In this document: positions 1 through 64,000 of the stretch, in pieces
Layout: the number at the start of each line of letters is the position of its first letter
Position numbering within the stretch: the first letter of the stretch is position 1
Made by a program: the position numbers and the translations under genes
Source of the DNA: Klebsiella pneumoniae
GTDB lineage: Bacteria; Pseudomonadota; Gammaproteobacteria; Pseudomonadales; UBA5518
Direction: 5' to 3'
Length of the DNA stretch: 64,000 nucleotides
Assembly: GCA_945862145.1 (NCBI GenBank)
Contig: CAMAXE010000013.1
Coordinates: 1-64,000, forward strand
Notes under the pieces: model-generated
Seen by the model: the letters and a program-made list of their open reading frames with translations, nothing else
Databases searched by the model: none
Told to the model about the DNA's origin: nothing

Positions 1-1
1 G

Positions 2-19
2 GCCCGCCACAAGGCGGGC
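2..19 (-). terminator. Hairpin downstream of the PEP-CTERM gene
   Basis: A perfect 7-bp stem (GCCCGCC/GGCGGGC) with a 4-base loop lies about 60 bases after the stop codon of the minus-strand PEP-CTERM gene. Any T-run would fall beyond the left window edge, so terminator function is only probable. Confidence 0.4.
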
Positions 20-77
20 TTCGAGCAAGCGCGAGCAGGCGGGCCAGGACCGAAACCCCGGCCTCGCCAGCCGTACA

Positions 78-728
78 TCAGGCCTTGCGTCGACGCACTG
101 CACCCAAGCCCGCCAGACCAAGACCAAGCAGTCCGAGGGTGCCGGGGACGGGGACTTCGGGGACTTCGCTGACTGAATTAAAGTAGAGCGAATTAATCGT
201 AGGGTAAACGTTAAAGCCTGGTGTTGCTAAAATCGATCCTCCCACCGTCAATGAACTGATCCCTAGGTCACTGGTGAAGCCTAAGAACGCACCAATCGTG
301 TTGAGGGCGTCACCGGTTGGAGCTGAAAGGATAATGACCGTGCCGTCGCTGAGAGATATCTTGACCCCAGAACTTACAGCATTGAAACTGGAGTCGGTCA
401 TAAAAAATAAACCGCCGACAGCCGTCGGGAGTACTCCAGTAAAGGTAAAGGTTAAATCGACAGGGTTATTTGTGCTAATTACGCCTAAACTGCTGTCTGC
501 GAATATACCACCAGTAGCGTTGGCCGAAAACGTATAGCCCGTCATGCCGGAGACGTCTAACCCGCTACTATAGAAGCCATTCAAGAGGTCAAAGTTTTGC
601 TCGACCTGTTCCGTAACTGCAGCGTTGAAGGCACTTTGCCCGATATAAGTAATGGTGGCTGCTAGAGCTGTATTCGCAGCACCGATAACTGCGGTGGCGA
701 AGCAGAGTGCGCGAACCAAACTTTTCAT
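78..728 (-). CDS. PEP-CTERM sorting domain protein, secreted
   Basis: Predicted exported protein of 216 residues. The start at 728 is chosen because it opens a typical signal peptide (MKSLVRALCF, hydrophobic core, Ala-rich cleavage region ending ALA) and has an AAGGAA ribosome site about 8 bases upstream; a longer frame to 812 lacks these. The middle is Ser/Thr/Gly-rich with no recognised domain. The C-terminus is a PEP-CTERM tripartite signal: VPGT near residue 195, a Leu/Gly/Ala hydrophobic helix and a basic tail RRRKA. In this family the tail is processed by an exosortase and the protein goes to the surface or exopolysaccharide. No exosortase gene is in the window. A GGAGAA/TTCTCC hairpin lies in the 5' leader near 752-770. 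Function otherwise unknown. Confidence 0.8.
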   Translation of the reverse strand: MKSLVRALCFATAVIGAANTALAATITYIGQSAFNAAVTEQVEQNFDLLNGFYSSGLDVSGMTGYTFSANATGGIFADSSLGVISTNNPVDLTFTFTGVLPTAVGGLFFMTDSSFNAVSSGVKISLSDGTVIILSAPTGDALNTIGAFLGFTSDLGISSLTVGGSILATPGFNVYPTINSLYFNSVSEVPEVPVPGTLGLLGLGLAGLGAVRRRKA

Positions 729-897
729 ATCGAAGTTCCTTATTTGTGACGGGAGAAGAGATTTCTCCATGCCGATGAGATTACGAGCATAATCGAGGCC
801 AACTTTACACATACCCTTAATAACAACGTGTTACAGAATTTCTAAGTTGAACTGCCAACCATCACTGTAAAATTTATCGACACATTGCGCGCCAGCG

Positions 898-945
898 AAG
901 ACTCGGCAACCGCGTCACAGGCTTCCTGGCGACGGCTCGCCACAC
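898..945. repeat. Diverged copy of part of the neighbouring SDR gene
   Basis: About 45 bases here closely match 1724-1770 inside the short-chain dehydrogenase gene, both containing GACGGCTCGCCAC preceded by a shared block. On the minus strand both read as the helix after the second strand of the Rossmann fold (ASRRQEAC-like). It looks like a short duplicated or leftover fragment of an SDR gene, not a functional frame. The bases between 729 and 897 hold only the 5' leader of the PEP-CTERM gene and AT-richer sequence. Confidence 0.55.
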
Positions 946-960
946 GCCTTTCTGGAACCT

Positions 961-1002
961 GCTGAACGCTGAACGCTGAATGCTGAATGCTGAATGCTGA
1001 AT
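961..1002. repeat. Six tandem heptamers GCTGAAY
   Basis: Two copies of GCTGAAC followed by four of GCTGAAT, perfect and head to tail, in the non-coding gap between the PEP-CTERM gene and the SDR gene. Such a short array is prone to slippage and may differ in copy number between strains. No protein-coding role is apparent. Confidence 0.9.
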
Positions 1003-1011
1003 GGGGCTGGA

Positions 1012-1125
1012 AGCATTACCTGGGAGAAGCCTTCGGTGGCGAGGTCCTCGGTGATTCACACCGCGCGCGTCTCGCAGCGCGCCAGTGCCGAGGTGATGAC
1101 CGTGCTGGCGCGCGCGCTCGACTGA
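1012..1125 (+). pseudogene. Possible 3' remnant of an unidentified gene
   Basis: A plus-strand frame immediately after the heptamer array reads like the natural end of a protein (VIHTARVSQRASAEV, then an Ala/Leu-rich helix ending in ALD) and stops with TGA at 1123-1125. It has no start or ribosome site of its own and runs back into the repeat. I do not recognise the family. It may be the tail of a gene whose body was deleted. Confidence 0.25.
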
Positions 1126-1135
1126 GCAAGGCGCC

Positions 1136-1879
1136 CTACTGCAGACCGCCGTCGACTCGCAACAGCGCCGAGGCAACGAACGAGGAGGCGGGGCTGGCGA
1201 GGAACAGCGCCGCTGTCACGATCTCCTCCGGATTTCCCGGCCGCCCGATCACCGAGGCGGCACGCGTGCGGTACTCCTCCGGCCAGGACTCTGAAATGTC
1301 GGTGAGAAACGGTCCCGCCGAGAGCGTGTTGAGGCGCACCTTGCCACCGAACTCCGCCCCGAAACCCGCAGCCAGCGTGTTCAGCGCGGCCTTGGCGCCG
1401 GAGTAGGGAATCGCATTGGCCAGCGGGCGCAGCGAGGCCGAACTGCTGATGTTGATGATGCAACCACCACCGGCATCGGCCATGCGCTTGCCCACCAACG
1501 CACAGAGACGGAACGGCCCCTTGAAATTCACGCCGATGATCTTGTCGAAGAGTTCCTCGGTAACGTCCGAGGGCGTATCGGTGAGCGGCGACATGCCGGC
1601 GTTGTTGATCAGGATATCCACGCGGCCAAAGCGCGTGTAGGCCGCCTCCACCAAGCGATCAAGATCGCCCCAACGCGCCACGTGGCAGGCCACCGGCAGT
1701 GCCTGCCGACCCATTGCCACGAACTCCGCGGCAACCGCGTTACAGGCCTCCTGGCGACGGCTCGCCACCACGAGATCAGCGCCCCGCTCGGCGAATGCGC
1801 GCGCCATGCGGTAGCCAAGACCGCGGGTGGCACCAGTGATCAGCACGACTTTACCGCTGAAGTCGAAAAGTGGATCCAT
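1136..1879 (-). CDS. Short-chain dehydrogenase/reductase (SDR)
   Basis: A 247-residue NAD(P)-dependent oxidoreductase of the classical SDR family. Visible motifs: the cofactor glycine motif TGATRGLG at about residues 15-22, NNAG near 93, a catalytic Ser in ISSSAS near 145 and the YSGAK active-site Tyr/Lys near 159-163, with a C-terminal VDGG typical of the family. The start at 1879 gives the usual SDR N-terminus (FSGKVVLITG). The open frame continues far upstream to 3004, but that part is antisense to the acyl-CoA dehydrogenase and is not real. It is divergent from that dehydrogenase, so the two may act on the same acyl or alcohol substrate; the substrate is unknown. Confidence 0.88.
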   Translation of the reverse strand: MDPLFDFSGKVVLITGATRGLGYRMARAFAERGADLVVASRRQEACNAVAAEFVAMGRQALPVACHVARWGDLDRLVEAAYTRFGRVDILINNAGMSPLTDTPSDVTEELFDKIIGVNFKGPFRLCALVGKRMADAGGGCIINISSSASLRPLANAIPYSGAKAALNTLAAGFGAEFGGKVRLNTLSAGPFLTDISESWPEEYRTRAASVIGRPGNPEEIVTAALFLASPASSFVASALLRVDGGLQ

Positions 1880-1987
1880 GCGAAGAGTTCCTGTTATCAG
1901 CGCGCTCTGATTTGTCACCGCAGCACGCATAATCGAGTGTGCCGCGCACGCTCGCGCGCTACTGTGACACCGAGGAGAATCCTGCGC

Positions 1988-3163
1988 ATGTTGCCCCGCG
2001 ATTTCACCGCCGAACAGCAGATGTTCCGCCAAGCCTACCGCAAATTCCTGGCCGCCGAGATCGTGCCGCACATGGAAGCCTGGCGTGAGGCGGGCATTGT
2101 CGATCGCCGCGCTTTCCGCAAGGCGGGCGAGCAGGGTTTCCTGATGGTCTGGCCCGAAGAAAAATTCGGCGGCAGCGGTGACAACGACTTCCGCTTCGAA
2201 CAGATCATCATGGAAGAAACCCAGTACGCCCGCGCCGGCGACTGGTACAACACGCTCCACAGCCGGCTGGTGGGCCCTTACATCACGCGCTTCGGCAGCA
2301 CCGCGCAGCAGGAGCGCTTCATGCCCGGCTGCGTGTCGGGCGAGACCATACTCGCCATCGCCATGACCGAGCCAGACGCCGGCTCGGATCTCGCTGGCAT
2401 ACGCACCCAGGCCGTGGAGCACGCCGATCACTGGCTGCTGAACGGTTCCAAGACCTACATCTCGAACGGCATCAACGCCGACCTCGTGGTGGTGGCCGCG
2501 AAGACCGATCCCGTCGGCAACCCCCACCACATGACGCTGCTGCTGGTCGAGCGCGGCATGGCGGGCTTCGAGCGCGGGCGCAATCTCGCCAAGATGGGCA
2601 TGAAGGGACAGGACACGGCGGAGTTGTTCTTCAACGACGTGAAGGTGCCCAAGCACAATGTGCTGGGCGAACCGGGCAAGGGATTCTTCTACCTGATGGA
2701 AGGTCTGGCCGAAGAACGCCTGCTGGGTGGCTGTGGTTATCTGGCTGCGGCGCAACTGTCCTTCGACCTCACCACCGCCTGGGTGCAGCAGCGCAAGGCC
2801 TTCGGCAAACGGCTCGCGGAGTTCCAGAACACGCAGTTCAAGCTCGCCGAATTGCGTACGGAGCTGGATCTGGCGCAGTGCTTCATCGACCAGTGCGTGC
2901 GCGCGTTCAACGCGGGCGTACTCACCGCAGTGGACGCCGCCAAGGCAAAACTGGTGAGCAGTGAACTGCAGGTGAAGAGCGCGGATATCGGTGTGCAGCT
3001 GCACGGCGGCGCCGGCTACATGGACGAATACCCGATCTGCCGGCAGTTCACCGACGCCCGCATCGCACCCATCTACGCTGGCAGCTCAGAGGTGATGAAA
3101 ATCATCATCAGCCGCGACTGCCTGGGCAAGGACTACCAGCCCTTCAACACGCGGAATTTCTGA
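1988..3163 (+). CDS. Acyl-CoA dehydrogenase (LCAD-like)
   Basis: A 391-residue FAD flavoenzyme expected to oxidise an acyl-CoA to the 2-enoyl-CoA and pass electrons to ETF. The ATG at 1988 follows a strong GAGGAGA ribosome site at 1972-1978. The flavin/substrate signature AMTEPDAGSDL lies near residues 125-135, QRKAFGK near 268 and a C-terminal FAD-contact segment GGAGYMDEYP near 340. Where medium-chain enzymes carry the catalytic Glu in YEGT, this protein has YAGSSE; long-chain and isovaleryl types place the base elsewhere, and EERLL near residue 242 fits that pattern. It sits with an enoyl-CoA hydratase and an SDR, so a small beta-oxidation-like set is likely. Exact substrate is not predictable. 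Confidence 0.92.
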   Translation: MLPRDFTAEQQMFRQAYRKFLAAEIVPHMEAWREAGIVDRRAFRKAGEQGFLMVWPEEKFGGSGDNDFRFEQIIMEETQYARAGDWYNTLHSRLVGPYITRFGSTAQQERFMPGCVSGETILAIAMTEPDAGSDLAGIRTQAVEHADHWLLNGSKTYISNGINADLVVVAAKTDPVGNPHHMTLLLVERGMAGFERGRNLAKMGMKGQDTAELFFNDVKVPKHNVLGEPGKGFFYLMEGLAEERLLGGCGYLAAAQLSFDLTTAWVQQRKAFGKRLAEFQNTQFKLAELRTELDLAQCFIDQCVRAFNAGVLTAVDAAKAKLVSSELQVKSADIGVQLHGGAGYMDEYPICRQFTDARIAPIYAGSSEVMKIIISRDCLGKDYQPFNTRNF

Positions 3164-3169
3164 GGCCGA

Positions 3170-3955
3170 TCAACCCTGCGCGCGCCCGCGGGCCATCACG
3201 CCAGCGCGGCGGCGCTCGATGTCCTCGGGGGTCACAAAGGCGTTGTAGGCCGTGGAGCAGACGCGCTCGTACTCCAGCGCATCGCGCAGCGGCAGCGATG
3301 CGCCGGTTTCCATCAGCTGGCGATACTCACGAATGAAGGCCGGGTCGACAAAGGCCATCGACTCGGCCAGCGCCAGCGCCTCGGGCAGCAACTGCGACTG
3401 CGGCACGACGCGGCTCACCAGTCCCCAGTCGAGCGCGGTTGCAGCATCGATGAAGCGTCCGGTGAAGCTCATCTCTCTGGCGCGTGCAGCACCCACGATG
3501 CGCTGCAGTTTTTGCGAGAGCCCCCAGCCGGGCATGATACCTACGAGCGCATGGGTGTCGGCAAAACGCGCGTTTTCAGAGGCGATCAGCACATCGCAGG
3601 CGAGCGCCAGCTCGAAGCCACCGGTGATGGCGACGCCGTTGATCGCGCCGATCACTGGCTTGCCGCAGCTCTCCACGGCGCGAACCGGGTTGGAGCGCGG
3701 ATCGGCGTCGGTGGCCACGGCGAGACCCGCGGAGCCGGAGCCGAGTTCCTTCAGATCAAGACCGGCCGTGAAGGCACGATCCCCGGCACCGGTAAGCACA
3801 ATCACGCGAACGTTTTCATCATCACGCAGCGTGACCATGACCTCAGAGAGCGCCGCACGAAGCGTCGCGGAGAGCGCGTTCATCGCCTGCGGTCGGTTCA
3901 GTATGACCACGGCAACGCCGCTTGCGCGCCGCTCGACAACGATCTCATCTGCCAT
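3170..3955 (-). CDS. Enoyl-CoA hydratase/isomerase family protein
   Basis: A 261-residue crotonase-fold protein that likely hydrates or isomerises an enoyl-CoA. The start at 3955 (MADEIVVERR) has a GAGGGG ribosome site about 8 bases upstream; a longer frame to 4015 lacks one. The oxyanion-hole regions are visible as AFTAGLDLKEL and NGVAITGGFELALACD. The Glu of FELAL matches the first catalytic acid of hydratases, but the second position lies in THALVG and is not Glu, which is common in paralogues, so the exact reaction is open. It converges on the acyl-CoA dehydrogenase with only 6 bases between the stops. Confidence 0.88.
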   Translation of the reverse strand: MADEIVVERRASGVAVVILNRPQAMNALSATLRAALSEVMVTLRDDENVRVIVLTGAGDRAFTAGLDLKELGSGSAGLAVATDADPRSNPVRAVESCGKPVIGAINGVAITGGFELALACDVLIASENARFADTHALVGIMPGWGLSQKLQRIVGAARAREMSFTGRFIDAATALDWGLVSRVVPQSQLLPEALALAESMAFVDPAFIREYRQLMETGASLPLRDALEYERVCSTAYNAFVTPEDIERRRAGVMARGRAQG

Positions 3956-4110
3956 GGACCCACCCCTCATTGAACCAATCGCGCCAGTGTACGCGGCGGG
4001 CCCAGAGGCTTCCATGGCGCCTGAATCTCGTTTAACCGGATGAATCGGATTGCTGGCTGAGGGGTATGCTCGGACCTGCGATCACAGCACCACTTCGGGA
4101 GACAGTGACC

Positions 4111-4578
4111 ATGCAGGCAGACGACTACTTCGGGATACAGAACCTCTTGTACAGCTACCCCTTTGCCCTGGATCGGGGAGACTTCGAGGCGGTTGGCAAG
4201 CTCTTCGAGCATGCCGACGTCTATAGCGGTGGCGTACTGATGGCCTCAAAGGATGCCTCCCGTGTGGCGGCCTCATTCCGCGACTGGGTGCTCACCTACG
4301 AGGGCTCGCCGCACACCCGGCACTTCCTGGCCAACGTGATGATCGAACCCGAGGGGGAGGAGCAGGCCACCGTGCGCTCCTACGTGATGGTTTTCCAGCA
4401 AACCGATGCGCTGCCCTTGCAGCCGGTGATCGGCGGCGACTACCGGGATCGGGTGCGGAAGGTCGATGGCCGCTGGCGCTTCGTGGAGCGTCATATGGGG
4501 AACGATCAGGTCGGCGATTTGTCGGCGCATGGGCGCGATGCCGGCGTGATCACGCGGCATCGGGCAAACGCCGGCTAG
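4111..4578 (+). CDS. NTF2/SnoaL-like domain protein
   Basis: A 155-residue single-domain protein of the NTF2-like (SnoaL-type) cone fold. The N-terminus (DYFGIQNLLYSYPFALDRGD) and the following region with TRHFLANV and the late GRWRFVERH are typical of this superfamily, which contains isomerases, dehydratases and binding proteins. The start at 4111 is preferred over 4066 because CGGGAGA lies at good spacing. Divergent from the enoyl-CoA hydratase gene with a 155-base gap. The catalytic residues cannot be assigned, so only the fold is called. Confidence 0.8.
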   Translation: MQADDYFGIQNLLYSYPFALDRGDFEAVGKLFEHADVYSGGVLMASKDASRVAASFRDWVLTYEGSPHTRHFLANVMIEPEGEEQATVRSYVMVFQQTDALPLQPVIGGDYRDRVRKVDGRWRFVERHMGNDQVGDLSAHGRDAGVITRHRANAG

Positions 4579-4597
4579 AGCCGCCGGCACGTCGGAT

Positions 4598-5482
4598 CTA
4601 CCGCAACCGCGCCTGAAGTCTGGGCCAGAGCGTATTCAGCGCAAGTCCCGCCATCACCAGCGCGGCAGCCGCGAGTTTCCAGCCCGGCAAGGCCTCGTGC
4701 AGGAAGACCGCTGAGGCCGCCATCCCGAACACCGGCACCAGCAGCGACATGGGCGCGACCGTGGCCGCCTGATAACGCGCTAGCAACCAGCCCCAGGCGG
4801 TGTAACCGAACAGGGTGTTTCCAACCGCCTGCCACACAACGGCCGCCCAGGTACTGGCATCTGCTCGGGTGACCCCGTCACGGATGGCAGGCCAGCCCTC
4901 AAAGACGAGCGAGAGCGCAAACAGCGGCGGCGCCGCGAACAAGCTCGCCCACACCACATAAGCCAGCATGTTCACGCCGGGTGTCTGGCGCGCGACCATG
5001 TTCCCGCCGGCCCAGCCCATCGCGGCGATCAGCACCAGGGCAATCCCGAGCGGGGTGGCCGAACCATCGGTACGCCAGATGATCAGCGCTATACCCGCCG
5101 TAGCCAGCGCGAGCGCCGCGAGCTGAAAGGGCCGTACGCGCTCCCCGGAGAGCCGCATCGACAAGGCGATGGTGAAAAAAACCTGTGTCTGGACCACCAG
5201 CGAGGCAAGACCAGGCGTTATGTGACCGGACATCGCCAGAAACAGCATGCCGAACTGCACTGCCCCGATCAGCACGCCATAGGCCGCGAGGTTACGCCAA
5301 GGGGCCGACGGGGGCCGCAGGAACAGTGCGGCGGGCAGGAAGGCAACACTGAAACGCAGCGCGGCGAACAACAAAGGCGGCAGGTGATCGAGCCCGATGC
5401 GGATCACCACAAAATTGGAACCCCACACGGCCATCACCAGAAGTGCGAGCAGCAGGTGCCTAGGCGTGAGACTGGACTGCAT
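4598..5482 (-). CDS. eamA: EamA-type drug/metabolite exporter
   Basis: A 294-residue inner-membrane permease of the drug/metabolite transporter superfamily with two EamA repeats and about ten hydrophobic segments. The opening (LLALLVMAVWGSNFVVIRIGL, in two blocks) and the late APMSLLVPVFGMAASAVFL segment follow Escherichia coli EamA, an exporter of O-acetylserine and cysteine, closely enough that the same subfamily is likely. The substrate here is an inference. It lies 98 bases downstream of the TonB receptor on the same strand, so the two could share a transcript. Confidence 0.82.
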   Translation of the reverse strand: MQSSLTPRHLLLALLVMAVWGSNFVVIRIGLDHLPPLLFAALRFSVAFLPAALFLRPPSAPWRNLAAYGVLIGAVQFGMLFLAMSGHITPGLASLVVQTQVFFTIALSMRLSGERVRPFQLAALALATAGIALIIWRTDGSATPLGIALVLIAAMGWAGGNMVARQTPGVNMLAYVVWASLFAAPPLFALSLVFEGWPAIRDGVTRADASTWAAVVWQAVGNTLFGYTAWGWLLARYQAATVAPMSLLVPVFGMAASAVFLHEALPGWKLAAAALVMAGLALNTLWPRLQARLR

Positions 5483-5580
5483 CAGAGATTCACCGCATCC
5501 AGACTCTCACGCAGCCCGCACCCTACGGATCTGCTCCGAAGCGGCACGGGGCACTCGCTTATCGGGCACCCCGTATCGCG

Positions 5581-7965
5581 TCAGAAGTTCACTTTCAGCT
5601 TGGCACCTGCCCAGCGCGGCGGACCGAACACCTGGATGGTGTACTTGCCGTAGGCCGAGATGTCGTAAGAGTAGTTGAGGGCTTCTTCGTCGGTGACGTT
5701 GTTCACGAAGACCGTGAGGTCCCACTTGTCGCTGGGCGCATAGCTCAAGCTGAGGTCCACAAGGGTGTAATCGCCGCCGCGGGTGGTCTCGGCGTTGATG
5801 ATGTTGAAGTACTGCTCACCCACGTGGTTGGCGGCAAGCTGCGCCGCCATCGTGCTGCCGTTGCCGATTTCCCATTGCTTGCGCAGCATGAGGTTCCAGC
5901 TGAAGTCGGAGGCGAGCGGGGCCTTCTGGTTGTCGCGGCCGGCCGCCGCCGGACGCGAGGGCACATCAACGCTGGTGTCGACCGCGCTCACTCCCGCCAA
6001 CACGTCCCAGCCGTTGCCGGGCGAGTAAATCAGCTCGAGTTCACCCCCGTAAAAAGCGGCCTCAGAGTTGATCATCAGGCTGGTAGTGCCGGCGAAATAG
6101 AACGCCTGGAAATTCTCGTAATCGTAGTAGTAGATGCTGCCATTAAGCCGCATATCGCCGTCCAGCCACTGGGTCTTGACGCCGAGTTCGTAGGCGGTAA
6201 GGATCTCCGGGTCGAAGCCGACCGCTTTGGGGTGAGCCGCGTCCAGGCCATCGGAGGGCGTGTTGAAACCACCCCCCTTGGAGCCGCGGCTGACGCCGAA
6301 GTAAACCAGGTTGTCATCGAAGGAGTAATCGAGTTGCACCTTGCCTGACCATTCCTTGTCATCACGCGAGAAATCGTGCCTGTCGCCGTTTTCCAGCGAG
6401 GGTGTGTCAAGCGGGATACCGGGTAGCGCAGACGACAGCGGGAGACCGAAGGCGTCGGTGAGAATGCCCCCGTAAGTGCCGTAGAAATTGATGGCTTCAA
6501 GACCGGGCCCGAACGGCACCATCTGGTACCTCAGGTCTTTCTTGTCGTGCGTCCAGCGCGCACCGGCGGTAAACAGCAGGCTGTCGCTGATGTGGTAATC
6601 GATCTGACCAAAGCCCGAGAGCGTCTTGGTGGTGGAGCCGGCGTCGAATTTCGGAAAGTACTGGTCCGAGGGGAATATGAAAGCGCCCGAGAAGTCGTCA
6701 TCGATCTTCAGGTAGTAAACGCCGGTTATCCACTCAAGTTTGCCGCTGGTGCCGTTAAGACGCAGCTCCTGGGAAAACTGCTTGATATCCGCGGCGGCAT
6801 CGTAAATCACGAGGCCGACACCGTAGGGATCCTCGGTGTATTGCGACGGACCCGTGCTGTCATCCTCTTCGCCGTACGTTTTGTCGCTAGTCGAGTAGTT
6901 GGTTACCGACACCAGCTTCACGGCCTCGTTCAGCTGCGAATCGAAGGTTGCGGTGTAATTACTGGAGTCGCGCTGCACGCCGCTGTCGCGGTAGTCGAAG
7001 GAACCCTTCCAGACCGAACCGTCGCCGTCATCGGTGGCCACCGAGTTGTCGAACAGGCTGCCAGCCTCGCCGTAGAAACCGAAGAAATCCTGATTGCCGA
7101 TCGGCTGATCGCCGCGGTAAACACCGCAGCCGGCCGGATCGTTCAGGCTGCAGAACTGGCCGAGCCCGTCGTCGCCGACCCGGGAAGCACGCGCGTGAAA
7201 GACGCCACCGCGGGTGTCCATGGTGGTGTACTCGGCAATCAGCAGCAGCGAGGTGTCTTCGCTGATATCGAAGTTCAGCATGCCCCGCACAGACTGCGTA
7301 TCGTCGGCGCGCATATCCGGTCCGTTGCTGTTCTTGATATAGCCGTCGTCCTTGTTGTGGTAGACGGCGATGCGGCCCTGCACCGAGTCACCCAGCGGGC
7401 CGCTCACTGCGCCCGTCACGCCGAACTGCCCGAACTCCGCGGCGGTGGCGCTGAAGTTGCCCTCGAAGGTCTCGGTGGGCTTGTTGCTCAGAAAATGCAC
7501 CAGTCCGCCGGTGGCGTTGCGCCCGTAGAGCGTGCCCTGCGGCCCCCGCAGGATCTCGATGCGCTCGATATCGTAGGTCGGCACGCCGGAGGCGCCCGGC
7601 GATGACAGGTAGGCCTGATCGCGGTACTGGGCGATCGGTGCTTCCTGACCTTCAGCGAAGTCGAGCTGGCTCACGCCACGTATGGAGAACAGCGCGATGT
7701 TGCCGGTGTCGCCCGTGTTGGAGGTGGCGATCAGGCCCGGCGTCTGCTTGGCGGCATCGAGGGAGTTGTCCCAGCCGAGCGCCTCCATCTGCTGACCCGT
7801 GAATGCCGACACGGACACACCCACATCCTGCAGGTACTGCGTTTTCTTCTGCGCGGTGACGATGATTTCCTCTTCGAAAACCTGCGCCTGCGCCGTCACG
7901 GTGATCACACCAGCAACGGCAGTGAACAAGGCCCTGCGCAAACATCTCTGTCCCGGTACCTGCAT
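5581..7965 (-). CDS. TonB-dependent outer-membrane receptor
   Basis: A 794-residue outer-membrane receptor. It begins with a signal peptide (ALFTAVAGVITVTAQAQ) followed by a TonB-box-like EEIIVTAQK, then a plug domain with RIEILRGPQGTLYGRNATGG near residues 115-160, and a long 22-strand barrel with alternating aromatic residues ending in the terminal Phe (LKVNF) needed for barrel assembly. A GAAGGGGAA ribosome site lies just upstream of the start. The sequence is of the large broad-substrate class common in oligotrophic marine and hydrocarbon-degrading bacteria; the ligand cannot be read off. No local TonB/ExbBD or regulator is present. Confidence 0.93.
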   Translation of the reverse strand: MQVPGQRCLRRALFTAVAGVITVTAQAQVFEEEIIVTAQKKTQYLQDVGVSVSAFTGQQMEALGWDNSLDAAKQTPGLIATSNTGDTGNIALFSIRGVSQLDFAEGQEAPIAQYRDQAYLSSPGASGVPTYDIERIEILRGPQGTLYGRNATGGLVHFLSNKPTETFEGNFSATAAEFGQFGVTGAVSGPLGDSVQGRIAVYHNKDDGYIKNSNGPDMRADDTQSVRGMLNFDISEDTSLLLIAEYTTMDTRGGVFHARASRVGDDGLGQFCSLNDPAGCGVYRGDQPIGNQDFFGFYGEAGSLFDNSVATDDGDGSVWKGSFDYRDSGVQRDSSNYTATFDSQLNEAVKLVSVTNYSTSDKTYGEEDDSTGPSQYTEDPYGVGLVIYDAAADIKQFSQELRLNGTSGKLEWITGVYYLKIDDDFSGAFIFPSDQYFPKFDAGSTTKTLSGFGQIDYHISDSLLFTAGARWTHDKKDLRYQMVPFGPGLEAINFYGTYGGILTDAFGLPLSSALPGIPLDTPSLENGDRHDFSRDDKEWSGKVQLDYSFDDNLVYFGVSRGSKGGGFNTPSDGLDAAHPKAVGFDPEILTAYELGVKTQWLDGDMRLNGSIYYYDYENFQAFYFAGTTSLMINSEAAFYGGELELIYSPGNGWDVLAGVSAVDTSVDVPSRPAAAGRDNQKAPLASDFSWNLMLRKQWEIGNGSTMAAQLAANHVGEQYFNIINAETTRGGDYTLVDLSLSYAPSDKWDLTVFVNNVTDEEALNYSYDISAYGKYTIQVFGPPRWAGAKLKVNF

Positions 7966-8201
7966 GGCGTTTCCCCTTCGTTGATTGTCACGGGCGAGGC
8001 GTCAAAGCGCCTGTTTGCTCTGAATGACAGCGCCCTCCCGCGAAGGGCCCTGTCTGTGGGCCGATTCTCGACGTCTTTTGCTTGCGGGCACAAGACCCCG
8101 CCAGATCCTCTACTCGCTCGAGTCAGGGCCCAGAGCTGCGGTAGATCAGAGTTGTGGCCCAGAAGGCGGGGCGGGCTCGCGCGAGCGCCCGGAAAAACAA
8201 A

Positions 8202-8225
8202 AACGCCCGCTTGGGGGCGGGCGTT
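8202..8225 (-). terminator. Intrinsic terminator after tRNA-Pro
   Basis: A 9-bp perfect stem (AACGCCCGC/GCGGGCGTT) with a 6-base loop is followed on the minus strand by T-rich sequence. It lies 30 bases downstream of the tRNA-Pro 3' end and is a good Rho-independent terminator. The 236 bases between it and the TonB receptor start hold no gene. Confidence 0.85.
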
Positions 8226-8254
8226 CGTGTATCAACGTGGGCGGTTGAATGTGT

Positions 8255-8331
8255 TGGTCGGAGCGACAGGATTTGAACCTGCGACCCCCACTCCCCCAGA
8301 GTGGTGCGCTACCAGCCTGCGCTACGCTCCG
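8255..8331 (-). tRNA. tRNA-Pro (GGG)
   Basis: A complete 77-base cloverleaf with encoded CCA. Acceptor arms CGGAGCG/CGCTCCG pair perfectly, the anticodon stem CCACT/AGTGG holds the loop CTGGGGG with anticodon GGG, and the T-loop reads TTCAAAT. Its place after the ihfA-MerR pair matches pseudomonads and relatives. Confidence 0.97.
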
Positions 8332-8420
8332 AAATGCCCGGGGAACCACTGGCGCGGGTCCCCGTCCGGCCGCGCATCATAAGGGATGCGTCACCTGAAA
8401 TGCACCTGAATTTACGCGCC

Positions 8421-8771
8421 TCAGCGCAGCGCCTTCAGCAGGTCCTCAAGCTCGACGATCATCTGGCGGATCAGCTGGCGGTAGTGGGAGTCTTCCTTGC
8501 GGGACTCGCCGTCCATGCGCTGGCGCGCCCCGCCGATGGTGAAGCCCTGCTCATAGAGCAAGCTCCGGATCTGGCGGATCATGATCACATCCTGGCGCTG
8601 GTAATAGCGGCGGTTGCCCCGGCGCTTCACGGGCTTCAGCTGCGGGAATTCTTGCTCCCAGTAGCGCAGCACGTGGGGCTTCACCGCACACAGCTCGCTC
8701 ACCTCACCGATGGTGAAATAGCGCTTGCCCGGAATCGGGGGCAGCTCGTTGTTGTTACTCGCCTCCAGCAT
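8421..8771 (-). CDS. MerR-family transcriptional regulator
   Basis: A 116-residue small regulator with the MerR winged-helix DNA-binding domain: [21 protein letters not shown] near residues 19-39 (helix-turn-helix) and the wing RRYYQRQDV near 54-62. The C-terminal part is a short helix ([16 protein letters not shown]) without Cys or a clear effector domain. Its start overlaps the end of ihfA by 17 bases, so it is translationally coupled to it. This ihfA-MerR pairing is conserved in gammaproteobacteria, but the ligand and targets of this small regulator are not known. Confidence 0.93.
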
Positions 8772-9057
8772 AAGCCTCTACTCGTTGTTTCAGCTTCTGG
8801 CCTGGCCGAAAGGTGACGACGCGGCGGGCGGAGATCGGGATCTCTTCGCCGGTCTTGGGATTACGACCCGGGCGCTGGCGTTTGTCGCGCAGGTCAAAGT
8901 TGCCGAAACCCGACAACTTCACCTGCTCGCTGTCCTCGAGGGCGGTGCGGATCTCCTCGAAGAAAGCCTCGACAACTTCCTTGGCCTCGCGCTTGTTCAG
9001 CCCGAGGTCCTCGAACAGTTTCTCGGCGATATCCGCCTTCGTAAGGGCCTTGCGCAT
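8755..9057 (-). CDS. ihfA: Integration host factor subunit alpha
   Basis: A 100-residue DNA-bending protein of the HU/IHF family; it pairs with IhfB to bend DNA in recombination, replication and transcription. The start [20 protein letters not shown] is the standard IHF-alpha N-terminus, so 9057 is chosen over 9087. The DNA-contacting arm region [20 protein letters not shown], including the intercalating Pro after RN, is intact. Begins 5 bases after the pheT stop, so it is the distal gene of the pheST operon as in E. coli. Confidence 0.97.
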
Positions 9058-9062
9058 GCTAT

Positions 9063-11441
9063 TCAGTACCTTGGTGCTGCCCCACACCGCGCGACCAGAG
9101 CCGCCACGATGCCCTCGACCACCACACCGACCTCGGCGTCGGTAAGCGTGCGATCCTGCGCCTGCAGGAGCACAGTGATGGCCATACTTTTCTTCATCAT
9201 ATCAATGCTTTGGCCACGATACACATCAAACAACTTTAAATCTTTGAGCGTGTGACCCGCTGCCTCACGCGCAACCCCCAGCAGGACATCTGCCGGGAAT
9301 TCTTCATCCACTACCACTGCGATATCACGACGAACCTCAGGAAATCTAGATAATCCTTTGAAAGAAGGCAAAGTTTTTCTTCGAATAATCTCGAGATCGA
9401 GTTCGAACAGGTACACCGGACCGACCAAATCGAGCGCCGCGACCAGCCGCGGATGGAGTGCGCCGAGATGGCCGCCCACCTCGGACCCACGCCGGATCAG
9501 CGCGCTTTGGCCGGGATGCAGGGCCGGGTGTTCCGCGACCTCAAAAGCCCAACCCGCGCTGCGGCCATCACCCGTGTCGAGCAGCGCCTCGACATCACCC
9601 TTGATGTCGAAGAAGTCGAGTGGCGAGGCATCCCCCGCCCAGCCCTCGGGCTCTCGTGAGCCGCTCAGCACCCCGGCAATGGCCATGCGCTGGACCAGAC
9701 CCTCAGGGGTCGGCAGGAAGCGCAGCCCCGTCTCGAACAGCCGCACCCTGCGTTGCTGGCGGTTCTGGTTGTTCTGCATGGCGCCCAGCAGCCCGGCCCA
9801 GAGCGTGGTGCGCATCACGGCCATATCCGCCGAGATAGGGTTCTGGACCGCCACCGGCACGAGTCCGGGGGCAAGGAGCTCCTGCATACGCGGCGGCACG
9901 AAGCTGTAGGTGATAGCCTCCTGGTAGCCGAGCGTGCAGAGCCTGCCGCGCAGCTCGGCGAGCGGACGCATGGTCTCGTCGATGCGCCGAATGGGGACCG
10001 CGGCGGCCTGAACCCGCGGCGGGATACGGTCGTAGCCCCACACACGGCCGACCTCCTCCGCCAAATCCGGCTCGATGCGGATGTCGAAACGAAAGGACGC
10101 TGGCATAACCTGCCAACCGCCCTCGCAGGGCGCGGCCGGCAAACCCAGCGACCCGAGGATCCGCAGGACCTCCGCGTGCGGAACCTGAACGCCGAGCAGC
10201 ATGTCCAGACGGGCCGCCCGCAGCATGATGGGCTTCAGGGCCGGCAGGTGCTCGGCGGCCGTAACGCTGACGACCGGGCCCGGCTGGCCGCCTGCTATGT
10301 CCAGAAGCAGTCGCGTGGCACGCTCGATCGCCACCGCCTGCAGCGCGAAGTCCACGCCTCTCTCGAAACGCTGCGAGGCGTCTGTCTGCATCCCATAAAA
10401 CCGCGCCTTGCCAGCCATCGGCTGCGGCGCGAAGAACGCCGACTCCAGAAAGACATCCCGGGTGCTCTCGCTCACGGCGGAGCCCTGCCCGCCCATGATG
10501 CCGGCCAGGGCGACCGCTCGCTCCACGTCGGCGATCACCAGCGTGTCGGCCCGGAGCTCGAGCTCGCTGCCATCGAGCAGCGGCATCTTCTCGTCCGGAT
10601 GGGCGCGGCGGACCACGATGCCGCCCTTAAGCTGTCCTAAATCAAAGGCATGCAGCGGCTGTCCGAGTTCGAGCATCACCAGATTGGTGACATCGACCAC
10701 CGCGTCGATAGATCGTAACCCTGCCCGCCGCAGTCGCTCGCGGAGCCACAGGGGGCTGGGCGTCGAGACATCCACACCCCGGATCACACGCCCGGCATAG
10801 GCCGGGCAGTAATCGGGCGCCTCGAGCCTGATCTCGAGCCGATCGGCGATAAGCGGCGCGACAGGAGAGAGATCCGGACCACCGGCGGCGATGCCGTACA
10901 GCGCCGCCGTCTCCCGGGCGAGTCCGCGTATGCTCAGGCAGTCGCCCCGGTTGGGGGTGAGCTTCAGGCCGATCACGCGGTCATCGCGCCCGAACAACGC
11001 CCCCACATCCTCGCCCAGCGCCAAGTCGCCGGGCAGCTCGATCAGCCCTTCGGCGCGCAAGTCTTGCAGGCCAAGCTCGTCCGCGGAGCAGAGCATCCCG
11101 AAGGAGTCGACGCCGCGCAGCGTGGCCTTGGCGATCGTCATGCCGGGCAAGATCGCGCCGACCCTTGCGAAAGCAACCCGAAGACCGGCACGCACATTGG
11201 CCGCTCCACAGACCACCTGCCATTCGTCCGCGCCGTCGAAAACCCGGCAGACCCGCAGCCGCTCGGCATCCGGATGCGGGCTGACACTGCGGACGTCCGC
11301 GCTCACCACCCCATGCACCGCCGCCCCGGCAGGCTCCACGGATTCAACCTCAAGGCCTGCCATGGTCAGCCTGACAGCCAGCTCCTCGGTGCTGGCCTCC
11401 GGACTCACCCATTCCCTCAACCACTGCTCGCTGATCTTCAT
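9063..11441 (-). CDS. pheT: Phenylalanine-tRNA ligase beta subunit
   Basis: A 792-residue beta subunit of the alpha2-beta2 phenylalanyl-tRNA synthetase, close to the E. coli length of 795. Domain order is complete: N-terminal region ([12 protein letters not shown]), tRNA-binding EMAP-like domain about 40-150 ([14 protein letters not shown]), B3/B4 editing domain in the middle, B5 domain, and a C-terminal ferredoxin-fold anticodon-binding domain ([20 protein letters not shown]). Follows pheS after 66 bases on the same strand. Confidence 0.97.
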
Positions 11442-11507
11442 GCCACCACCGCCGGAGCTGTGTTCCGGTCTATGTTTAACCTTAAATAAGAAAGGTATCC
11501 AATTGAA

Positions 11508-12548
<1,041 letters not shown>

Positions 12549-12564
12549 TCAGCACGCTACAGAC

Positions 12565-12637
12565 AAAAAAAACGGGGAAAGAGCCCTCGCCCTTTCCCCG
12601 TCCGGATCACATCTGCGGCGGCTTACACCGCCGCAGA
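12565..12637 (-). promoter_or_regulatory. pheST leader: two hairpins, the second an intrinsic terminator
   Basis: On the minus strand, between the rplT stop and the pheS start, there is first a perfect 10-bp hairpin (12612-12637, stem TCTGCGGCGG) and then a 10-bp hairpin (12572-12601, stem ACGGGGAAAG) followed by eight T residues. The second is a strong Rho-independent terminator within the operon. In E. coli pheST is controlled by attenuation with the leader peptide PheM. I could not find a Phe-rich leader frame here, so the control signal may differ or this may be partial termination. Confidence 0.75.
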
Positions 12638-12642
12638 ACACC

Positions 12643-12999
12643 TCAGGCGAGTGCTGCCCGGGCCTTCTCGACAATGGCCGCGAAAGCGATCTTGTCGTGA
12701 ATGGCCAGATCAGCCAACACGCGGCGGTCAAGCCCGATGGCAGCCAGACGCAGACCAGCGATCAGACGGCTGTAATTCAGGCCATGGGAGCGCGAAGCGG
12801 CGTTGATGCGAGTGATCCAGAGCGCGCGGAACTGGCGCTTGCGCTGGCGGCGGTCGCGATACGCGTACTGCCCGGCCTTGATGACCGCTTGTTTGGCAAC
12901 GCGGAACACCCGGCTACGGGCACCGTAGTAACCCTTGGCGCGGGCGAGAATCTTCTTGTGACGGCGTCTGGCGGTGACGCCACGCTTGATACGGGGCAT
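12643..12999 (-). CDS. rplT: 50S ribosomal protein L20
   Basis: An 118-residue ribosomal protein of the exact family length. The basic N-terminus ([21 protein letters not shown], in two blocks) and the motif [20 protein letters not shown] are characteristic. L20 binds 23S rRNA early in 50S assembly and in E. coli also represses its own operon. It lies between rpmI and pheS in the conserved order. Confidence 0.98.
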
Positions 13000-13026
13000 A
13001 GGTGAATCCTCAGTTCAGATGGGTGA

Positions 13027-13221
13027 CTACTTGTCGCGCAACATGCGCTCGACCCGCGGTTGATCCGAGGGATCGAAGGCTGCCGTGCCGCGGAGCTGAC
13101 GCTTCCGCTTGGTCGTCATCTTCGTGAGGATATGGCTCTTATTGGCATGCTTTCGCTTGTAGCCTGAGCCGGTTTTCTTGAAGCGTTTTGCCGCTCCGCT
13201 ATGGACTTTCAACTTGGGCAT
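13027..13221 (-). CDS. rpmI: 50S ribosomal protein L35
   Basis: A 64-residue basic ribosomal protein. The start at 13221 ([20 protein letters not shown]) is the standard N-terminus, preferred over an ATG three codons upstream. The body is Lys/Arg-rich with [11 protein letters not shown] as in other L35 proteins. Located between infC and rplT. Confidence 0.97.
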
Positions 13222-13269
13222 TTCAACCACTCCGCATTTGCTGTATCTGCAACGGTATGAAGTGACGAA

Positions 13270-13794
13270 TCACTTCCTCTTCTTGGGAGCGAGCACCATG
13301 GTGAGTTGCCTGCCTTCCATTTTCGCGTGCTGTTCCACCGCCGCATGCGACTCGAGATCGGTTTCGATGCGCTTTATCAGCTCCATCCCGATCACTTGGT
13401 GGGCCATCTCGCGACCACGGAAACGCAGGGTCACCTTTGCTTTATCTCCTTGCTCCAGGAAACGTACCAGGTTGCGCAGTTTTACCTGGTAATCCCCTTC
13501 CTCCGTCCCTGGCCGGAATTTCACTTCTTTGATCTGAATGATTTTCTGCTTCTTCTTCGAAGCGTTACGTTGTTTCTTGGCTTCGTAAATGTACTTACCG
13601 AAGTCCATGATCTTGCAGACCACCGGGTCTGCATCGGACGCTATCTCGACCAGATCGAGAGTTGCCAGTTCGGCGGTCCGGAGTGCTTCTTCGATCGATA
13701 CGATCCCTAGCTGCTCTCCCTCCGCATTTATCAATCGCACCTGACGGGCGCGGATTTCGCCATTTACGGCAAGCTTCTTGTTCTCGGATTTCAA
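13270..13794 (-). CDS. infC: Translation initiation factor IF-3
   Basis: IF-3 keeps 30S subunits free and checks start-codon pairing. The N-domain ([21 protein letters not shown]) and C-domain ([34 protein letters not shown]) are complete. No ATG lies near the correct N-terminus. The in-frame TTG at 13794, preceded by GGAAGG, gives 174 residues (E. coli 180) and starts just past the thrS stop. A frame reaching an ATG at 13860 would overlap thrS by about 60 bases and add a non-homologous stretch. A rare start is also the rule in E. coli infC (AUU), where it supports self-regulation. Confidence 0.93.
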
Positions 13795-13801
13795 GTGCTG
13801 A

Positions 13802-15727
13802 TCAACCTTCCAATTCAACGCGGCCCCGACGGGCAATAGCCGAAGCCAGATGTGCTTCAAAGCCTTGCAGGCTCATCGCACCCAGGTCTTCGCCATTGCG
13901 AGCCCGCACGGCCACTGTCCCAGTTTCCATCTCCCGATCCCCCACCACGAGGAGGAACGGAACTTTATCAATCGTGTGCTCGCGAATCTTAAAGCCGACC
14001 TTCTCGTTTCTCAAGTCGGCAAGGACCCTGAAACCGTTGTTTTTCAAGGAATCTTCCACAGACTTCGCGTAATCGTGCTGGGCGTCGGTGATATTGAGCA
14101 CCGCGACCTGCACCGGGGCGAGCCATGCGGGGAAGGCTCCCTCGTAGTGCTCGACCAGAATTCCGATGAAACGCTCGAAGGATCCGAGGATGGCGCGGTG
14201 CAGCATCACCGGAGTCTGGCGGCTGCCATCCTCGGCTACGTACTCGGCATCCAGGCGGCCCGGCATCGAGAAATCGACCTGGATGGTGCCGCACTGCCAG
14301 ACGCGCCCGATGCAGTCGCGCAGGCTGAATTCGATCTTCGGCCCGTAGAAGGCACCCTCTCCGGGCAACAGCTCCCACGGCAGGCCCTTCGCATCCAGCG
14401 CCTTGGCGAGCGCATCCTCGGCCTTGTCCCAGATCTCCTCCGAACCCACCCGTTGCGGCGGACGGGTGGAGAGGCGGTAGATGATGTCGCTGAAGCCAAA
14501 GTCGGCGTAGACCTCGTGCAGCAGGTCTATGAAGTCAGCAACCTCCTGCTGGATCGCCGTCTCGGTGCAGAAAATATGGGCATCGTCCTGGGTGAAGCCG
14601 CGCACCCGCATCAGGCCGTGCAGCGAACCCGAGGGCTCGTTGCGATGGCAGGAGCCGAACTCCGCCAGCCGCAGCGGCAGGTCGCGGTAGCTCTTCAGGC
14701 CCTGATTGAACACCTGGACGTGGCAGGGGCAGTTCATCGGCTTGACCGCAAAGTCGCGGTCCTCGATATGCAGCGAGAACATGTTGGCGCCGAACTTTTC
14801 AGCATGCCCGGAGCGCTGCCAGAGGCTAAGGTCCACCACCTGCGGGGTGCGGATCTCCTGATAACCACGGCGGCCCAGCTTGGCCCGCATGTACTGCTCC
14901 AGCGACTGCCAGATCGACCAGCCGCGCGGGTGCCAGAACACCATGCCCGGGGCCTCTTCCTGCGTGTGGAAGAGCTTCAGTTTCTTGCCGATGCGGCGGT
15001 GATCGCGGCGCTCGGCCTCCTCGATGCGGTGCAGGTAGGCTTTCAGGGCCTTGGGGTCCGTCCAGGCCGTGCCGTAGATACGCTGGAGCATCGCGTTCTT
15101 AGAATCGCCACGCCAATACGCTCCTGCCACCTTGGTCAGCTTGAAGGCCCGCAGCCTCGCCGTGCTGGGCACGTGCGGACCGCGACACAGATCAATGAAG
15201 TCGCCCTGCCGGTAGAGTGAGATGTCCTCATTCGCGGGGATCGAGGCAATGATCTCGGCCTTGTAGGCCTCGCCCATGTTGCGGAAAAACGCCACGGCCT
15301 CATCACGCGGCATGAGGCTGCGCTCGATGGCCAGGTCTGCCGCGGCGAGCTCCTCCATGCGCTTCTCGATGGCCGCGAGGTCATCGGGGGTGAATGTGCG
15401 CTCGAACGCGAAGTCGTAGAAAAAACCGTCATCGATCACCGGACCGATAGTCACTTGCGCCGAGGGAAACAGCTGCTTCACGGCCTGCGCGAGCAGGTGC
15501 GCGGCAGAGTGACGGATAACCTCGAGGGCATCGGCGGATTTGTCGGTAACGATCTCGAGCGCGGCGTCGGCTTCAATCAGGCAGGAGGTGTCTACCAGTC
15601 GTCCATCGACGCGCGCGGCAAGTGCTGCCCTGGCAAGGCCGGGGCCGATGCTCGCGGCAACATCGCGCACGGTGACAGCCGACTCAAAGCTGCGCTGGCT
15701 GCCATCGGGCAGACTGATCACGGGCAT
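13802..15727 (-). CDS. thrS: Threonine-tRNA ligase
   Basis: A 641-residue class II synthetase, one residue shorter than E. coli. The start at 15727 ([12 protein letters not shown]) carries a CAGGAG site 9 bases upstream. Domains in order: TGS domain (1-61), editing domain with [16 protein letters not shown] zinc/editing motif near 73 and the CRGPHVP segment near 182, catalytic core with [12 protein letters not shown] (zinc-binding Cys) near 333, and a C-terminal anticodon domain. First gene of the thrS-infC-rpmI-rplT-pheST-ihfA operon. Confidence 0.98.
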
Positions 15728-16038
15728 GGTGCTGACTCCTGCGCGGTGGTGGCCCTGACGAAAGGCCGCTTGCTCCACCGGTATGAAACATCGTCTGTGC
15801 TGCGACGCGCCCCGGCGTGCGGAGCGCGGCCGGAGGTTAGCACAGTGTTATCCGCAGGCCACACTGAAAAGACCGGCAAAGCTGGTCACGACCTGACGGA
15901 TGACACCATGAAAAAACGGCTGCTGGCGGCCCGGCAACCGGCATCGCCGCCGGCCCGCCCATGGAGATGCCGCAGCGCTTCTCGCCCGATGGCGATCGCC
16001 GTATAACCGGGAAAAATGAGTCGGGGGCCAGCCGGGCC
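15728..16038. other. Intergenic region upstream of thrS
   Basis: About 310 bases between the thrS start and the 3' end of the downstream SDR on the same strand. It must contain the thrS promoter and leader. A short frame starting MKKRLLAARQ at 15908 has no support beyond its start codon. I see no terminator or tRNA-like leader structure that I can defend. Confidence 0.5.
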
Positions 16039-16845
16039 TCAGCCCAGTTGCCAGCCGCTCACCAGCATGTCGGTACCCGTCACAAAGCCCGCGCGTGGGC
16101 TGGCAAGGTAGGCCGCCGCGTGGGCAACGTCCTCGGGACGACCGATCCGGCCGACATGATTCGGTACAAACTGCGCGACGACCTGTTTTTCGATGGCATC
16201 CCAGTCATCGCCCCAGCCCGAGGCCGCCGCGATACCGCGCAACCATGCCTCAACCGAGGGTGTACGCACCAAGCCGGGGCTGATCGAATTGGCCGTCACA
16301 CCGCTCTTGGAGAACGTCTTGGCGAGCCCCTTGCTCATGTTGATCATCGCAGCCTTGGCGGCACCGTAATCGGGAATCACCGTGAGTGGCTCGTGGCCAA
16401 CCACGCTGCTCACCTGGATCAGACGGCCCCAACCACGCTGGCTCATTGACGGCGCGAGCCGCTGGACCATGCGCACCGCTGACAGCACATTGGCCTGATA
16501 GGTCGAAACCCACTCAGCAGGCGTGGCCTCCAGCCACGGCGCGGTACCCGTACCCGCGGACTCACCGCCTGCATTGTTGACCAGGATATCCACCCCGCCC
16601 CAGGCGGCCTCAACCGCATCGGCCACGGCGGCTGCCGTATCGTCGCGCGCGAGATCACCGATCACCACGATGGCTTCCACGCCCAGCGCCCGCACCGCGC
16701 CCGCTACGGCCTCCGCGCGCTCACGGTTGCGCCCATGCACCGCGATGTCAGCGCCCTCACTGGCAAGGCGCAAGGCGATGGCCTCACCGATACCCGAACT
16801 GCTGCCAGTGACGAGGGCGCGCTTGCCCTGAAGATCGTGACTCAT
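16039..16845 (-). CDS. Short-chain dehydrogenase/reductase (SDR)
   Basis: A 268-residue classical SDR. Motifs: TGSSSGIG near residues 13-20, NNAG near 89-92, catalytic Ser in QVSSVVG near 144 and YGAAKAA (Tyr/Lys) near 158-162, and a substrate-loop SPGLVRTPSV. The start ATG overlaps the stop of the preceding small gene as ATGA (16842-16845), so translation is coupled. It is only distantly like the SDR at 1136. Substrate unknown. Confidence 0.88.
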   Translation of the reverse strand: MSHDLQGKRALVTGSSSGIGEAIALRLASEGADIAVHGRNRERAEAVAGAVRALGVEAIVVIGDLARDDTAAAVADAVEAAWGGVDILVNNAGGESAGTGTAPWLEATPAEWVSTYQANVLSAVRMVQRLAPSMSQRGWGRLIQVSSVVGHEPLTVIPDYGAAKAAMINMSKGLAKTFSKSGVTANSISPGLVRTPSVEAWLRGIAAASGWGDDWDAIEKQVVAQFVPNHVGRIGRPEDVAHAAAYLASPRAGFVTGTDMLVSGWQLG

Positions 16846-17120
16846 ACCCCGAACTCCTTGTTTGCATCCAGCACACCGAGCGCGGTGCCGAATTCGAACA
16901 CAACCATGCTCTCACGCAGTCGCTCATAACCTTCGCCGAGCCCGGCCCGCAGAACCCGCTCGTTGTCGGCAACAAAAGAGAGCGCTGCAAAATCCTCCCG
17001 CTCCAGGAGTTGCCGCAGATGCGACACGATGCCGTGGAGTATATCGACGCTGACAGGTTCTGCCTCGATCGGTATGCCGGCATCAGCGGGAAAGCGTTCG
17101 GCAACGGGAGCCCCGAACAC
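16842..17120 (-). CDS. Unidentified protein, possibly a truncated gene end
   Basis: A 92-residue frame from a GTG at 17120 that reads like a real protein (EPVSVDILHGIVSHLRQLL, ERLRESMVVFEFGTALG) and ends in ATGA overlap with the SDR start. The same frame stays open about 80 bases further upstream to 17203 without another good start, so it may be the 3' part of a longer gene cut when the HipA-like/IS debris arose. No family recognised. The coupling to the SDR suggests they were once or are still one unit. Confidence 0.5.
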   Translation of the reverse strand: MFGAPVAERFPADAGIPIEAEPVSVDILHGIVSHLRQLLEREDFAALSFVADNERVLRAGLGEGYERLRESMVVFEFGTALGVLDANKEFGV

Positions 17121-17229
17121 CCGGCTACGCTCGTCTGATCCGGTTGCGGGCGCGCAGATTTTCGCCCCGTGTTCGAGCTTGCCATCCGATCGCCGCCTTA
17201 CTCAAGTAGCGATCCATTGCGCCGTACGG

Positions 17230-17713
17230 TCATACCCGCTCAAATTCAGCCTCGATCCGAGCAGCCGATGGCTTCGGCAGACTCGCCTCAGCGGCAAACG
17301 ATGACCAGCCATCGAGTGCCGCACGGATATCCGCGAGCGCATCCAGCGGACGACGCACGCCGAAGCGCTCCGCCTCCGTCAACAAGTCTTTGCGTGTGAT
17401 GCCACTGAACCTGCCGTTCACACTCATCAGGTGCTGGTAGGTCCACTCTCCTTGCGGATTGAACGCATGCGTCATGTCATATGCAGGGGCTAGCTCCCAA
17501 AGTCCGCCTTGCTTCAGTCGAAACCCAAAGTTCTTGGTGTGATCGTCACAATTTCTGGCCATCACGTTGAATGCCATGCGACGAAACGCCTGGCCCATTG
17601 CCTCGTCGCCCAGACCAAGTCGCGCAATGGCCATGAATAACTGAGCGTAGGCATGCGTCGCGCGCTGCTTGTAGTCCAGATGCCCCATCGCGCAAAAGGT
17701 TTGGGTGTGGTGC
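17230..17713 (-). pseudogene. Truncated HipA-like serine/threonine kinase, C-terminal part
   Basis: About 160 residues of the C-terminal half of a HipA-family kinase: HHTQTFCAMGHLDY, the catalytic-loop-like MARNCDDHTKNFGF with the metal-binding Asp/Asn, and the DFG-equivalent APAYDMTHAFNP, ending normally at 17230. The N-terminal half is missing: homology stops at about 17713, where sequence changes abruptly into an IS5-type transposase on the other strand. HipA kinases are toxins that phosphorylate a tRNA synthetase; no HipB antitoxin remains. Probably non-functional. Confidence 0.8.
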
Positions 17714-18235
17714 TTAACCGTCGCGAGCGACCTGCTGCACGGCGAAGAAGAAATGGTCTTTGCGGATGCCGGCTATCAGGGTGTGGCAAAGCGTACCGAG
17801 AACACGGGGAAGAACGTGGTGTGGCATGTGGCCATGCGTCCCGGCAAGCGCAGGGCTCTGGGTGCGTCGAGACATGCGCAGATTCTGGACCAGATCGAGC
17901 GGATCAAGACGCAGGTGCGGGCGAAGGGAGAGCACGCCTTCCGCGTGGTGAAGCGGCAGTTGGGTTACGTGAAGGTGCGTTACCGGGGATTGGCGAAGAA
18001 CACCGCACAGTTGCGTACGCTGTTCGCGCTGGCGAACCTGTGGATGGCGCGACGGGCGTTGATGAATACGGGAGAAATCCGTCCGGAGTGGACGGAATGC
18101 CCGGCAAACCGGGCGAATTGGGGCGCAAACAGCACCTCCAGAGGTGCTCCGGGGAAAATCGGATGCTGAGATCGCTATTGTCCGCATCAGATTTCAGATT
18201 TTGCCGCCTTGGGGTGGCTTGTTCAGACCATCCCT
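17714..18235 (+). mobile_element. IS5-family insertion sequence remnant (3' part)
   Basis: The frame ending at 18169 is the C-terminal part of an IS5-type DDE transposase: VFADAGYQGV with the catalytic Asp, HAFRVVKRQLGYVKVRYRGL with the late Glu-containing helix region, and LFALANLWMARRAL. The N-terminal half and left end are absent; the frame begins abruptly at about 17714 at the junction with the HipA-like remnant. The right end around 18216-18235 (GGCTTGTTCAGACCATCCC) resembles the terminal inverted repeat of this group, which is from memory. The element is dead by itself. Confidence 0.75.
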
Positions 18236-18296
18236 AATGGACTCCGCGCCGACTGGTTACTGTGTCCACGAGTCGCGGCATAGCTTCGGACCGCGC

Positions 18297-18602
18297 TTAG
18301 TCGGTGCCACTCGGTAGCACGGAAGGTAGGTCACGGGAACCGTGCAAGACACGTTCGATGCGGACAGCCTCATCAACGACCCGGAAGAAAATCACATACT
18401 TACCCAACGGAGCTATCCGCAGATCGGTCGCCAAATCCTCTCGACTTGGATATCCCATTGGCGCGCTTCCGATGCGTTGGCACTGTTCGATCAACTTCTC
18501 GACAAAACGCCGTGCGTTCGCACGACTGTCCTTGGCGATGTAATCGCCGATACCCACCAGGTCCTGGCGGGACTTCGGAGAAAAGGTCACCCGAGCCATC
18601 AA
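18297..18602 (-). CDS. RelE/ParE-family toxin
   Basis: A 101-residue toxin of the ParE/RelE superfamily. Recognisable features: the N-terminal strand-helix (VTFSPKSRQDLVGIGDYIA), the central PMGYPSREDLATDLR region, and the C-terminal strand with YVIFFRVVDEAVRIERVLHGSRD. In ParE this fold inhibits gyrase and in RelE it cleaves mRNA; the pattern here (YIAKDS, VLHGSRD) looks more like ParE. Start overlaps the antitoxin stop (ATGA). The C-terminus has a slightly longer tail than usual (PSVLPSGTD). Confidence 0.88.
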   Translation of the reverse strand: MMARVTFSPKSRQDLVGIGDYIAKDSRANARRFVEKLIEQCQRIGSAPMGYPSREDLATDLRIAPLGKYVIFFRVVDEAVRIERVLHGSRDLPSVLPSGTD

Positions 18603-18922
18603 GCCCTGCGCTTGCTGCGGCCCTTAGAAACAACTCTCTCAGGCTCTGCGTATCGAGCCGTGAGGTCCGCAAAGACGTCCTCCGCCGGCATCGCTGGGCC
18701 ACTGTCCATGCCCTCACGGATGGCACTACGAAGATCCGCGTTCAACCGCTCAAGCATCGCCGCGTAGACATGAGCTGGGACTAGATATGCGGCTGGCCGA
18801 TTGTGGTTGAGTACGGCAACCGCTTCGGAGCCAGCCTTCTCGAGGACTGCGCTGGGACTCCGCTTGAGTTCGGTGATGCTTACCGATCGCTTGGCGAGAA
18901 CCTGCTCCACAGCGCACCTCAT
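18599..18922 (-). CDS. Phd/YefM-type antitoxin
   Basis: A 107-residue antitoxin. The N-terminus has the Phd/YefM DNA-binding fold (SITELKRSPSAVLEKAGSEAVAVLNHNRPAAYLVPAHVY, in blocks), and the C-terminal half (MDSGPAMPAEDVFADLTARY) is a toxin-neutralising extension often seen in pairs with ParE toxins. It comes first in the operon and overlaps the toxin start by 4 bases. A palindrome 12-36 bases upstream of its start is a likely operator for self-repression. The pair appears complete, unlike its neighbours. Confidence 0.87.
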   Translation of the reverse strand: MRCAVEQVLAKRSVSITELKRSPSAVLEKAGSEAVAVLNHNRPAAYLVPAHVYAAMLERLNADLRSAIREGMDSGPAMPAEDVFADLTARYAEPERVVSKGRSKRRA

Positions 18923-18933
18923 TAGGGTCTATA

Positions 18934-18958
18934 AAAGACACCGAATTCTGGTCTCTTT
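18934..18958. promoter_or_regulatory. Candidate operator of the toxin-antitoxin operon
   Basis: An inverted repeat with arms AAAGACACC and GGTCTCTTT, matching at 8 of 9 positions around a 7-base spacer that contains GAATTC. It lies just upstream of the antitoxin start, in the place where Phd/YefM antitoxins bind to repress their own promoter. Function is inferred. Confidence 0.6.
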
Positions 18959-19128
18959 AAGGCAGACACGCAACCGCTGCTCGGGTACTGGGCCACGCTT
19001 GCACACGGCTTTCGCCAATCGAATTCGCAGTATCGCGCCGACTTCAAGCGAGGAGGGTACGAGATGGACCGAGGGATGCGTCGAGGATAGCCGGCGGGGC
19101 GAGCGTGGATGCGCGAAACCCTGAAAAG

Positions 19129-19166
19129 AAAAAGCCCGCGCTGTTGTTACCCAGCGCGGGCTTTTT
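19129..19166 (-). terminator. Strong intrinsic terminator after tRNA-Val
   Basis: A perfect 15-bp inverted repeat (AAAAAGCCCGCGCTG on one side) with an 8-base loop and T-runs on both ends, so it can act on both strands. It lies 70 bases downstream of tRNA-Val. The bases between 18959 and 19128 hold no recognisable gene. Confidence 0.93.
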
Positions 19167-19236
19167 CAAGTTACCCAATCAGTTAACCGGCGATTTTTCT
19201 TCTTTCCGATTTTCGTCTCTAACTGACTGATTTTAT

Positions 19237-19313
19237 TGGTAGGCCCGAGAAGACTCGAACTTCCGACCTCCACCATGTCAAGGTGGCGCTCTAACCAACT
19301 GAGCTACGAGCCT
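19237..19313 (-). tRNA. tRNA-Val (GAC)
   Basis: A complete 77-base cloverleaf with encoded CCA. Acceptor AGGCTCG/CGGGCCT pairs with one G-T wobble, anticodon stem CCACC/GGTGG holds loop TTGACAT with anticodon GAC, and the T-loop reads TTCGAGT. The 3' end faces the accessory patch at 16.8-19 kb, but no direct repeat of the tRNA end was found there. Confidence 0.97.
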
Positions 19314-19331
19314 GCAAAAATGCAGGCCAGC

Positions 19332-19359
19332 ATTATAGCCAGAGAGATCCGGGAAGCAA
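19332..19359 (-). promoter_or_regulatory. Sigma-70-type promoter of tRNA-Val
   Basis: On the minus strand a perfect TATAAT -10 box (19337-19332) is preceded by TTGCTT at 19359-19354 with a 16-base spacer. It ends 18 bases before the tRNA, as expected for a stable RNA promoter. Confidence 0.7.
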
Positions 19360-19410
19360 CCGCCAGCCTTGTCCAACGGCACATGAGCCTGAAGCGGGGG
19401 CGTGCGCAAG

Positions 19411-19515
19411 CACCTCGGCTACACCAACCTGATGACACCCTACGCGAAGCTCACGTTGCTGCACGGCGCCGCCGGCCATCTCAAAGCCAGGCATCACCTG
19501 CGCGCAGCTAAATGA
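19411..19515 (+). pseudogene. Short gene remnant, unidentified
   Basis: A plus-strand frame that looks coding (HLGYTNLMTPYAKLTLLHGA, then HLKARHHLRAAK and stop TGA) but has an in-frame stop at 19390 and no start. I do not recognise the family. It is one of several broken pieces between tRNA-Val and uvrB. The remaining bases between 19360 and 19834 hold the 23-bp repeats and no other feature I can support. Confidence 0.3.
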
Positions 19516-19647
19516 CATCGCCCTGCAGCACAGCAACAATAAGGCCTCCCAGACACAGGCTCGTTTACCAGGTTCTGCAGAAAGCGCGCGTGGTGAAGGT
19601 CCTGCGGATCTTGACCACGCCGCTGCAGAACCATCCCGTTCAGACCC

Positions 19648-19711
19648 GCCAATCGGTAGCGTAGAAATCCGCCAATCGGTAGTGTAGAAAGCTGCCGATC
19701 GGTAGCGTGGG
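19648..19711. repeat. Three direct repeats with a 23-bp period
   Basis: Three near-identical copies of GCCAATCGGTAGYGTAGAAA start at 19648, 19671 and 19694; the third is diverged. Tandem sites of this size occur at the ends of IS21-type elements as transposase-binding sites, but no IstA/IstB gene is present. It may be the scar of a lost element. Confidence 0.7.
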
Positions 19712-19834
19712 CCCCTCGACTGCTCCAACGCACTCCGGGGCGGGGCGGATAGTCAGCCTCCACATTCGCCCGCTGGCGCTGTCGGAGCGTGGAGTTGGCA
19801 AGCCAACGGTGAGCCTTTCGGGCTTGCTGGGGGG

Positions 19835-20263
19835 CATCACCTCGCCGACCCTGCGCTGGCTGCGCACCTTCTCGGCCTGGATAAGAACGCACTGCTTAGC
19901 GGGACAGAAGAAAGGCCGGCGGTTCCCCGCGATGGAACCTTGCTTGGACACTTGTTCGAATCCCTGGTGACGCTGTCGGTGCGGGTGTTCGCGCAGGCCG
20001 CGGAAGCCCAGGTGCGCCACCTCCGGCTTAAGGGAGGCGAGCGTGAAATCGACCTGATTGTGGAGCGTGCCGACCAGCGCGTTCTCGCCATCGAGGTGAA
20101 GCTGAGCTCCGCCATCGATGATGTCGACACGAAGAACCTGCGCTGGCTGCGCGATCAGATTGGCGAGGACCTGCTCGATGCCGTGGTCATCAATACCGGA
20201 TCGCGGGCGTATCGGCGCACGGACGGAACTGCCGTAGTGCCGGCGGCGTTGCTCGGGTGTTGA
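19835..20263 (+). pseudogene. C-terminal remnant of a DUF4143 (AAA-type) protein
   Basis: A frame of about 140 residues homologous to the end of ATP-binding DUF4143 proteins: HHLADPALAAHLLGLDK, then PRDGTLLGHLFESLVTLSV and the restriction-fold-like EIDLIVERADQRVLAIEVKLS with its Asp...Glu-x-Lys triad, ending normally at 20263. The entire N-terminal AAA domain is missing, and upstream of 19835 the frame no longer resembles the family. A TTG at 19940 could initiate a shorter product, but the gene is best called degraded. Confidence 0.78.
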
Positions 20264-20310
20264 ATTGTGCGATTTGGAAGGCCAACGCTCACCGCCTAAG
20301 CCGCACGCCT

Positions 20311-20349
20311 CTACGTCGGGCCGCGCGCCGACGGCGCGGGTCGACGTAG
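20311..20349 (-). terminator. Hairpin downstream of uvrB
   Basis: An 8-bp outer stem (CTACGTCG/CGACGTAG) with an inner 6-bp stem (CCGCGC/GCGCGG) lies 28 bases past the uvrB stop on the minus strand. There is no T-run, so it may stabilise the 3' end instead of terminating. Confidence 0.5.
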
Positions 20350-20377
20350 GGAAAGCCCTTCCTGACCCAGGCCAACC

Positions 20378-22390
20378 TCAGGCACCGGCAAAGAGCTGCT
20401 CCTTCAGGCTGACCAACCGGTCGCGGACGCGGGCAGCCTCCTCGAATTCGAGGTTGCGCGCATGCTGGTACATCTGCTGCTCCAGGGCCGCGATCTCCTT
20501 GCCAACCTGAGCGGGCCGCAGATCCTCGGCGGCCGCATGCCGCCGGGCCTCGCCTGGCCCCTTGCTCCTGCCCCGAGTGCGCCCGCCTCCGCCGTGGGCG
20601 CCCTCCATGATGTCCATCACCGTCTTCACCACGCCCACGGGCGTGATGCCATGACGCGCGTTGTGTGCCAGCTGCACGTCGCGGCGTCGGGTTGTTTCGT
20701 CGATAGCGCGCCGCATGGAGCCGGTCTCGCGATCCGCGTACAAAATAGCTGTGCCGTTCAGGTTCCGCGCGGCGCGGCCGATGGTCTGGATCAGTGAGCG
20801 CTCGGAACGCAGGAAACCTTCTTTGTCGGCATCGAGGATCGCCACCAGCGAGACCTCGGGCATGTCCAGACCCTCGCGCAGCAGGTTGATACCCACCAGC
20901 ACGTCGAACTCGCCAAGCCGCAGGTCGCGGATGATCTCGACGCGCTCCACCGTCTCGATGTCGGAGTGCAGATAGCGCACCTTCACGCCTTGCTCGTTCA
21001 GGTACTCGGTGAGGTCCTCGGACATGCGCTTGGTGAGCGTGGTGACCAGCACGCGCTCGCCCACTGCCACGCGCAGACGGATCTCCGAGAGCAAGTCATC
21101 AACCTGGGATGAGGCCGGTCGCACGATGATCTGCGGATCGACCAGCCCCGTGGGGCGCACCACTTGCTCGACGACGCGGTCCGCGTTCTCCTGCTCGTAG
21201 GTGCCGGGCGTGGCAGACACGAACAGAAGCTGCGGCACACGCCGCTCCCACTCCTCGAAGCGCAGCGGACGGTTGTCGAGCGCGCTCGGCAGGCGGAAGC
21301 CGTATTCGACCAGCGTTTCTTTGCGCGAGCGATCACCGCGGTACATGCCGCCCAGCTGCGGGATGGTGACGTGGGACTCATCGACCACCACGATGGCATC
21401 GGGCGGGATGTAGTCAAACAGCGTGGGCGGTGCCTCGCCCGCGGTCCGGCCCGAGAGGTGGCGCGAGTAGTTCTCGATGCCGTTGCAGTAGCCGAGCTCG
21501 CGCATCATCTCGAGGTCGTAGCGGGTGCGCTGCTCAAGACGCTGCGCTTCCACCAGCTTGTCTGCGGCGCGCAGCTGTGCAAGACGCTCGACGAGTTCCT
21601 CGGCAACCTTGTCAATCGCGGCAATCAGCTTGTCGCGCGGGGTCACATAGTGGGTTTTGGGGTAAATGGTCACCCGGGGCAGCGGCCGCAGCACCACCCC
21701 GGTGAGCGGATCAAAAATCGAAATCTGGTCGACCGTGTCGTCGAAAAGCTCGATGCGCACCGACTCGTGATCGGAATCGGCGGGAAAAATGTCAATCACA
21801 TCGCCGCGCACCCGGTAGGTGCCACGGTGGAAGTCGATGTCATTGCGCGTGTACTGCAGCTCTGCGAGCCGGCGCAGCAGGTGACGCTGGTCGAGGAGAT
21901 CACCCCGATCCACGTGCAGCACCATCTTGAGGTAAGAGCCCGGATCCCCGAGGCCGTATATGGCAGAGACCGTGGCCACCACGATCACGTCGCGACGCTC
22001 CAGCAAGGCTTTGGTGGCCGAAAGCCGCATCTGCTCGATGTGCTCGTTCACCGAGGCGTCTTTCTCGATGAAGGTGTCCGAGGACGGCACATAGGCCTCG
22101 GGCTGGTAGTAGTCGTAGTAGGACACGAAGTACTCGACCGCGTTATCCGGGAAGAACTCGCGGAACTCACCGTAGAGCTGGGCGGCCAGTGTCTTGTTGG
22201 GCGCCAGCACGATCGCCGGGCGCTGCACGGCCTCGATGACGCGGGCCACGGTGAAGGTCTTGCCGGAGCCGGTCACGCCGAGCAGCACCTGCCGGAGCAG
22301 CCCCTCGTGCAGGCCCTCGACCAGGCCGGCGATGGCCTGCGGCTGATCTCCCGCGGGCTGGAAGGGCGATTCGACACGAAAACGATGCAT
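20378..22390 (-). CDS. uvrB: UvrABC system protein B (excinuclease)
   Basis: A 670-residue DNA-damage verification helicase of nucleotide excision repair (E. coli 673). The start at 22390 ([20 protein letters not shown]) has GAGGAG 5-6 bases upstream; an earlier in-frame start at 22432 is not supported. Walker A GVTGSGKT at 38-45, the beta-hairpin region [12 protein letters not shown] near 92-103, helicase motif VVDESHVT near 338, motif [11 protein letters not shown] near 540 and the C-terminal UVR domain that binds UvrC ([22 protein letters not shown]) are all present. Confidence 0.98.
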
Positions 22391-22486
22391 GCAACTCCTC
22401 GGGCTGAAGACGCCAACCACGCTAATGCGCATCAGGTCTGCAGAGCCTTGCTATTCTACTGCCGCAACACGGCCAGAGTTCAGCCC

Positions 22487-22909
22487 ATGCGCTTTGAGAT
22501 AAGCATCCGCCCGCGCGTCAGCGAGACCGACATGCTCGGCCACATCAACAACGTGGCCGTGATGAGCTGGTTCGAGGAGGGTCGCTCTTACATGGTGCGG
22601 GAGGCCCTCGGAAAACCGCCTAAACACCCCCGCTTCGTACTCGCTCGGATGGAGATCGACTTCAAGGCACAGCTCTACTTCGGCGAGGAAACACGGGTGG
22701 AAACCGGCGTGGAGCGCTTCGGCACCACCTCCGTCACGGTGCGCCAGCGCATCGTGCAGCGCGACACGCACTGCGCCATCGCGCGTTGCGTACTGGTGCA
22801 CTTCGACCATGAAACCCAGCGCCCGATGGCGCTGCCCGAGGCCCTGCGCGAGGCGCTGAACCGCTTCTGCGGCGGCTGGGATGACAACAGTCCGGGACAT
22901 GCCGGATAA
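22487..22909 (+). CDS. Acyl-CoA thioesterase, 4HBT/YbgC-type hot-dog fold
   Basis: A 140-residue hot-dog-fold thioesterase. The motif ETDMLGHINNVAVMSWFEEGR near residues 14-34 contains the Asp (D15) and His-Asn pair that mark the 4-hydroxybenzoyl-CoA thioesterase family, followed by the central helix and beta-strands of a single-domain subunit. It hydrolyses acyl-CoA; chain length is unknown. Divergent from uvrB, with 96 bases between the starts. A long frame open from 21164 through this gene is antisense to uvrB in its first part and is not real there. Confidence 0.88.
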   Translation: MRFEISIRPRVSETDMLGHINNVAVMSWFEEGRSYMVREALGKPPKHPRFVLARMEIDFKAQLYFGEETRVETGVERFGTTSVTVRQRIVQRDTHCAIARCVLVHFDHETQRPMALPEALREALNRFCGGWDDNSPGHAG

Positions 22910-22926
22910 ATTCCGGCGCTTTGAGG

Positions 22927-22955
22927 TTGACCGGTGGGGGGGGGCTCATTACCAT
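22927..22955 (+). promoter_or_regulatory. Promoter of tRNA-Asn
   Basis: TTGACC at 22927-22932 and TACCAT at 22950-22955 with a 17-base spacer that contains a run of nine G. The -10 ends 23 bases before the tRNA 5' end. Confidence 0.55.
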
Positions 22956-22978
22956 CCCGCCGGCCATGAGTATGTCAT

Positions 22979-23054
22979 TCCGCCTTAGCTCAGTTGGTAG
23001 AGCAATTGACTGTTAATCAATGGGTCGCTGGTTCGAGCCCAGCAGGCGGAGCCA
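22979..23054 (+). tRNA. tRNA-Asn (GTT)
   Basis: A complete 76-base cloverleaf with encoded CCA. Acceptor TCCGCCT/AGGCGGA pairs perfectly, the anticodon stem TTGAC/TCAA region holds loop with GTT, and the T-loop reads TTCGAGC. Confidence 0.97.
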
Positions 23055-23062
23055 AACAGAAC

Positions 23063-23092
23063 AAGGGGTTAGCGAGAGCTAGCCCCTTTTTT
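23063..23092 (+). terminator. Intrinsic terminator after tRNA-Asn
   Basis: An 11-bp stem (AAGGGGTTAGC with one G-T pair) closed by GAGA and followed by six T residues, 9 bases downstream of the tRNA. Confidence 0.92.
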
Positions 23093-23177
23093 GTTGCGCC
23101 TTGGCGAGCGGCCCGCTGACAACGTATTGTCCGCGCTGTCGCGGGAACCCAACCGCCCCTAGTCGCCGGACCCCAGC

Positions 23178-24635
23178 ATGCCCGACACCAGCAGCCTTCG
23201 TATCGCCATCATCGGCGCCGGCGTCTCCGGCATCGCAGCGGGCCGCGAGTTGCTGCGCAAAGGCTTCACGCAATTCACGATCTTCGACGCATTAGACGCC
23301 CCCGGCGGCACCTGGCGGCTGCATACCTACCCGGGGCTGGCATGCGATGTCTGGGCTCACTCCTACACCTATTCCTACGCCCCGAACCCGGACTGGAGCG
23401 CGAGCTTCGTCGATCAACCCGAGATCCAGGCCTACCTCGCGCGCTGTGCCACGGCCTTCGGGCTGGAACCGCATCTGCGCCTGAACACCCGCATCCTGAG
23501 CGCGCACTACAGCGAACCGGGCACCTGGACGCTGCGAACCGCCGCCGGCGAGGAGCAGGTCTTCGACGTCGTTATCAATGCGATGGGCAACCAGCACACC
23601 CTGCTGCTGCCCGATGTACCCGGCCGTGATCTCTTTGAGGGCCCCAGCTGGCACGGCACACGCTGGAACCATGCGGTCGATCTGCAGGGCAAGCGTGTGG
23701 TGATCGTGGGCTCTGCGGCGAGCGCCGTGCAGATCGTGCCGGAAGTCGCCAAGGTGGCCGGGCACCTCACGGTGCTGCAACGCTCTGCCAACTGGATCAT
23801 GCCGCGCGGCAAAAAGCCCTACGGTGCCCTGTGGCAGGCGCTGTCACGCCGACTCCCATCGCTGATCCGTCTCACCCGCTGGTGGCAGGCCACGCTGATG
23901 GCACAGGTGAACCACGCCGTGACCCACGGGCACAAGCGGATGGAGCAGTTCGAGGCCGTGGCGCGCAAATTCATCGAGCGCAGCATCAAAGACCCCGCAC
24001 TGCGCGCACAACTCACGCCGGACACGCGCTACGGCTGCAAGCGCGGGCTTGTGTCGGACGATTTCTACCCGGCGCTGAATCGCAGCAACGTCGAGCTCAT
24101 CGCCTCGGCCCTCAAAGAAGTAACACCCACCGGCATCGTCACCGCGAACGGCCGCCATATCGATGCCGATGTGATCATCTACTGCACGGGCTACCGGATT
24201 CTCGACTTCGACCGCATCCAGGTGACCGGCGCCGCCGGCCAGAATCTCGCCGATGTCATGGCCGACGACCCGCGCGCCTACAAGGGGATCGCCGTACCCG
24301 GCTTCCCGAATTACTTTTTCGCGATGGGCCCGAACGGCCTCGCCCTCACCGTCTCCTACTTTGCGACCGCGGAAAAAAACACCGAGACGATAATCCGCCT
24401 GCTGGTCGACAAGGAGCGCTCGGGCGCGCGCCAGATGTGCGTGAAGCAGGCCGAATTCGACCGCTATAACACGTGGATGAGCGATCGCTTCCCGCGCTAT
24501 TCCTGGGGCTCCAGCGACTGCAGCAGCTACTACCGCAATGCCTCGGGGCACGCACCGTTCCTGTTTCCGGGCAGCTTCGCGGAATTGGCAGAACTGCAGG
24601 ACGCGAGCGGGCTCCATGAATATGAACTCCGCTGA
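23178..24635 (+). CDS. Flavin monooxygenase, Baeyer-Villiger type
   Basis: A 485-residue class B flavoprotein monooxygenase. It has an FAD Rossmann motif GAGVSG near residues 13-18, GGTWRLHTYPGLACD near 43-57, the BVMO fingerprint F-x-G-x3-H-x3-W as FEGPSWHGTRWN near 152-163, and an NADPH-binding GSAASA near 177. Such enzymes insert oxygen next to a ketone or oxidise heteroatoms with NADPH and O2. Its end overlaps the start of the PEP-synthase-like gene, so the two are co-translated. Substrate unknown; steroid, cyclic ketone or long-chain ketone are possible. Confidence 0.9.
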   Translation: MPDTSSLRIAIIGAGVSGIAAGRELLRKGFTQFTIFDALDAPGGTWRLHTYPGLACDVWAHSYTYSYAPNPDWSASFVDQPEIQAYLARCATAFGLEPHLRLNTRILSAHYSEPGTWTLRTAAGEEQVFDVVINAMGNQHTLLLPDVPGRDLFEGPSWHGTRWNHAVDLQGKRVVIVGSAASAVQIVPEVAKVAGHLTVLQRSANWIMPRGKKPYGALWQALSRRLPSLIRLTRWWQATLMAQVNHAVTHGHKRMEQFEAVARKFIERSIKDPALRAQLTPDTRYGCKRGLVSDDFYPALNRSNVELIASALKEVTPTGIVTANGRHIDADVIIYCTGYRILDFDRIQVTGAAGQNLADVMADDPRAYKGIAVPGFPNYFFAMGPNGLALTVSYFATAEKNTETIIRLLVDKERSGARQMCVKQAEFDRYNTWMSDRFPRYSWGSSDCSSYYRNASGHAPFLFPGSFAELAELQDASGLHEYELR

Positions 24636-27021
24636 CGCAGGCCAGCCGCCCGTGCTCCCGACAACCGAAATCCTGCGCATCGAGGATGCCCATGGCGCTG
24701 TTGCCGGGGGCAAGGCGCATGGCTTGTCGCGCCTGCTGACGATGGGGCTTCCGGTGCCGGCGGCCTTCGTGATCCGCAACGCACACGCAGGCCCAGCCCC
24801 CGCCGGACTAGCAGCCGCCTATGCCGCGTTGGGCGAAGGAAATGTGGCTGTGCGCTCCTCCGCCGCAGACGAAGACGGGGCAGGAGCCTCGTTTGCCGGG
24901 CAATACGAAACGATCCTGAACGTCTGCGGCATGGATGCCCTGCAACAGGCGATCGCAAGCTGCGTTGCCTCGCTGGGCAACGCGCGAGCGACGCACTACC
25001 GGGAGAGCACCGCAGCCGCGGCCGAGGCCGCGATGCACGTCGTGGTGCAGCGTATGGTCGATGCCCGCGTGGCCGGCGTGGTCTTCACCGCCGACCCCGC
25101 GAGTGCGCGACGCGACTTGTTGGTGATCGATGCGGTTGCCGGGCTCGGCGAATCGCTGGTGAGCGGACAGGCAACACCGGATCACTACGCGATCGACAGC
25201 GCGGGCCGGCGCATCCGCACGCAACTTGCGGGGGAGCATCCCCTGCTGAATGAGGCAGAGATCGCAGGAATAGCGGCCGGGGCGCGGCAGGCAGCATTAG
25301 CCGAGGGCCAGCCGCTGGATCTGGAGTGGGCCATCGACCACGCGGGCAGACTCTTTTGGCTGCAGGCACGTCCCATCACCACACTGCCTGCGGATCTGAA
25401 CGAATTCGACACCGTCCTGCCGCGAGCAGATGACGTACTCACCACCTGCAACGTGAGCGAGATGATGCCGGGGGCCGTGTGTCCGCTCACGGGATCGTTC
25501 ACCGGGTGGGGCATCGACTACGGCCTGCAGCATATGCAGCTCACGGTGGGCGCACGCGCCAAGATCGACACCGACTGGCAGATCACCGCCTCGGCCTTCG
25601 GGCATCTCTTTCTCAACCTGACGGGCAATGTGTTGATGGCGGCCGGCGTGCTCGGCTCCACGGTGGAGCAGACCGCGCAGACGCTCTGTGGCCGGATAGT
25701 GCCGGAGCTGCGCCCCGTGGCACCGCTGCCCGGTTGGCGCCGACTGCTGAACACCTTCAGGCTGCTGCGCTATTGCTTGGGCGCGCCGGCGGTGGTCAGG
25801 CGGTTCGGTGCCGAACTCGATCGCTTCGTGATCCGGGAGCCATCCGGGAGCGCGGACATGTGGGCAGAATTGGCGGCGAAGGCGCCGTTCTTCGAGCACT
25901 GCATGGCGGTGCATATCCAGTCTTCTGCGCTGTCGGGATTTCTCTGCGCCATTGTCGAGAACATCGTGGCTGGACGCTCCAACGACAGCACGGCTGCAGA
26001 ACAGGCGCGCGCGGCAGCGCTACTCGGCGGCGCTAAAGATGTCGAGAGTGCGGTGATGCTCCAGCAACTCGACGCGCTGGTCTCCGCCATCGCTGCACAC
26101 CCGGATGCCACGGCAAGTTTTCGAGCAGCCGAGCCCGCTGAGGCGCTGGCGTGGCTGCGCGCTACAGCCCCGCTGGCAGGCGAATTCACAGTTTTCCTTG
26201 GCGATCACGGGCATCGCGGCTACCGCGAACTCTGCATGCGCGATCCCGCCTGGGCGGATGACCCCTCCCCGCTCGTGCAGAGCATGCAGGCTGCCGTCCA
26301 CGCACATCTGGCCACCGGCGGACACCGCGCGCGCCACCACGCGGAGATCGACTGGCATGCCCTGCCGCGCGCCCTGCGCTGGCTGCTGCCGCGAGCACAT
26401 GACGCCATCCGGCGGCGGGAGCACACCAAGTCGCAACTGGTCGATGCGGCACACCGCTTCAAGCGGGGATTCCGACACCTCGGCACGCTGCTCGCCGCCG
26501 AGGGAAAATTGCCCGACCCGGACCTGCTGTTTTTTTTCAACATGCAGGAGCTGCCGGCCTTTGTGGCATCGCCCGATGCAGCGTCGGTGGCGCAGGCCGT
26601 GGCACGACGCCATGCATTCGCCTACCAACAGCGCCTGGAATTCCCGGAAATCTCGGTGGGCCGACCGCAGCCGCTGGAACCCCGGATACTCGATACCTCC
26701 GAGGGGCAGCTGCTCGGGCGCCCGGCCTCACGCGGTCGGGTGCAGGGCCTCGCCCGCGTTGCCCACACGCTTGCCGAAGCCGCAGCGCTGCAACCCGGCG
26801 AAATACTGGTCACGCCGATCACCGACATTGGCTGGACACCCTACTTCAGCCTTATCGGCGGCCTGGTCACGGACCTCGGCAGCTCCGTCTCCCACGGCGC
26901 GGTCATCGCCCGCGAATACGGCCTGCCTTGCGTGGTCAACACGCGCAACGGCACACGTTTTTTCACGACCGGGGAGCGCATCGAACTCGATGGCGACAGC
27001 GGCATCGTGAGGCGGCTTTAG
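24616..27021 (+). CDS. PEP synthase-like phosphotransferase (PPDK/Rph family)
   Basis: An 801-residue protein with the domain order of PEP synthase and rifampin phosphotransferase: an N-terminal ATP-binding PPDK domain (GGKAHGLSRLL near 33, VRSSAADEDGAGASFAGQYET near 80-100, LEWAIDHAGRLFWLQARPIT near 240-258), a central substrate region (TTCNVSEMMPGAVCPLT near 280) and a C-terminal swivelling domain with phospho-His in SSVSHGAVIARE near 760. In this family ATP phosphorylates the His, which then passes phosphate to pyruvate or another acceptor. The middle region is unlike true PEP synthase, so the acceptor is probably an organic hydroxyl. It starts inside the monooxygenase gene, so the two products likely work in one pathway. 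Confidence 0.82.
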   Translation: MNMNSADAGQPPVLPTTEILRIEDAHGAVAGGKAHGLSRLLTMGLPVPAAFVIRNAHAGPAPAGLAAAYAALGEGNVAVRSSAADEDGAGASFAGQYETILNVCGMDALQQAIASCVASLGNARATHYRESTAAAAEAAMHVVVQRMVDARVAGVVFTADPASARRDLLVIDAVAGLGESLVSGQATPDHYAIDSAGRRIRTQLAGEHPLLNEAEIAGIAAGARQAALAEGQPLDLEWAIDHAGRLFWLQARPITTLPADLNEFDTVLPRADDVLTTCNVSEMMPGAVCPLTGSFTGWGIDYGLQHMQLTVGARAKIDTDWQITASAFGHLFLNLTGNVLMAAGVLGSTVEQTAQTLCGRIVPELRPVAPLPGWRRLLNTFRLLRYCLGAPAVVRRFGAELDRFVIREPSGSADMWAELAAKAPFFEHCMAVHIQSSALSGFLCAIVENIVAGRSNDSTAAEQARAAALLGGAKDVESAVMLQQLDALVSAIAAHPDATASFRAAEPAEALAWLRATAPLAGEFTVFLGDHGHRGYRELCMRDPAWADDPSPLVQSMQAAVHAHLATGGHRARHHAEIDWHALPRALRWLLPRAHDAIRRREHTKSQLVDAAHRFKRGFRHLGTLLAAEGKLPDPDLLFFFNMQELPAFVASPDAASVAQAVARRHAFAYQQRLEFPEISVGRPQPLEPRILDTSEGQLLGRPASRGRVQGLARVAHTLAEAAALQPGEILVTPITDIGWTPYFSLIGGLVTDLGSSVSHGAVIAREYGLPCVVNTRNGTRFFTTGERIELDGDSGIVRRL

Positions 27022-27106
27022 GTACTTTTGCGGGTGGCGCGGCACGACCGGCCCCGACACGATGTCCAGAGTCACTACCCACTGCCGGCATCACCATCAC
27101 CCACTG

Positions 27107-27985
27107 ATGAAAGCGTTTCTTGCCCTGCTCGCCATACTTGCATGGCCCGCGTCTGCGCTGGCAGATACCAGTGCCTGCTGGGAGGAACTGCGCTTTAGCG
27201 CGGGCCAAGGCTGGGCTACAGCAACCACCACCCTGCGTTTCTCCACCATCCCGAGCAGTCAGGCAGCACTCGTCACCGCTGCCGGCGGCCGCGATTTGCT
27301 GCCAGGCGGCGAGTCCGTGGGTCTGCTCGAGGCCGAGTTCAGCGCGATGCGAAGCCGCGGCGAATTCCAGATCTGGTTCGATCCCACCTCGGGAGCTGCG
27401 CTGCAGAGCCGCCGCGTGGGTTTCGGCAAAGAAAGCCGACTCAAATCACACCGCTTTCTGGCAGGAGCAGTACGGCGGGAGCGCCGTGCACCTGATGCCG
27501 CAGACGCCTTGGGTACGCCGGAGACCTGGCCGCTCAAGTCCGCGTCCGAAATCCCTTTACCGCCCGACGTCGACGGGAGCGCGGTGATCACGCCATTGAT
27601 GTTGCTGTCACGGGCAGCGGCGCTGGCGATGCGGCCACAGCCGGGCAAGGTGGACGAGGTAGTCTTCACGGATACGCAGGCTTACCGCGTGGTGCTGGAG
27701 TCACGCGGCGAGGAGACGATCAACGCGAGCTTCAGCCTCGATCGTGGGCACGGTCAGGAGGCCGTCAACGGCATGCGCTCGGTGCGCCGCGTTGATCTGC
27801 GCCCGCATCTGCTCGGCGATAAAGCCGAAGAAGAACCGTTCAGCCTGCTGGAACTCGAGGGTGAAACCGCCCTGATTATCGACCGCGCGACCGGCCTGCC
27901 GATGCAGATCCGGGGCAACTGGCTCCGCGTGGGCACGGTGACGGTCAATCTCTACAGCGCACGGCTGCGCAGCAACTGCCCATGA
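27107..27985 (+). CDS. Putative periplasmic protein, DUF3108-like
   Basis: A 292-residue exported protein. The start at 27107 opens a clear signal peptide (MKAFLALLAILAWPASALA) and is preferred over 27062; there is no convincing ribosome site for either. The mature part is beta-rich (FQIWFDPTSGAALQSRRV, ETALIIDRATGLPMQIRG) and resembles periplasmic DUF3108 proteins in its ending. It overlaps the next gene as ATGA, so it is the first gene of a lipid operon (lipid kinase, nucleotidyltransferase, ELM1 protein). A lipid-binding or envelope role is a guess. Confidence 0.7.
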   Translation: MKAFLALLAILAWPASALADTSACWEELRFSAGQGWATATTTLRFSTIPSSQAALVTAAGGRDLLPGGESVGLLEAEFSAMRSRGEFQIWFDPTSGAALQSRRVGFGKESRLKSHRFLAGAVRRERRAPDAADALGTPETWPLKSASEIPLPPDVDGSAVITPLMLLSRAAALAMRPQPGKVDEVVFTDTQAYRVVLESRGEETINASFSLDRGHGQEAVNGMRSVRRVDLRPHLLGDKAEEEPFSLLELEGETALIIDRATGLPMQIRGNWLRVGTVTVNLYSARLRSNCP

Positions 27986-28944
27986 TGCGCGCGCGCATCG
28001 GCGTTCTCAGCAATCCACACAGCGGGCGCAATCGCCGCCTGCTCGGCCATCTGGGAAATATGCTCGATGCTGCAGGCGGCGTGCATCACGAGATCACACC
28101 CGGCCTCGAGGACATTGCCCCTGCGCTCGCACGCATGGCGGCCGCTGGCGTCGAGGTGGTGGCCGTGAACGGCGGCGACGGCAGCGTGGCACTGGTCTTG
28201 GGCGCGTTGCTTGCGGCCAGCAACCCCTTTGCCCGCCAACCCGTGCTTTGCGTGCTCCCGGGCGGGACCACCAACGTCACGGCGGGCGATGTGGGCATCA
28301 CGGGGGCACTGGACCGCGCCGTGCTGAAACTGCTGGCCTGGCGCCGTGGTTCTGGACCGAGCGAAATACGCGAACGGGCCGTGATCGGCGTGCGCGGGGC
28401 CGGCGGCGAGGTACTGGGATGCGGCCTGGTATTCGGCGCGGGTGCCGTGGTCACCGGGATCGAGTACTGGCAGGAATCCGTGCGCGCCCGCGGCATGCGC
28501 AGCGAGTACAGCTCCGGCGTGGCGATGGCGCGCACCGTCTGGGGCATGCTGCGCGGGCACGCGCGCTTCGCCGGCCCCAACCCCATGCGCATCGAATTGC
28601 CCGACAGAGCAGCGATCGATGCGGACTTCATGCTGCTGGCGGTGAGTACGCTGGAAAGGCTCTTCCTCGGCATTCATCCCTTCTGGGGAAATGGCGATGG
28701 GGCGCTGCGCTACACGGCCATAGAACGCGGCGCCCGGGGCTTCGCGCTGGCGCTGCCGGCGATACTGCGCGGGAGAGCGCCGGCCCAGGCCTCGGGCAGC
28801 GGCTATCACAGCGCCCGGATCGCGCAACTTCGGCTAGGCTTGGAGGGCAGCTACACCCTGGACGGCGAACTGCACGCACTGGCGGCTACTGACTCGCCGC
28901 TCGAGATCTTCCACGCGGGCCAGGCTCGCTTCCTGCGGATCTGA
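27982..28944 (+). CDS. Diacylglycerol-kinase-family lipid kinase
   Basis: A 320-residue kinase with the DAGK catalytic fold: GVLSNPHSGRNRR at 7-19, the ATP motif NGGDGSV near 63-69 and LPGGTTNVTAGD near 92-103, then the C-terminal beta-sandwich ending in LDGELHAL. These enzymes phosphorylate diacylglycerol, sphingosine or ceramide. In Caulobacter a kinase of this family (CpgB) makes ceramide 1-phosphate beside the ceramide genes. With serine palmitoyltransferase 12 kb away in the same cluster, a sphingoid or ceramide substrate is the best guess. Coupled to its neighbours: ATGA upstream, 2 bases downstream. Confidence 0.85.
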   Translation: MMRARIGVLSNPHSGRNRRLLGHLGNMLDAAGGVHHEITPGLEDIAPALARMAAAGVEVVAVNGGDGSVALVLGALLAASNPFARQPVLCVLPGGTTNVTAGDVGITGALDRAVLKLLAWRRGSGPSEIRERAVIGVRGAGGEVLGCGLVFGAGAVVTGIEYWQESVRARGMRSEYSSGVAMARTVWGMLRGHARFAGPNPMRIELPDRAAIDADFMLLAVSTLERLFLGIHPFWGNGDGALRYTAIERGARGFALALPAILRGRAPAQASGSGYHSARIAQLRLGLEGSYTLDGELHALAATDSPLEIFHAGQARFLRI

Positions 28945-28946
28945 AC

Positions 28947-29873
28947 ATGGAAATCTTCGGCCCGTCATTCGCAGGCAACCACCCCGCCCGGCTCGCGATG
29001 GAAAAGCTGCGTCTGGCGCTGCAGGAACGCCATCGCGGTGCGGTGCGCAGCCTGATCTTCTATGGCTCCTGCCTGCGCAGCGGCGATCTGCACGACGGCC
29101 TGGTGGATCTCTACGTAATCGTCGACAGTTACCGTCACGCGCACCGCTCGGTGCTGGCAGCGATCGGCAACCGCCTGCTCGCGCCCAACGTCTACTACCT
29201 GCAGGTTGAGTCCGGGGGCCAGACGGTACGCTGCAAGTACGCCGTGCTCTCGGAGGCAGACCTCGCGCGCGGCGTGTCTCAGGGTCGTTTCGAAAGCTAT
29301 CTGTGGGGCCGGCTCTGCCAGCACGCCGCCATCGCCTGGGCGGTCGATGAACCTGCGCTCGCCACCACCCGCGCAGCGCTGCGGCAAGCCACCATCAGCT
29401 TCCTGGACAACGCACTGCCTCTCGCGGCGTCCAAAGGCTACATTGCGGATATCTGGAGCGCGGGGCTCGCCTGCAGTTACGCCACCGAACTGCGCAGTGA
29501 GGACGTAGACCGGGCCGCCTCGATCGTGCAGGCCTCATCCGGCTACGTGGTAGCGGCAACCAATGCCGTGGCAGGCGGCCTTTTCTGGGCCTTCAACAGC
29601 GGCGGCGAATTCTATTCCTGCGACATCCCCGAGGCGGCACGCGAGGCTGCGCGGCGCGACTGGGCCCGGCGGCGCTTGCTCGGCAAGCCGCTGTCGGTGC
29701 TGCGCCTGCTGAAAGCACTGTTCACCTTCGAGGGCGGTCTGGATTACATCGCCTGGAAGCTCGAGCGGCACACCGGACGCAAGGTGGAGATACCTGAGCG
29801 CGTGCGCCGCTTCCCGCTGCTGTTCGTGTGGGGATTCATGTGGCGCCTGCGGCGCGAGGGCTTCTTCCGGTGA
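28947..29873 (+). CDS. Tam41-like nucleotidyltransferase
   Basis: A 308-residue protein with a nucleotidyltransferase-like start: FYGSCLRSGDLHDGLVDLYV and IVD near residues 38-60 give the G-S ... D-x-n-D pattern. Further on, VRCKYAVLSEADLARGVSQGRF and SYLWGRLCQHAAI near 93-125 recall Tam41, the mitochondrial CTP:phosphatidate cytidylyltransferase (KYGV, then LYxAGRLxKP). It follows the lipid kinase by 2 bases and overlaps the next gene (GTGA). A role in activating a phospholipid or ceramide phosphate with CTP is plausible. The family call is from motif memory and should be tested. Confidence 0.6.
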   Translation: MEIFGPSFAGNHPARLAMEKLRLALQERHRGAVRSLIFYGSCLRSGDLHDGLVDLYVIVDSYRHAHRSVLAAIGNRLLAPNVYYLQVESGGQTVRCKYAVLSEADLARGVSQGRFESYLWGRLCQHAAIAWAVDEPALATTRAALRQATISFLDNALPLAASKGYIADIWSAGLACSYATELRSEDVDRAASIVQASSGYVVAATNAVAGGLFWAFNSGGEFYSCDIPEAAREAARRDWARRRLLGKPLSVLRLLKALFTFEGGLDYIAWKLERHTGRKVEIPERVRRFPLLFVWGFMWRLRREGFFR

Positions 29874-30922
29874 GCTCGCCGCGCATCTGGCTCGTGCTGG
29901 GTGACAAGCCCGGGGACAACGCGCAGGTGGAGATCGTCGCCGAGGCGATGGGGCTGCCCTTCGAGAGACGCCGCGTAATCCCGCGCGCCGACTGGGTGCT
30001 CGGCAAACCGCGCGTCGAGGCCTCGATCAAACACCTCGATCCGGCGCGCTCCGACACCCTGGAGGCACCGTGGCCGGATCTGGTGCTGACCATCGGGCGC
30101 CGCCCCAGCATGGCGGCGTTATGGATTCAGGAACAATCGGGCGGGCGCAGCCGCATCGTGCTTTTCGGCCCGCCCAAGCGCTGGCCCGAACGCTACGCAC
30201 TGATCGTGGCGCCCGCGCAGTACCGCCTGCCGGGCGCGAACAACCTCTGCCCCATCCGCTTCCCGTTGATGCGCAGCAACACCAGCGGCATCGAGGCATC
30301 GCGGCTTGCCTGGGCAGAGCGGCTGGATGCCTTGCCACGCCCGCTCACGGCGCTGCTGGTGGGCGGTCAGACCAAACCCTACCGGCTGGACGCACGCTTT
30401 GCCGCGGCCTTGGCGACGCGGGCCGCCGCGCTCGCAACACCCGGATCCATCTACGCGAGCACCAGCAGACGCACCCTGCCAGAGGCTGTTTCCGCGCTTG
30501 CGAGCGCATTGCCCGCAGGAACACCTCTGTTTCGCTGGGCCCCGAATGCCGCTGACAACCCGTACCTGGGGCTGCTCGCACTGGCCGATCGCTTCATCGT
30601 GACGGGCGACAGTGTCTCCATGATGGTGGAGGTGGCCCGGCTGGGCCGGCCGCTCGCCATCGCAGCCCTGCCCTACCGCTCGGCGGTCGCCGGGTTAACG
30701 CACCGCTGGGTTAACGGCGAGCGCGGGTTGCCAGCGGCACTGCGTGATGCCGGCATCACCCGCGGAGCCCGAGATCTCACGCAGATGCACCGCGCACTCT
30801 ACGAGCTGGGGCTCGCACGACCGCTGGAAGAGGGTTTTTCCGAACCCCGCCAGCAGGGCCTGGCAGATGACCTTGCGCGCGTGGTTGCGGCGGTGCGCAC
30901 GCTGGCACTGACGGAACTCTGA
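29870..30922 (+). CDS. ELM1-family protein, copy 1 (GT-B-like)
   Basis: A 350-residue protein of the Elm1/DUF1022 family, related in fold to GT-B glycosyltransferases. It starts at GTG 29870, overlapping the previous stop as GTGA, with GCGAGGG upstream. Motifs: VLGDKPGDNAQ near 8-18, APWPDLVLTIGRR near 62-74, and NPYLGLLALADRFIVTGDSVSMMVE near 225-250 with the D-S-x-S-M loop typical of the nucleotide-sugar binding C-domain. Bacterial members have no settled function. It shares these blocks with the genes at 33817 and 38846, the other two copies in this cluster. Confidence 0.85.
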   Translation: MSSPRIWLVLGDKPGDNAQVEIVAEAMGLPFERRRVIPRADWVLGKPRVEASIKHLDPARSDTLEAPWPDLVLTIGRRPSMAALWIQEQSGGRSRIVLFGPPKRWPERYALIVAPAQYRLPGANNLCPIRFPLMRSNTSGIEASRLAWAERLDALPRPLTALLVGGQTKPYRLDARFAAALATRAAALATPGSIYASTSRRTLPEAVSALASALPAGTPLFRWAPNAADNPYLGLLALADRFIVTGDSVSMMVEVARLGRPLAIAALPYRSAVAGLTHRWVNGERGLPAALRDAGITRGARDLTQMHRALYELGLARPLEEGFSEPRQQGLADDLARVVAAVRTLALTEL

Positions 30923-31016
30923 CAGCGCCCGCGCGCTGGCAGCCCGCCCGCTCTGCTGCTACGGTTCTTCGCTGTCCATACCGGCTCATACCGCTGCCGG
31001 ACTCCGGAGCCCCGCC

Positions 31017-31757
31017 ATGCTCAAGAAAATCCTCAAGCGCACCCGCAATATCCTGCGTTACGGCCTGAGCGAAGAAGGCCAAGTACGCAAGCGCGCCGAC
31101 AAGGCGGCTGCCCGCGACAAGCGCTTCGAATCCGGCCTCTGGGAGCGCGAAGGGGAACTGGTACGCCGCAAGTACGGCTCCTACGAGGAGTACGTGGAGC
31201 ATCAGGCGGCCAAACTCGACAACATCGTGCATCGGCTAGAAGAAACGCGAAGCGATGACTACGCGGACTTCGTGCGTCGATTCGAAGGCTGCGCTGGGCT
31301 GCGCAAATCGCGCAACGTGCTGTGCCTCGGTGCGCGCCTGGGCACCGAGGTGCAGGCCATGCACAGCCTGGGTCTGTTCGCGATCGGCATAGACCTCAAC
31401 CCTGGCCCCGACAACCTGTACGTGGTGAAGGGCGACTTCCACGCTATCCAGTTTCCTGATGCCTCTGTCGATGCGGTCTACACCAACGTGTTCGACCACG
31501 TGTACGACATGGGAAAGATGATCGCCGAAATCGAGCGCATCATCCCGGTAGGCGGCCTTCTGGTGGCCGACGTACTGAAAGGTTTCGAGGAGGGCTTCGT
31601 GCCCGGCGCCTACGAGGCCACCCACTGGAAGAACGTCGACGCACTGCTCACCGAAATCCTGCGCCTCGGCCACTTCGATCTGCTCGAGCGCCGCGACCTC
31701 GGACAGGTGCGCCGCGACCACTGGATCCAGCTGGTGCTGCAGAAGCGCCAGGCGTAG
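31017..31757 (+). CDS. SAM-dependent methyltransferase (class I)
   Basis: A 246-residue protein with a basic, helical N-terminal third (MLKKILKRTRNILRYG) and a class I methyltransferase core: motif I VLCLGARLGTEVQ near 101-113, the acidic residue IGIDLNPG near 123-130, and VDAVYTNVFDHVYDM near 151-165 (motif IV/post-II). The substrate is unknown. It is the first of three probable tailoring genes (methyltransferase, sulfotransferase, glycosyltransferase) in a row. The gene begins 94 bases after the ELM1-family gene. Confidence 0.78.
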   Translation: MLKKILKRTRNILRYGLSEEGQVRKRADKAAARDKRFESGLWEREGELVRRKYGSYEEYVEHQAAKLDNIVHRLEETRSDDYADFVRRFEGCAGLRKSRNVLCLGARLGTEVQAMHSLGLFAIGIDLNPGPDNLYVVKGDFHAIQFPDASVDAVYTNVFDHVYDMGKMIAEIERIIPVGGLLVADVLKGFEEGFVPGAYEATHWKNVDALLTEILRLGHFDLLERRDLGQVRRDHWIQLVLQKRQA

Positions 31758-31857
31758 ATATTCCCCTTCCCCCCGCAGGCAAAGTACCGCCCAAAGCCGA
31801 TGAGCCCCGCGCCGGGCCGCTGTTAGAATTTCCGGGGTCATACGTCCGGTTGAGCCG

Positions 31858-32805
31858 ATGCAGACAGTTCTCAAAAAGATCACCCGCTTCGCGATCCTGG
31901 GCCTGTGCTTCTGGATGCCCCGCGAGCGCAAGATCCGCCTCGAGCGCTGGCTGCGCGGCAAGGAAGAATTCCGTAAGCTCGAGGTCGCTGACTGCGTGAT
32001 CGTGTCCTTCGGCAAAAGCGGCCGCACGTGGCTTCGGGTGCTGCTCTCGCGCTTCTACCAAGTGCGCCACGGCCTCTCCGAACGCCACCTGATCGGCTTC
32101 GACAACCTGCACGCCCGCAACGCCGAGATTCCCCGTATTTTCTTCACGCACGACAACTACCTGAAGGACTACACGGGGCACGCTACGGACAAGCAGGACT
32201 ACTACGGCAAGAAGGTCATCCTGCTGGCCCGCAACCCGCTGGACACCACGGTGTCGCAGTTCTTCCAGTGGAAGTTCCGCATGCGCCCGGGGAAAAAATC
32301 GCTGAATGACTACCCCGAGCACGGCACCACGCTTGAGCTCTTTCCGTTCATGAAAGACGGCGCAGCCGGCCTGCCGAAAGTAATCGACTACCTGAATACC
32401 TGGGCGCGCGAGGCACCGAAGTGCCGCGACTTTCTGCTGGTGCGCTACGAGGACATGCGCGCCGATACGGCCGGCACGCTTGCCCGCATCGTCGAGTTCA
32501 TCGGCACCCCGGGCACCACGGAACAGATCACGGCGGCGGTGGATTTCGCCTCGGTCGAGAACATGCGCAACATGGAGTTGAAGCGCACATTCTGGCTGTC
32601 CGGCAGCCGGATGGTGGCCAAGGACAAGGACAACCCGGACTCCTTCAAGGTGCGCAAGGCCAAAGTCGGCGGCTATCGTGATTATTTCAACGACGCTGAG
32701 GCCGGCGAACTCGAGCAACTGGTGGAGCGAGAACTTTCGCCCTTCTACGCCTTCCCCAAGGCCAGCGGCGAACGCGCACCGGGGTCTGCCACCGTGGCGG
32801 GCTGA
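31858..32805 (+). CDS. PAPS-dependent sulfotransferase
   Basis: A 315-residue sulfotransferase of the P-loop-like family 1 type. The 5'-phosphosulfate loop is SFGKSGRTWLRVLL at 50-63, the 3'-phosphate motif is LLARNPLDTTVSQFFQWKFR near 121-140, and the GxxGxxK-type end reads KAKVGGYRDYFN near 268-280. A basic N-terminal stretch with a hydrophobic segment (FAILGLCFWM) may hold it at the membrane. It would move sulfate from PAPS to a hydroxyl on a lipid or sugar. Its place in a sphingolipid locus suggests a sulfated lipid head group, which is inference. Confidence 0.87.
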   Translation: MQTVLKKITRFAILGLCFWMPRERKIRLERWLRGKEEFRKLEVADCVIVSFGKSGRTWLRVLLSRFYQVRHGLSERHLIGFDNLHARNAEIPRIFFTHDNYLKDYTGHATDKQDYYGKKVILLARNPLDTTVSQFFQWKFRMRPGKKSLNDYPEHGTTLELFPFMKDGAAGLPKVIDYLNTWAREAPKCRDFLLVRYEDMRADTAGTLARIVEFIGTPGTTEQITAAVDFASVENMRNMELKRTFWLSGSRMVAKDKDNPDSFKVRKAKVGGYRDYFNDAEAGELEQLVERELSPFYAFPKASGERAPGSATVAG

Positions 32806-32858
32806 ATCACATCCGCACCTCGCCCGCAGGCGGCGTGCCCGAACCGGAGGACTACCAC

Positions 32859-33806
32859 ATGCAGCACTGCGTATTCATTCAGACCAACCACAGGCAGTAC
32901 GCCGGCGCGCTGGTCGCGCAACACGCGCTGCGCCGCTTTTCACAACACAACGACAAGTTCGACGTGAAGATCATCGACGCCCGCGACTACCCCTACTTCG
33001 ACGAGCGCGAGGCCCAGAGCTACCTGCGCGATGGCGTCAAGCGGGTGTGGCTGAACGATGACCTGCAGTCATTCACGCTGACACGCTTCATGCCGCCCGC
33101 CCTGATGGGCTTCGAGGGGCGCGCGATAGTCATCGACCCGGATGTATTCGCCTGCGCAGATATCTGGGATTTGTTCTCGCGCGACATGCAGGGCAAGGCG
33201 ATCCTCTGCCGCTCGCGTTCAGGCACCAAGGGCCTGATCGACAAATGCCTCGCCACCAGCGTGATGCTGTTGGACTGCGCGAAACTCACCGACTGGAAAG
33301 TCGAGGAGCGCTTCCAGCGGATGTTCGACTTCAGCTTCGACTATATGGACTGGATCTGCCTGAAGACGGAGGCCGCGGGCACGGTGGGCCTCTTCGAGAG
33401 CGAGTGGAACGACTTCGACAAACTCACGCCAGCCACCCGCATGCTGCACACCACACGGCGGCGTACGCAGCCCTGGAAGACGGGGCTACCGGTGGATTAC
33501 CGCATCGCGGAGCGCTTTCGCCTGTTCCCGCCGGCCGCTTGGCTGATGCGCGCCCGCCGCTATTTTTTCGGCGAGTACGGCCTGATGGGCAGCTACAAGC
33601 AACACCCCGACATCAACCAGCAAAATCTTTTTTTCGGCCTGCTGAAGGAATGCCTCGCCAACGGCACCGTGACCGAGAGCTTCCTGCGCGACGAAATGAA
33701 ACAAAACTATGTGCGGCACGACGCCTTCGAGGTGCTGGCACGGACGCCGGATCTGCCGCCGGCACCGCTGCATCCGCTCAGCAACCTGATGCACCGCGCT
33801 GCCTGA
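32859..33806 (+). CDS. Putative glycosyltransferase (GT-A-like)
   Basis: A 315-residue protein. The start at 32859 is chosen for its CGGAGGA site 7-8 bases upstream; a frame from GTG 32835 lacks one. It begins FIQTNHRQYAGALVAQHALRR and carries AIVIDPDVFACADIWDLF near 89-106, a D-x-D-type metal motif followed by the pattern of GT8-like retaining transferases. Later TPATRMLHTTRRRTQPWKTG fits the acceptor/donor loop. The sugar and acceptor are not predictable. No membrane segments. Confidence 0.65.
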   Translation: MQHCVFIQTNHRQYAGALVAQHALRRFSQHNDKFDVKIIDARDYPYFDEREAQSYLRDGVKRVWLNDDLQSFTLTRFMPPALMGFEGRAIVIDPDVFACADIWDLFSRDMQGKAILCRSRSGTKGLIDKCLATSVMLLDCAKLTDWKVEERFQRMFDFSFDYMDWICLKTEAAGTVGLFESEWNDFDKLTPATRMLHTTRRRTQPWKTGLPVDYRIAERFRLFPPAAWLMRARRYFFGEYGLMGSYKQHPDINQQNLFFGLLKECLANGTVTESFLRDEMKQNYVRHDAFEVLARTPDLPPAPLHPLSNLMHRAA

Positions 33807-33816
33807 ACACGCCCGA

Positions 33817-34917
33817 TCAACGCGAGTCACCGGCATCGCCGCGGCCAGTCGTGAACAGTCCGGCGACCGCGAGCGCCGCGGCCATCGTGTCGTCGCGCCT
33901 CAGCCCCGATGGGGCCTGTGGCTGCGCGTCGCCAAGCCATGCGGCCCGCCCGTGAAGCACCAGTTCGCGCATTATTCCCAACGCGTCACGGCGCATGCGC
34001 CGCGGCCCCAGGCTCATGGCGAGTCGATGAACGAGCGCATCGAAGCGGTAGTTGTAGCCACGCCGCCACCACTGTGGGCCGTCCTCAAGACTGAAGAGAT
34101 AAACCGGCCGTCCGGTGAACTCCGCCTCGGCCACCATGGACACACTGTCGGCGGTGACCACAAACTGCTCGGCGAGCGCCAGATACCCGAGGTAGGGATT
34201 GTCTGCGGCAGAGCGGCCCCAGCGATGCACGTATTGCGGCACGTCAATGGCCGCGAGAAAGCTCTCGAGCACACCGGCCGGGGTGCGTGCGCTGTCCGTG
34301 ACCAGCACCGAACCGCCACGCGAGCGGGCAAGACCGTTCACCATCTCACCGAGACGCCGCGCCTTGGCGGGTGTGAACACGGAGGCGCCGCTGTTGCCGC
34401 CAAGCAGCACGGCCGTGCGCGGCGCGGGCAGTGGCGCCAAAGCAGATGCCCAGCGCGTGCGGGCAGCAGCGAGCGAGGCTTCGCTCAGCCGGTGCAGGGG
34501 CAGGCTGTTCATCAGCACGTTGGGAAAGTCACCGAGGGGATACTGCGGGGTCGCCACCACCAGGTCGAAGCAACCCGGATGGACCCAAGGCCGTCCGAGA
34601 TGGACGATTCGCGCATGTCCCCCGGAGCATCGCTGGATCCAGCGTGCCACCGCCTCGTTACGCCGCCCGGAGCTAAGCACCAGATCTGGCCAGGGCGCCA
34701 CCAGCGGGCTGGAGCGAGCGCGGTCGATGCCGGCGAGCGTGACCCCAAACAACCTACTGGTGAGCAGCTCCCAGGGGCGGTAGAAAATCCGCTTTTCCTC
34801 GCAGGGCCAGCCAAGTCGCTCGGCGAGCGCAAGAACCTGCGTGTTGTCACCGGCCTTGTGGCCGAGCAGGAGCCACACCCGGGTGGCGGGGGCGCGCTGG
34901 AAAGGGTCTTCGCGCAC
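33817..34917 (-). CDS. ELM1-family protein, copy 2 (GT-B-like)
   Basis: A protein of about 366 residues of the Elm1 family, diverged from copy 1: LLLGHKAGDNTQV near 19, APWPDLVLSSGRRN, ARIVHLGRPWVHPGCFDLVV, and NPYLGYLALAEQFVVTADSVSM. The GTG at 34917, with GAGGAG 11 bases upstream, is preferred; an ATG at 34962 has no ribosome site and would leave only 14 bases to the divergent lptF start. Convergent with the glycosyltransferase gene. Its exact role is unknown, perhaps sugar transfer to a lipid. Confidence 0.82.
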   Translation of the reverse strand: MREDPFQRAPATRVWLLLGHKAGDNTQVLALAERLGWPCEEKRIFYRPWELLTSRLFGVTLAGIDRARSSPLVAPWPDLVLSSGRRNEAVARWIQRCSGGHARIVHLGRPWVHPGCFDLVVATPQYPLGDFPNVLMNSLPLHRLSEASLAAARTRWASALAPLPAPRTAVLLGGNSGASVFTPAKARRLGEMVNGLARSRGGSVLVTDSARTPAGVLESFLAAIDVPQYVHRWGRSAADNPYLGYLALAEQFVVTADSVSMVAEAEFTGRPVYLFSLEDGPQWWRRGYNYRFDALVHRLAMSLGPRRMRRDALGIMRELVLHGRAAWLGDAQPQAPSGLRRDDTMAAALAVAGLFTTGRGDAGDSR

Positions 34918-34976
34918 GGTGGCTCGGGCTCCTCGCGCGATGGCGGCTCGTCGATACTGCATTACAATACCAGCCC

Positions 34977-36050
34977 ATGCTTATAGAGCGTTACGTCACG
35001 GCGGAAATCGCCCGTCCCTTTGCCGCAGGGCTGGGCATACTCACCATCGTGTTCATCGCCTTCACCGCAGCGGTCAAGCTCGCGGATGCAGCCTCCGGCG
35101 CAATCCCGCCCTCTGCCGTGATGGAATTGATCATCCTCAGCACCCTGATTGCCCAGGAAGTCCTGCTGCCCACCACGCTGTATCTGGCCATCCTCTTTGC
35201 CCTCGGCCGCATGCACCGCGACTCGGAGATGGCCGCACTCGCGGCCGCCGGCATAGGCGAGCGACGGGTCCTGCGCGCGGTACTGGTGATCGGTGCCGGC
35301 GCCGCACTGCTGGTGGGTCTGTTGTCGGTGCAGGTACGCCCCTGGGCCTATGCGCGAAGCTATGCCCTGGAGCAGCAGGCCATGAGTCATTTCGACCTTG
35401 CCAACATCCGGCCCGGCAGCTTCGTCGAGCTCGGCAGCGGCGGCTATGTGCTGCAGGCCCAGGAGGTCGACACCGCCGCTTCCGAGCTCAGATCGGTCTT
35501 CGTGCAGGTGGATCGCGGCCGGCACTCGCAACTGATCGCTGCCGCCCGGGCTCACGTGCATGATCTCGATGCAGAAGGATCCCGCGCCGTGGAATTCCTC
35601 GACGGCTACAGCTACCGGCTGGACAACGAGGGCAATCACGACGTGAGCATGCGCTTCCGGTCATTCCTGATCCGCTTCCCGCCGGAGGAGCGGATGCAGA
35701 AATTCCGCCGCAAGGCGGTCGCTACCAGCACGCTCGGAAAGTCAGCGGACATCAAGGACATTGCCGAGTACCAGTGGCGTACCACCACGCCGCTCGCGAC
35801 CCTGCTGCTCGCGGTGCTCGCCGTGCCCTTGGCACGCTCCGGACCGCGGCAGTCACGCACGGGAGTTTTTGCGGTCGCCCTGCTTGCCTACCTGCTTATT
35901 TTCTCCACGAGCGGGGTAGTACGCAGCTGGATCGAAAACGGCAATATGCCGGCCTTCCCGGGGCTGGCCGTGGCCTACCTGCCCGCCCTGCTGCTGGGAG
36001 CATGGCTGCTGCGCTCACCGCGGCTGCGACCGAGCGGGTGGCGCAGGTGA
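34977..36050 (+). CDS. lptF: LptF-type permease (YjgP/YjgQ family)
   Basis: A 357-residue inner-membrane permease. Three transmembrane helices at the N-terminus, with ALGRMHRDSEMAALAAAGIGE near 76-96 (the family hallmark coupling segment), a periplasmic jelly-roll domain about 130-260, and three C-terminal helices (LATLLLAVLAVPLARS onward). LptF with LptG and LptB pulls LPS from the inner membrane to the periplasmic bridge. No clear ribosome site; TACAAT ends 8 bases before the ATG. Unlike most gammaproteobacteria it is not next to pepA. It may be the only lptF or a paralogue dedicated to the local lipid. Confidence 0.87.
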   Translation: MLIERYVTAEIARPFAAGLGILTIVFIAFTAAVKLADAASGAIPPSAVMELIILSTLIAQEVLLPTTLYLAILFALGRMHRDSEMAALAAAGIGERRVLRAVLVIGAGAALLVGLLSVQVRPWAYARSYALEQQAMSHFDLANIRPGSFVELGSGGYVLQAQEVDTAASELRSVFVQVDRGRHSQLIAAARAHVHDLDAEGSRAVEFLDGYSYRLDNEGNHDVSMRFRSFLIRFPPEERMQKFRRKAVATSTLGKSADIKDIAEYQWRTTTPLATLLLAVLAVPLARSGPRQSRTGVFAVALLAYLLIFSTSGVVRSWIENGNMPAFPGLAVAYLPALLLGAWLLRSPRLRPSGWRR

Positions 36051-37123
36051 TTCTCACCCGCCACATCGGACGCGAACTCGCGCGCGGCTGGCTGGTGGTC
36101 TTCACCATCCTCGCAGCCATGTTCGCGCTGCTGCAGCTGGTCGAGGAAACCGACAACCTGAGCCTGCGTTACCGCTTCATCAACGCAGCGTCCTACGTCG
36201 CGCTCACCACGCCGCAGCGGGTGCTGGAACTCTCACCGGTGATCGCCGCGCTTGGGACCCTGCTCGCCTTCGCCACGCTGAGCCGCAACAGCGAGCTAGT
36301 CGTCATGCGCGCGGCAGGGCTCTCGATGCGCCGCTTGTTGCTCATGGCGGGCGGACCCACGCTAGCACTGGTGCTCGGGCTATCGCTCGCCAGCGAGTTC
36401 CTCGTGGCGACCATGCATCACTTAGCCGAGACCGAGCGCACGGTACTGCGCAGCGGCAATCTTGACCTGCTGGCCGGCAAGGGGCTGTGGTCGCGCACCG
36501 GGTACCGGTTCCTGAACGTGCGGGAACTGCCCGCGGGCCAGGCGCCAGCGGGCATTTCACTCTACGAGTTCGCGGCCGACGGCCGCTTGCAGCGTGCCAT
36601 CGAGGCCGAGCGCGCCGAGCTGATGCCAGACCGTCGCTGGCGACTCGTCAACGCCCGCATCAAGGACTGGAGCGGCGATGTGCTAACGCGCCAGACCGTC
36701 GCCTCGCTCGATCTCGGCCCCTTCTGGTCCGAGACCGAACTGCCCGCGCTGGGTCAGTCGCTGGCCGCGATGTCGCCTTCCTCCCTGTATCGCTACGCCG
36801 AGCACCTGCGGTTCACCGGGCAGGACGACAACGAAATGCGCATGGCATTCTGGGAACGAGCCACGCTGCCGCTGTCGGCAGCGGCGATGGTGCTGCTCTG
36901 CGCGGTAATAGGAATCGGTTTCGGGTCGACGCGCAGCAGTGCCTTCGGCTGGCGAGTGCTGACCGGCGCGGTGATCGGCGTGGGTTTTTATCTGTTGAGC
37001 CAGATTTTCCACACGGCCGGACGGCTGTTGGGTCTGCAGCAAGCCGCCGTCGTGCTGCTGCCCATCGGGCTCGTGGTGGCACTTGCCCTGCTGATCGCCG
37101 CACGCACGCGCGGCCCACGCTGA
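36047..37123 (+). CDS. lptG: LptG-type permease (YjgP/YjgQ family)
   Basis: A 358-residue partner of LptF. The GTG at 36047 overlaps the lptF stop (GTGA) and gives the usual N-terminus ILTRHIGRELARGWLVVF; an ATG at 36002 would add an Ala-rich stretch without homology. Three N-terminal helices, the coupling motif ATLSRNSELVVMRAAGLSMRRLL near 77-99, a periplasmic jelly-roll, and three C-terminal helices. LptFG form the transmembrane core of the lipopolysaccharide exporter. The pair is followed 19 bases later by an ABC exporter. Confidence 0.88.
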   Translation: MILTRHIGRELARGWLVVFTILAAMFALLQLVEETDNLSLRYRFINAASYVALTTPQRVLELSPVIAALGTLLAFATLSRNSELVVMRAAGLSMRRLLLMAGGPTLALVLGLSLASEFLVATMHHLAETERTVLRSGNLDLLAGKGLWSRTGYRFLNVRELPAGQAPAGISLYEFAADGRLQRAIEAERAELMPDRRWRLVNARIKDWSGDVLTRQTVASLDLGPFWSETELPALGQSLAAMSPSSLYRYAEHLRFTGQDDNEMRMAFWERATLPLSAAAMVLLCAVIGIGFGSTRSSAFGWRVLTGAVIGVGFYLLSQIFHTAGRLLGLQQAAVVLLPIGLVVALALLIAARTRGPR

Positions 37124-37142
37124 GCCGCCCGGGAGCACGCCG

Positions 37143-38855
37143 ATGAAGCTGATGTCGAGTTTCTACCGCCGCTATCCCCTGCGCACCCTGCTCACGCTGC
37201 TTGCCATGTCGGTGGCAGGCCTCGCCGAGGGAGTAGGTTTGTCGGCGCTGCTACCGCTACTGAACATCGCAATCGAATCCGAGTCGAATGCCACTTCACC
37301 CCTGCCCGCGGTGTCCGGTAACGCCTTCGAGCACACGGTACGCAGTGCGCTGGCGTGGGCGGGCATAGAGCCGGAACTGAACAACTTGCTGGTGCTGATC
37401 GTTGCGGCTCTCACCGTGAAAAGCCTCCTGCTGCTGGCAGCGCAGGTGCAGGTGGGCTACAGCGCAGCGCGGCTGGCCACGGATCTCCGGCTGGAGTTGC
37501 TGCGCGCGGTGCTGCTAAGCCGCTGGGAGTACTTCCTCAACCAGCCGATCGGCAAACTGACCAACTCGCTCGCCACCGAGGCCGCGCGCGCCGCCGAGGC
37601 TTTCCAGAACGGTGCCACTGCCCTCACGTTCCTGTTCCAGGCGGTGGTGTATGGCGCCGTGGCACTTGCTGTCTCGTGGCGCGCCACGCTGGTGGGAATA
37701 GTGGCCGGGGCAATCATCATCGGCTTCTCGCACTCGCTGGTGCGCGTGACCAAGAAAGCGGGCAAGAAGCAAACCAGCGTGCTGCTGTCACTGATGTCGA
37801 CCATGACCGACACGCTGGCATCAGTGAAGCCGCTGAAAGGCATGGGGCGCGAGCATCTGGCCGGATCGGTGCTCTCCATGGAGACCGCGCGCCTCAACCA
37901 GGCCCTTGAGCGGCAGGTGCTGAGCGGCGCCTCTCTCGACTCGATGCAGCAGATTCTCTTTGCATTCATCATCGCCGGCGGCATGTATCTGGCGCTGGTG
38001 CGCAACGGACTGCCGCTGGCCACGGTGATGGTGCTGGTGGTGGTGATCGGGCAGATGGTGGCCTTGCTCGGCAAAGTGCAGAAGCAGTACCAGAAGGCCT
38101 CGATCGGCGAGAGCGCTTATTGGTCCATGCGCAAGACCATCACCGAAGCGCAGCAGGAGGAGGAAGAGCTGCATGCCGGCGAGCCGCCATCGCTCGGGAG
38201 CGGATTACGCCTCGAGGGTCTGGGTTTCCACTACGGGGAACGCAAGGTGCTGGAGGGCCTGGATCTCGAGATTCCGGCCGGCCAACTGGTGACGCTGGTG
38301 GGGCCATCGGGCAGCGGCAAGACAACCGTGGTCGACCTGGTGATAGGGCTGCTGCGCCCCGACACCGGACGCATCATGGTGGGCGGTCTGGCGCTCGAGT
38401 CACTCGATATCCGCCAGTGGCGCCGGGCCATCGGTTATGTGCCGCAGGACACCCTGCTGCTGCACGAGAGCATTGCCCACAACGTGAGCCTCGGCGATCC
38501 GCAACTCGGGGAGCCCGCAATCGAGGCGGCACTGCGAGCTGCCGGCGCATGGGGCTTCGTGGAGGCGCTGCCCGAAGGCATGCACGCAAGCGTGGGCGAG
38601 CGTGGCGGCAAGCTCTCGGGCGGGCAGCGCCAGCGCGTCGTGATCGCGCGCGCACTGGTGCGCAAACCGCAGCTGCTGATTCTCGATGAGGCAACCAGCG
38701 CACTCGATGCCGACAGCGCCGATGCGGTACGCCAGACACTGCAGCAACTGCGAGGCTCGCTCACGATCCTGACCATCACGCACCAGGAGCTGCTGGTCGA
38801 TATCGCCGATCGCGTCTACCGGCTGGAAGGCGGCAAGGCAAGGCTTCAGGCTTGA
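37143..38855 (+). CDS. MsbA-like type I ABC exporter
   Basis: A 570-residue half transporter: a six-helix membrane domain (about 1-320), then an ATPase domain with Walker A GPSGSGKT near 387-394, signature LSGGQRQR near 491-498 and Walker B LLILDEATSALD near 511-522. The family includes MsbA, the lipid A flippase, and many lipid or peptide exporters. It follows lptG on the same strand, so a lipid flippase acting before LptFG is a good hypothesis. A coiled-coil-like EEEEL stretch joins the domains. True msbA in gammaproteobacteria usually sits beside lpxK, which is absent here. Confidence 0.9.
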   Translation: MKLMSSFYRRYPLRTLLTLLAMSVAGLAEGVGLSALLPLLNIAIESESNATSPLPAVSGNAFEHTVRSALAWAGIEPELNNLLVLIVAALTVKSLLLLAAQVQVGYSAARLATDLRLELLRAVLLSRWEYFLNQPIGKLTNSLATEAARAAEAFQNGATALTFLFQAVVYGAVALAVSWRATLVGIVAGAIIIGFSHSLVRVTKKAGKKQTSVLLSLMSTMTDTLASVKPLKGMGREHLAGSVLSMETARLNQALERQVLSGASLDSMQQILFAFIIAGGMYLALVRNGLPLATVMVLVVVIGQMVALLGKVQKQYQKASIGESAYWSMRKTITEAQQEEEELHAGEPPSLGSGLRLEGLGFHYGERKVLEGLDLEIPAGQLVTLVGPSGSGKTTVVDLVIGLLRPDTGRIMVGGLALESLDIRQWRRAIGYVPQDTLLLHESIAHNVSLGDPQLGEPAIEAALRAAGAWGFVEALPEGMHASVGERGGKLSGGQRQRVVIARALVRKPQLLILDEATSALDADSADAVRQTLQQLRGSLTILTITHQELLVDIADRVYRLEGGKARLQA

Positions 38856-39913
38856 TTGAACAGCGCCCGCACGCGAGCCACCGCACGCTCCACATCCGGC
38901 GACGGCGCCACAACCTGTCCGGAATGAATCTGGCCCAGCCAGACTGCGCGCCCCTCGGCGATCATCCTGTCGTGCACCAACGCGATATCACGACCGAGAC
39001 GCTGCGGCCCGAAGCGCATCAAGAGACGGTACCCGACGGTATCGGGCGTGTGATCGTGCGGCACGGGCCCAGCCCCGGGCGCATGATCACGCTCGAGGTC
39101 GAACAGGTAGAGCGGCTTGCCGGTGGCACTCGCCTCGGAGAGCATGGAGATGCTGTCGAAGGTGGTCACGATCCGGTCAGCCATTCCCAGATAGGCGAAG
39201 TACGGGTTTTCGGGGTCGTCGGCGCGCCAGCGGTAAATCTCGTGGGGCACGCTGGTCTCGCGATCGAGGACTTCGCTGACGCTGGCCGGTGTGCGGGAGC
39301 TGGTGCTGATCATCAGGCTGCCACCGAGAGATCGCGCCAGCTCGCTCGCCTGGCGTGCAAGACGCCGCGCCGCGTTCGCGCCGAAGGCATAGGGCCCGCT
39401 CGAGCCTCCTGCCATCACCGCGATCCGCGGTGCCGGCAAGCGCTCCAGGCGCTCGCGATGAAGCGCGAGGTCTGCGGCCACCCGGCCGGGCGTGACCCGG
39501 TGCATGGTGAGCGCGTTCTGCAGAACCGTGGGACTGTCTGCGAGCCGATACTGCGGCGTCGTCACAACCAGATCGAAGCTCGCAGGATCGGCCCACGGGC
39601 GCCCCACATGAACGACGCGGGCGCTCCCACCGGAAGCCTTGCGCACCCAGCGGCACACGGGTTCATTGCGCATCCCGGCGCCGATCACCAAATCTGGCCA
39701 CGGGGGTACGAGTGTGGCCGCGCACTCGGGCGTCAGACCGAAAAATCCGGTACCGCGAACAAGCTCGAAGGGGCGGCCGATTTCACGGTACTCGATGGGC
39801 TTCAATTCGAAGGGCCAGCCGAGCGCCTCGGCGAGAGCCAGCATCTGGCTGTGCTCACCGGCCCGGTAGGCACCGATCACCCAGACACGCCGTTCAGACG
39901 CTCCCTCAGACAC
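38846..39913 (-). CDS. ELM1-family protein, copy 3 (GT-B-like)
   Basis: A 355-residue Elm1-family protein. The GTG at 39913 follows a GGTGG site about 10 bases upstream; an upstream frame to 40018 has no start signal. Motifs: VIGAYRAGEHSQM near 12 (the usual D-N is E-H here), PPWPDLVIGAGMRNEP, ARVVHVGRPWADPASFDLVV and NPYFAYLGMADRIVTTFDSISM. It is closer to copy 2 than to copy 1. Its 3' end overlaps the exporter's 3' end by 10 bases. Divergent from the acyl carrier protein gene, 127 bases apart, which may hold a shared control region. Confidence 0.83.
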   Translation of the reverse strand: MSEGASERRVWVIGAYRAGEHSQMLALAEALGWPFELKPIEYREIGRPFELVRGTGFFGLTPECAATLVPPWPDLVIGAGMRNEPVCRWVRKASGGSARVVHVGRPWADPASFDLVVTTPQYRLADSPTVLQNALTMHRVTPGRVAADLALHRERLERLPAPRIAVMAGGSSGPYAFGANAARRLARQASELARSLGGSLMISTSSRTPASVSEVLDRETSVPHEIYRWRADDPENPYFAYLGMADRIVTTFDSISMLSEASATGKPLYLFDLERDHAPGAGPVPHDHTPDTVGYRLLMRFGPQRLGRDIALVHDRMIAEGRAVWLGQIHSGQVVAPSPDVERAVARVRALFNQA

Positions 39914-40040
39914 GCGTTGATTTCCACCAAAAATACACAAGGGCGCCGACAGCCCGATCGGGTCGCGGCGAGCCTCAGTATACTTCCGAGCTGCTCCGTA
40001 GCGGCGCAGCGGCCACAATCAACTGCCGGGAAAACGCACG

Positions 40041-40283
40041 ATGGCAAGCTATGACATCTGCCTCGCCCGAGTGCTCGAACTCCTCGCGCCGCTCGCCAAA
40101 CCGGGTGGCGTCGTTGCCGAGTCCAGCGATCTGGTTGGCGAACTGGGGCTATCTTCCATCGACGTGATGGAAATGATCGAGAGCATCGAAGACGAGTTCG
40201 ATATCTCCTTCCCCCTGAACAACCTCTCCACCATCCGTACCGCCGGCGAACTCGCCGCCGATATCGCGAGGCTATCGCAATGA
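40041..40283 (+). CDS. Acyl carrier protein, sphingolipid-type
   Basis: An 80-residue acyl carrier protein. The phosphopantetheine Ser is S39 in LGLSSIDVMEM (the DSL motif of FAS ACP is SSI here), with helix III (IRTAGELAADIARL) near 65-78. The ATGA overlap with the serine palmitoyltransferase gene shows translational coupling. In Caulobacter a dedicated ACP next to spt supplies the acyl donor for ceramide. It is not the fatty-acid synthesis AcpP, which has a different motif and usually sits with fabF. Confidence 0.85.
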   Translation: MASYDICLARVLELLAPLAKPGGVVAESSDLVGELGLSSIDVMEMIESIEDEFDISFPLNNLSTIRTAGELAADIARLSQ

Positions 40284-41467
40284 GCCTGCTCGACAAGTTC
40301 GATGCCATGACCGCCGTCCGCGCGGAGCTCACAGCGCGCGGCCTGCGCCCCTTTGGAGCGATCAACGAAAAAATCATCTCGCCCACCGAGGGAACCATCG
40401 CCGGCAAGCGGGTGATCCTGGCGGGAACTCACAATTATCTCGGACTCACCTTCGAACCCGAATGCATCGAGGCCGCGCAGCGCTGCGTCGCCGAGCAGGG
40501 CACCGGCACCTGTGGCTCGCGGATGGCAGCCGGCACCTACGCCGAACACGACGCGCTGGAGAGCGAGCTGGCGGCGTTCTTCGGTCGCCGCTACGGGATT
40601 GTCTTCTCCACCGGCTTCAGCGCCTGCATGGGCGTGCCAGCTACTCTCGCGGGCCCGGGCGACACGATCCTCATGGACTCCGACAGCCACGCCAGCATCT
40701 ACGATGGCGTCCGCCTGAGCGGTGCCGAGGTCGTGCGCTTCCGTCACAACGACGCCGCCAACCTCGAGAAGCGTCTCGAGCGTCTGGGCGACAAGGCCAA
40801 GGACACCTTGGTGGTAGTCGAAGGCATCTACAGCATGCTGGGCGACATGGCGCCGCTTGGCGCCATCGCCGAACTCAAACGCAAATACGGCTTCTGCCTG
40901 ATGGTAGACGAGGCGCACTCCATGGGCGTGCTCGGCGCACGCGGGCGCGGGCTTGCCGAGGCGGCGGGCGTCGAAGACGACGTCGATTTCATCGTCGGCA
41001 CCTTCAGCAAGAGCCTTGGCTCGATCGGGGGCTACTGCGTCAGCAACCTCGATCAGACCGACGCCATCCGTTTCTCGACCCGCTCCTACCTGTTCACCGC
41101 CTCGTCCACGCCAGCAACCATAGCCTCGGCGCGCGCGGCTTTGCGCGTATTGCAGGCACGCCCCGCGCTGCGCGAGACGCTCTGGCGCAACGCCAACATG
41201 CTCTACAACGGTCTGCGCGAACTCGGCTTCCGCGTCGGCCCCGACGCGAGCCCCGTGGTAGCGGCGATTTTCGAGGACCGCGAAACGGCTATCCGTTACT
41301 GGCAAGGACTGCTCGATCAGGGTGTGCTGGTGAATCTGGTGGTACCCCCGGGCTCGCCATCGACCTACAGCCTGCTCCGGGCGAGTGCGAGCGCCGCACA
41401 CACCGAGGAGCAGATTCGCCACATCCTCTCGGCCTACGCGAATCTCAGGCTCAGGGACGCGGCGTGA
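40280..41467 (+). CDS. spt: Serine palmitoyltransferase-type alpha-oxoamine synthase
   Basis: A 395-residue PLP enzyme of the AOS family (BioF, Kbl, HemA, SPT). The catalytic Lys is K244 in GTFSKSLGSIGGY; the PLP-contacting DEAHSMG is at 210-216, with HNYLGL near 51-56 and HASIYDG near 137-143. The family members are hard to separate by motif, but the overlapping acyl carrier protein upstream, which BioF and Kbl lack, and the nearby ceramide synthase and reductase support 3-oxosphinganine synthesis from serine and acyl-ACP. This is the first committed step of sphingolipid synthesis. A BioF function cannot be excluded from motif alone. Confidence 0.83.
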   Translation: MSLLDKFDAMTAVRAELTARGLRPFGAINEKIISPTEGTIAGKRVILAGTHNYLGLTFEPECIEAAQRCVAEQGTGTCGSRMAAGTYAEHDALESELAAFFGRRYGIVFSTGFSACMGVPATLAGPGDTILMDSDSHASIYDGVRLSGAEVVRFRHNDAANLEKRLERLGDKAKDTLVVVEGIYSMLGDMAPLGAIAELKRKYGFCLMVDEAHSMGVLGARGRGLAEAAGVEDDVDFIVGTFSKSLGSIGGYCVSNLDQTDAIRFSTRSYLFTASSTPATIASARAALRVLQARPALRETLWRNANMLYNGLRELGFRVGPDASPVVAAIFEDRETAIRYWQGLLDQGVLVNLVVPPGSPSTYSLLRASASAAHTEEQIRHILSAYANLRLRDAA

Positions 41468-42393
41468 GCGCCCATGCCGAGGCGGTATTCCGCTTCGCGC
41501 ACCTCTCCGACCCTCACTTGTCGGATCCTTCGGGGGCATCGCTCGGGCAGCTGGCGGGAAAGCGGATACTGGGTTATCTGTCGTGGCGGCGCCGCCGGCG
41601 TCACGAACACCGGCGTGAATTCCTCGACGCACTCGGTCGTGACCTGAAGACCCTCGCACCGGATCACACCGTCGTCACCGGTGATCTCACGCACATCTCG
41701 CTGCCGCAGGAATTCGTGCAAGCGCACGACTGGCTGCGGTCGTTGGGCTCGGGGGACGCCGTCACGGTGGTACCCGGCAATCACGATGCCTATGTACATA
41801 TCGCCTGGGAGAAATCCATCGGACTGTGGTCTGACTATCTGCGCGCAGACCGCGCGAGCGACGCGATGTTCCCGCTGCTCCGGGTGCGCGGCCCAGTGGC
41901 TTTCATAGGACTGAATTCGGCGCTCCCATCGGCACCCCTGTTTGCCACCGGAGGCATCGGGCAAGAACAGCTGCGGCGCCTCGAGACAATCCTCGACTCG
42001 CTGCGCGGATCAGGGCTGTTGCGCGTACTGATGCTGCATCACCCCCCGGTGCCGGGCGCCGAGGTGTGGCGAAAGCGCCTCGTGGACGCGCCGAAGCTCT
42101 GCGAGATCCTGGGCCGCACACCGGTGGACATGGTGCTGCATGGGCACCGCCATCGCCCGGTGCACACCCTGATTCGCATTCCCGGCAGCGGAATCCCCGT
42201 ATTCGGGATCCCCTCGGCGTCCGCCGCGGGGCTGCACTCGCCCCACGCCTCCGAGTACAACACCTATGCGATCACGCCCACGCCCGAGGGCTGGCGCGTC
42301 GAGGTGCAGGCGCGCACGTGGCAGGACCATTCGGCGGGCTATCGTTCCGAGAAGATCGCGGCGTTGCAGATCAACCGGTCCGACTCGCACTGA
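41464..42393 (+). CDS. Calcineurin-like metallophosphoesterase
   Basis: A 309-residue phosphoesterase that starts at a GTG overlapping the spt stop (GTGA). The five family blocks are present: FAHLSDPHL near 11-19, VTGDLTH near 72-78, VVPGNHDAY near 102-110, LHHPP near 190 and LHGHRHRP near 226-233. It is cytosolic by lack of a signal. Being translationally coupled to spt, it probably dephosphorylates or cleaves a phospho-lipid or nucleotide intermediate of the same pathway. Exact reaction unknown. Confidence 0.82.
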   Translation: MSAHAEAVFRFAHLSDPHLSDPSGASLGQLAGKRILGYLSWRRRRRHEHRREFLDALGRDLKTLAPDHTVVTGDLTHISLPQEFVQAHDWLRSLGSGDAVTVVPGNHDAYVHIAWEKSIGLWSDYLRADRASDAMFPLLRVRGPVAFIGLNSALPSAPLFATGGIGQEQLRRLETILDSLRGSGLLRVLMLHHPPVPGAEVWRKRLVDAPKLCEILGRTPVDMVLHGHRHRPVHTLIRIPGSGIPVFGIPSASAAGLHSPHASEYNTYAITPTPEGWRVEVQARTWQDHSAGYRSEKIAALQINRSDSH

Positions 42394-42400
42394 GGAGCCT

Positions 42401-43195
42401 TCAGTCGCGCTGCAGCAGGCGCGCCTCTACCAGCGCGTGATCCTCAGGCGAATCGACATCGACCGCGGCCTCGCCAAAGGGCATGCGCACAGCGGCCACC
42501 CTTAGCCCGGTGCGGCGCGAGAGCAGCGCCATGGCCATATCCAGATCGAGCCAACCCAGGCGATAGCGCAGCACGGCACTCCAGCCGAGCAGCTGCAGGA
42601 CACGCCACGGCGTCTTGCGGGCGCCTTCAACCTGCCTCCACAACCCTGCCATGGAACGTCCCTCTGCGGTGGGAAAAGCGAACAGGTTGCAGCCGCAGTA
42701 ATCGGCATCGCGAAAGCGCAGCAGCGTCTTGCGCATCGACGGGAAAATCTCCCGGACATTGGCGTATTCAGAAAGCCCAACCACCACATCGGCACCGCTC
42801 GCGAGCGCAGCACTGCAAAAGTGCTCGATGAATTCGGGCCGCAACAACGGATGATCCGCGGTGGTCAGAAGCACGGGCAGCGCAGCAGGAATCGCCGCGA
42901 GGGCCTCGCTTGCGCTGGTGCTCGGAGTAGGTCCGGCCGCACGCCAGGCGAGCCCTCCGCTGTCTATGCGGTCACGCAGGGCAGGCTCCGTGTCCACCGC
43001 CTCGCGGGCGGGCCCGCTCAAGAGCACCGAGGCCACGCAGTCGGTGGACTGCAGCGCCTCGAGCACCCGCATCAGCATCGGGCGCCCGGCGATCTCAAGC
43101 AAGGCCTTGCAGCCCCGGCCCGAGGCTATCACCAAGGGATCATCGGCGCGGCGGTCACCCGCCAGCACGATCGCGGCCCAGGAACGCGTGGTCAC
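42401..43195 (-). CDS. MobA-like nucleotidyltransferase
   Basis: A 264-residue NTP-transferase. The GTG at 43195 overlaps the stop of the preceding acyltransferase gene (GTGA). It opens AAIVLAGDRRADDPL with a loosely conserved nucleotide-binding loop, then CKALLEIAGRPMLMRVLEAL near 29-48 and LLTTADHPLLRPE near 103-115 with the metal-binding Asp. In Caulobacter, CpgD, a nucleotidyltransferase near the ceramide synthase gene, makes CDP-glycerate from CTP and 3-phosphoglycerate for ceramide diphosphoglycerate. The same position and partner here make that the leading, but inferred, function. Confidence 0.75.
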   Translation of the reverse strand: MTTRSWAAIVLAGDRRADDPLVIASGRGCKALLEIAGRPMLMRVLEALQSTDCVASVLLSGPAREAVDTEPALRDRIDSGGLAWRAAGPTPSTSASEALAAIPAALPVLLTTADHPLLRPEFIEHFCSAALASGADVVVGLSEYANVREIFPSMRKTLLRFRDADYCGCNLFAFPTAEGRSMAGLWRQVEGARKTPWRVLQLLGWSAVLRYRLGWLDLDMAMALLSRRTGLRVAAVRMPFGEAAVDVDSPEDHALVEARLLQRD

Positions 43196-44340
43196 TGCGG
43201 CAGCTCCATCTCGTAGAGCCGGTAGCGCTTGTAGACCTCGCCACCGATGGCCTCGATGATGCTGCGCATTCCCGAGTTGTCCTCCAGGATCCACGACATC
43301 TCGACCTCCGTGACGCCGCGTGCGCACATGCTCTTGCGCACGGCGTCGATCACCGCAAAGGCAAGTCCTGGTCCGAGCCGGGAGTTCTGAAACGACTGCC
43401 GCACGCCCATCAAGGGCACGCGGGCGCTGCGCGGATGACGGACCTTGAGGCCCCAAAGCAGCTTCAGCCAGCCGAAGGGCAGCAACCGCCCGCCAAGGTG
43501 CTGGGTGATCTCGTGGATATTGGGCATCGCGACGATGAAGGCCGCGGGCACGCCATCGACCTCGGCGATCTGCACGTAGTCGGGCGGGGCGAGCAGGGTC
43601 ACCAGCTTGCCGACGTCGGCAAACTCCTCCTCGGTGAAGGGCACGAACCCGTAGTTGCGCGACCAGGCGTCATTGAAAATATCCCGGATCAGCGCCAGGT
43701 CGCCGGCGCGGTTGCGGGTATCGAGCGAGCGGACTCTGACACTGCTGCCGCCTGCCTCGGCCAGGCGACGCATGACCCGGGGCGCCTCGAAATCCGGCGC
43801 GACCCGGTAGGCGAGCAGATCGCGCGCGGGGTGCAGGCCGGCATCCTGGAGCGCCCTGTCATACCGCGGGAGGGCATGGCCCATCATCACGCAGGGCGGA
43901 GCATCGAAGCCCTCGACCAGCAGACCGCATTCTTCGTTGACGGAGAGATTCAGCGGGCCGCGCAGGCACTGGGCACCGTGCGCGCGGAGCCATGCGGTGG
44001 CAGCAGCGAACAGGGCAGCGGTAACGCGGGCATCATCAATGGCCTCGTAGAGGCCGAAGGCGCCGCTACGATCGGCATGGAAATCCTGCTGAAGGCGGTC
44101 CCACTGCGCGGTGATACGACCCACCGGCACTCCGGCCGCGTCGTAGGCCACCCAGGCCTGGACGCTCGCGTGCAGCAGGAAGGGGTTGGAGCCCCAGATC
44201 CGCTCACGCAACTCGAACTCCAGCGGGGGCACCCAGTTAGGATCCGCGGCATACAACCGGGCAGGCAGCCGCAGGAAGTCCTTGCGGCGTGCCACGGAAT
44301 CCGCGGGGCGCACCGAGATCGAGCTGTCAGTCGGGTTCAA
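43192..44340 (-). CDS. bcerS: GNAT-fold acyltransferase, bacterial ceramide synthase-like
   Basis: A protein of about 382 residues with conserved start ISVRPADSVARRKDFLRLP and RLYAADPNWVPPL, a double GNAT-type fold and late FNDAWSRNYGFVPFTEEEF, LGPGLAFAVIDAV and EMSWILEDNSGMRSIIEAIGG. This whole-length pattern is that of the bacterial ceramide synthase bCerS, which acylates the amine of 3-oxosphinganine. The start is uncertain: TTG 44340 has GGAG about 10 bases upstream and gives the family length; GTG 44412 and TTG 44463 extend it without homology. Coupled to the nucleotidyltransferase gene. Confidence 0.78.
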   Translation of the reverse strand: MNPTDSSISVRPADSVARRKDFLRLPARLYAADPNWVPPLEFELRERIWGSNPFLLHASVQAWVAYDAAGVPVGRITAQWDRLQQDFHADRSGAFGLYEAIDDARVTAALFAAATAWLRAHGAQCLRGPLNLSVNEECGLLVEGFDAPPCVMMGHALPRYDRALQDAGLHPARDLLAYRVAPDFEAPRVMRRLAEAGGSSVRVRSLDTRNRAGDLALIRDIFNDAWSRNYGFVPFTEEEFADVGKLVTLLAPPDYVQIAEVDGVPAAFIVAMPNIHEITQHLGGRLLPFGWLKLLWGLKVRHPRSARVPLMGVRQSFQNSRLGPGLAFAVIDAVRKSMCARGVTEVEMSWILEDNSGMRSIIEAIGGEVYKRYRLYEMELPQ

Positions 44341-44698
44341 TATCGGCGTGCTCCGAAACGTGCTGCGTGGCTCGTTACCTGAGTATACAGGCCGGTTTCG
44401 CGGCCACGCCACAGTGCTGTCAGCCCCGCAGTTACGCTGAAAAAACCTTTTCAAATCCAACAATTAGCGCAACTTAAAACGCCTCACCCGCGAGCTTATC
44501 GGGCCAAATAGTACCAGTGGATCAAGGTTGATTTGGAGCGGCTGCGAACGAAAAATACAGCTGACAAATACGACAGGGCTCAAAGACTGCCGTGGGACAA
44601 GAAGCAGTGGTGCAGGCCTTCTAAGGGGAGGGCGTGTGGGTTAGCACCAACAAGCTCAGCCACGACATGGGCAACCAACATAAGGGAAGCACACGGTT
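44341..44698. promoter_or_regulatory. Divergent control region between bcerS-like and acyl-ligase genes
   Basis: About 358 bases between divergently transcribed genes of the ceramide set, AT-richer than its surroundings around 44440-44580. It must hold promoters for both directions. I could not assign -35/-10 pairs with confidence, and no terminator or coding frame is supported. The left 120 bases could be part of the acyltransferase gene if an upstream start is used. Confidence 0.4.
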
Positions 44699-46471
44699 TT
44701 GCGCACCGAATTGACACCCACACGTCACGAACTGCCATTCCGCCCTGCGGATTTTCGCACCCTTACCGAGGCGCTGGATTACGCAGCGCGCGGGGAGACT
44801 GGCGCAAATTTCTACACCGGACGTGGCGAATTCTCATCTAGCCTTCCCTTCTCCGACCTTCGCACAGAGGCGCTGGGCCTCGCCAGGCGGCTGCTGGGGC
44901 TCGGCATGCACAAGGGCGACCGGGTCGCCATGGTGGCAGAGACCCATCCGGATTTTCTCCGCGTGTTCTTCGGCTGTCAGTACGCAGGACTCGTCCCGGT
45001 GGCTCTGCCGGCTACGATAAATCTGGGTGGTCACCAGAGCTTCGTGGCGCAGTTGCGTGGCCTGATCAAAAACAGCGGCGCGTCGGTGGCCATTGCCTCG
45101 GAAGGCTTCCTGCCTTTCGTGCTCGAGGCCGTCGAAGACATGGCGCTCCTCATGGTGGGTGAGCCCGCGGAGTTCGACCTGTTGCCCGAGGCGAGCGGCG
45201 AACTGCCGCTGATCGAGCCGGGCGATGTGTCGTATCTGCAGTACACCTCGGGCAGCACACGCTTCCCGCGCGGCGTGATCATCGAGCACCGCGCGGTGAT
45301 GAACAACCTGCACGGGATCATCACGGCAGGCGTAAAAATCCGTGAGGGCGATCGTTGTTTCTCATGGCTGCCGTTCTACCACGACATGGGCCTTGTTGGT
45401 CTGGTGCTGGTACCGGTGGCCGCGCAGATGTCCGTCGACTACATGGACACCCGCGATTTCGCCATGCGCCCTCGGCAATGGCTCAGTCTGATGTCACAGA
45501 CCAAGGCAACTATCTCGTTCAGCCCCTCCTTCGGCTATGAACTCTGCGCCCGTCGCCTGCGCGAAGGCGAGGCCGCTCACTACGATCTCAGCAACTGGCG
45601 TGTTGCGGGGATCGGCGCGGAGATGATTCGCTGGGAAACCCTCGAGCGCTTCGCCAAGGCCCTGGCGCCAGCGGGATTCGACCCGCGTGCATTCCTCGCC
45701 TGCTACGGGATGGCGGAGTGCTCGCTGGCCGTGAGCTTCACGCCGCTCTTCGGCGGCTTCCGCACCGACGTGGTGGATCTCGATCACCTTGCTGACCATG
45801 GCGAGGCGCTGCCGCCGGCAGATGGCGCCACGGGACGGGCGCGTGCCTTCGTCGATTGCGGCGAACCACTTCCCGGTTACGAGATGGAGATCCGCGGCGA
45901 CGACGGCACGATCCTTCCGGATCGCAGCACCGGGACGATCTTTGTGCGCGGCCCCAGTGTCATGAGGGGCTATTTCAACGCGCCGGCTGAAACCGCCGCA
46001 GCGCTGAGCACCGATGGCTGGCTGAACACCGGAGACATCGGCTATCTGGTCGATGGCAGCCTGGTGATCACCGGGCGCCAGAAGGATCTCATCATCATCA
46101 ACGGCCGCAACATCTGGCCGCAGGACCTCGAGTATCTCGCCGAGCACCAGCCAGAGGCCCGCGTCGGCGATGCACTGGCCTTCTCGGTGCCGGGACCGGA
46201 GTCACGCGAAGTCTGCGTACTGGTGGTGCAGTGCCGGGAAACCAACGCCCAGCGCCGCGGCGCGCTGATCGAGCGGCTTACGCGCCTGGTGAGACTCGAA
46301 ATGGGCATCGACAGCTACGTCGAACTGGTCCCGCCGCACACACTGCCCCGTACCTCCTCCGGCAAGCTGTCCCGCTCCAAGGCGCGCCAGACCTTTATGG
46401 AGACCCACGATCTGGTTGACGTGGCCGCAGTGGCAGAAGGCGCGCCGCCGAAACATCAAGTCTCTGCCTGA
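44699..46471 (+). CDS. Fatty acyl-AMP ligase / acyl-ACP synthetase
   Basis: A 590-residue ANL-superfamily adenylate-forming enzyme. It starts at TTG 44699 with AAGGGA upstream. Motifs: the P-loop YTSGSTRFPRGVIIEHRAVM near 180-200, LPFYHDMGLVGLVL near 221-234, ACYGMAECSLAVSF near 337, and TGDIGYLVDGSLVITGRQKDLI near 443-464. The form LPxYHDMGL and YGMAE is typical of fatty acyl-AMP ligases, which hand the acyl group to an ACP instead of CoA. In Caulobacter an acyl-ACP synthetase loads the ceramide ACP. That is the likely role here. Confidence 0.85.
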   Translation: MRTELTPTRHELPFRPADFRTLTEALDYAARGETGANFYTGRGEFSSSLPFSDLRTEALGLARRLLGLGMHKGDRVAMVAETHPDFLRVFFGCQYAGLVPVALPATINLGGHQSFVAQLRGLIKNSGASVAIASEGFLPFVLEAVEDMALLMVGEPAEFDLLPEASGELPLIEPGDVSYLQYTSGSTRFPRGVIIEHRAVMNNLHGIITAGVKIREGDRCFSWLPFYHDMGLVGLVLVPVAAQMSVDYMDTRDFAMRPRQWLSLMSQTKATISFSPSFGYELCARRLREGEAAHYDLSNWRVAGIGAEMIRWETLERFAKALAPAGFDPRAFLACYGMAECSLAVSFTPLFGGFRTDVVDLDHLADHGEALPPADGATGRARAFVDCGEPLPGYEMEIRGDDGTILPDRSTGTIFVRGPSVMRGYFNAPAETAAALSTDGWLNTGDIGYLVDGSLVITGRQKDLIIINGRNIWPQDLEYLAEHQPEARVGDALAFSVPGPESREVCVLVVQCRETNAQRRGALIERLTRLVRLEMGIDSYVELVPPHTLPRTSSGKLSRSKARQTFMETHDLVDVAAVAEGAPPKHQVSA

Positions 46472-46501
46472 TTCGCTGTCTCGTTTGCGCGACAGCCCGG
46501 C

Positions 46502-47425
46502 ATGCTCATAGCGATCACAGGCGCGACTGGCTTCATCGGTCAGCGTCTGGCTAAAGCGCTTATCAAGGCAGGCCATGAACTCAGGGCGCTCACGCGCCAG
46601 CCCTCGGCGGCACTGCCTCCCGAGATCGAACAGATATCCGGTGATCTTGCAGATACCGACGCCCTCGGGCATCTGGTGCGAGGGGTAGACGCGGTCATGC
46701 ATCTCGCAGGTGCAGTGCGTGGAGCGAAGGCAAATGACTTTGACCGCCCCAATGTCCAGGGCACCCGTAACCTGCTGCTGCAGATGCAGCACGAAGCCCC
46801 AGCATGCCCCTTGCTGTTCATCTCATCACTGGCGGCCCGTGAGCCCGCCCTGTCGCACTATGCCGCGAGCAAACGCCAGGCCGAGCATCTGCTGGTCGAG
46901 CTCGCCAACGAGCGCCCCTGGCTGATCCTGCGACCCCCTGCGGTGTACGGACCGGGCGATCGCGAGATGCTCCCGGTATTCCGGTTCATGGCACGGACCG
47001 GCATCGCTCCCTGCGCGGGGAAGCGCAGTGACCGCCTCTCGCTGATCTTTGTCGATGATCTGGTCGCGGTGGCCATGGCGTGGCTGCAGCGCGCCACCAC
47101 CTTACGCAGCGGCTGCATGAGTCTCCACGACGGGCAAGCCGGTGGCTATGACTGGAATGACCTCGCCCGTCTGACTGGCATCGCCTGCGGTCGGACGGTA
47201 CATCCATGGGAAGTGCCCCGCCCCCTGCTTGATCTTGCTGCGAGCGTGAATCCTCTGCTCTGCGCCCTGCTTGGCAGCGCGCCAATGCTGTCACCCGCCA
47301 AGCTTCGCGAGCTGCGTCATCCGGACTGGGTCTGCGACAACCGCGAGATCACGCAATTGCTCGGTTGGGAGCCGCGCATTTCGCTCACAGAAGGCCTGGC
47401 GGCGACAGGCGGCTGGCAGGATTAA
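46502..47425 (+). CDS. cerR: NAD-dependent epimerase family, ceramide reductase-like
   Basis: A 307-residue extended SDR. TGATGFIG is at 6-13, HLAGAVRG near 67 and YAASK (Tyr/Lys) near 120-124 with Ser in FISSLAA near 107, and ILRPPAVYGPGDREM near 140. Begins 30 bases after the acyl ligase. In Caulobacter an epimerase-like protein encoded beside spt, CerR, reduces the 3-oxo group of oxidised ceramide. This gene is the fifth of the ceramide set, so the same role is likely. NADPH or NADH use cannot be decided. Confidence 0.8.
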   Translation: MLIAITGATGFIGQRLAKALIKAGHELRALTRQPSAALPPEIEQISGDLADTDALGHLVRGVDAVMHLAGAVRGAKANDFDRPNVQGTRNLLLQMQHEAPACPLLFISSLAAREPALSHYAASKRQAEHLLVELANERPWLILRPPAVYGPGDREMLPVFRFMARTGIAPCAGKRSDRLSLIFVDDLVAVAMAWLQRATTLRSGCMSLHDGQAGGYDWNDLARLTGIACGRTVHPWEVPRPLLDLAASVNPLLCALLGSAPMLSPAKLRELRHPDWVCDNREITQLLGWEPRISLTEGLAATGGWQD

Positions 47426-47515
47426 CACTGTGCCTGCAGCACCTCACTGCGGCTGGACGCGGCAGCCAAGCCGTCGATAAGCTTGCCCCCCAATGGCGCC
47501 GTAAGGACAACTGAC

Positions 47516-48757
47516 ATGGCTGGCTGCCCTCTCGCCAACCTGATCGACCCCGACACTTACGCCGAGGGCATGCCCTACGACGAACTGCGTCGCTACCGCG
47601 AACAGGGAGCCGTCGTCTGGCATGACGACCCGCGAACCGGCGTGCCCTACTGGGCCGTGGTCGGGCAGCAGGAACTCGACTACGTCTCCAAACACCCAGC
47701 TCTATTCTCCTCGGCTGCGCGATCCCCCTTCCCCGCCGAATACCCGCAAGACCAGGTAGAGACCATCCACCGCAAGACGATCATCGGGATGGACCCCCCG
47801 CTGCACCAGAAGGTGCGACGGATCATGCGCGCGGCGTTCACTCCAAGCGCCGTAGACGCGCACGAGGCGATGTTCCGCCAGCATGCGCGGCGGATCGTCG
47901 ATGCCGTGCTCCCGCGGGGCGAGTGCGAGTTCGTCGAGGAAGTGGCGGCGGAACTTCCACTGCTGGCAATCCTCGAGCTGCTCGGCGTGGATCCCGCCGA
48001 CCGCAAGGATTTCTTCAACTGGACCAACACCATGATTTTTGCCGATGACCCCGACATGGCGGTCTCGGAACTGGATGGCCAGATCGCCGCGGCCAACGTG
48101 ATCGGCTATGCGATGAAGCTTGCCGAAGCACACCGTGTATCGCCGGCAAAAAACGTCCTCGGTGCCCTGCTCGATGGCCGCATCGACGGCGAGCCCCTCA
48201 GCACCGAGGAGTTCGTCTGGATGTTCGTGCTGACACTGGTGGGCGGCAACGAGAGCACCCGCACGGTAATCGCCCACGGCATGCGCCTGCTGATGGAACA
48301 TCCCGAGCAGTTGCAGTACCTCGTGGAAAATCCCGATCGCATCGCTGCGGCCACCGAGGAGATGCTGCGCTACAACACGGCCTTCATCGCCATGCGGCGC
48401 ACCGCCATGCAGGATGTGGAGCTGGGCGGGCAGTCGATCCGCGCGGGCGACAAGGTGCTGTTGCACTACCACGCGATAAACCATGACGAGCGGGTGTTCG
48501 GCGACGATGCGATGCGCTTTGATGTGCGTCGCCCCGAGCGCATGCCGGACCTCTACAACCAGCTCCGCTCCTTCGGTATCGGGCAGCACTTCTGTATCGG
48601 CTCGCACCTGGCGCGGCTGGAGTTGCGGGTGATGTTCGAGGAAATCATCCCCCGTCTGCGCAACCCCGGGTTGCTGGCGCCGCCGCGATTCGTCCGCTCC
48701 TTCTTCGTGAACGGCATCAAAGAGATGAAAGTCCGCTTTGACTCTGCCCCCATCTGA
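47516..48757 (+). CDS. Cytochrome P450
   Basis: A 413-residue soluble P450. The start at 47516 has AAGGA 8 bases upstream and follows an upstream start at 47483 that lacks one. The heme-binding loop FGIGQHFCIGSHLAR has its thiolate Cys near 360; the EEMLR K-helix is near 289. The I-helix oxygen-activation motif reads LVGGNESTRTV near 240 in place of the common AGxDTT, a form seen in actinobacterial-type steroid and fatty-acid P450s. No ferredoxin gene is adjacent. It may hydroxylate a lipid of the cluster or act on an imported steroid or fatty acid. Confidence 0.9.
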   Translation: MAGCPLANLIDPDTYAEGMPYDELRRYREQGAVVWHDDPRTGVPYWAVVGQQELDYVSKHPALFSSAARSPFPAEYPQDQVETIHRKTIIGMDPPLHQKVRRIMRAAFTPSAVDAHEAMFRQHARRIVDAVLPRGECEFVEEVAAELPLLAILELLGVDPADRKDFFNWTNTMIFADDPDMAVSELDGQIAAANVIGYAMKLAEAHRVSPAKNVLGALLDGRIDGEPLSTEEFVWMFVLTLVGGNESTRTVIAHGMRLLMEHPEQLQYLVENPDRIAAATEEMLRYNTAFIAMRRTAMQDVELGGQSIRAGDKVLLHYHAINHDERVFGDDAMRFDVRRPERMPDLYNQLRSFGIGQHFCIGSHLARLELRVMFEEIIPRLRNPGLLAPPRFVRSFFVNGIKEMKVRFDSAPI

Positions 48758-48893
48758 TGTCGATTTTTTTTACACTCCAGGCAGCCGCTCAGCACAGCTG
48801 CAGACACAACTCCCTGCTGTAAAAGAATATTCTGTTATCGGTACAAGAATTGCTTTAGAGTTTTTTAAATAGATCCGGCGTCAACTGACCACC

Positions 48894-49073
48894 ATGCATC
48901 TCAGATCAGGCGAAGCGTCGATGCCTCCGTTCCGGACCGACCGCTTGTATCAGGTCGACGGTCGCTGGTATTTCGTCACCCGAGAGAAGTCCCGCGAAGG
49001 GCCTTACGACAACCGGATCGACGCCAGCCTCGGCGTGCAGCGCTACGTCTCGCACGTGCGCGCATCGATCTGA
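48894..49073 (+). CDS. DUF6316-like small protein
   Basis: A small frame of 59 residues (or 50 from an ATG at 48921). It reads RTDRLYQVDGRWYFVTREKSREGPYDNRIDASLG and ends with VSHVRASI. The pattern R-x-D-R-x-Y, W-Y-F-x-T-R-E, G-P-[FY] with later Ala/Tyr is that of DUF6316 proteins, which are small and of unknown function in marine gammaproteobacteria. The family name is from memory. It lies in the 370-base gap between the P450 and the TrmH-type gene. No ribosome site is strong. Confidence 0.65.
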   Translation: MHLRSGEASMPPFRTDRLYQVDGRWYFVTREKSREGPYDNRIDASLGVQRYVSHVRASI

Positions 49074-49125
49074 GCGCCCCCCGTCCCGGCCGCGCCGCAA
49101 AGCGCGGCAGGCGGCGTGTCCCCTG

Positions 49126-49902
49126 ATGAAACCACCCTCCCCCGAGTACGCCGAGCGCAAGGCGCGTTTCGGTCGCTGCCTGACGATCTATGGCCGCAAG
49201 CCCGTGCTCGAGGCGCTGCAGTGCGCCGAGGTCCGCTGCGAACGCCTGCATCTCGCCCGCAGCAACCGCGAAGCAGCCATCCTGGACGAGATCGTGGCGC
49301 TGGCTCGCAGCAAGGGCGCAGAGCTGCGCGAGCACGACCGTCCGGCCCTGGCGCACATCTCGCGCAATGCCCGTGAGGACCAGGGCGTAGCGGCAGATCT
49401 GCGCTGGCCCGGGTACCGGCAGTTCGAGGACTTTCTGGAAGAGCCTGCCTCGGCGCTCCACCCCCTGCTCGCCGTCGACGGCATCACCAACCCGCAGAAC
49501 CTCGGGATGCTGATCCGCTCGGCGGCGGCCGCAGGCAGCGCACTCCTGCTGCCACGCGAAGGCAACTGCGACATCTCCCCCCTGGTGATCAAGGCGAGCG
49601 CGGGAACCGTGTTCCGCGCGAGCATCATCCGCTGCAACGTCTTGCCCCAGGCCTTGGGGCAACTGCGTGCGGGAGGCTGGCATGTAGCGGCACTGGCGGC
49701 GGGCGCGGGTCGCAGCCTGTTCGATGCACTAGCCCCGGGGCCACGCGTCTTCGTGCTGGGTGGCGAAAGCACTGGACTGACGGCGGAGACGCTGGCGCTC
49801 GCGAACGAGCGTCTGTCGATACCGATGGCGAACGGCGTGGAATCGCTGAATGTGGCCGTAACAGGCGCCCTGGTGGCCTACCGGGGCCGGCTCCCTCGCT
49901 GA
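49126..49902 (+). CDS. TrmH-family RNA 2'-O-methyltransferase
   Basis: A 258-residue SPOUT methyltransferase. An N-terminal L30e-like substrate-binding domain (YGRKPVLEALQCAEVRCERLHLARSN) precedes the SpoU core: LLAVDGITNPQNLGMLIRSAAAAG near 118-141 (motif 1), VFVLGGESTGLT near 210-221 (motif 2) and IPMANGVESLNVAVTGAL near 233-250 (motif 3, cofactor knot). It methylates a ribose in tRNA or rRNA; TrmH, RlmB and TsnR-like roles cannot be separated here. Transcribed alone. Confidence 0.87.
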   Translation: MKPPSPEYAERKARFGRCLTIYGRKPVLEALQCAEVRCERLHLARSNREAAILDEIVALARSKGAELREHDRPALAHISRNAREDQGVAADLRWPGYRQFEDFLEEPASALHPLLAVDGITNPQNLGMLIRSAAAAGSALLLPREGNCDISPLVIKASAGTVFRASIIRCNVLPQALGQLRAGGWHVAALAAGAGRSLFDALAPGPRVFVLGGESTGLTAETLALANERLSIPMANGVESLNVAVTGALVAYRGRLPR

Positions 49903-49914
49903 GGCCGCACGCCC

Positions 49915-51093
49915 TCAGCGCACCAGACAGCCCATCGCGTCTTCCAGTCCGCGCAAGGTCATGGGGAACATGCGGTCCTCGACCAACTGCCGCGTGAGAT
50001 CGATCGACTGCGTGAAGTCCCAGTGCTCCTCGGGCGTGGGATTCAGCCACACCACCTTGGCCCAGGTCTGCACCACCCGCTGCATCCACAGCGCGCCCGC
50101 CTCCTCGTTGAAATACTCCACGCTACCGCCTGCCTGCAGGATCTCGTAGGGGGACATCGAGGCATCGCCGACGAAAATCACCTTGTAGTCATGCGGGTAC
50201 TTGTGAAGAAGATCGAGCGTGCTGATCTTCTCACTCTGGCGACGCGCGTTATTGCGCCAGACCGCGTCGTAAATGAAGTTATGGAAGTAGAAATACTCCA
50301 TGTGTTTGAACTCGGTGCGCGCCGCCGAGAACAACTGCTCGCAGGTGCGAATGTGCGGATCCATGGAGCCGCCCACATCGAAGAAGATCAGCACTTTCAC
50401 CGAGTTGTGCCGCTCCGGCACCATCTTCAGCTCCAGCAGCCCGGCGTTGCGGGCCGTCGAGCGGATGGTGTCGGGCACATCCAGTTCTTCAGCAGCGCCG
50501 GTGCGCGCGAACTTGCGCAGCCGCCGCAAGGCGATCTTGATATTGCGCGTGCCGATCTCGACCGAATCGTCCAGGTTCCTGAACTCGCGCTTCTCCCAGA
50601 CCTTGGCGGCGCGCTGGTTGCCACCGTTCGGTCCGACCCGGATACCTTCAGGGTTGTAGCCCTGCGCACCGAAGGGCGAGGTACCACCCGTGCCGATCCA
50701 CTTGTTGCCACCCTCGTGGCGGCCTTTCTGTTCCTCGAGACGCTTCTTGAACTCCTCGATCAGCTTCTCCAGCCCGCCGAGGGATTCGATCTTCGCTTTC
50801 TCTTCATCGCTGAGCGTTTTCTCGAACTCCTTGCGCAGCCAGTCCTCCGGTATGAGCGTCGAGAGGATGTCATCGAGCGTCGCGATGTCCTTGAAATAGC
50901 CAGCAAAGGCGCGATCGAAACGATCGAAGTGCTTCTCGTCCTTCACCAGGATCGTGCGGCTCAGGTAATAGAACGCATCGATATCGGCAAAGGCGAGTCG
51001 CGCGCGTAGGGCTCCGATCAGGTCGAGGTACTCACGGATCGAGACCGGCACGCCCCCCGCACGCAGACCCGCGAAAAAATTCAGTAGCATCAA
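49915..51093 (-). CDS. CoxE-like VWA domain protein
   Basis: A 392-residue protein with an N-terminal helical domain and a C-terminal von Willebrand A domain. The MIDAS-type loop reads FFDVGGSMDPHIRTCE near 245-258, where the usual D-x-S-x-S is D-V-G-G-S; this is common in the CoxE-like subgroup but departs from the classic metal site. It overlaps the upstream AAA ATPase as ATGA. Such VWA/MoxR pairs act as a chaperone that inserts metal cofactors or activates protein complexes. Partner target unknown. Confidence 0.82.
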   Translation of the reverse strand: MMLLNFFAGLRAGGVPVSIREYLDLIGALRARLAFADIDAFYYLSRTILVKDEKHFDRFDRAFAGYFKDIATLDDILSTLIPEDWLRKEFEKTLSDEEKAKIESLGGLEKLIEEFKKRLEEQKGRHEGGNKWIGTGGTSPFGAQGYNPEGIRVGPNGGNQRAAKVWEKREFRNLDDSVEIGTRNIKIALRRLRKFARTGAAEELDVPDTIRSTARNAGLLELKMVPERHNSVKVLIFFDVGGSMDPHIRTCEQLFSAARTEFKHMEYFYFHNFIYDAVWRNNARRQSEKISTLDLLHKYPHDYKVIFVGDASMSPYEILQAGGSVEYFNEEAGALWMQRVVQTWAKVVWLNPTPEEHWDFTQSIDLTRQLVEDRMFPMTLRGLEDAMGCLVR

Positions 51094-51938
51094 CGACGGC
51101 TCTCGCGCCGATGCATGAAGGCCAGTCGCTCCAGCAGATGCACGTCCTGCTCGTTCTTGACCAGCGCACCGTAGAGCGGCGGGATCGCCTTGCTGGCGTC
51201 GCGGTTTTTCAGGATCTCGTCGGGGATGTCATCGGCCAGCAGCAGTTTCAGCCAGTCGATCAATTCTGAGGTGGAGGGCTTTTTCTTCAGGCCGGGTACA
51301 CCGCGCACCTCGAAGAAAATGTCCATTGCCTCACTCACCAGCGACTTCTTGATGCCCGGAAAATGCACCTCGACGATGCGCTGCATCGTGTCCTTGTCGG
51401 GGAAGCGGATGAAGTGGAAGAAGCAGCGACGCAGGAAGGCGTCAGGCAGTTCTTTCTCGTTGTTGCTGGTGATGATGACGATGGGGCGCACGCTGGCGCG
51501 CACGTTCTCGCCCGTCTCGTAGACGTGGAATTCCATGCGATCGAGTTCGAGCAGGAGGTCGTTGGGGAATTCGATATCGGCCTTGTCGATCTCGTCGATC
51601 AGCAGCACGGGCTGCTCGGGCGCCACGAAGGCCTCCCACAGGCGTCCCTTGCGGATGTAGTTGCCGATGTCGTGCACGCGTGAGTCACCGAGCTGGGAGT
51701 CACGCAGCCGCGAGACGGCGTCGTATTCGTAGAGCCCCTGCTGGGCCTTGGTGGTGGACTTGATGTGCCACTGCAGCAGGGGCTTGCCCAGCGCGCGCGC
51801 GATCTCCTCGGCGAGCATGGTCTTGCCGGTGCCGGGCTCGCCCTTGATCAGCAGCGGCCGCCGCAATGTGACGGCTGCGTTAACAGCCATCTGCAGATCC
51901 TCGGTGGCGATGTACCGGTCCGTACCCGTAAAACTCAT
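51090..51938 (-). CDS. MoxR-type AAA+ ATPase
   Basis: A 282-residue AAA+ ATPase of the MoxR group. Walker A GEPGTGKT near 33-40, Walker [11 protein letters not shown] near 102-111 and sensor 1 [15 protein letters not shown] near 147 are visible. The start at 51938 ([20 protein letters not shown]) is the usual N-terminus; the longer frame from 52217 is antisense to the cysteine synthase start region. It is coupled to the CoxE-like VWA gene and probably works with it to remodel a target complex. Confidence 0.88.
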
Positions 51939-52140
51939 GCGCGCTCCCCGTTGTCGCATCGCCCGGACGGAGCGCTGCGCCCCGTTTGCGGTCGATGTCG
52001 TTGAAGAACCGAGTCTAAACCAGCACGGCGTGCTGCCGGACTGTCGAAATTGCTCAGAATGCACTGCCGCACCGATGCATGGACGCGGTCCCCGACGGAG
52101 GGTAGCCTTGGGCTTCGAGCACGCGCCAAGGAGCCCGCGA

Positions 52141-53115
52141 ATGAACGTCTTGTCCGACAACAGCCTGTCTATCGGCAACACGCCGCTGGTGCGGCTGAAC
52201 CGCGTGACCACCGGCACCGTCTACGCCAAGCTCGAGAGCCGTAACCCGGCGTTCTCGGTGAAATGCCGCATCGGCTCCAGCATGGTCTGGGCAGCCGAGC
52301 AGGACGGCTCGCTCCGGCCGGGCATGGAGATCGTCGAACCCACCAGCGGCAACACCGGCATCGCGCTCGCATTCGTGGCCGCGGCCCGTGGCTACCGCAT
52401 TACGCTCACGATGCCGCACACCATGAGCCTGGAGCGCCGGCAGGTGATAGCCGCGCTGGGTGCGAACCTCGTGCTCACCGACGGCGTACTCGGCATGAAG
52501 GGCTGCATCGCCAAGGCAGCGGAACTGGTGAGCCAGGATCCCGAACAGCGCCTGATGATGCAGCAGTTCCAGAACCCGGCGAACCCGGCCATCCACGAGC
52601 GCACCACGGGGCCGGAAATCTGGCGCGACACCGACGGCGCGATCGATGTGCTCGTGTGCGGTGTGGGCACGGGCGGCACGCTGACGGGTATCTCGCGCTA
52701 CATCAAGAACACCCAGGGCAAGGCCATCACCTCCGTGGCCGTAGAACCCGCCTCCTCCACCATGATCACCAACACGCTGGCCGGGCTGCCACCGACGCAT
52801 GCACCGCACAAGATCCAGGGTATCGGGGCCGGCTTCGTGCCCGGGAATCTCGACCTCTCGATGGTCGACCAGGTCGAGCAGGTGAGCGATGCCGAGGCCA
52901 TGGAGTTCGCACACCGCCTGATGCGCGAGGAAGGAATACTGGCAGGCATCTCCTGCGGCGCGGCCGCGGCGGTGGCAGCACGCGTGGCCGCACAGCCGCA
53001 ACATCAGGGCAAGACAATCGTGGTGGTATTGCCCGACTCGGGCGAGCGCTATCTGCGCAGCCCGCTCTTCGAGGGCCGCTTCGGGGACCGCGAACTGGTG
53101 CAGGCGATCAGCTAG
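52141..53115 (+). CDS. cysK: Cysteine synthase A
   Basis: A 324-residue PLP enzyme that makes cysteine from O-acetylserine and sulfide. The PLP Lys lies in [15 protein letters not shown] (K41), the substrate loop is [14 protein letters not shown] near 67-80, and the C-terminal [11 protein letters not shown] is family-typical. The PxFSVKxR form matches CysK over CysM. Divergent from MoxR. If the EamA exporter at 4598 handles O-acetylserine, the two share a metabolite, though far apart. The end overlaps the following minus-strand gene by 4 bases. Confidence 0.93.
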
Positions 53116-53498
53116 CGACCCGCCGGGGGCTGCACCCCGGAACCGCGCCGGCCGCCCACCAGCCGGTTCCACAGAAATCGCAGCACCCACGCGCCCAGCA
53201 CGGCAAATCCCGCGATCAGCGCGACGCGCACGCCCACCAGCGGACCAAGCCCTGCATCGGGGGCGGTGAGGAATTCATAGGTCACGATGAACAGCGCCGG
53301 CGCGAGATGCCCCTGCGTGCCATCAACCGAGGCAGGCGTGAGCACCACGACCGCCAACACCACCCGCAGCGCATCACGCAGCCAGCCCCAGACGGGTCGC
53401 GTGACGCGCCAGACGACCAGCAACAGGGCGGCCGATGCCAGCAGGTAAATGGACCACGCCATGAGGTAATCCGTCGTGGTCTGCACCTCAGACGACAC
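53112..53498 (-). CDS. Hypothetical membrane protein
   Basis: A 128-residue protein with three or four hydrophobic helices ([50 protein letters not shown]) and a basic tail. Starts 11 bases before the YcgL stop, so it is the last gene of the dnaX-recR-rnd operon. The family is not recognised. Short membrane proteins at this position occur in related genomes, but function is unknown. Confidence 0.72.
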
Positions 53499-53745
53499 CG
53501 GGCGCGGGAACCGGGGGCAGTTGCAGGAAATACCCCTGCTCGTCGATCAACCGCAACACCTCGGCGGCCTCCGCGCGCGCGAGGCGACGCCCCGGGTGCA
53601 GCGCAATGGTCATCGCCCGATCCGTGCCGCCAAGCTCGCGCAAGAGCGCCTCTGGCACCCGTGCAAAGCCCTCGTGATGTTCGACAAAGATATACGTGTC
53701 CGGATTACGCCGGGAGCGGAACACCGCGCAGACGATGCGGCTCAT
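53488..53745 (-). CDS. ycgL: YcgL-domain protein
   Basis: An 85-residue protein of the YcgL family (DUF709): VCAVFRSRRNPDTYIFVEHHEGFARVPEALL near residues 5-35. A small alpha/beta protein of unknown biochemical role. Its start overlaps the rnd stop by 4 bases (ATGA), the known rnd-ycgL pairing of pseudomonads. The C-terminus contains a Pro-rich tail ([10 protein letters not shown]). Confidence 0.88.
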   Translation of the reverse strand: MSRIVCAVFRSRRNPDTYIFVEHHEGFARVPEALLRELGGTDRAMTIALHPGRRLARAEAAEVLRLIDEQGYFLQLPPVPAPGVV

Positions 53746-54875
53746 GCCAGCTCACCGATCAGGCGCCAGAGTTCCTCGCCTATCGCCTCACGCCGCCATC
53801 CCGCGAAAAGCGTGCCGTCGTCCGGGCGTTCACTGGCCCCGGCGCGGCGCACCAGATCCTCCAGATCACGCCGCTTGGCGAGCATCTCGGGTGCCACACC
53901 CAGCGACTCGGACCGCTCCAGCACGCGGCTCTTCAGCGCCTTTACGCGACGCGTATCGGCCGGACTCAACGGTGGCGGCAATGCCGCTGGCCAGGCATCG
54001 GGCGCGAGCACTGCGGCGGCCGCTGCCTCGGCGAGCATGGCCTTGCCGTGGCGCCTGCGGGCGGAATCCTGCAAGTCGGGAATATCGGCCAACCCCTGCT
54101 CGTCCTGAATACGGGTTTCGGCAATGCGCAGCAGCACTGGATCAAGAACCACCCAGCTGCGCGGCAGATCGCGCTCGCGGGCCGTGCGTTCGCGCCAGAC
54201 ATGCAGTGCGCGCAAAACGGCAAGCCGTGGCGGATCGAGGCGCCAGGCCCCGCCCAGCGACCCCAGATCAACGCCCGGCTCGCGGGCGCGGAAACGCGGC
54301 ACGATGGCCGCGCACTCCTCGGCTGCCCAGGCCGCCTTGCGGGGCTCGGCCTGAAGGCGCTCCTGCAGGATCTCGTAGAGCCGCGGCAGATGGAGCACGT
54401 CTTCTGCCGCGTAACTGAGCTGGGCGGGCGATAGCGGACGCTGGAGCCAATCGGTGCGGGTCTCGGACTTGTCGAGCTCGACACCGAGCTCCATGCCGAC
54501 GATGCGCTGGTAGCCCACCGAAAGCCCGTGCCCGCAAAAAGCCGCCAGGACCTGAGTGTCGATCAAGGGCTCCGGCAGCACACCCAGACGCCGCATGCAG
54601 ACCTCGAGGTCCTCGCTGCAGGAGTGCATCAGCTTGGCGATCCCCGGGTCGGCCAGCAGGGTGGCGAGCGGCGCCAGGTCGTCGATCGCAAGGGGATCGA
54701 CGAGGTACGAGCCGGTACCGTCGAAGAGCTGGAACAGGGCGGCCTGGGGATGGAAAGTGCGCACCCGCATGAACTCCGTGTCCAGCGCGAGCAGACGGGT
54801 AGTCCGGCATCGGGCTACCGCCTCCTCCAGCGCGGCATCCGAGCTAACCAGTGTCACCTGCGCCGTCGTACTCAC
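53742..54875 (-). CDS. rnd: Ribonuclease D
   Basis: A 377-residue 3'-to-5' exoribonuclease for tRNA maturation. DEDD motifs: [15 protein letters not shown] near 29-43 (Exo I), [12 protein letters not shown] near 91 (Exo II) and [16 protein letters not shown] near 173 (Exo III with Tyr/Asp). Two HRDC domains follow. Start overlaps the recR stop as ATGA (54872-54875), so translation is coupled. A family-typical length and complete. Confidence 0.95.
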
Positions 54876-55468
54876 GCGGGTTTGCGACCGAGAAAGGCGT
54901 GCTGCAAGGTGCCGCCATCGACGTATTCGAGCTCTCCGCCGAGCGGCACCCCGTGCGCGATGCGCGAGACCGGCACGCCGACGGCGCGCAGTTGTTCGGT
55001 AATGAAATAGGCCGTGGCCTCACCCTCGACGGTCGGGTTGGTGGCCAGTATCACTTCGCGGAACTGCTCCTCGCGGGCCCGTGTGACGAGGAGATCAAGG
55101 CCAAGCTCCGTCGGGCCGATCCCGTCGATCGGCGAAAGGCGGCCAAGGAGTACGAAGTACAGCCCGCGATAACCGCCGGACTGCTCGACGGCGATGACAT
55201 CGGCCGGGGTTTCCACCACGCAGAGCATGCCGCGGTCACGACGCTCGCTACCACAGATCGCGCAGAGCTCGTCCTCGCTCAGATTGCGACAACGCCGGCA
55301 GCGACCGACCCGCTCGACGGCACGCGACAGCGCCGCTGCCAGGGCCGAGGCTCCCGCCCGATCACGCTCCAGAAGGTGCATGGTCATGCGCTGTGCGGAC
55401 TTCGGGCCGACGCCGGGCAGGCACTGCAGCGTGTCCATCAGCGTGTCTATGGCAGGACCGAAACGCAT
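54872..55468 (-). CDS. recR: Recombination mediator RecR
   Basis: A 198-residue protein that with RecO loads RecA on gaps. The ATG at 55468 has GGAG 8 bases upstream and gives the normal N-terminus ([20 protein letters not shown]); two earlier ATGs lie too close to the site. Helix-hairpin-helix [12 protein letters not shown] near 17-28, a four-Cys zinc finger [16 protein letters not shown] near 56-71 and a Toprim domain with [13 protein letters not shown] near 80-92 are intact. Part of the dnaX-ybaB-recR set. Confidence 0.97.
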
Positions 55469-55489
55469 ACTCATCACTCCAGTGCCTGC

Positions 55490-55810
55490 TCAAAAACCTG
55501 TGGGGAAACCGGCAGGGAGCCCGAGACTCCCGGTCACGTCGGCAAGTCGCTCGCGCTGCAGGGTCTCGAGCTTGCGGACCGCATCGTTGAAGGCTGCGGC
55601 AACCATGTCACCAATCACCGCGCTATCCTCGCCGAGCAGCGAGGGCTCGATGTGCACCCGGCGCACATCGTGGCGCCCGGTCATGGAGACACGCACCAGA
55701 CCGCCGCCGGACTCGCCCTGTACTTCAAGGCGCGCGACGTCGTCTTGCACGGATTTAAGTTTCTGCTGCACGGCCTGCGCCTGCTGCAGCAACTCCTCCC
55801 AGTCTTTCAT
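55490..55810 (-). CDS. ybaB: Nucleoid-associated protein YbaB/EbfC
   Basis: A 106-residue DNA-binding protein. The start at 55810 (MKDWEELLQQAQAVQQKLK) follows GGGAGG at good spacing inside the end of dnaX, so it is translated from within that gene. The N-terminal helix is followed by the beta-sheet GESGGGLVRVSMTGRHDVRRVHI and SLLGED. Sits between dnaX and recR as in E. coli, with 21 bases before recR. Confidence 0.94.
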   Translation of the reverse strand: MKDWEELLQQAQAVQQKLKSVQDDVARLEVQGESGGGLVRVSMTGRHDVRRVHIEPSLLGEDSAVIGDMVAAAFNDAVRKLETLQRERLADVTGSLGLPAGFPTGF

Positions 55811-55811
55811 C

Positions 55812-57665
55812 TCAACCTCCCGCTGGGGACGGCGGCGCGGGCGCGTCGACGGCGTGGATGCTCTCACGCTGAAGGCGTCCCGCGAAACTCTCCAGCAGCA
55901 GTTTCACGTTGGCATCGGCCTCGATGTGGGCGACGGCCGCCTCTCGCCGCTCCTCCGACAGCCGCAGTTCTCGCCCTGCGGGGGTCTCCGCGCCTGGCTC
56001 CACGCAATGGAGCAGCAAAATGATATCGCAGTCGAAGTGGGCGCCGAGCGCGGCCGACAGACGCTCCGTCGCTGCCGGCGCGAGCAGGGCTGCATGGCGC
56101 GGGTCGAGATCGAACTCCACGCATCCGTCGAGGACCCGCCGTGGCAGCGCATGCATTGCAAGGCTACGCGCCATCCCGGCAAGGGGCAGCTCGGCGAGCA
56201 ATGTCGCCCAGTTCCTGGCATGCAGCGATTCCAGCCGCAGGGGGATTGCATCGCCAAGAGGCTCGGTGCCGGCATCGGGCGCATGCGGCATGGCAACAGC
56301 ATCGGCCGCAGCAGGCTGTGCAGGCTGTGCAGGCTGTGCAGGCTGCATCGCGTATGGCTCGAGGCTAAGCAAGCCGACAGCGGGTGCAACCGGGCTCGGC
56401 TCCAAAGGAGCGGGAGTGGGAGTAGGAACTGGAGCGGGAGCGGGAGCGGGAACGGGAGTCGGTCTGATGGCCGCGTCCGGCCTCACACCGGCGGTCGGCT
56501 CAGACTTTTTTGCGAGACCCGCCACCTCCCGTGCGGGCGCGGAGGAGCCAACGACCGCTCCCGAACCGGGGCGAGGCGCCGCGGCGGGCCGGAAGGCAAG
56601 CATCCTGAGCAGCGCCATCTCGAGGCCACTGCGGGCATCGGGCGCATAGGGCAGGTCACGGCGACACTGCAGCCCGATCTGGTAATAGAGTTGGACATCG
56701 ACGGGCGTTGCGGCATCGGCCCAGCGGGCAAACTGCTCGCGATCACCGTGCACGGACTCGAGCGCAGCGGGCACCGCCTGCACCAGCGCCACGCGGTGCA
56801 AATCGACCAGCAACTCGGCCAGCACGCGCTCGCAATCGGCACCCTGGCCGGCCAAGGCCTCAACCGCTTGTAGCACCCGGGCCGCATCCGCGGCCAGCAG
56901 GGCATCGAGGAGCGTGCGCAACTGCTCGCGTTCGACATAGCCGAGCATCTCGCTCACCGTCGCGGCAGCAACCTTGCCACCGCCGTGGGCGATTGCCTGG
57001 TCGGTGAGGCTGAGCGCATCGCGCATGCTGCCCTGGGCCGCCACGGCGATCTGCCACAGACCCGCCGCCTCGCTCTCGAGCCCCTCCTGCCCCAGTACAT
57101 GCGCCAAATGCCCGGCGATCTGCTCGGGGGAGAGATTGCGCAGGTGCAACTGCAGACAACGCGAGAGCACGGTGGCGGGCAGTTTCTGCGGGTCCGTCGT
57201 GGCCAGCAGGAACTTCACGTGCGGCGGCGGCTCTTCGAGCGTTTTCAGCAAGGCGTTGAAGGAGTGCCCCGACAGCATGTGTACCTCGTCGATGAGGTAC
57301 ACCTTGTAGCGTCCGCGGGCTGGGGCGTAGAGCACGTTGTCGAGCAGTTCCCGGGTGTCCTCGACCTTGGTGCGCGAAGCCGCATCGACCTCCAGGAGAT
57401 CGAGAAAGCGGCCCTCGGCGATCTCCCGGCAGGCGCTGCACTGGCCGCAGGGCGTGGCGGAAACCCCCTGCTCGCAGTTAAGGCACTTGGCAATCAGCCG
57501 GGCGAGGGTGGTCTTGCCGACCCCGCGGGTACCGGTCAGGAGGTAGGCGTGATGGAGACGGTTGCTGCCGAGCGCATTGACCAGCGCCCGCAGCACATGT
57601 TCCTGCCCGACCATCTGGTCGAAGGCCTGCGGACGCCAGCGGCGCGCGAGTACCTGGTAGCTCAT
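55812..57665 (-). CDS. dnaX: DNA polymerase III subunits tau and gamma
   Basis: A 617-residue clamp-loader ATPase (E. coli 643). The start at 57665 (MSYQVLARRWRPQAFDQMVG) is standard. Walker A GTRGVGKTTLARL near 45-57, a Cys4 zinc motif CLNCEQGVSATPCGQCSAC near 64-82, and DEVHMLS near 126 are intact; the C-terminal third is a Pro/Ala-rich hinge and the tau tail binding polymerase alpha. A programmed -1 site at 56505-56511 gives gamma of 388 residues. The hinge carries AQP repeats and a PAPAPV run. ffs lies just upstream and ybaB just downstream. Confidence 0.96.
   Translation of the reverse strand: MSYQVLARRWRPQAFDQMVGQEHVLRALVNALGSNRLHHAYLLTGTRGVGKTTLARLIAKCLNCEQGVSATPCGQCSACREIAEGRFLDLLEVDAASRTKVEDTRELLDNVLYAPARGRYKVYLIDEVHMLSGHSFNALLKTLEEPPPHVKFLLATTDPQKLPATVLSRCLQLHLRNLSPEQIAGHLAHVLGQEGLESEAAGLWQIAVAAQGSMRDALSLTDQAIAHGGGKVAAATVSEMLGYVEREQLRTLLDALLAADAARVLQAVEALAGQGADCERVLAELLVDLHRVALVQAVPAALESVHGDREQFARWADAATPVDVQLYYQIGLQCRRDLPYAPDARSGLEMALLRMLAFRPAAAPRPGSGAVVGSSAPAREVAGLAKKSEPTAGVRPDAAIRPTPVPAPAPAPVPTPTPAPLEPSPVAPAVGLLSLEPYAMQPAQPAQPAQPAAADAVAMPHAPDAGTEPLGDAIPLRLESLHARNWATLLAELPLAGMARSLAMHALPRRVLDGCVEFDLDPRHAALLAPAATERLSAALGAHFDCDIILLLHCVEPGAETPAGRELRLSEERREAAVAHIEADANVKLLLESFAGRLQRESIHAVDAPAPPSPAGG
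56312..56462. repeat. Codon repeats in the dnaX hinge
   Basis: Four tandem 9-bp units (CAGGCTGTG, the last ending GCA) at 56312-56347 encode an AQP repeat, and a run of GGGAGC-like hexamers at about 56408-56462 encodes PAPAPVPTPTPAP. They lie in the flexible linker of tau, where length change is tolerated, so copy number may vary. Confidence 0.8.
56500..56511 (-). promoter_or_regulatory. dnaX programmed -1 frameshift site
   Basis: Minus-strand slippery heptamer A AAA AAG (56511-56505, codons GCA AAA AAG). A -1 slip places GTC then TGA (56502-56500), ending gamma after 388 residues. An SD-like GGGAGG lies about 13 bases upstream, and GC-rich sequence that can fold follows. This is the same heptamer and same quick stop as E. 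coli dnaX. Confidence 0.88.
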
Positions 57666-57721
57666 CGTATCGGGGCTGATTCCGGAAATCGGGCGGCATG
57701 CCGGGTATGCAGGGTCATGGA

Positions 57722-57833
57722 GGCGGCCCCGACCAGCCACACCCCGGCACACGCATCAGCAACTACCGTTGCTCCCTTCCGGGCCTGGCGGGGTTCGCTG
57801 CCTAGCGTTGCGAGGGGACCGATCGGGGCCACC
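57722..57833 (-). ncRNA. ffs: Signal recognition particle RNA (4.5S)
   Basis: A 112-base RNA on the minus strand. The conserved apical loop and symmetric/asymmetric bulges are visible: GCCAGGCCCGGAAGGGAGCA corresponds to the universal GGTCAGGYCCGGAAGGRAGCA of bacterial 4.5S RNA, and ends GGTGGCCCCGAT and GTCGGGGCCGCC pair as the long stem. It binds Ffh to target membrane proteins. Placement just upstream of dnaX matches pseudomonads. Exact ends are estimated from the pairing. Confidence 0.93.
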
Positions 57834-57938
57834 ATGAAAGACCCGTGCAAGAGGCCTTGGAGTATGGTCGATAGCGACCCGGGGCGGCAAGCACGGGAGA
57901 CGCCGTACCATCCTTTAGGCCCGCCCGCGATCATGGGC

Positions 57939-57968
57939 TTGACAAGCCAAGTTACAGATGAAAAGAAT
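57939..57968 (+). promoter_or_regulatory. Candidate sigma-70 promoter upstream of the 58057 gene
   Basis: A perfect TTGACA at 57939-57944 with AAGAAT at 57963-57968, 18 bases apart, about 88 bases before the next plus-strand start. The -10 is weak (4 of 6). Confidence 0.35.
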
Positions 57969-58056
57969 GCGCCGGCCTCGCGCCAGGATGTACAGGTGAG
58001 CGCGACCCCGGCGGCAGCGCACCGCGCGAGAAGCACAGTCCACACCGAGGTCATGG

Positions 58057-58641
58057 ATGGAGTCCAAGCCCCTGATCGAAATCGATACCCGCGTCCTCAA
58101 GGAGGACTACTGCAACTACGACCTCATCGCGCGCAGTTGGCACGATGAATACCGCGGCCGGGTCTGGAAAAACAAGGAACGTGTCGCCGATTTCGAGGGC
58201 ACCGATCTCGACGAAATCATGCTCGAACTGCGCGCCATCGTCGACGAACTGCAATCTGAGAAGCGCCGCAAACGCGGCAAGCGCAAGCCCACGCCCACGG
58301 AGATCGCCGCGGCGATCGCCAGCGTCGAACCCAAGCTGTCGCGCCCGCAGAAAATGATGCTTGCCATACACGGCAAGGCGCCGGGGCAGCGCGTCATGGC
58401 GCGGGCGATGACCCGCGTCGGTGAATACGCCAGCGCGGAACTGGCATTTACCGATTACCTGCAGGTGGCGCGCCGGCTTGCCGATGAACTCGCCTACGCG
58501 CCCGGCAGCCGCCGCAAGGATGTGTACCCTGGCACTGCGGTCCTCTTTACAGAGGAAATCACCCAAAGCGCGGTTGGAGCAGACACCATCCTCGTGCTGC
58601 GCCCAGAGGTGGGCAATGCCATCGAACTCCTGAAATGGTGA
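58057..58641 (+). CDS. Conserved-looking protein of unknown function
   Basis: A 194-residue hydrophilic protein with a start (MESKPLIEIDTRVLKEDY) after GAGG. The middle has a basic stretch (EKRRKRGKRKPTPTEI) that could bind nucleic acid, then an ordered C-terminal part (SAELAFTDYLQVARRLADELAYAPGSRRKDVYPG and a terminal strand ILVLRPEVGNAIELLKW). No signal peptide or membrane segment. I do not recognise the family. It sits between ffs/dnaX and tilS, transcribed toward tilS from its own likely promoter. Confidence 0.72.
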   Translation: MESKPLIEIDTRVLKEDYCNYDLIARSWHDEYRGRVWKNKERVADFEGTDLDEIMLELRAIVDELQSEKRRKRGKRKPTPTEIAAAIASVEPKLSRPQKMMLAIHGKAPGQRVMARAMTRVGEYASAELAFTDYLQVARRLADELAYAPGSRRKDVYPGTAVLFTEEITQSAVGADTILVLRPEVGNAIELLKW

Positions 58642-58654
58642 TCAGGCGCGACGC

Positions 58655-59980
58655 CTAATCGAAGTCTTCAGGCGACCAGAGCAAGCGCACGCCTGCCTCG
58701 CCGGCCGCCACCGCAAAGCCCTCGCATACACCGACGCCACCGACCGCGGCGAGTTCTGCATCCACGAACAACAGCGGCACCACGTCGCGCAGCCAGGGCG
58801 GCACGCCTGACTCCTGCAGCACCTGCTTGAGCGGCTTCTCCGGCCGACCTGCCAGCCGGCAGGCGGTGCCAGGACGGCGAAATGCGATCGTGTACACACG
58901 CCCCGGGCGCACCGCATCCGCGCCGAGTTCAGGCAGCAGCGACACCCTGCCCACACCAGGGATGCGGGCGACGTGCCCGGCTTCGATGATGAACGGTGCG
59001 GGAGGCGCTCGGCGATCGGCGCGGCGAGACAGCAAATAGAGCGCATCATCGAACCGGCGCACCACCGCGGCGCCAATCACCAGCCTCGGCTGCCGGTCCG
59101 GGGCCGCCTCGATCACCTCGGCAAGCAAGGTCTGGAGCGAACGCGCCTCGGCAGCCTGATCGGTGCCCTGCTTCAACCACTCGCGCAGGACCTGTCGGCC
59201 CCGTGCCGCCTCGAGCGCGCGCCACGGCGCCAGACGCAGACAGGACTGGCCGAAACGGTCCGTTCCTGCGCACCTGCCGAGGTCTTCGCTGGCAAGGGAG
59301 GCACAGATGGAGGCGGCATCACCGCAGTGTTCCGCAGCACGCGCGATCCGCGCGGCGGCACCGGGCCAGCGCTGCTCGAGCACCGGCATGACCTGCGCTC
59401 GCAGCAGATTGCGCCCGTAGGAGGCCTGCTCGTTGGAAGGATCCTCGATCCACTGCAGCCCCGCCGCGTGGGCATGCGCAAGCAGGCGTTCGCGGGGCCA
59501 GTCAAGCAGCGGTCGACACAACAGCGCCGCGCCACAGGGTCGGTGGCTCGGCATGCCCGCGAGGCCGGCCGGCCCTGCCCCGCGCAACAGCCTGAGCAGC
59601 ACCGTCTCGGCCTGATCATCCTGGTGATGCGCGAGCAGCAGGAGGTCATCATCCCGGCAGAACGCCTCAAAGACCTGATAGCGCGCGCGTCGCAGCCGAT
59701 CCTCCGCTGCCGAGCCAGGCTCGGCACGTCGTGCACTGAACGGCACGCCGAGCGCAGCGCACACGCGCTCGCAATGAGCAGCCCAGATGCCAGAATCAGG
59801 GTGAACACCATGATCCACGTGCAAGACTTCGAGAAGCGGCGCATCGACGCGCCCGTGCAGGCTGCGCACCGCCAGATCGAGCAGGACGTGCGAGTCCATC
59901 CCGCCACTGAAGGCAACGACCCAGCGCCTGGCCTGCGGATGCTCCCGCAGCAGGTGCAGGACAGGGTCGTCGGGGCTCAC
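58655..59980 (-). CDS. tilS: tRNA(Ile)-lysidine synthetase
   Basis: A 441-residue ATP-dependent enzyme that turns C34 of tRNA-Ile(CAU) into lysidine. The PP-loop motif VVAFSGGMDSHVLL is near 21-34; LAHHQDDQAETVLLRLLRG near 119-137 is the second conserved block. The C-terminal TilS domain is present (RPGTACRLAGRPEKPLKQVLQE). It begins 4 bases after the accA stop. The SGG-M-D-S form has Met where most have I or V. Confidence 0.95.
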   Translation of the reverse strand: MSPDDPVLHLLREHPQARRWVVAFSGGMDSHVLLDLAVRSLHGRVDAPLLEVLHVDHGVHPDSGIWAAHCERVCAALGVPFSARRAEPGSAAEDRLRRARYQVFEAFCRDDDLLLLAHHQDDQAETVLLRLLRGAGPAGLAGMPSHRPCGAALLCRPLLDWPRERLLAHAHAAGLQWIEDPSNEQASYGRNLLRAQVMPVLEQRWPGAAARIARAAEHCGDAASICASLASEDLGRCAGTDRFGQSCLRLAPWRALEAARGRQVLREWLKQGTDQAAEARSLQTLLAEVIEAAPDRQPRLVIGAAVVRRFDDALYLLSRRADRRAPPAPFIIEAGHVARIPGVGRVSLLPELGADAVRPGRVYTIAFRRPGTACRLAGRPEKPLKQVLQESGVPPWLRDVVPLLFVDAELAAVGGVGVCEGFAVAAGEAGVRLLWSPEDFD

Positions 59981-59984
59981 GAGG

Positions 59985-60935
59985 TCAACGGCTCCCGAAG
60001 GACATGAGCCTCCGGAATCGGGCCTCCAGCAGTTCCTCGCGCGGCATGGCTACCAAGCGGTCGAACTGCTGGGCGATGTGCTCGCGCACACGCTGCGCCA
60101 TGGCATCGGGATCGCGGTGCGCGCCGCCGCGCGGCTCGGGGATCGTCGCATCGACGATGCCGAGCTCCTCCAGCACGGTCGATGTCACGCCCATGGCCTC
60201 AGCGGCTTCGGGCGCCTTCTCGGTGGTCTTCCAGATGATGTTGGCGCAGCCCTCGGGCGATATCACAAAGTAGGTCGAGTACTGCAGCATGGCGAGGTGA
60301 TCGCCGACGCCGATGCCAAGCGCACCACCGGAGCTGCCCTCCCCGATCACCACGCACACGATAGGCGTGGCCAGTCGCGACATCACGGCAAGGTTCTGTG
60401 CGATCGCCTCGCTGATACCGCGCTCCTCGGAGTCGATACCGGGATAGGCACCGGGGGTATCGATCAGCGTAACCACCGGCAAGCGGTAGCGCTCGGCGAG
60501 CTCCATGAGACGCAGCGCCTTGCGATAGCCCTCGGGCTTGGGCATGCCGAAATTGCGGCGCACCTTCTCCGCAACGCTGCGACCTTTCTCGTGGCCGATG
60601 ATCATCGCCGCTCTGCCCTCGATACGGCCGATGCCCGCGATGATCGCACTGTCATCGCCGAAACGGCGGTCGCCATGCAGCTCGTCGAAATCGGTGCAGA
60701 TGCGCTCGATGTAATCGCTGCTGTAGGGCCGGCGCGGATGACGGGCCACCTTGACGATCTGCCAGGGGCTCAATGCGCCGTAGACCTTGTCGGTGAGACG
60801 CTCGCTTTTACCGCGGAGCTTCTCGATCTCATCGGTGATGCTGACACCGGTGTCATTGCCGACCAGACGCAGCTCTTCGATGCGCGCTTCCAGTTCGGCG
60901 ATAGGCTGTTCGAAGTCTAGAAAATTGGGGTTCAT
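59985..60935 (-). CDS. accA: Acetyl-CoA carboxylase carboxyltransferase subunit alpha
   Basis: A 316-residue subunit that with AccD transfers CO2 from carboxybiotin to acetyl-CoA, the first step of fatty acid synthesis. It begins [22 protein letters not shown] and has the carboxyltransferase core with [14 protein letters not shown] near 100, [24 protein letters not shown] near 126, and [15 protein letters not shown] near 202. Between tilS and dnaE as in E. coli. Confidence 0.97.
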
Positions 60936-61019
60936 CGCGAAACGGCAGCCTTGGCGCGCGGAACGGGCAGTGAGCTTAGCAATCCGACCAGCAAAATTCC
61001 ACGCACTGCAGAGCCCGGC

Positions 61020-64000
61020 CTAGCCATAGGAGAGTGTCACGTTCTCGGCCCCGAAGCGCTCGCGCAGCCTGCCAATCGCCTCGTCGGTGGGCGGCACCCG
61101 CCACTGCTCGCCAAGGACTATCTCCGCCCTGGCCCCATTGCCCGTGTAAACCACCCGCACCGGACAACCCTCGCGGGTGCGCCGGGCGCCAAGCAGTCGA
61201 CCGAACTGGACCTCGAAATCGGGCGTGAACTGCGAGCACTCGAGCTGCAGCACCAGCTCCCGGGCGAAGCGGCGGCGCGCCTCGGTCAGTGTGTAGGCTT
61301 CCTGCGCCCGCATGCGCAAGCCGCCGCCGGAGAATTCATCGACACTCACCGTACCCTCGACCACCAGGAAGCTGTCGGGAAGCACGAATTCGCGGCAACT
61401 GCGGTAGGTGTCGGCAAACAGCGAGACCTCGATCCGCGCGGTGCGGTCATCAAGCTGGACGAAGGCGATGTCCTCGCCACGCTTGCTCTTCATGGTTCGC
61501 AGTCCCACCACCAGCCCGACCACGCGCTGCGGCTCGTCGGAAGCACGCAGGCCCGCAATACGCGTTCGCGCAAACCGGGCCACCTCCGCGGCATAGTCGT
61601 CGATGGGATGGCCCGTCACATAAAGACCCAAGGTGTCGCGTTCCCCGCGCAGGCGCTCCTTCACGCTCCATGCGGGCGCGAAGGCATAGGCGAGATAGGG
61701 ATCGGGCTTGCTGACGTCGTCGGCTGGGTCATCGTCCACTTCGGCAAACAGATCGACCAGACCCACGGTGTGGTTGCGTGCCTGCTGTTCGGCCGCCTTG
61801 ACCGCTTCGGGCATCGCCGCCATCAGCACCTGCCGCGGCGCGCCGAGGCTGTCCATGGCGCCCGAACGCACCAGTGCTTCCAGCGCGCGCTTGTTGACGC
61901 GTTTGGGATCTGTGCGGCGGCAAAAATCGAAGAGGTCGCGGAAAGGTCCGCCCGTGATGCGGGCCTGCGCAAGGCTTTCGACGGGACCTTCGCCGATGCC
62001 CTTGATCGCGCCGAGCCCGTAGACAATCTCGCCGCGCACGTTCACCGTGAAACGGAATTCGCTCGCGTTGACATCGGGCAGCACCAGCGCGAGCTTCATG
62101 TGGCGGCATTCCTCGACCAGCACCACCACCTTGTCGGTGTTATGCATTTCGGAGGACAACACGGCCGCCATGAACTCCGCCGGGTAGCGCATCTTCAGCC
62201 ACGCCGTCTGGTAGGAGACCAGTGCGTAGGCCGCGGAGTGCGATTTGTTGAATCCGTAGCCGGCGAACTTTTCCATCAGATCGAAGATGGAGCCGGCAAG
62301 ATCGGCGTCGATGGCATTGTCACGCGCACCGATCAGGAAAACTTCGCGCTGCTTGGCCATTTCCTCGGGCTTTTTCTTGCCCATGGCACGGCGCAGCAGA
62401 TCGGCACCACCCAGGGTGTAGCGCGCCAGCACCTGCGCGATCTGCATCACCTGCTCCTGGTAGAGGATGACGCCGTAGGTGTTGTCGAGGATCGGTTCAA
62501 CCAGCGGATGCGGATAACGCACCACCGCGCGACCATGCTTGCGGTCGATGAAATCATCGACCATGCCCGACTGCAGCGGTCCCGGACGAAATAGCGCGAC
62601 CAGCGCCACAATATCCTCGAAGCAGCTCGGCTGCAGGCGCTTGATCAGCTCTTTCATGCCGCGCGATTCGAGCTGGAACACCGCCGTGGTCTCGCCGCGA
62701 CACAGCATCACGAAGGTGGCCGCGTCGTTCAACGGGATGTGGTTGATGTCGATCAGCGCTTCACCGCGATCACCGCGTCCGGCGTTGATGATCACAAGCG
62801 CCCAGTCGATGATCGTGAGGGTGCGCAGGCCAAGGAAGTCGAACTTCACCAGGCCGACCAACTCCACATCGTCCTTGTCGTAGTGGGTCACCGGGCCACC
62901 GCCGGTATCGTCGGCGTAGAGCGCCGAGAAATCGGTGAGCGTGGTGGGCGCGATCACCACGCCGCCGGCATGCTTGCCGGCATTGCGCGCGAGGCCTTCG
63001 AGCTTGAAGGCCATGTCCATGATTTCGGCGACGTCCTCGTTCTGCGCCACGAAATCGCGCAGCGGCTCCTCCTGGGCCATCGCCTTCTCGAGCGTCATCC
63101 CCACCTCGAAGGGAATCATCTTCGAGAGCTTGTCAGCCAAGCCGTAGGGTTTGCCCTGCACGCGCGCGACATCGCGCACCACCGCCTTGGCCGCCATCGT
63201 GCCGAAGGTGATGATCTGGGACACGGCGTCGCGGCCATAGGTTGCAGAGACGTAGGCGATCACGCGATCGCGGCCTTCCATGCAGAAATCGACGTCGAAG
63301 TCAGGTAACGAGACGCGCTCGGGATTCAGGAATCGCTCGAAGAGCAGGTTGTAGGCAAGCGGGTCGAGATCGGTGATGCCGAGCGCGTAGGCCACCAGAG
63401 ATCCCGCGCCCGAGCCGCGGCCCGGACCCACGGGCACACCGTTCTCCTTGGCCCAGCTGATGAAGTCCATCACGATCAGGAAGTAGCCCGCGAAGCCCAT
63501 GGAATTGATGGTGTTCAGCTCGAAGGCAAGCCGCTCGTGGTAGACGACGGGGTCAGCGGCAAGCCGCCGATCCAGACTTGCAAGCCGGCGCAGCAGGCCC
63601 TCACCGGCAAGGCGCTCGAGGTACTGCTCGGGCGCGCCGCCGCCGGGAACCGGAAATTCCGGCAGGTGGTACTTGCCGAGCTCGATCGACAGCGAGCACC
63701 TGCGGGCAATCTCGACGCTGTTCTCGAGCGCCTCCGGCAAATCGGCGAATAACTGCTCCATTTCGGCTGCCGGCCGCAGGTACTGGAACTGGCTGTAGTT
63801 GCGGGGACGGCGCGGATCTGCCAGCGCGCGCCCCTCCTGGATGCAGACCCTCGCCTCGTGGGCCTCGTAATCCTCGCGGGCGAGAAAACGCACATCGTTG
63901 GTGGCTACCACGGGGCAGTCGATGCGCGCCGCCAGCGCGACCGCACGGTGGAGATAGTCCTCCTCCTGTGGGCGCCCCGTGCGGCAGAGCTCGAGATAGA
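61020..64000 (-). CDS. dnaE: DNA polymerase III subunit alpha (5' end beyond the window)
   Basis: About 990 residues of the replicative polymerase, cut at the right edge; the N-terminal PHP domain start is outside. Visible parts, in order: end of the PHP domain (RIDCPVVATNDVRFLAREDYEAHEARVC), the palm with PVGPGRGSGAGSLVAYALGITDLDPL, and catalytic Asp residues in LPDFDVDFCM, the tip and finger regions (YGFNKSHSAAYALVSYQTAWLK), and the OB fold and C-terminal part ending in LRERFGAENVTLSYG. A frame starting at 63911 is only the part inside the window. Next to accA as in E. coli. Confidence 0.97.
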   Translation of the reverse strand, partial: YLELCRTGRPQEEDYLHRAVALAARIDCPVVATNDVRFLAREDYEAHEARVCIQEGRALADPRRPRNYSQFQYLRPAAEMEQLFADLPEALENSVEIARRCSLSIELGKYHLPEFPVPGGGAPEQYLERLAGEGLLRRLASLDRRLAADPVVYHERLAFELNTINSMGFAGYFLIVMDFISWAKENGVPVGPGRGSGAGSLVAYALGITDLDPLAYNLLFERFLNPERVSLPDFDVDFCMEGRDRVIAYVSATYGRDAVSQIITFGTMAAKAVVRDVARVQGKPYGLADKLSKMIPFEVGMTLEKAMAQEEPLRDFVAQNEDVAEIMDMAFKLEGLARNAGKHAGGVVIAPTTLTDFSALYADDTGGGPVTHYDKDDVELVGLVKFDFLGLRTLTIIDWALVIINAGRGDRGEALIDINHIPLNDAATFVMLCRGETTAVFQLESRGMKELIKRLQPSCFEDIVALVALFRPGPLQSGMVDDFIDRKHGRAVVRYPHPLVEPILDNTYGVILYQEQVMQIAQVLARYTLGGADLLRRAMGKKKPEEMAKQREVFLIGARDNAIDADLAGSIFDLMEKFAGYGFNKSHSAAYALVSYQTAWLKMRYPAEFMAAVLSSEMHNTDKVVVLVEECRHMKLALVLPDVNASEFRFTVNVRGEIVYGLGAIKGIGEGPVESLAQARITGGPFRDLFDFCRRTDPKRVNKRALEALVRSGAMDSLGAPRQVLMAAMPEAVKAAEQQARNHTVGLVDLFAEVDDDPADDVSKPDPYLAYAFAPAWSVKERLRGERDTLGLYVTGHPIDDYAAEVARFARTRIAGLRASDEPQRVVGLVVGLRTMKSKRGEDIAFVQLDDRTARIEVSLFADTYRSCREFVLPDSFLVVEGTVSVDEFSGGGLRMRAQEAYTLTEARRRFARELVLQLECSQFTPDFEVQFGRLLGARRTREGCPVRVVYTGNGARAEIVLGEQWRVPPTDEAIGRLRERFGAENVTLSYG

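Follow-up and report, generated by a model that had tools for sequence, protein, structure and literature searches.

A ceramide pathway within a larger sphingolipid cluster of a gammaproteobacterial lineage that has likely lost lipopolysaccharide

Main

Most diderm bacteria cannot do without lipid A; why this is so, and by which routes a lineage can lose it, are open questions that the locus described here addresses. A preliminary description of the window, the whole 64,000-nucleotide stretch of DNA analysed here, had recognized five genes for the five functions of ceramide synthesis. What might such a pathway be for in a genome in which the lipid A pathway appears to be missing? We consider it likely that a complete ceramide pathway sits within a larger cluster for building, decorating and exporting a sphingolipid, in a gammaproteobacterial lineage that lost lipopolysaccharide (LPS).

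Identity of the five ceramide genes

All five ceramide-synthesis open reading frames run without internal stops (Table 1), and the motifs looked for in their proteins are intact. The proposed match of the five genes to the five functions holds up, with profile scores for four and a predicted fold plus alignments for the synthase. The acyl carrier protein gene adjoins spt with the ATGA overlap reported earlier, which we confirmed in the sequence, and its product has a serine within LSSID. The reductase carries the SDR motifs GATGFIG and YAASK. Family and motifs of the acyl-AMP ligase match a putative acyl-ACP synthetase (AasR) role, and the protein shares 46–72% identity with homologues from ceramide loci beyond the genus.

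The serine palmitoyltransferase (SPT), which taken alone might have been BioF, exceeds the cut-off of NF047599, the NCBIfam equivalog model 'serine palmitoyltransferase', and scores 314.3 with the bioF model, below the cut-off of 426.45. In a tree with short rows excluded by coverage, it clusters with SPTs and apart from BioF and Kbl, ruling out either identity. A biotin gene is likewise ruled out as the explanation because BioF sits elsewhere in the genome (locus L004, 49% identical to E. coli BioF), as does Kbl (L003, 66% identical to E. coli Kbl).

The ceramide synthase had no match in Pfam or NCBIfam, nor by sequence among solved structures. It aligns over its full length with same-position genes of named clusters, through which the link to the Caulobacter ceramide proteins is drawn, and its structural model (pLDDT 85.1) resembles a tandem GNAT (Z 24.8; predicted fold). 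Judged by alignments, family tree and predicted fold, the protein belongs to the ceramide-synthase family, and these same three lines rule out an unrelated acetyltransferase, an identity that had been considered. The gene lies on the minus strand, which the preliminary description left unstated.

Homologues of all five genes occur together in 31 of 85 named ceramide-synthase loci, many of which end early at contig ends, so their co-occurrence is more than chance. We confirmed at least 581 stretches encoding a ceramide-synthase relative. The gene set is thus not rare, and the earlier statement that sphingolipid production is uncommon in gammaproteobacteria was too strong. On its own, the five-gene pathway is a known one, already reported in gammaproteobacteria (Azotobacter and Pseudomonas luteola). 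The SPT tree position, the separate BioF and Kbl and the family membership of the GNAT protein support a sphingolipid pathway as the simplest reading. None of the sequence-based conditions that the preliminary description named as refuting held. That reading was incomplete but not wrong, in that it omitted the LptFG, ABC transporter, kinase, glycosyltransferase-like and sulfotransferase genes; the loss of lipid A genes could not have been visible to it.

Table 1 Coordinates of the sphingolipid cluster and of the former lpx locus end in the window
Feature	Position	Strand	Evidence
Conserved protein, family-less, head of cluster	27062..27985	+	No Pfam match
DAGK-type lipid kinase, probable ceramide kinase (CpgB-like)	27982..28944	+	PF00781 52.7 bits
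Conserved neighbour of kinase, family-less	28947..29873	+	No Pfam match; in 40/85 named loci
ELM1-family putative glycosyltransferase 1	29828..30922	+	PF06258 166.5 bits
Methyltransferase	31017..31757	+	PF08241 37.7 bits
Sulfotransferase	31858..32805	+	PF00685 85.6 bits
Possible GT8-like glycosyltransferase	32835..33806	+	No Pfam match; DxD residue 101, H-x7-PW at 205
ELM1-family putative glycosyltransferase 2	33817..34962	-	PF06258 211.8 bits
LptF-type permease	34977..36050	+	PF03739 195.4 bits; one of just two genome matches
LptG-type permease, start codon inferred	36047..37123	+	PF03739 187 bits; second of two genome matches
MsbA-related ABC exporter, probable sphingolipid flippase	37143..38855	+	PF00005/PF00664
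ELM1-family putative glycosyltransferase 3	38846..40018	-	PF06258 201.8 bits
Dedicated acyl carrier protein	40041..40283	+	PF00550 42.7 bits, cut-off 20.8
Serine palmitoyltransferase	40280..41467	+	NF047599 583.9 bits, cut-off 500; SPT group in tree
Metallophosphoesterase, start approximate	41416..42393	+	PF00149 52.7 bits; in 26/85 named loci
MobA-like nucleotidyltransferase	42401..43195	-	PF12804 58.6 bits; in 73/85 named loci
Bacterial ceramide synthase (tandem GNAT)	43192..44463	-	Alignments A1, A4; predicted fold
Fatty acyl-AMP ligase / acyl-ACP synthetase	44699..46471	+	NF006624 817.6 bits, cut-off 600
Ceramide reductase (SDR/epimerase)	46502..47425	+	PF01370 89.3 bits; homologue in 44/85 named loci
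Cytochrome P450, possible ceramide hydroxylase	47483..48757	+	PF00067 81.9 bits; haem motif intact
tilS-accA-dnaE, window end of former lpx locus	58655..64000	-	E. coli orthologues mapped on window and locus L144

A larger sphingolipid cluster

Several neighbouring genes recur in related clusters. The family-less protein at the head of the cluster has counterparts in genus genome G004 (59% identity) and in Ca. Litorirhabdus (26%), the cluster of which also holds a 47% identical sulfotransferase gene. ABC exporter homologues occur in 21 of 85 named loci, at 26–58% identity outside the genus, and the P450 is 90–97% identical near cerR in G001, G004 and G005. The lipid kinase has GGDG and lacks CxxxCxxC, as described for CpgB in an excerpt of PMC10331486. 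The DxD and H-x7-PW motifs of the 32835..33806 protein were read by eye, and we tentatively take them to be GT8-like. A possible GT8-like part precedes an ELM1-like part in 780–814-residue proteins of other clusters. The predicted structure of the protein has a mean pLDDT of 42, and its family profile found just two weak matches among solved-structure sequences, both chains with design-like names.

A comparable region is known from Caulobacter crescentus, where CC_1152–CC_1168 likewise unites ceramide kinase, LptF2/LptG2, a potential flippase, a nucleotidyltransferase and a phosphoesterase (passages of PMC11324152). By contrast, Caulobacter has second copies of LptC, LptF and LptG (same passages), whereas the cluster pair is the only LptFG of the window's genome (G000); Caulobacter also has LpxC, and the lipid A genes of G000 are gone. 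In the window's genus, moreover, lptC is missing from its usual locus, and the window adds ELM1-type, sulfotransferase, methyltransferase and P450 genes. A CDP-alcohol phosphatidyltransferase of the CC_1159 type was sought among 30 window proteins, none of which matched CDP-OH_P_transf, so the head group may differ from Caulobacter CPG2.

An Rfam search of the window returned three tRNAs and the small SRP RNA only. A tRNA-linked integrative island was considered at tRNA-Asn (22979–23054) and rejected, as no repeat of more than 12 bases of the tRNA occurs downstream within the window.

Loss of lipid A genes in the genus

The lipid A pathway appears to be missing in G000, which is 4.4 Mb and 100% complete: LpxC, LpxB and WaaA have no match genome-wide, and lpxD, lpxA and lpxB are gone from their locus. 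Genome searches that detected the E. coli and Caulobacter positive controls for both proteins found no LpxC or LpxB match in G000, nor in four of the five other genus genomes. LpxC is thus present in one of six genus genomes compared with 20 of 21 other genomes of the order (p = 0.0004), and LpxB in one of six compared with 21 of 21; ceramide synthase shows the reverse, with 6/6 compared with 0/21. WaaA/KdtA was found in none of the six, compared with all four comparison genomes.

Elsewhere, the conserved locus order is bamA-skp-lpxD-fabZ-lpxA-lpxB-rnhB-dnaE. G000 instead has a continuous rseP-bamA-skp-fabZ-rnhB-dnaE-accA-tilS (skp identified by PF03938), lacking lpxD, lpxA and lpxB but keeping fabZ; its rnhB, fabZ, skp and bamA lie just outside the window edge. 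Both deletion points recur in G001, G002, G004 and G005 and in Ca. Litorirhabdus singularis and Nitrosospira multiformis Nl7, whereas G003 and G006 retain the full lpxD/lpxA/lpxB set.

In G003 (93% complete), which keeps LpxC, LpxD, LpxA and LpxB, the lpx locus and the ceramide cluster share a contig; its LptFG is the cluster's pair only, and it has no WaaA match. A tree of bamA, fabZ, rnhB and dnaE places lpx-positive G003 as sister to lpx-negative G002 within the genus (100/100), implying that the lpx genes were lost two or more times, or else that G003 reacquired them at their original position. The five lpx-negative genus genomes have a larger cluster with the ABC exporter, one more ELM1 protein and the possible GT8 protein, all absent from the cluster contig of G003. 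The Kdo-pathway genes kdsD and kdsC are still found in G003, G004, G005 and Ca. Litorirhabdus, a retention that is unexplained if LPS is gone and that counts against its loss.

The Lpt bridge and other ceramide-synthase genomes

The outer membrane assembly machinery is kept (BamA, Skp, LptD, LptA and LptB). LptD is found in all six genus genomes compared with 18 of 21 others of the order, and G000 retains LptA and LptB, with its sole LptFG pair (34977–37123) inside the ceramide cluster. At the usual locus, G006 has LptC (PF06835, 119.5 bits), and there is no room for it between kdsC and lptA in G003, G004, G005 and Ca. Litorirhabdus; the G000 contig ends inside kdsC, beside lptA. The absence of LptC from its usual place suggests a bridge that differs from the textbook Lpt system.

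We searched for LpxC and LpxB in other ceramide-synthase genomes, at 50 of 80 loci chosen by hand with gammaproteobacteria first. Ceramide synthase and LpxC occur together in 38 of these 50 genomes, and 11 are without both LpxC and LpxB. The LptFG search covered 46 of these genomes (all but G072–G075). Exactly one LptFG pair was found in all 11 LPS-minus genomes compared with 7 of the 31 that have LpxC as well as LpxB (p = 7e-6), a test that omits G030, G035, G041 and G061, which have one of LpxC and LpxB and 2, 2, 5 and 4 LptF/LptG matches, respectively; the 11 genomes are not independent, as eight belong to a single group of the ceramide synthase tree, the Nitrosomonadaceae (short rows excluded by coverage; G061 labelled as not tested). 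In ten of the 11, cerS and LptG are no more than 11 kb apart; in the remaining genome the contig breaks off shortly after cerS. LptFG number tracks LPS loss imperfectly: G001 and G004, both without LpxC and LpxB, have a second LptFG pair, accompanied in G004 by an LptA-like gene and a CDP-alcohol phosphatidyltransferase, and G061, with its four matches, has LpxB but no LpxC.

Like G000, the eight LPS-minus genomes examined in the Nitrosomonadaceae group lack LpxC and LpxB and have a single LptFG pair, close to cerS. An excerpt of PMC3087551 reports that Nitrosomonas and Nitrosospira ammonia oxidizers have almost no lpx genes, and 'sphing' gave no hit in that paper; passages of PMC11324152 note ceramide genes in N. 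eutropha, with no mention there of lpx loss. Here the same combination appears in another lineage, together with an intermediate state. In Azotobacter vinelandii and Pseudomonas luteola, a single contiguous region holds orthologues of at least 13 of the 17 genes in the Caulobacter cluster (passages of PMC11324152). Unlike G000, their relatives Azotobacter beijerinckii (L058/G038) and Pseudomonas asuensis (L072/G048) have LpxC and LpxB, with five and four LptF/LptG matches, respectively.

Sphingomonads are Alphaproteobacteria. They lack lipid A and make sphingolipids (PMC10964400; also stated in a passage of PMC11087976), and the window's genus, judged by gene content, would resemble them in being a diderm that makes sphingolipids but no lipid A. 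It differs in being gammaproteobacterial and in having an lpx-positive member beside lpx-negative ones, which records the change. Among the titles and abstract openings found, of limited coverage and thus weak evidence of novelty, none connected ceramide clusters with the loss of LPS in ammonia oxidizers or Gammaproteobacteria.

Discussion

The full set for sphingolipid synthesis and export, together with the clean loss of lpx genes, suggests that a sphingolipid probably forms the outer surface in place of the LPS of nearly all sampled relatives. The best reading is that LPS has given way to a ceramide that is phosphorylated, and probably also glycosylated and sulfated, and that this lipid travels over the Lpt bridge, its chemistry and transport being deduced from gene families. 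The acyl-AMP ligase would load a fatty acid onto the dedicated acyl carrier protein, SPT would condense it with serine, the tandem-GNAT synthase would N-acylate the product and CerR would reduce the result. The CpgB-like kinase, the putative ELM1- and GT8-like glycosyltransferases, the methyltransferase and the sulfotransferase may add an anionic head group. The MsbA-like ABC protein could then flip the decorated sphingolipid, LptB2FG would extract it, and LptA and LptD would bring it to the outer leaflet.

The cluster might instead encode ceramide synthesis of the usual kind in a cell with normal LPS, the situation in Caulobacter and Azotobacter, with the lpx genes missing through an artefact of assembly or binning. 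The genus genomes are drafts of 51 to 730 contigs, G002, G003 and G004 are MAGs, and ceramide synthase does coexist with LpxC in most genomes searched. However, in five genomes of the genus and in two named strains, the lpx genes drop out of an unbroken stretch of sequence that still has bamA, fabZ and rnhB, which largely refutes a MAG artefact; LpxC and LpxB also vanish together in the same five genomes. We regard this explanation as highly improbable. Hardly more credible is that the SPT-like gene encodes an enzyme with a different alpha-oxoamine product, and that the cluster builds another lipid, such as a sulfonolipid or an aminolipid. The sulfotransferase and P450 would suit such a product, and the same superfamily includes an enzyme of known structure, cysteate fatty acyltransferase (28eh); yet SPT passes its equivalog cut-off, its best matches among solved structures are SPTs (397 bits, compared with 202 bits for the cysteate enzyme) and each of the four partner enzymes of ceramide synthesis has a candidate gene.

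An unlikely but more serious alternative is that LPS was lost through genome reduction or relaxed selection, the sphingolipid cluster being unrelated and the outer leaflet made of phospholipid or polysaccharide. Genome reduction is how Opiyo et al. 2010 account, in an excerpt of PMC3087551, for Nitrosomonas europaea having almost no lpx genes. G000, by contrast, is not reduced; it keeps LptA, LptB, LptD and the cluster LptFG, its sole LptFG lies in the sphingolipid cluster, and each of the 21 sampled genomes of the order that have no ceramide synthase has LpxC, LpxB or both.

Beyond this locus, we lean towards the view that ceramide clusters with their own LptF and LptG are LPS-replacement cassettes, after which lipid A genes become expendable and are repeatedly deleted. 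Under such replacement, deletion would have occurred at least twice within the genus and apparently also in Halieaceae, an unplaced gammaproteobacterium and ammonia-oxidizing Nitrosomonadaceae. The old Lpt bridge, in the window's genus and Ca. Litorirhabdus without LptC at its usual place, would be given over to an anionic sphingolipid, here probably sulfated and glycosylated, and G003 would be a living intermediate with both gene sets on one contig.

One genus thus offers a natural series, with one member holding lpx and ceramide genes and five lpx-negative members with a larger sphingolipid cluster. The long-noted absence of lpx genes in ammonia oxidizers is now tied to a cluster in which their sole LptFG pair resides. 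If replacement holds, a lipid other than LPS should be able to cross the Lpt bridge, and named strains, Nitrosospira multiformis and Ca. L. singularis IMCC14734, the latter in pure culture (PMC10100682), make the idea testable now.

The ceramide genes belong to a larger cluster

The preliminary description placed genes for an acyl carrier protein, serine palmitoyltransferase (SPT), ceramide synthase (cerS), acyl-AMP ligase and ceramide reductase (cerR) at 40041-47425, and we found all five there, intact. Its preference for SPT over BioF also held. The protein scored 583.9 bits against the NCBIfam serine palmitoyltransferase equivalog (cut-off 500) and fell below each model's cut-off for the NCBIfam bioF, Kbl and ALA-synthase models; among solved structures, serine palmitoyltransferases score best (397 bits). 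A tree was built from SPTs of named clusters, BioF and Kbl of E. coli, and the nearest two of seven paralogues fetched from the source genome (G000); in it the protein branched inside the SPT group. G000 encodes its BioF and Kbl in separate genes.

No Pfam or NCBIfam family model matched the ceramide synthase, which is 43-50% identical to the proteins at the same position in clusters on Pseudomonas, Diaphorobacter, Roseomonas and Klebsiella plasmids. A structure model built from 33 sequences (mean pLDDT 85.1) had tandem GNAT proteins as its top fold matches (7q3a_A, Z 24.8, rmsd 3.3, 304 residues), and N-myristoyltransferases, which attach long acyl chains to amines, were also among the matches (Z about 16-17). 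Alignment with cluster homologues and the predicted tandem GNAT fold thus support a GNAT-type ceramide synthase, as proposed earlier. Ceramide-type clusters were also seen on predicted conjugative plasmids of Pseudomonas, Diaphorobacter (IncP) and Klebsiella michiganensis (IncFIB) (loci L039, L040 and L042), suggesting that the pathway is probably transferable between species.

The cluster extends beyond the five genes, to 27062-48757.

Features of the ceramide cluster and its surroundings in the window
Feature	Position	Strand	Basis or remark
Protein with PPDK_N and PEP-utilizer domains	24538-27021		immediately upstream of the cluster, at its kinase end
DAGK-type kinase			CpgB pattern: GGDG present, CxxxCxxC absent
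Three ELM1-family proteins			RefSeq label on homologues 'ELM1/GtrOC1 family putative glycosyltransferase'
Possible GT8-like protein	32835-33806		judged by eye from DxD and H-x7-PW
LptF and LptG	34977-37123		permease pair
SPT	40280-41467		equivalog score and tree
Ceramide synthase	43192-44463	minus	alignment and predicted fold
Cytochrome P450	47483-48757		directly after cerR
Methyltransferase, sulfotransferase, MsbA-related ABC exporter, metallophosphoesterase, MobA-like nucleotidyltransferase			further cluster members
tilS, accA, dnaE	58655-64000		window end of the former lpx locus

The kinase pattern is that described for CpgB (PMC10331486). The possible GT8 protein has no Pfam match despite strong conservation (81-97% within the genus, 69% in Ca. 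Litorirhabdus), and in some other clusters its homologue appears fused to an ELM1-like part; its two motifs suggest a GT8-like glycosyltransferase. The P450, 90-97% identical in G001, G004 and G005 of the same genus, had no match near cerR in G003, and might be a ceramide hydroxylase; in Caulobacter, ceramide hydroxylation has been assigned to a DesA-type protein (PMC11324152). The Diaphorobacter plasmid cluster also holds a P450.

Across 85 named ceramide-synthase loci (3 from this genus), many of which end at contig ends so that counts are lower bounds, the nucleotidyltransferase recurred in at least 73, LptF in at least 56, LptG in at least 55, the kinase in at least 32 and the ABC gene in at least 21. 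Most of the cluster was found in closely similar order in Ca. Litorirhabdus singularis, with no match there for one ELM1 protein, the methyltransferase or the P450.

Lipid A genes are missing while the Lpt bridge is kept

Searching G000 (4,375,170 bases, 51 contigs, 100% complete), we found no LpxC and exactly two LptF/LptG matches, both inside the ceramide cluster. Among six genomes of the genus, three of them MAGs filed as Pseudomonadales or Gammaproteobacteria, LpxC was detected in G003 only, compared with 20 out of 21 other genomes of the order, the exception (G026) being 89% complete with LpxB present. LpxB was again confined to G003 (1/6 versus 21/21), and WaaA was found in none of the six compared with four out of four comparison genomes; controls for these searches were detected in both E. 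coli and Caulobacter. The reverse distribution was seen for ceramide synthase (6/6 versus 0/21). LptD is kept in all six (18/21 of the others). LptA and LptB, encoded next to rpoN, also remain.

E. coli and G006, a comparison genome with the full lpx set, have lpxD in the skp-fabZ interval and both lpxA and lpxB in the fabZ-rnhB interval. Past the window edge, the G000 locus continues (L144) with rnhB, fabZ, skp, bamA and rseP, but holds no lpxD, lpxA or lpxB: 129 bases separate the skp and fabZ reading frames, and fabZ adjoins rnhB. fabZ, which ordinary fatty acid synthesis needs, is still present. The lpx genes are also missing from G004, where the entire block is visible, and from G001, G002 and G005, whose contigs span part of the block yet both deletion points. 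The same holds for Ca. Litorirhabdus (L155) and for Nitrosospira multiformis Nl7 (L159), whose block was matched up to rnhB.

G006 has lptC (PF06835, 119.5 bits) between kdsC and lptA. At this locus in G003, G004, G005 and Ca. Litorirhabdus, lptA directly follows kdsC, with no space for lptC; the G000 contig breaks off within kdsC, immediately beside lptA.

G003 as an apparent intermediate

BamA, FabZ, RnhB and DnaE, incomplete in some genomes, gave a tree that grouped ((G000,G005),(G004,G001)) and (G002,G003), with forks at 99.9-100/100, and the ceramide synthase tree agrees. G003 retains LpxC, LpxD, LpxA and LpxB (L145, L166), with lpxD-fabZ-lpxA-lpxB on the same contig as the ceramide cluster and ftsZ-lpxC-secA on another. 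The LptFG pair of the cluster is its only one; no WaaA was matched in a genome search, and no lptC lies at the usual place. Because the locus still stands at its ancestral site in this sister of G002, the losses in G002 and in the other four would be separate; judging from this arrangement, lpx genes must have been lost at least twice in the genus, unless G003 regained the locus at the same spot. A binning artefact was rejected as the cause of the missing genes, as they are absent inside a block with its neighbours in place and G003 carries both sets on one contig.

The G003 ceramide cluster is simpler than those of the lpx-minus members: two of three ELM1 proteins went unmatched on its stretch (C20:12001-68536), and so did the ABC exporter, the sulfotransferase, the methyltransferase, the P450, the possible GT8 protein and the protein at 27062. 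All five lpx-minus members carry the exporter and the possible GT8 protein as well as the second ELM1 protein, and the sulfotransferase was seen in four; the contig of the fifth, G005, stops short of that point.

Other lineages with ceramide synthase

When the ceramide synthase alignment was used to scan species genomes, at least 581 encoding stretches were confirmed, and 80 loci were kept. Among 50 of their genomes tested, 38 had LpxC, 36 had LpxB and 11 had neither. These are Ca. L. singularis, a Halieaceae MAG, SZUA-307 and a further eight that belong to Nitrosomonas, Nitrosospira or Nitrosovibrio or fall into the group of these genera in the ceramide synthase tree. All 11 held exactly one LptF-LptG pair, whereas at least four LptF/LptG matches were present in 24 of the 31 genomes with both Lpx proteins and two in the other 7 (p = 7e-6, kinship ignored; four ambiguous genomes left out, including G061, with no LpxC and four matches). 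LptG lies within 11 kb of cerS in ten of the 11, and the eleventh contig ends shortly past cerS. One contig filed under an Acidobacteriota MAG (L079), its ceramide synthase nested among Nitrosomonas sequences, is probably misbinned.

LptFG number is an imperfect marker of LPS loss, because G001 and G004 have neither LpxC nor LpxB and yet hold a second pair. In G004 (L151, G004:C116, 8713-14910), this pair is accompanied by an LptA-like gene, a CDP-alcohol phosphatidyltransferase, a nucleotidyltransferase and a flippase-like Polysacc_synt_3 protein, with no pepA match beside it; the locus is possibly another lipid export route.

Discussion

The preliminary finding, as framed, is correct, yet the pathway is of a known type: the five genes have been described and are conserved across alpha-, beta- and gammaproteobacteria, and LptF2, LptG2 and LptC2 have been proposed to carry sphingolipids (PMC11324152). 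Sphingomonads are a natural lipid A-less group (PMC10964400).

Gene content makes it likely that the sphingolipid cluster replaces LPS, with the lipid chemistry and Lpt cargo as predicted elements. A 2010 study found lpx genes to be nearly absent from Nitrosomonas europaea and Nitrosospira multiformis and attributed this to genome reduction (PMC3087551). We consider it unlikely that LPS was lost here in the same manner with the sphingolipid cluster unrelated: the G000 genome is not reduced in size, LptA, LptB and LptD remain, its sole LptFG pair sits within the sphingolipid cluster, and each of the 21 other order genomes, which have no ceramide synthase, retains LpxC, LpxB or both. Retention of kdsD and kdsC in G003, G004, G005 and Ca. 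Litorirhabdus (kdsD-kdsC-lptA-lptB-rpoN; L165, L166, L169, L167) is unexpected if LPS is gone; it slightly weakens replacement and slightly strengthens genome reduction. Speculatively, Kdo could be attached to the sphingolipid or to a different polymer. Together with the kds genes, the weakest links of LPS replacement are the few independent lineages and the predicted status of lipid and cargo.

In the open-licence literature, we found no work joining ceramide clusters, lpx loss and Lpt retention in Gammaproteobacteria or ammonia oxidisers, and the main text of the Ca. L. singularis description mentions neither sphingolipid, lipopolysaccharide nor lipid A (PMC10100682). What is new is the coupling itself: excised lipid A genes, a retained Lpt bridge, a sole LptFG pair within the sphingolipid cluster, and an apparent intermediate in the genus.
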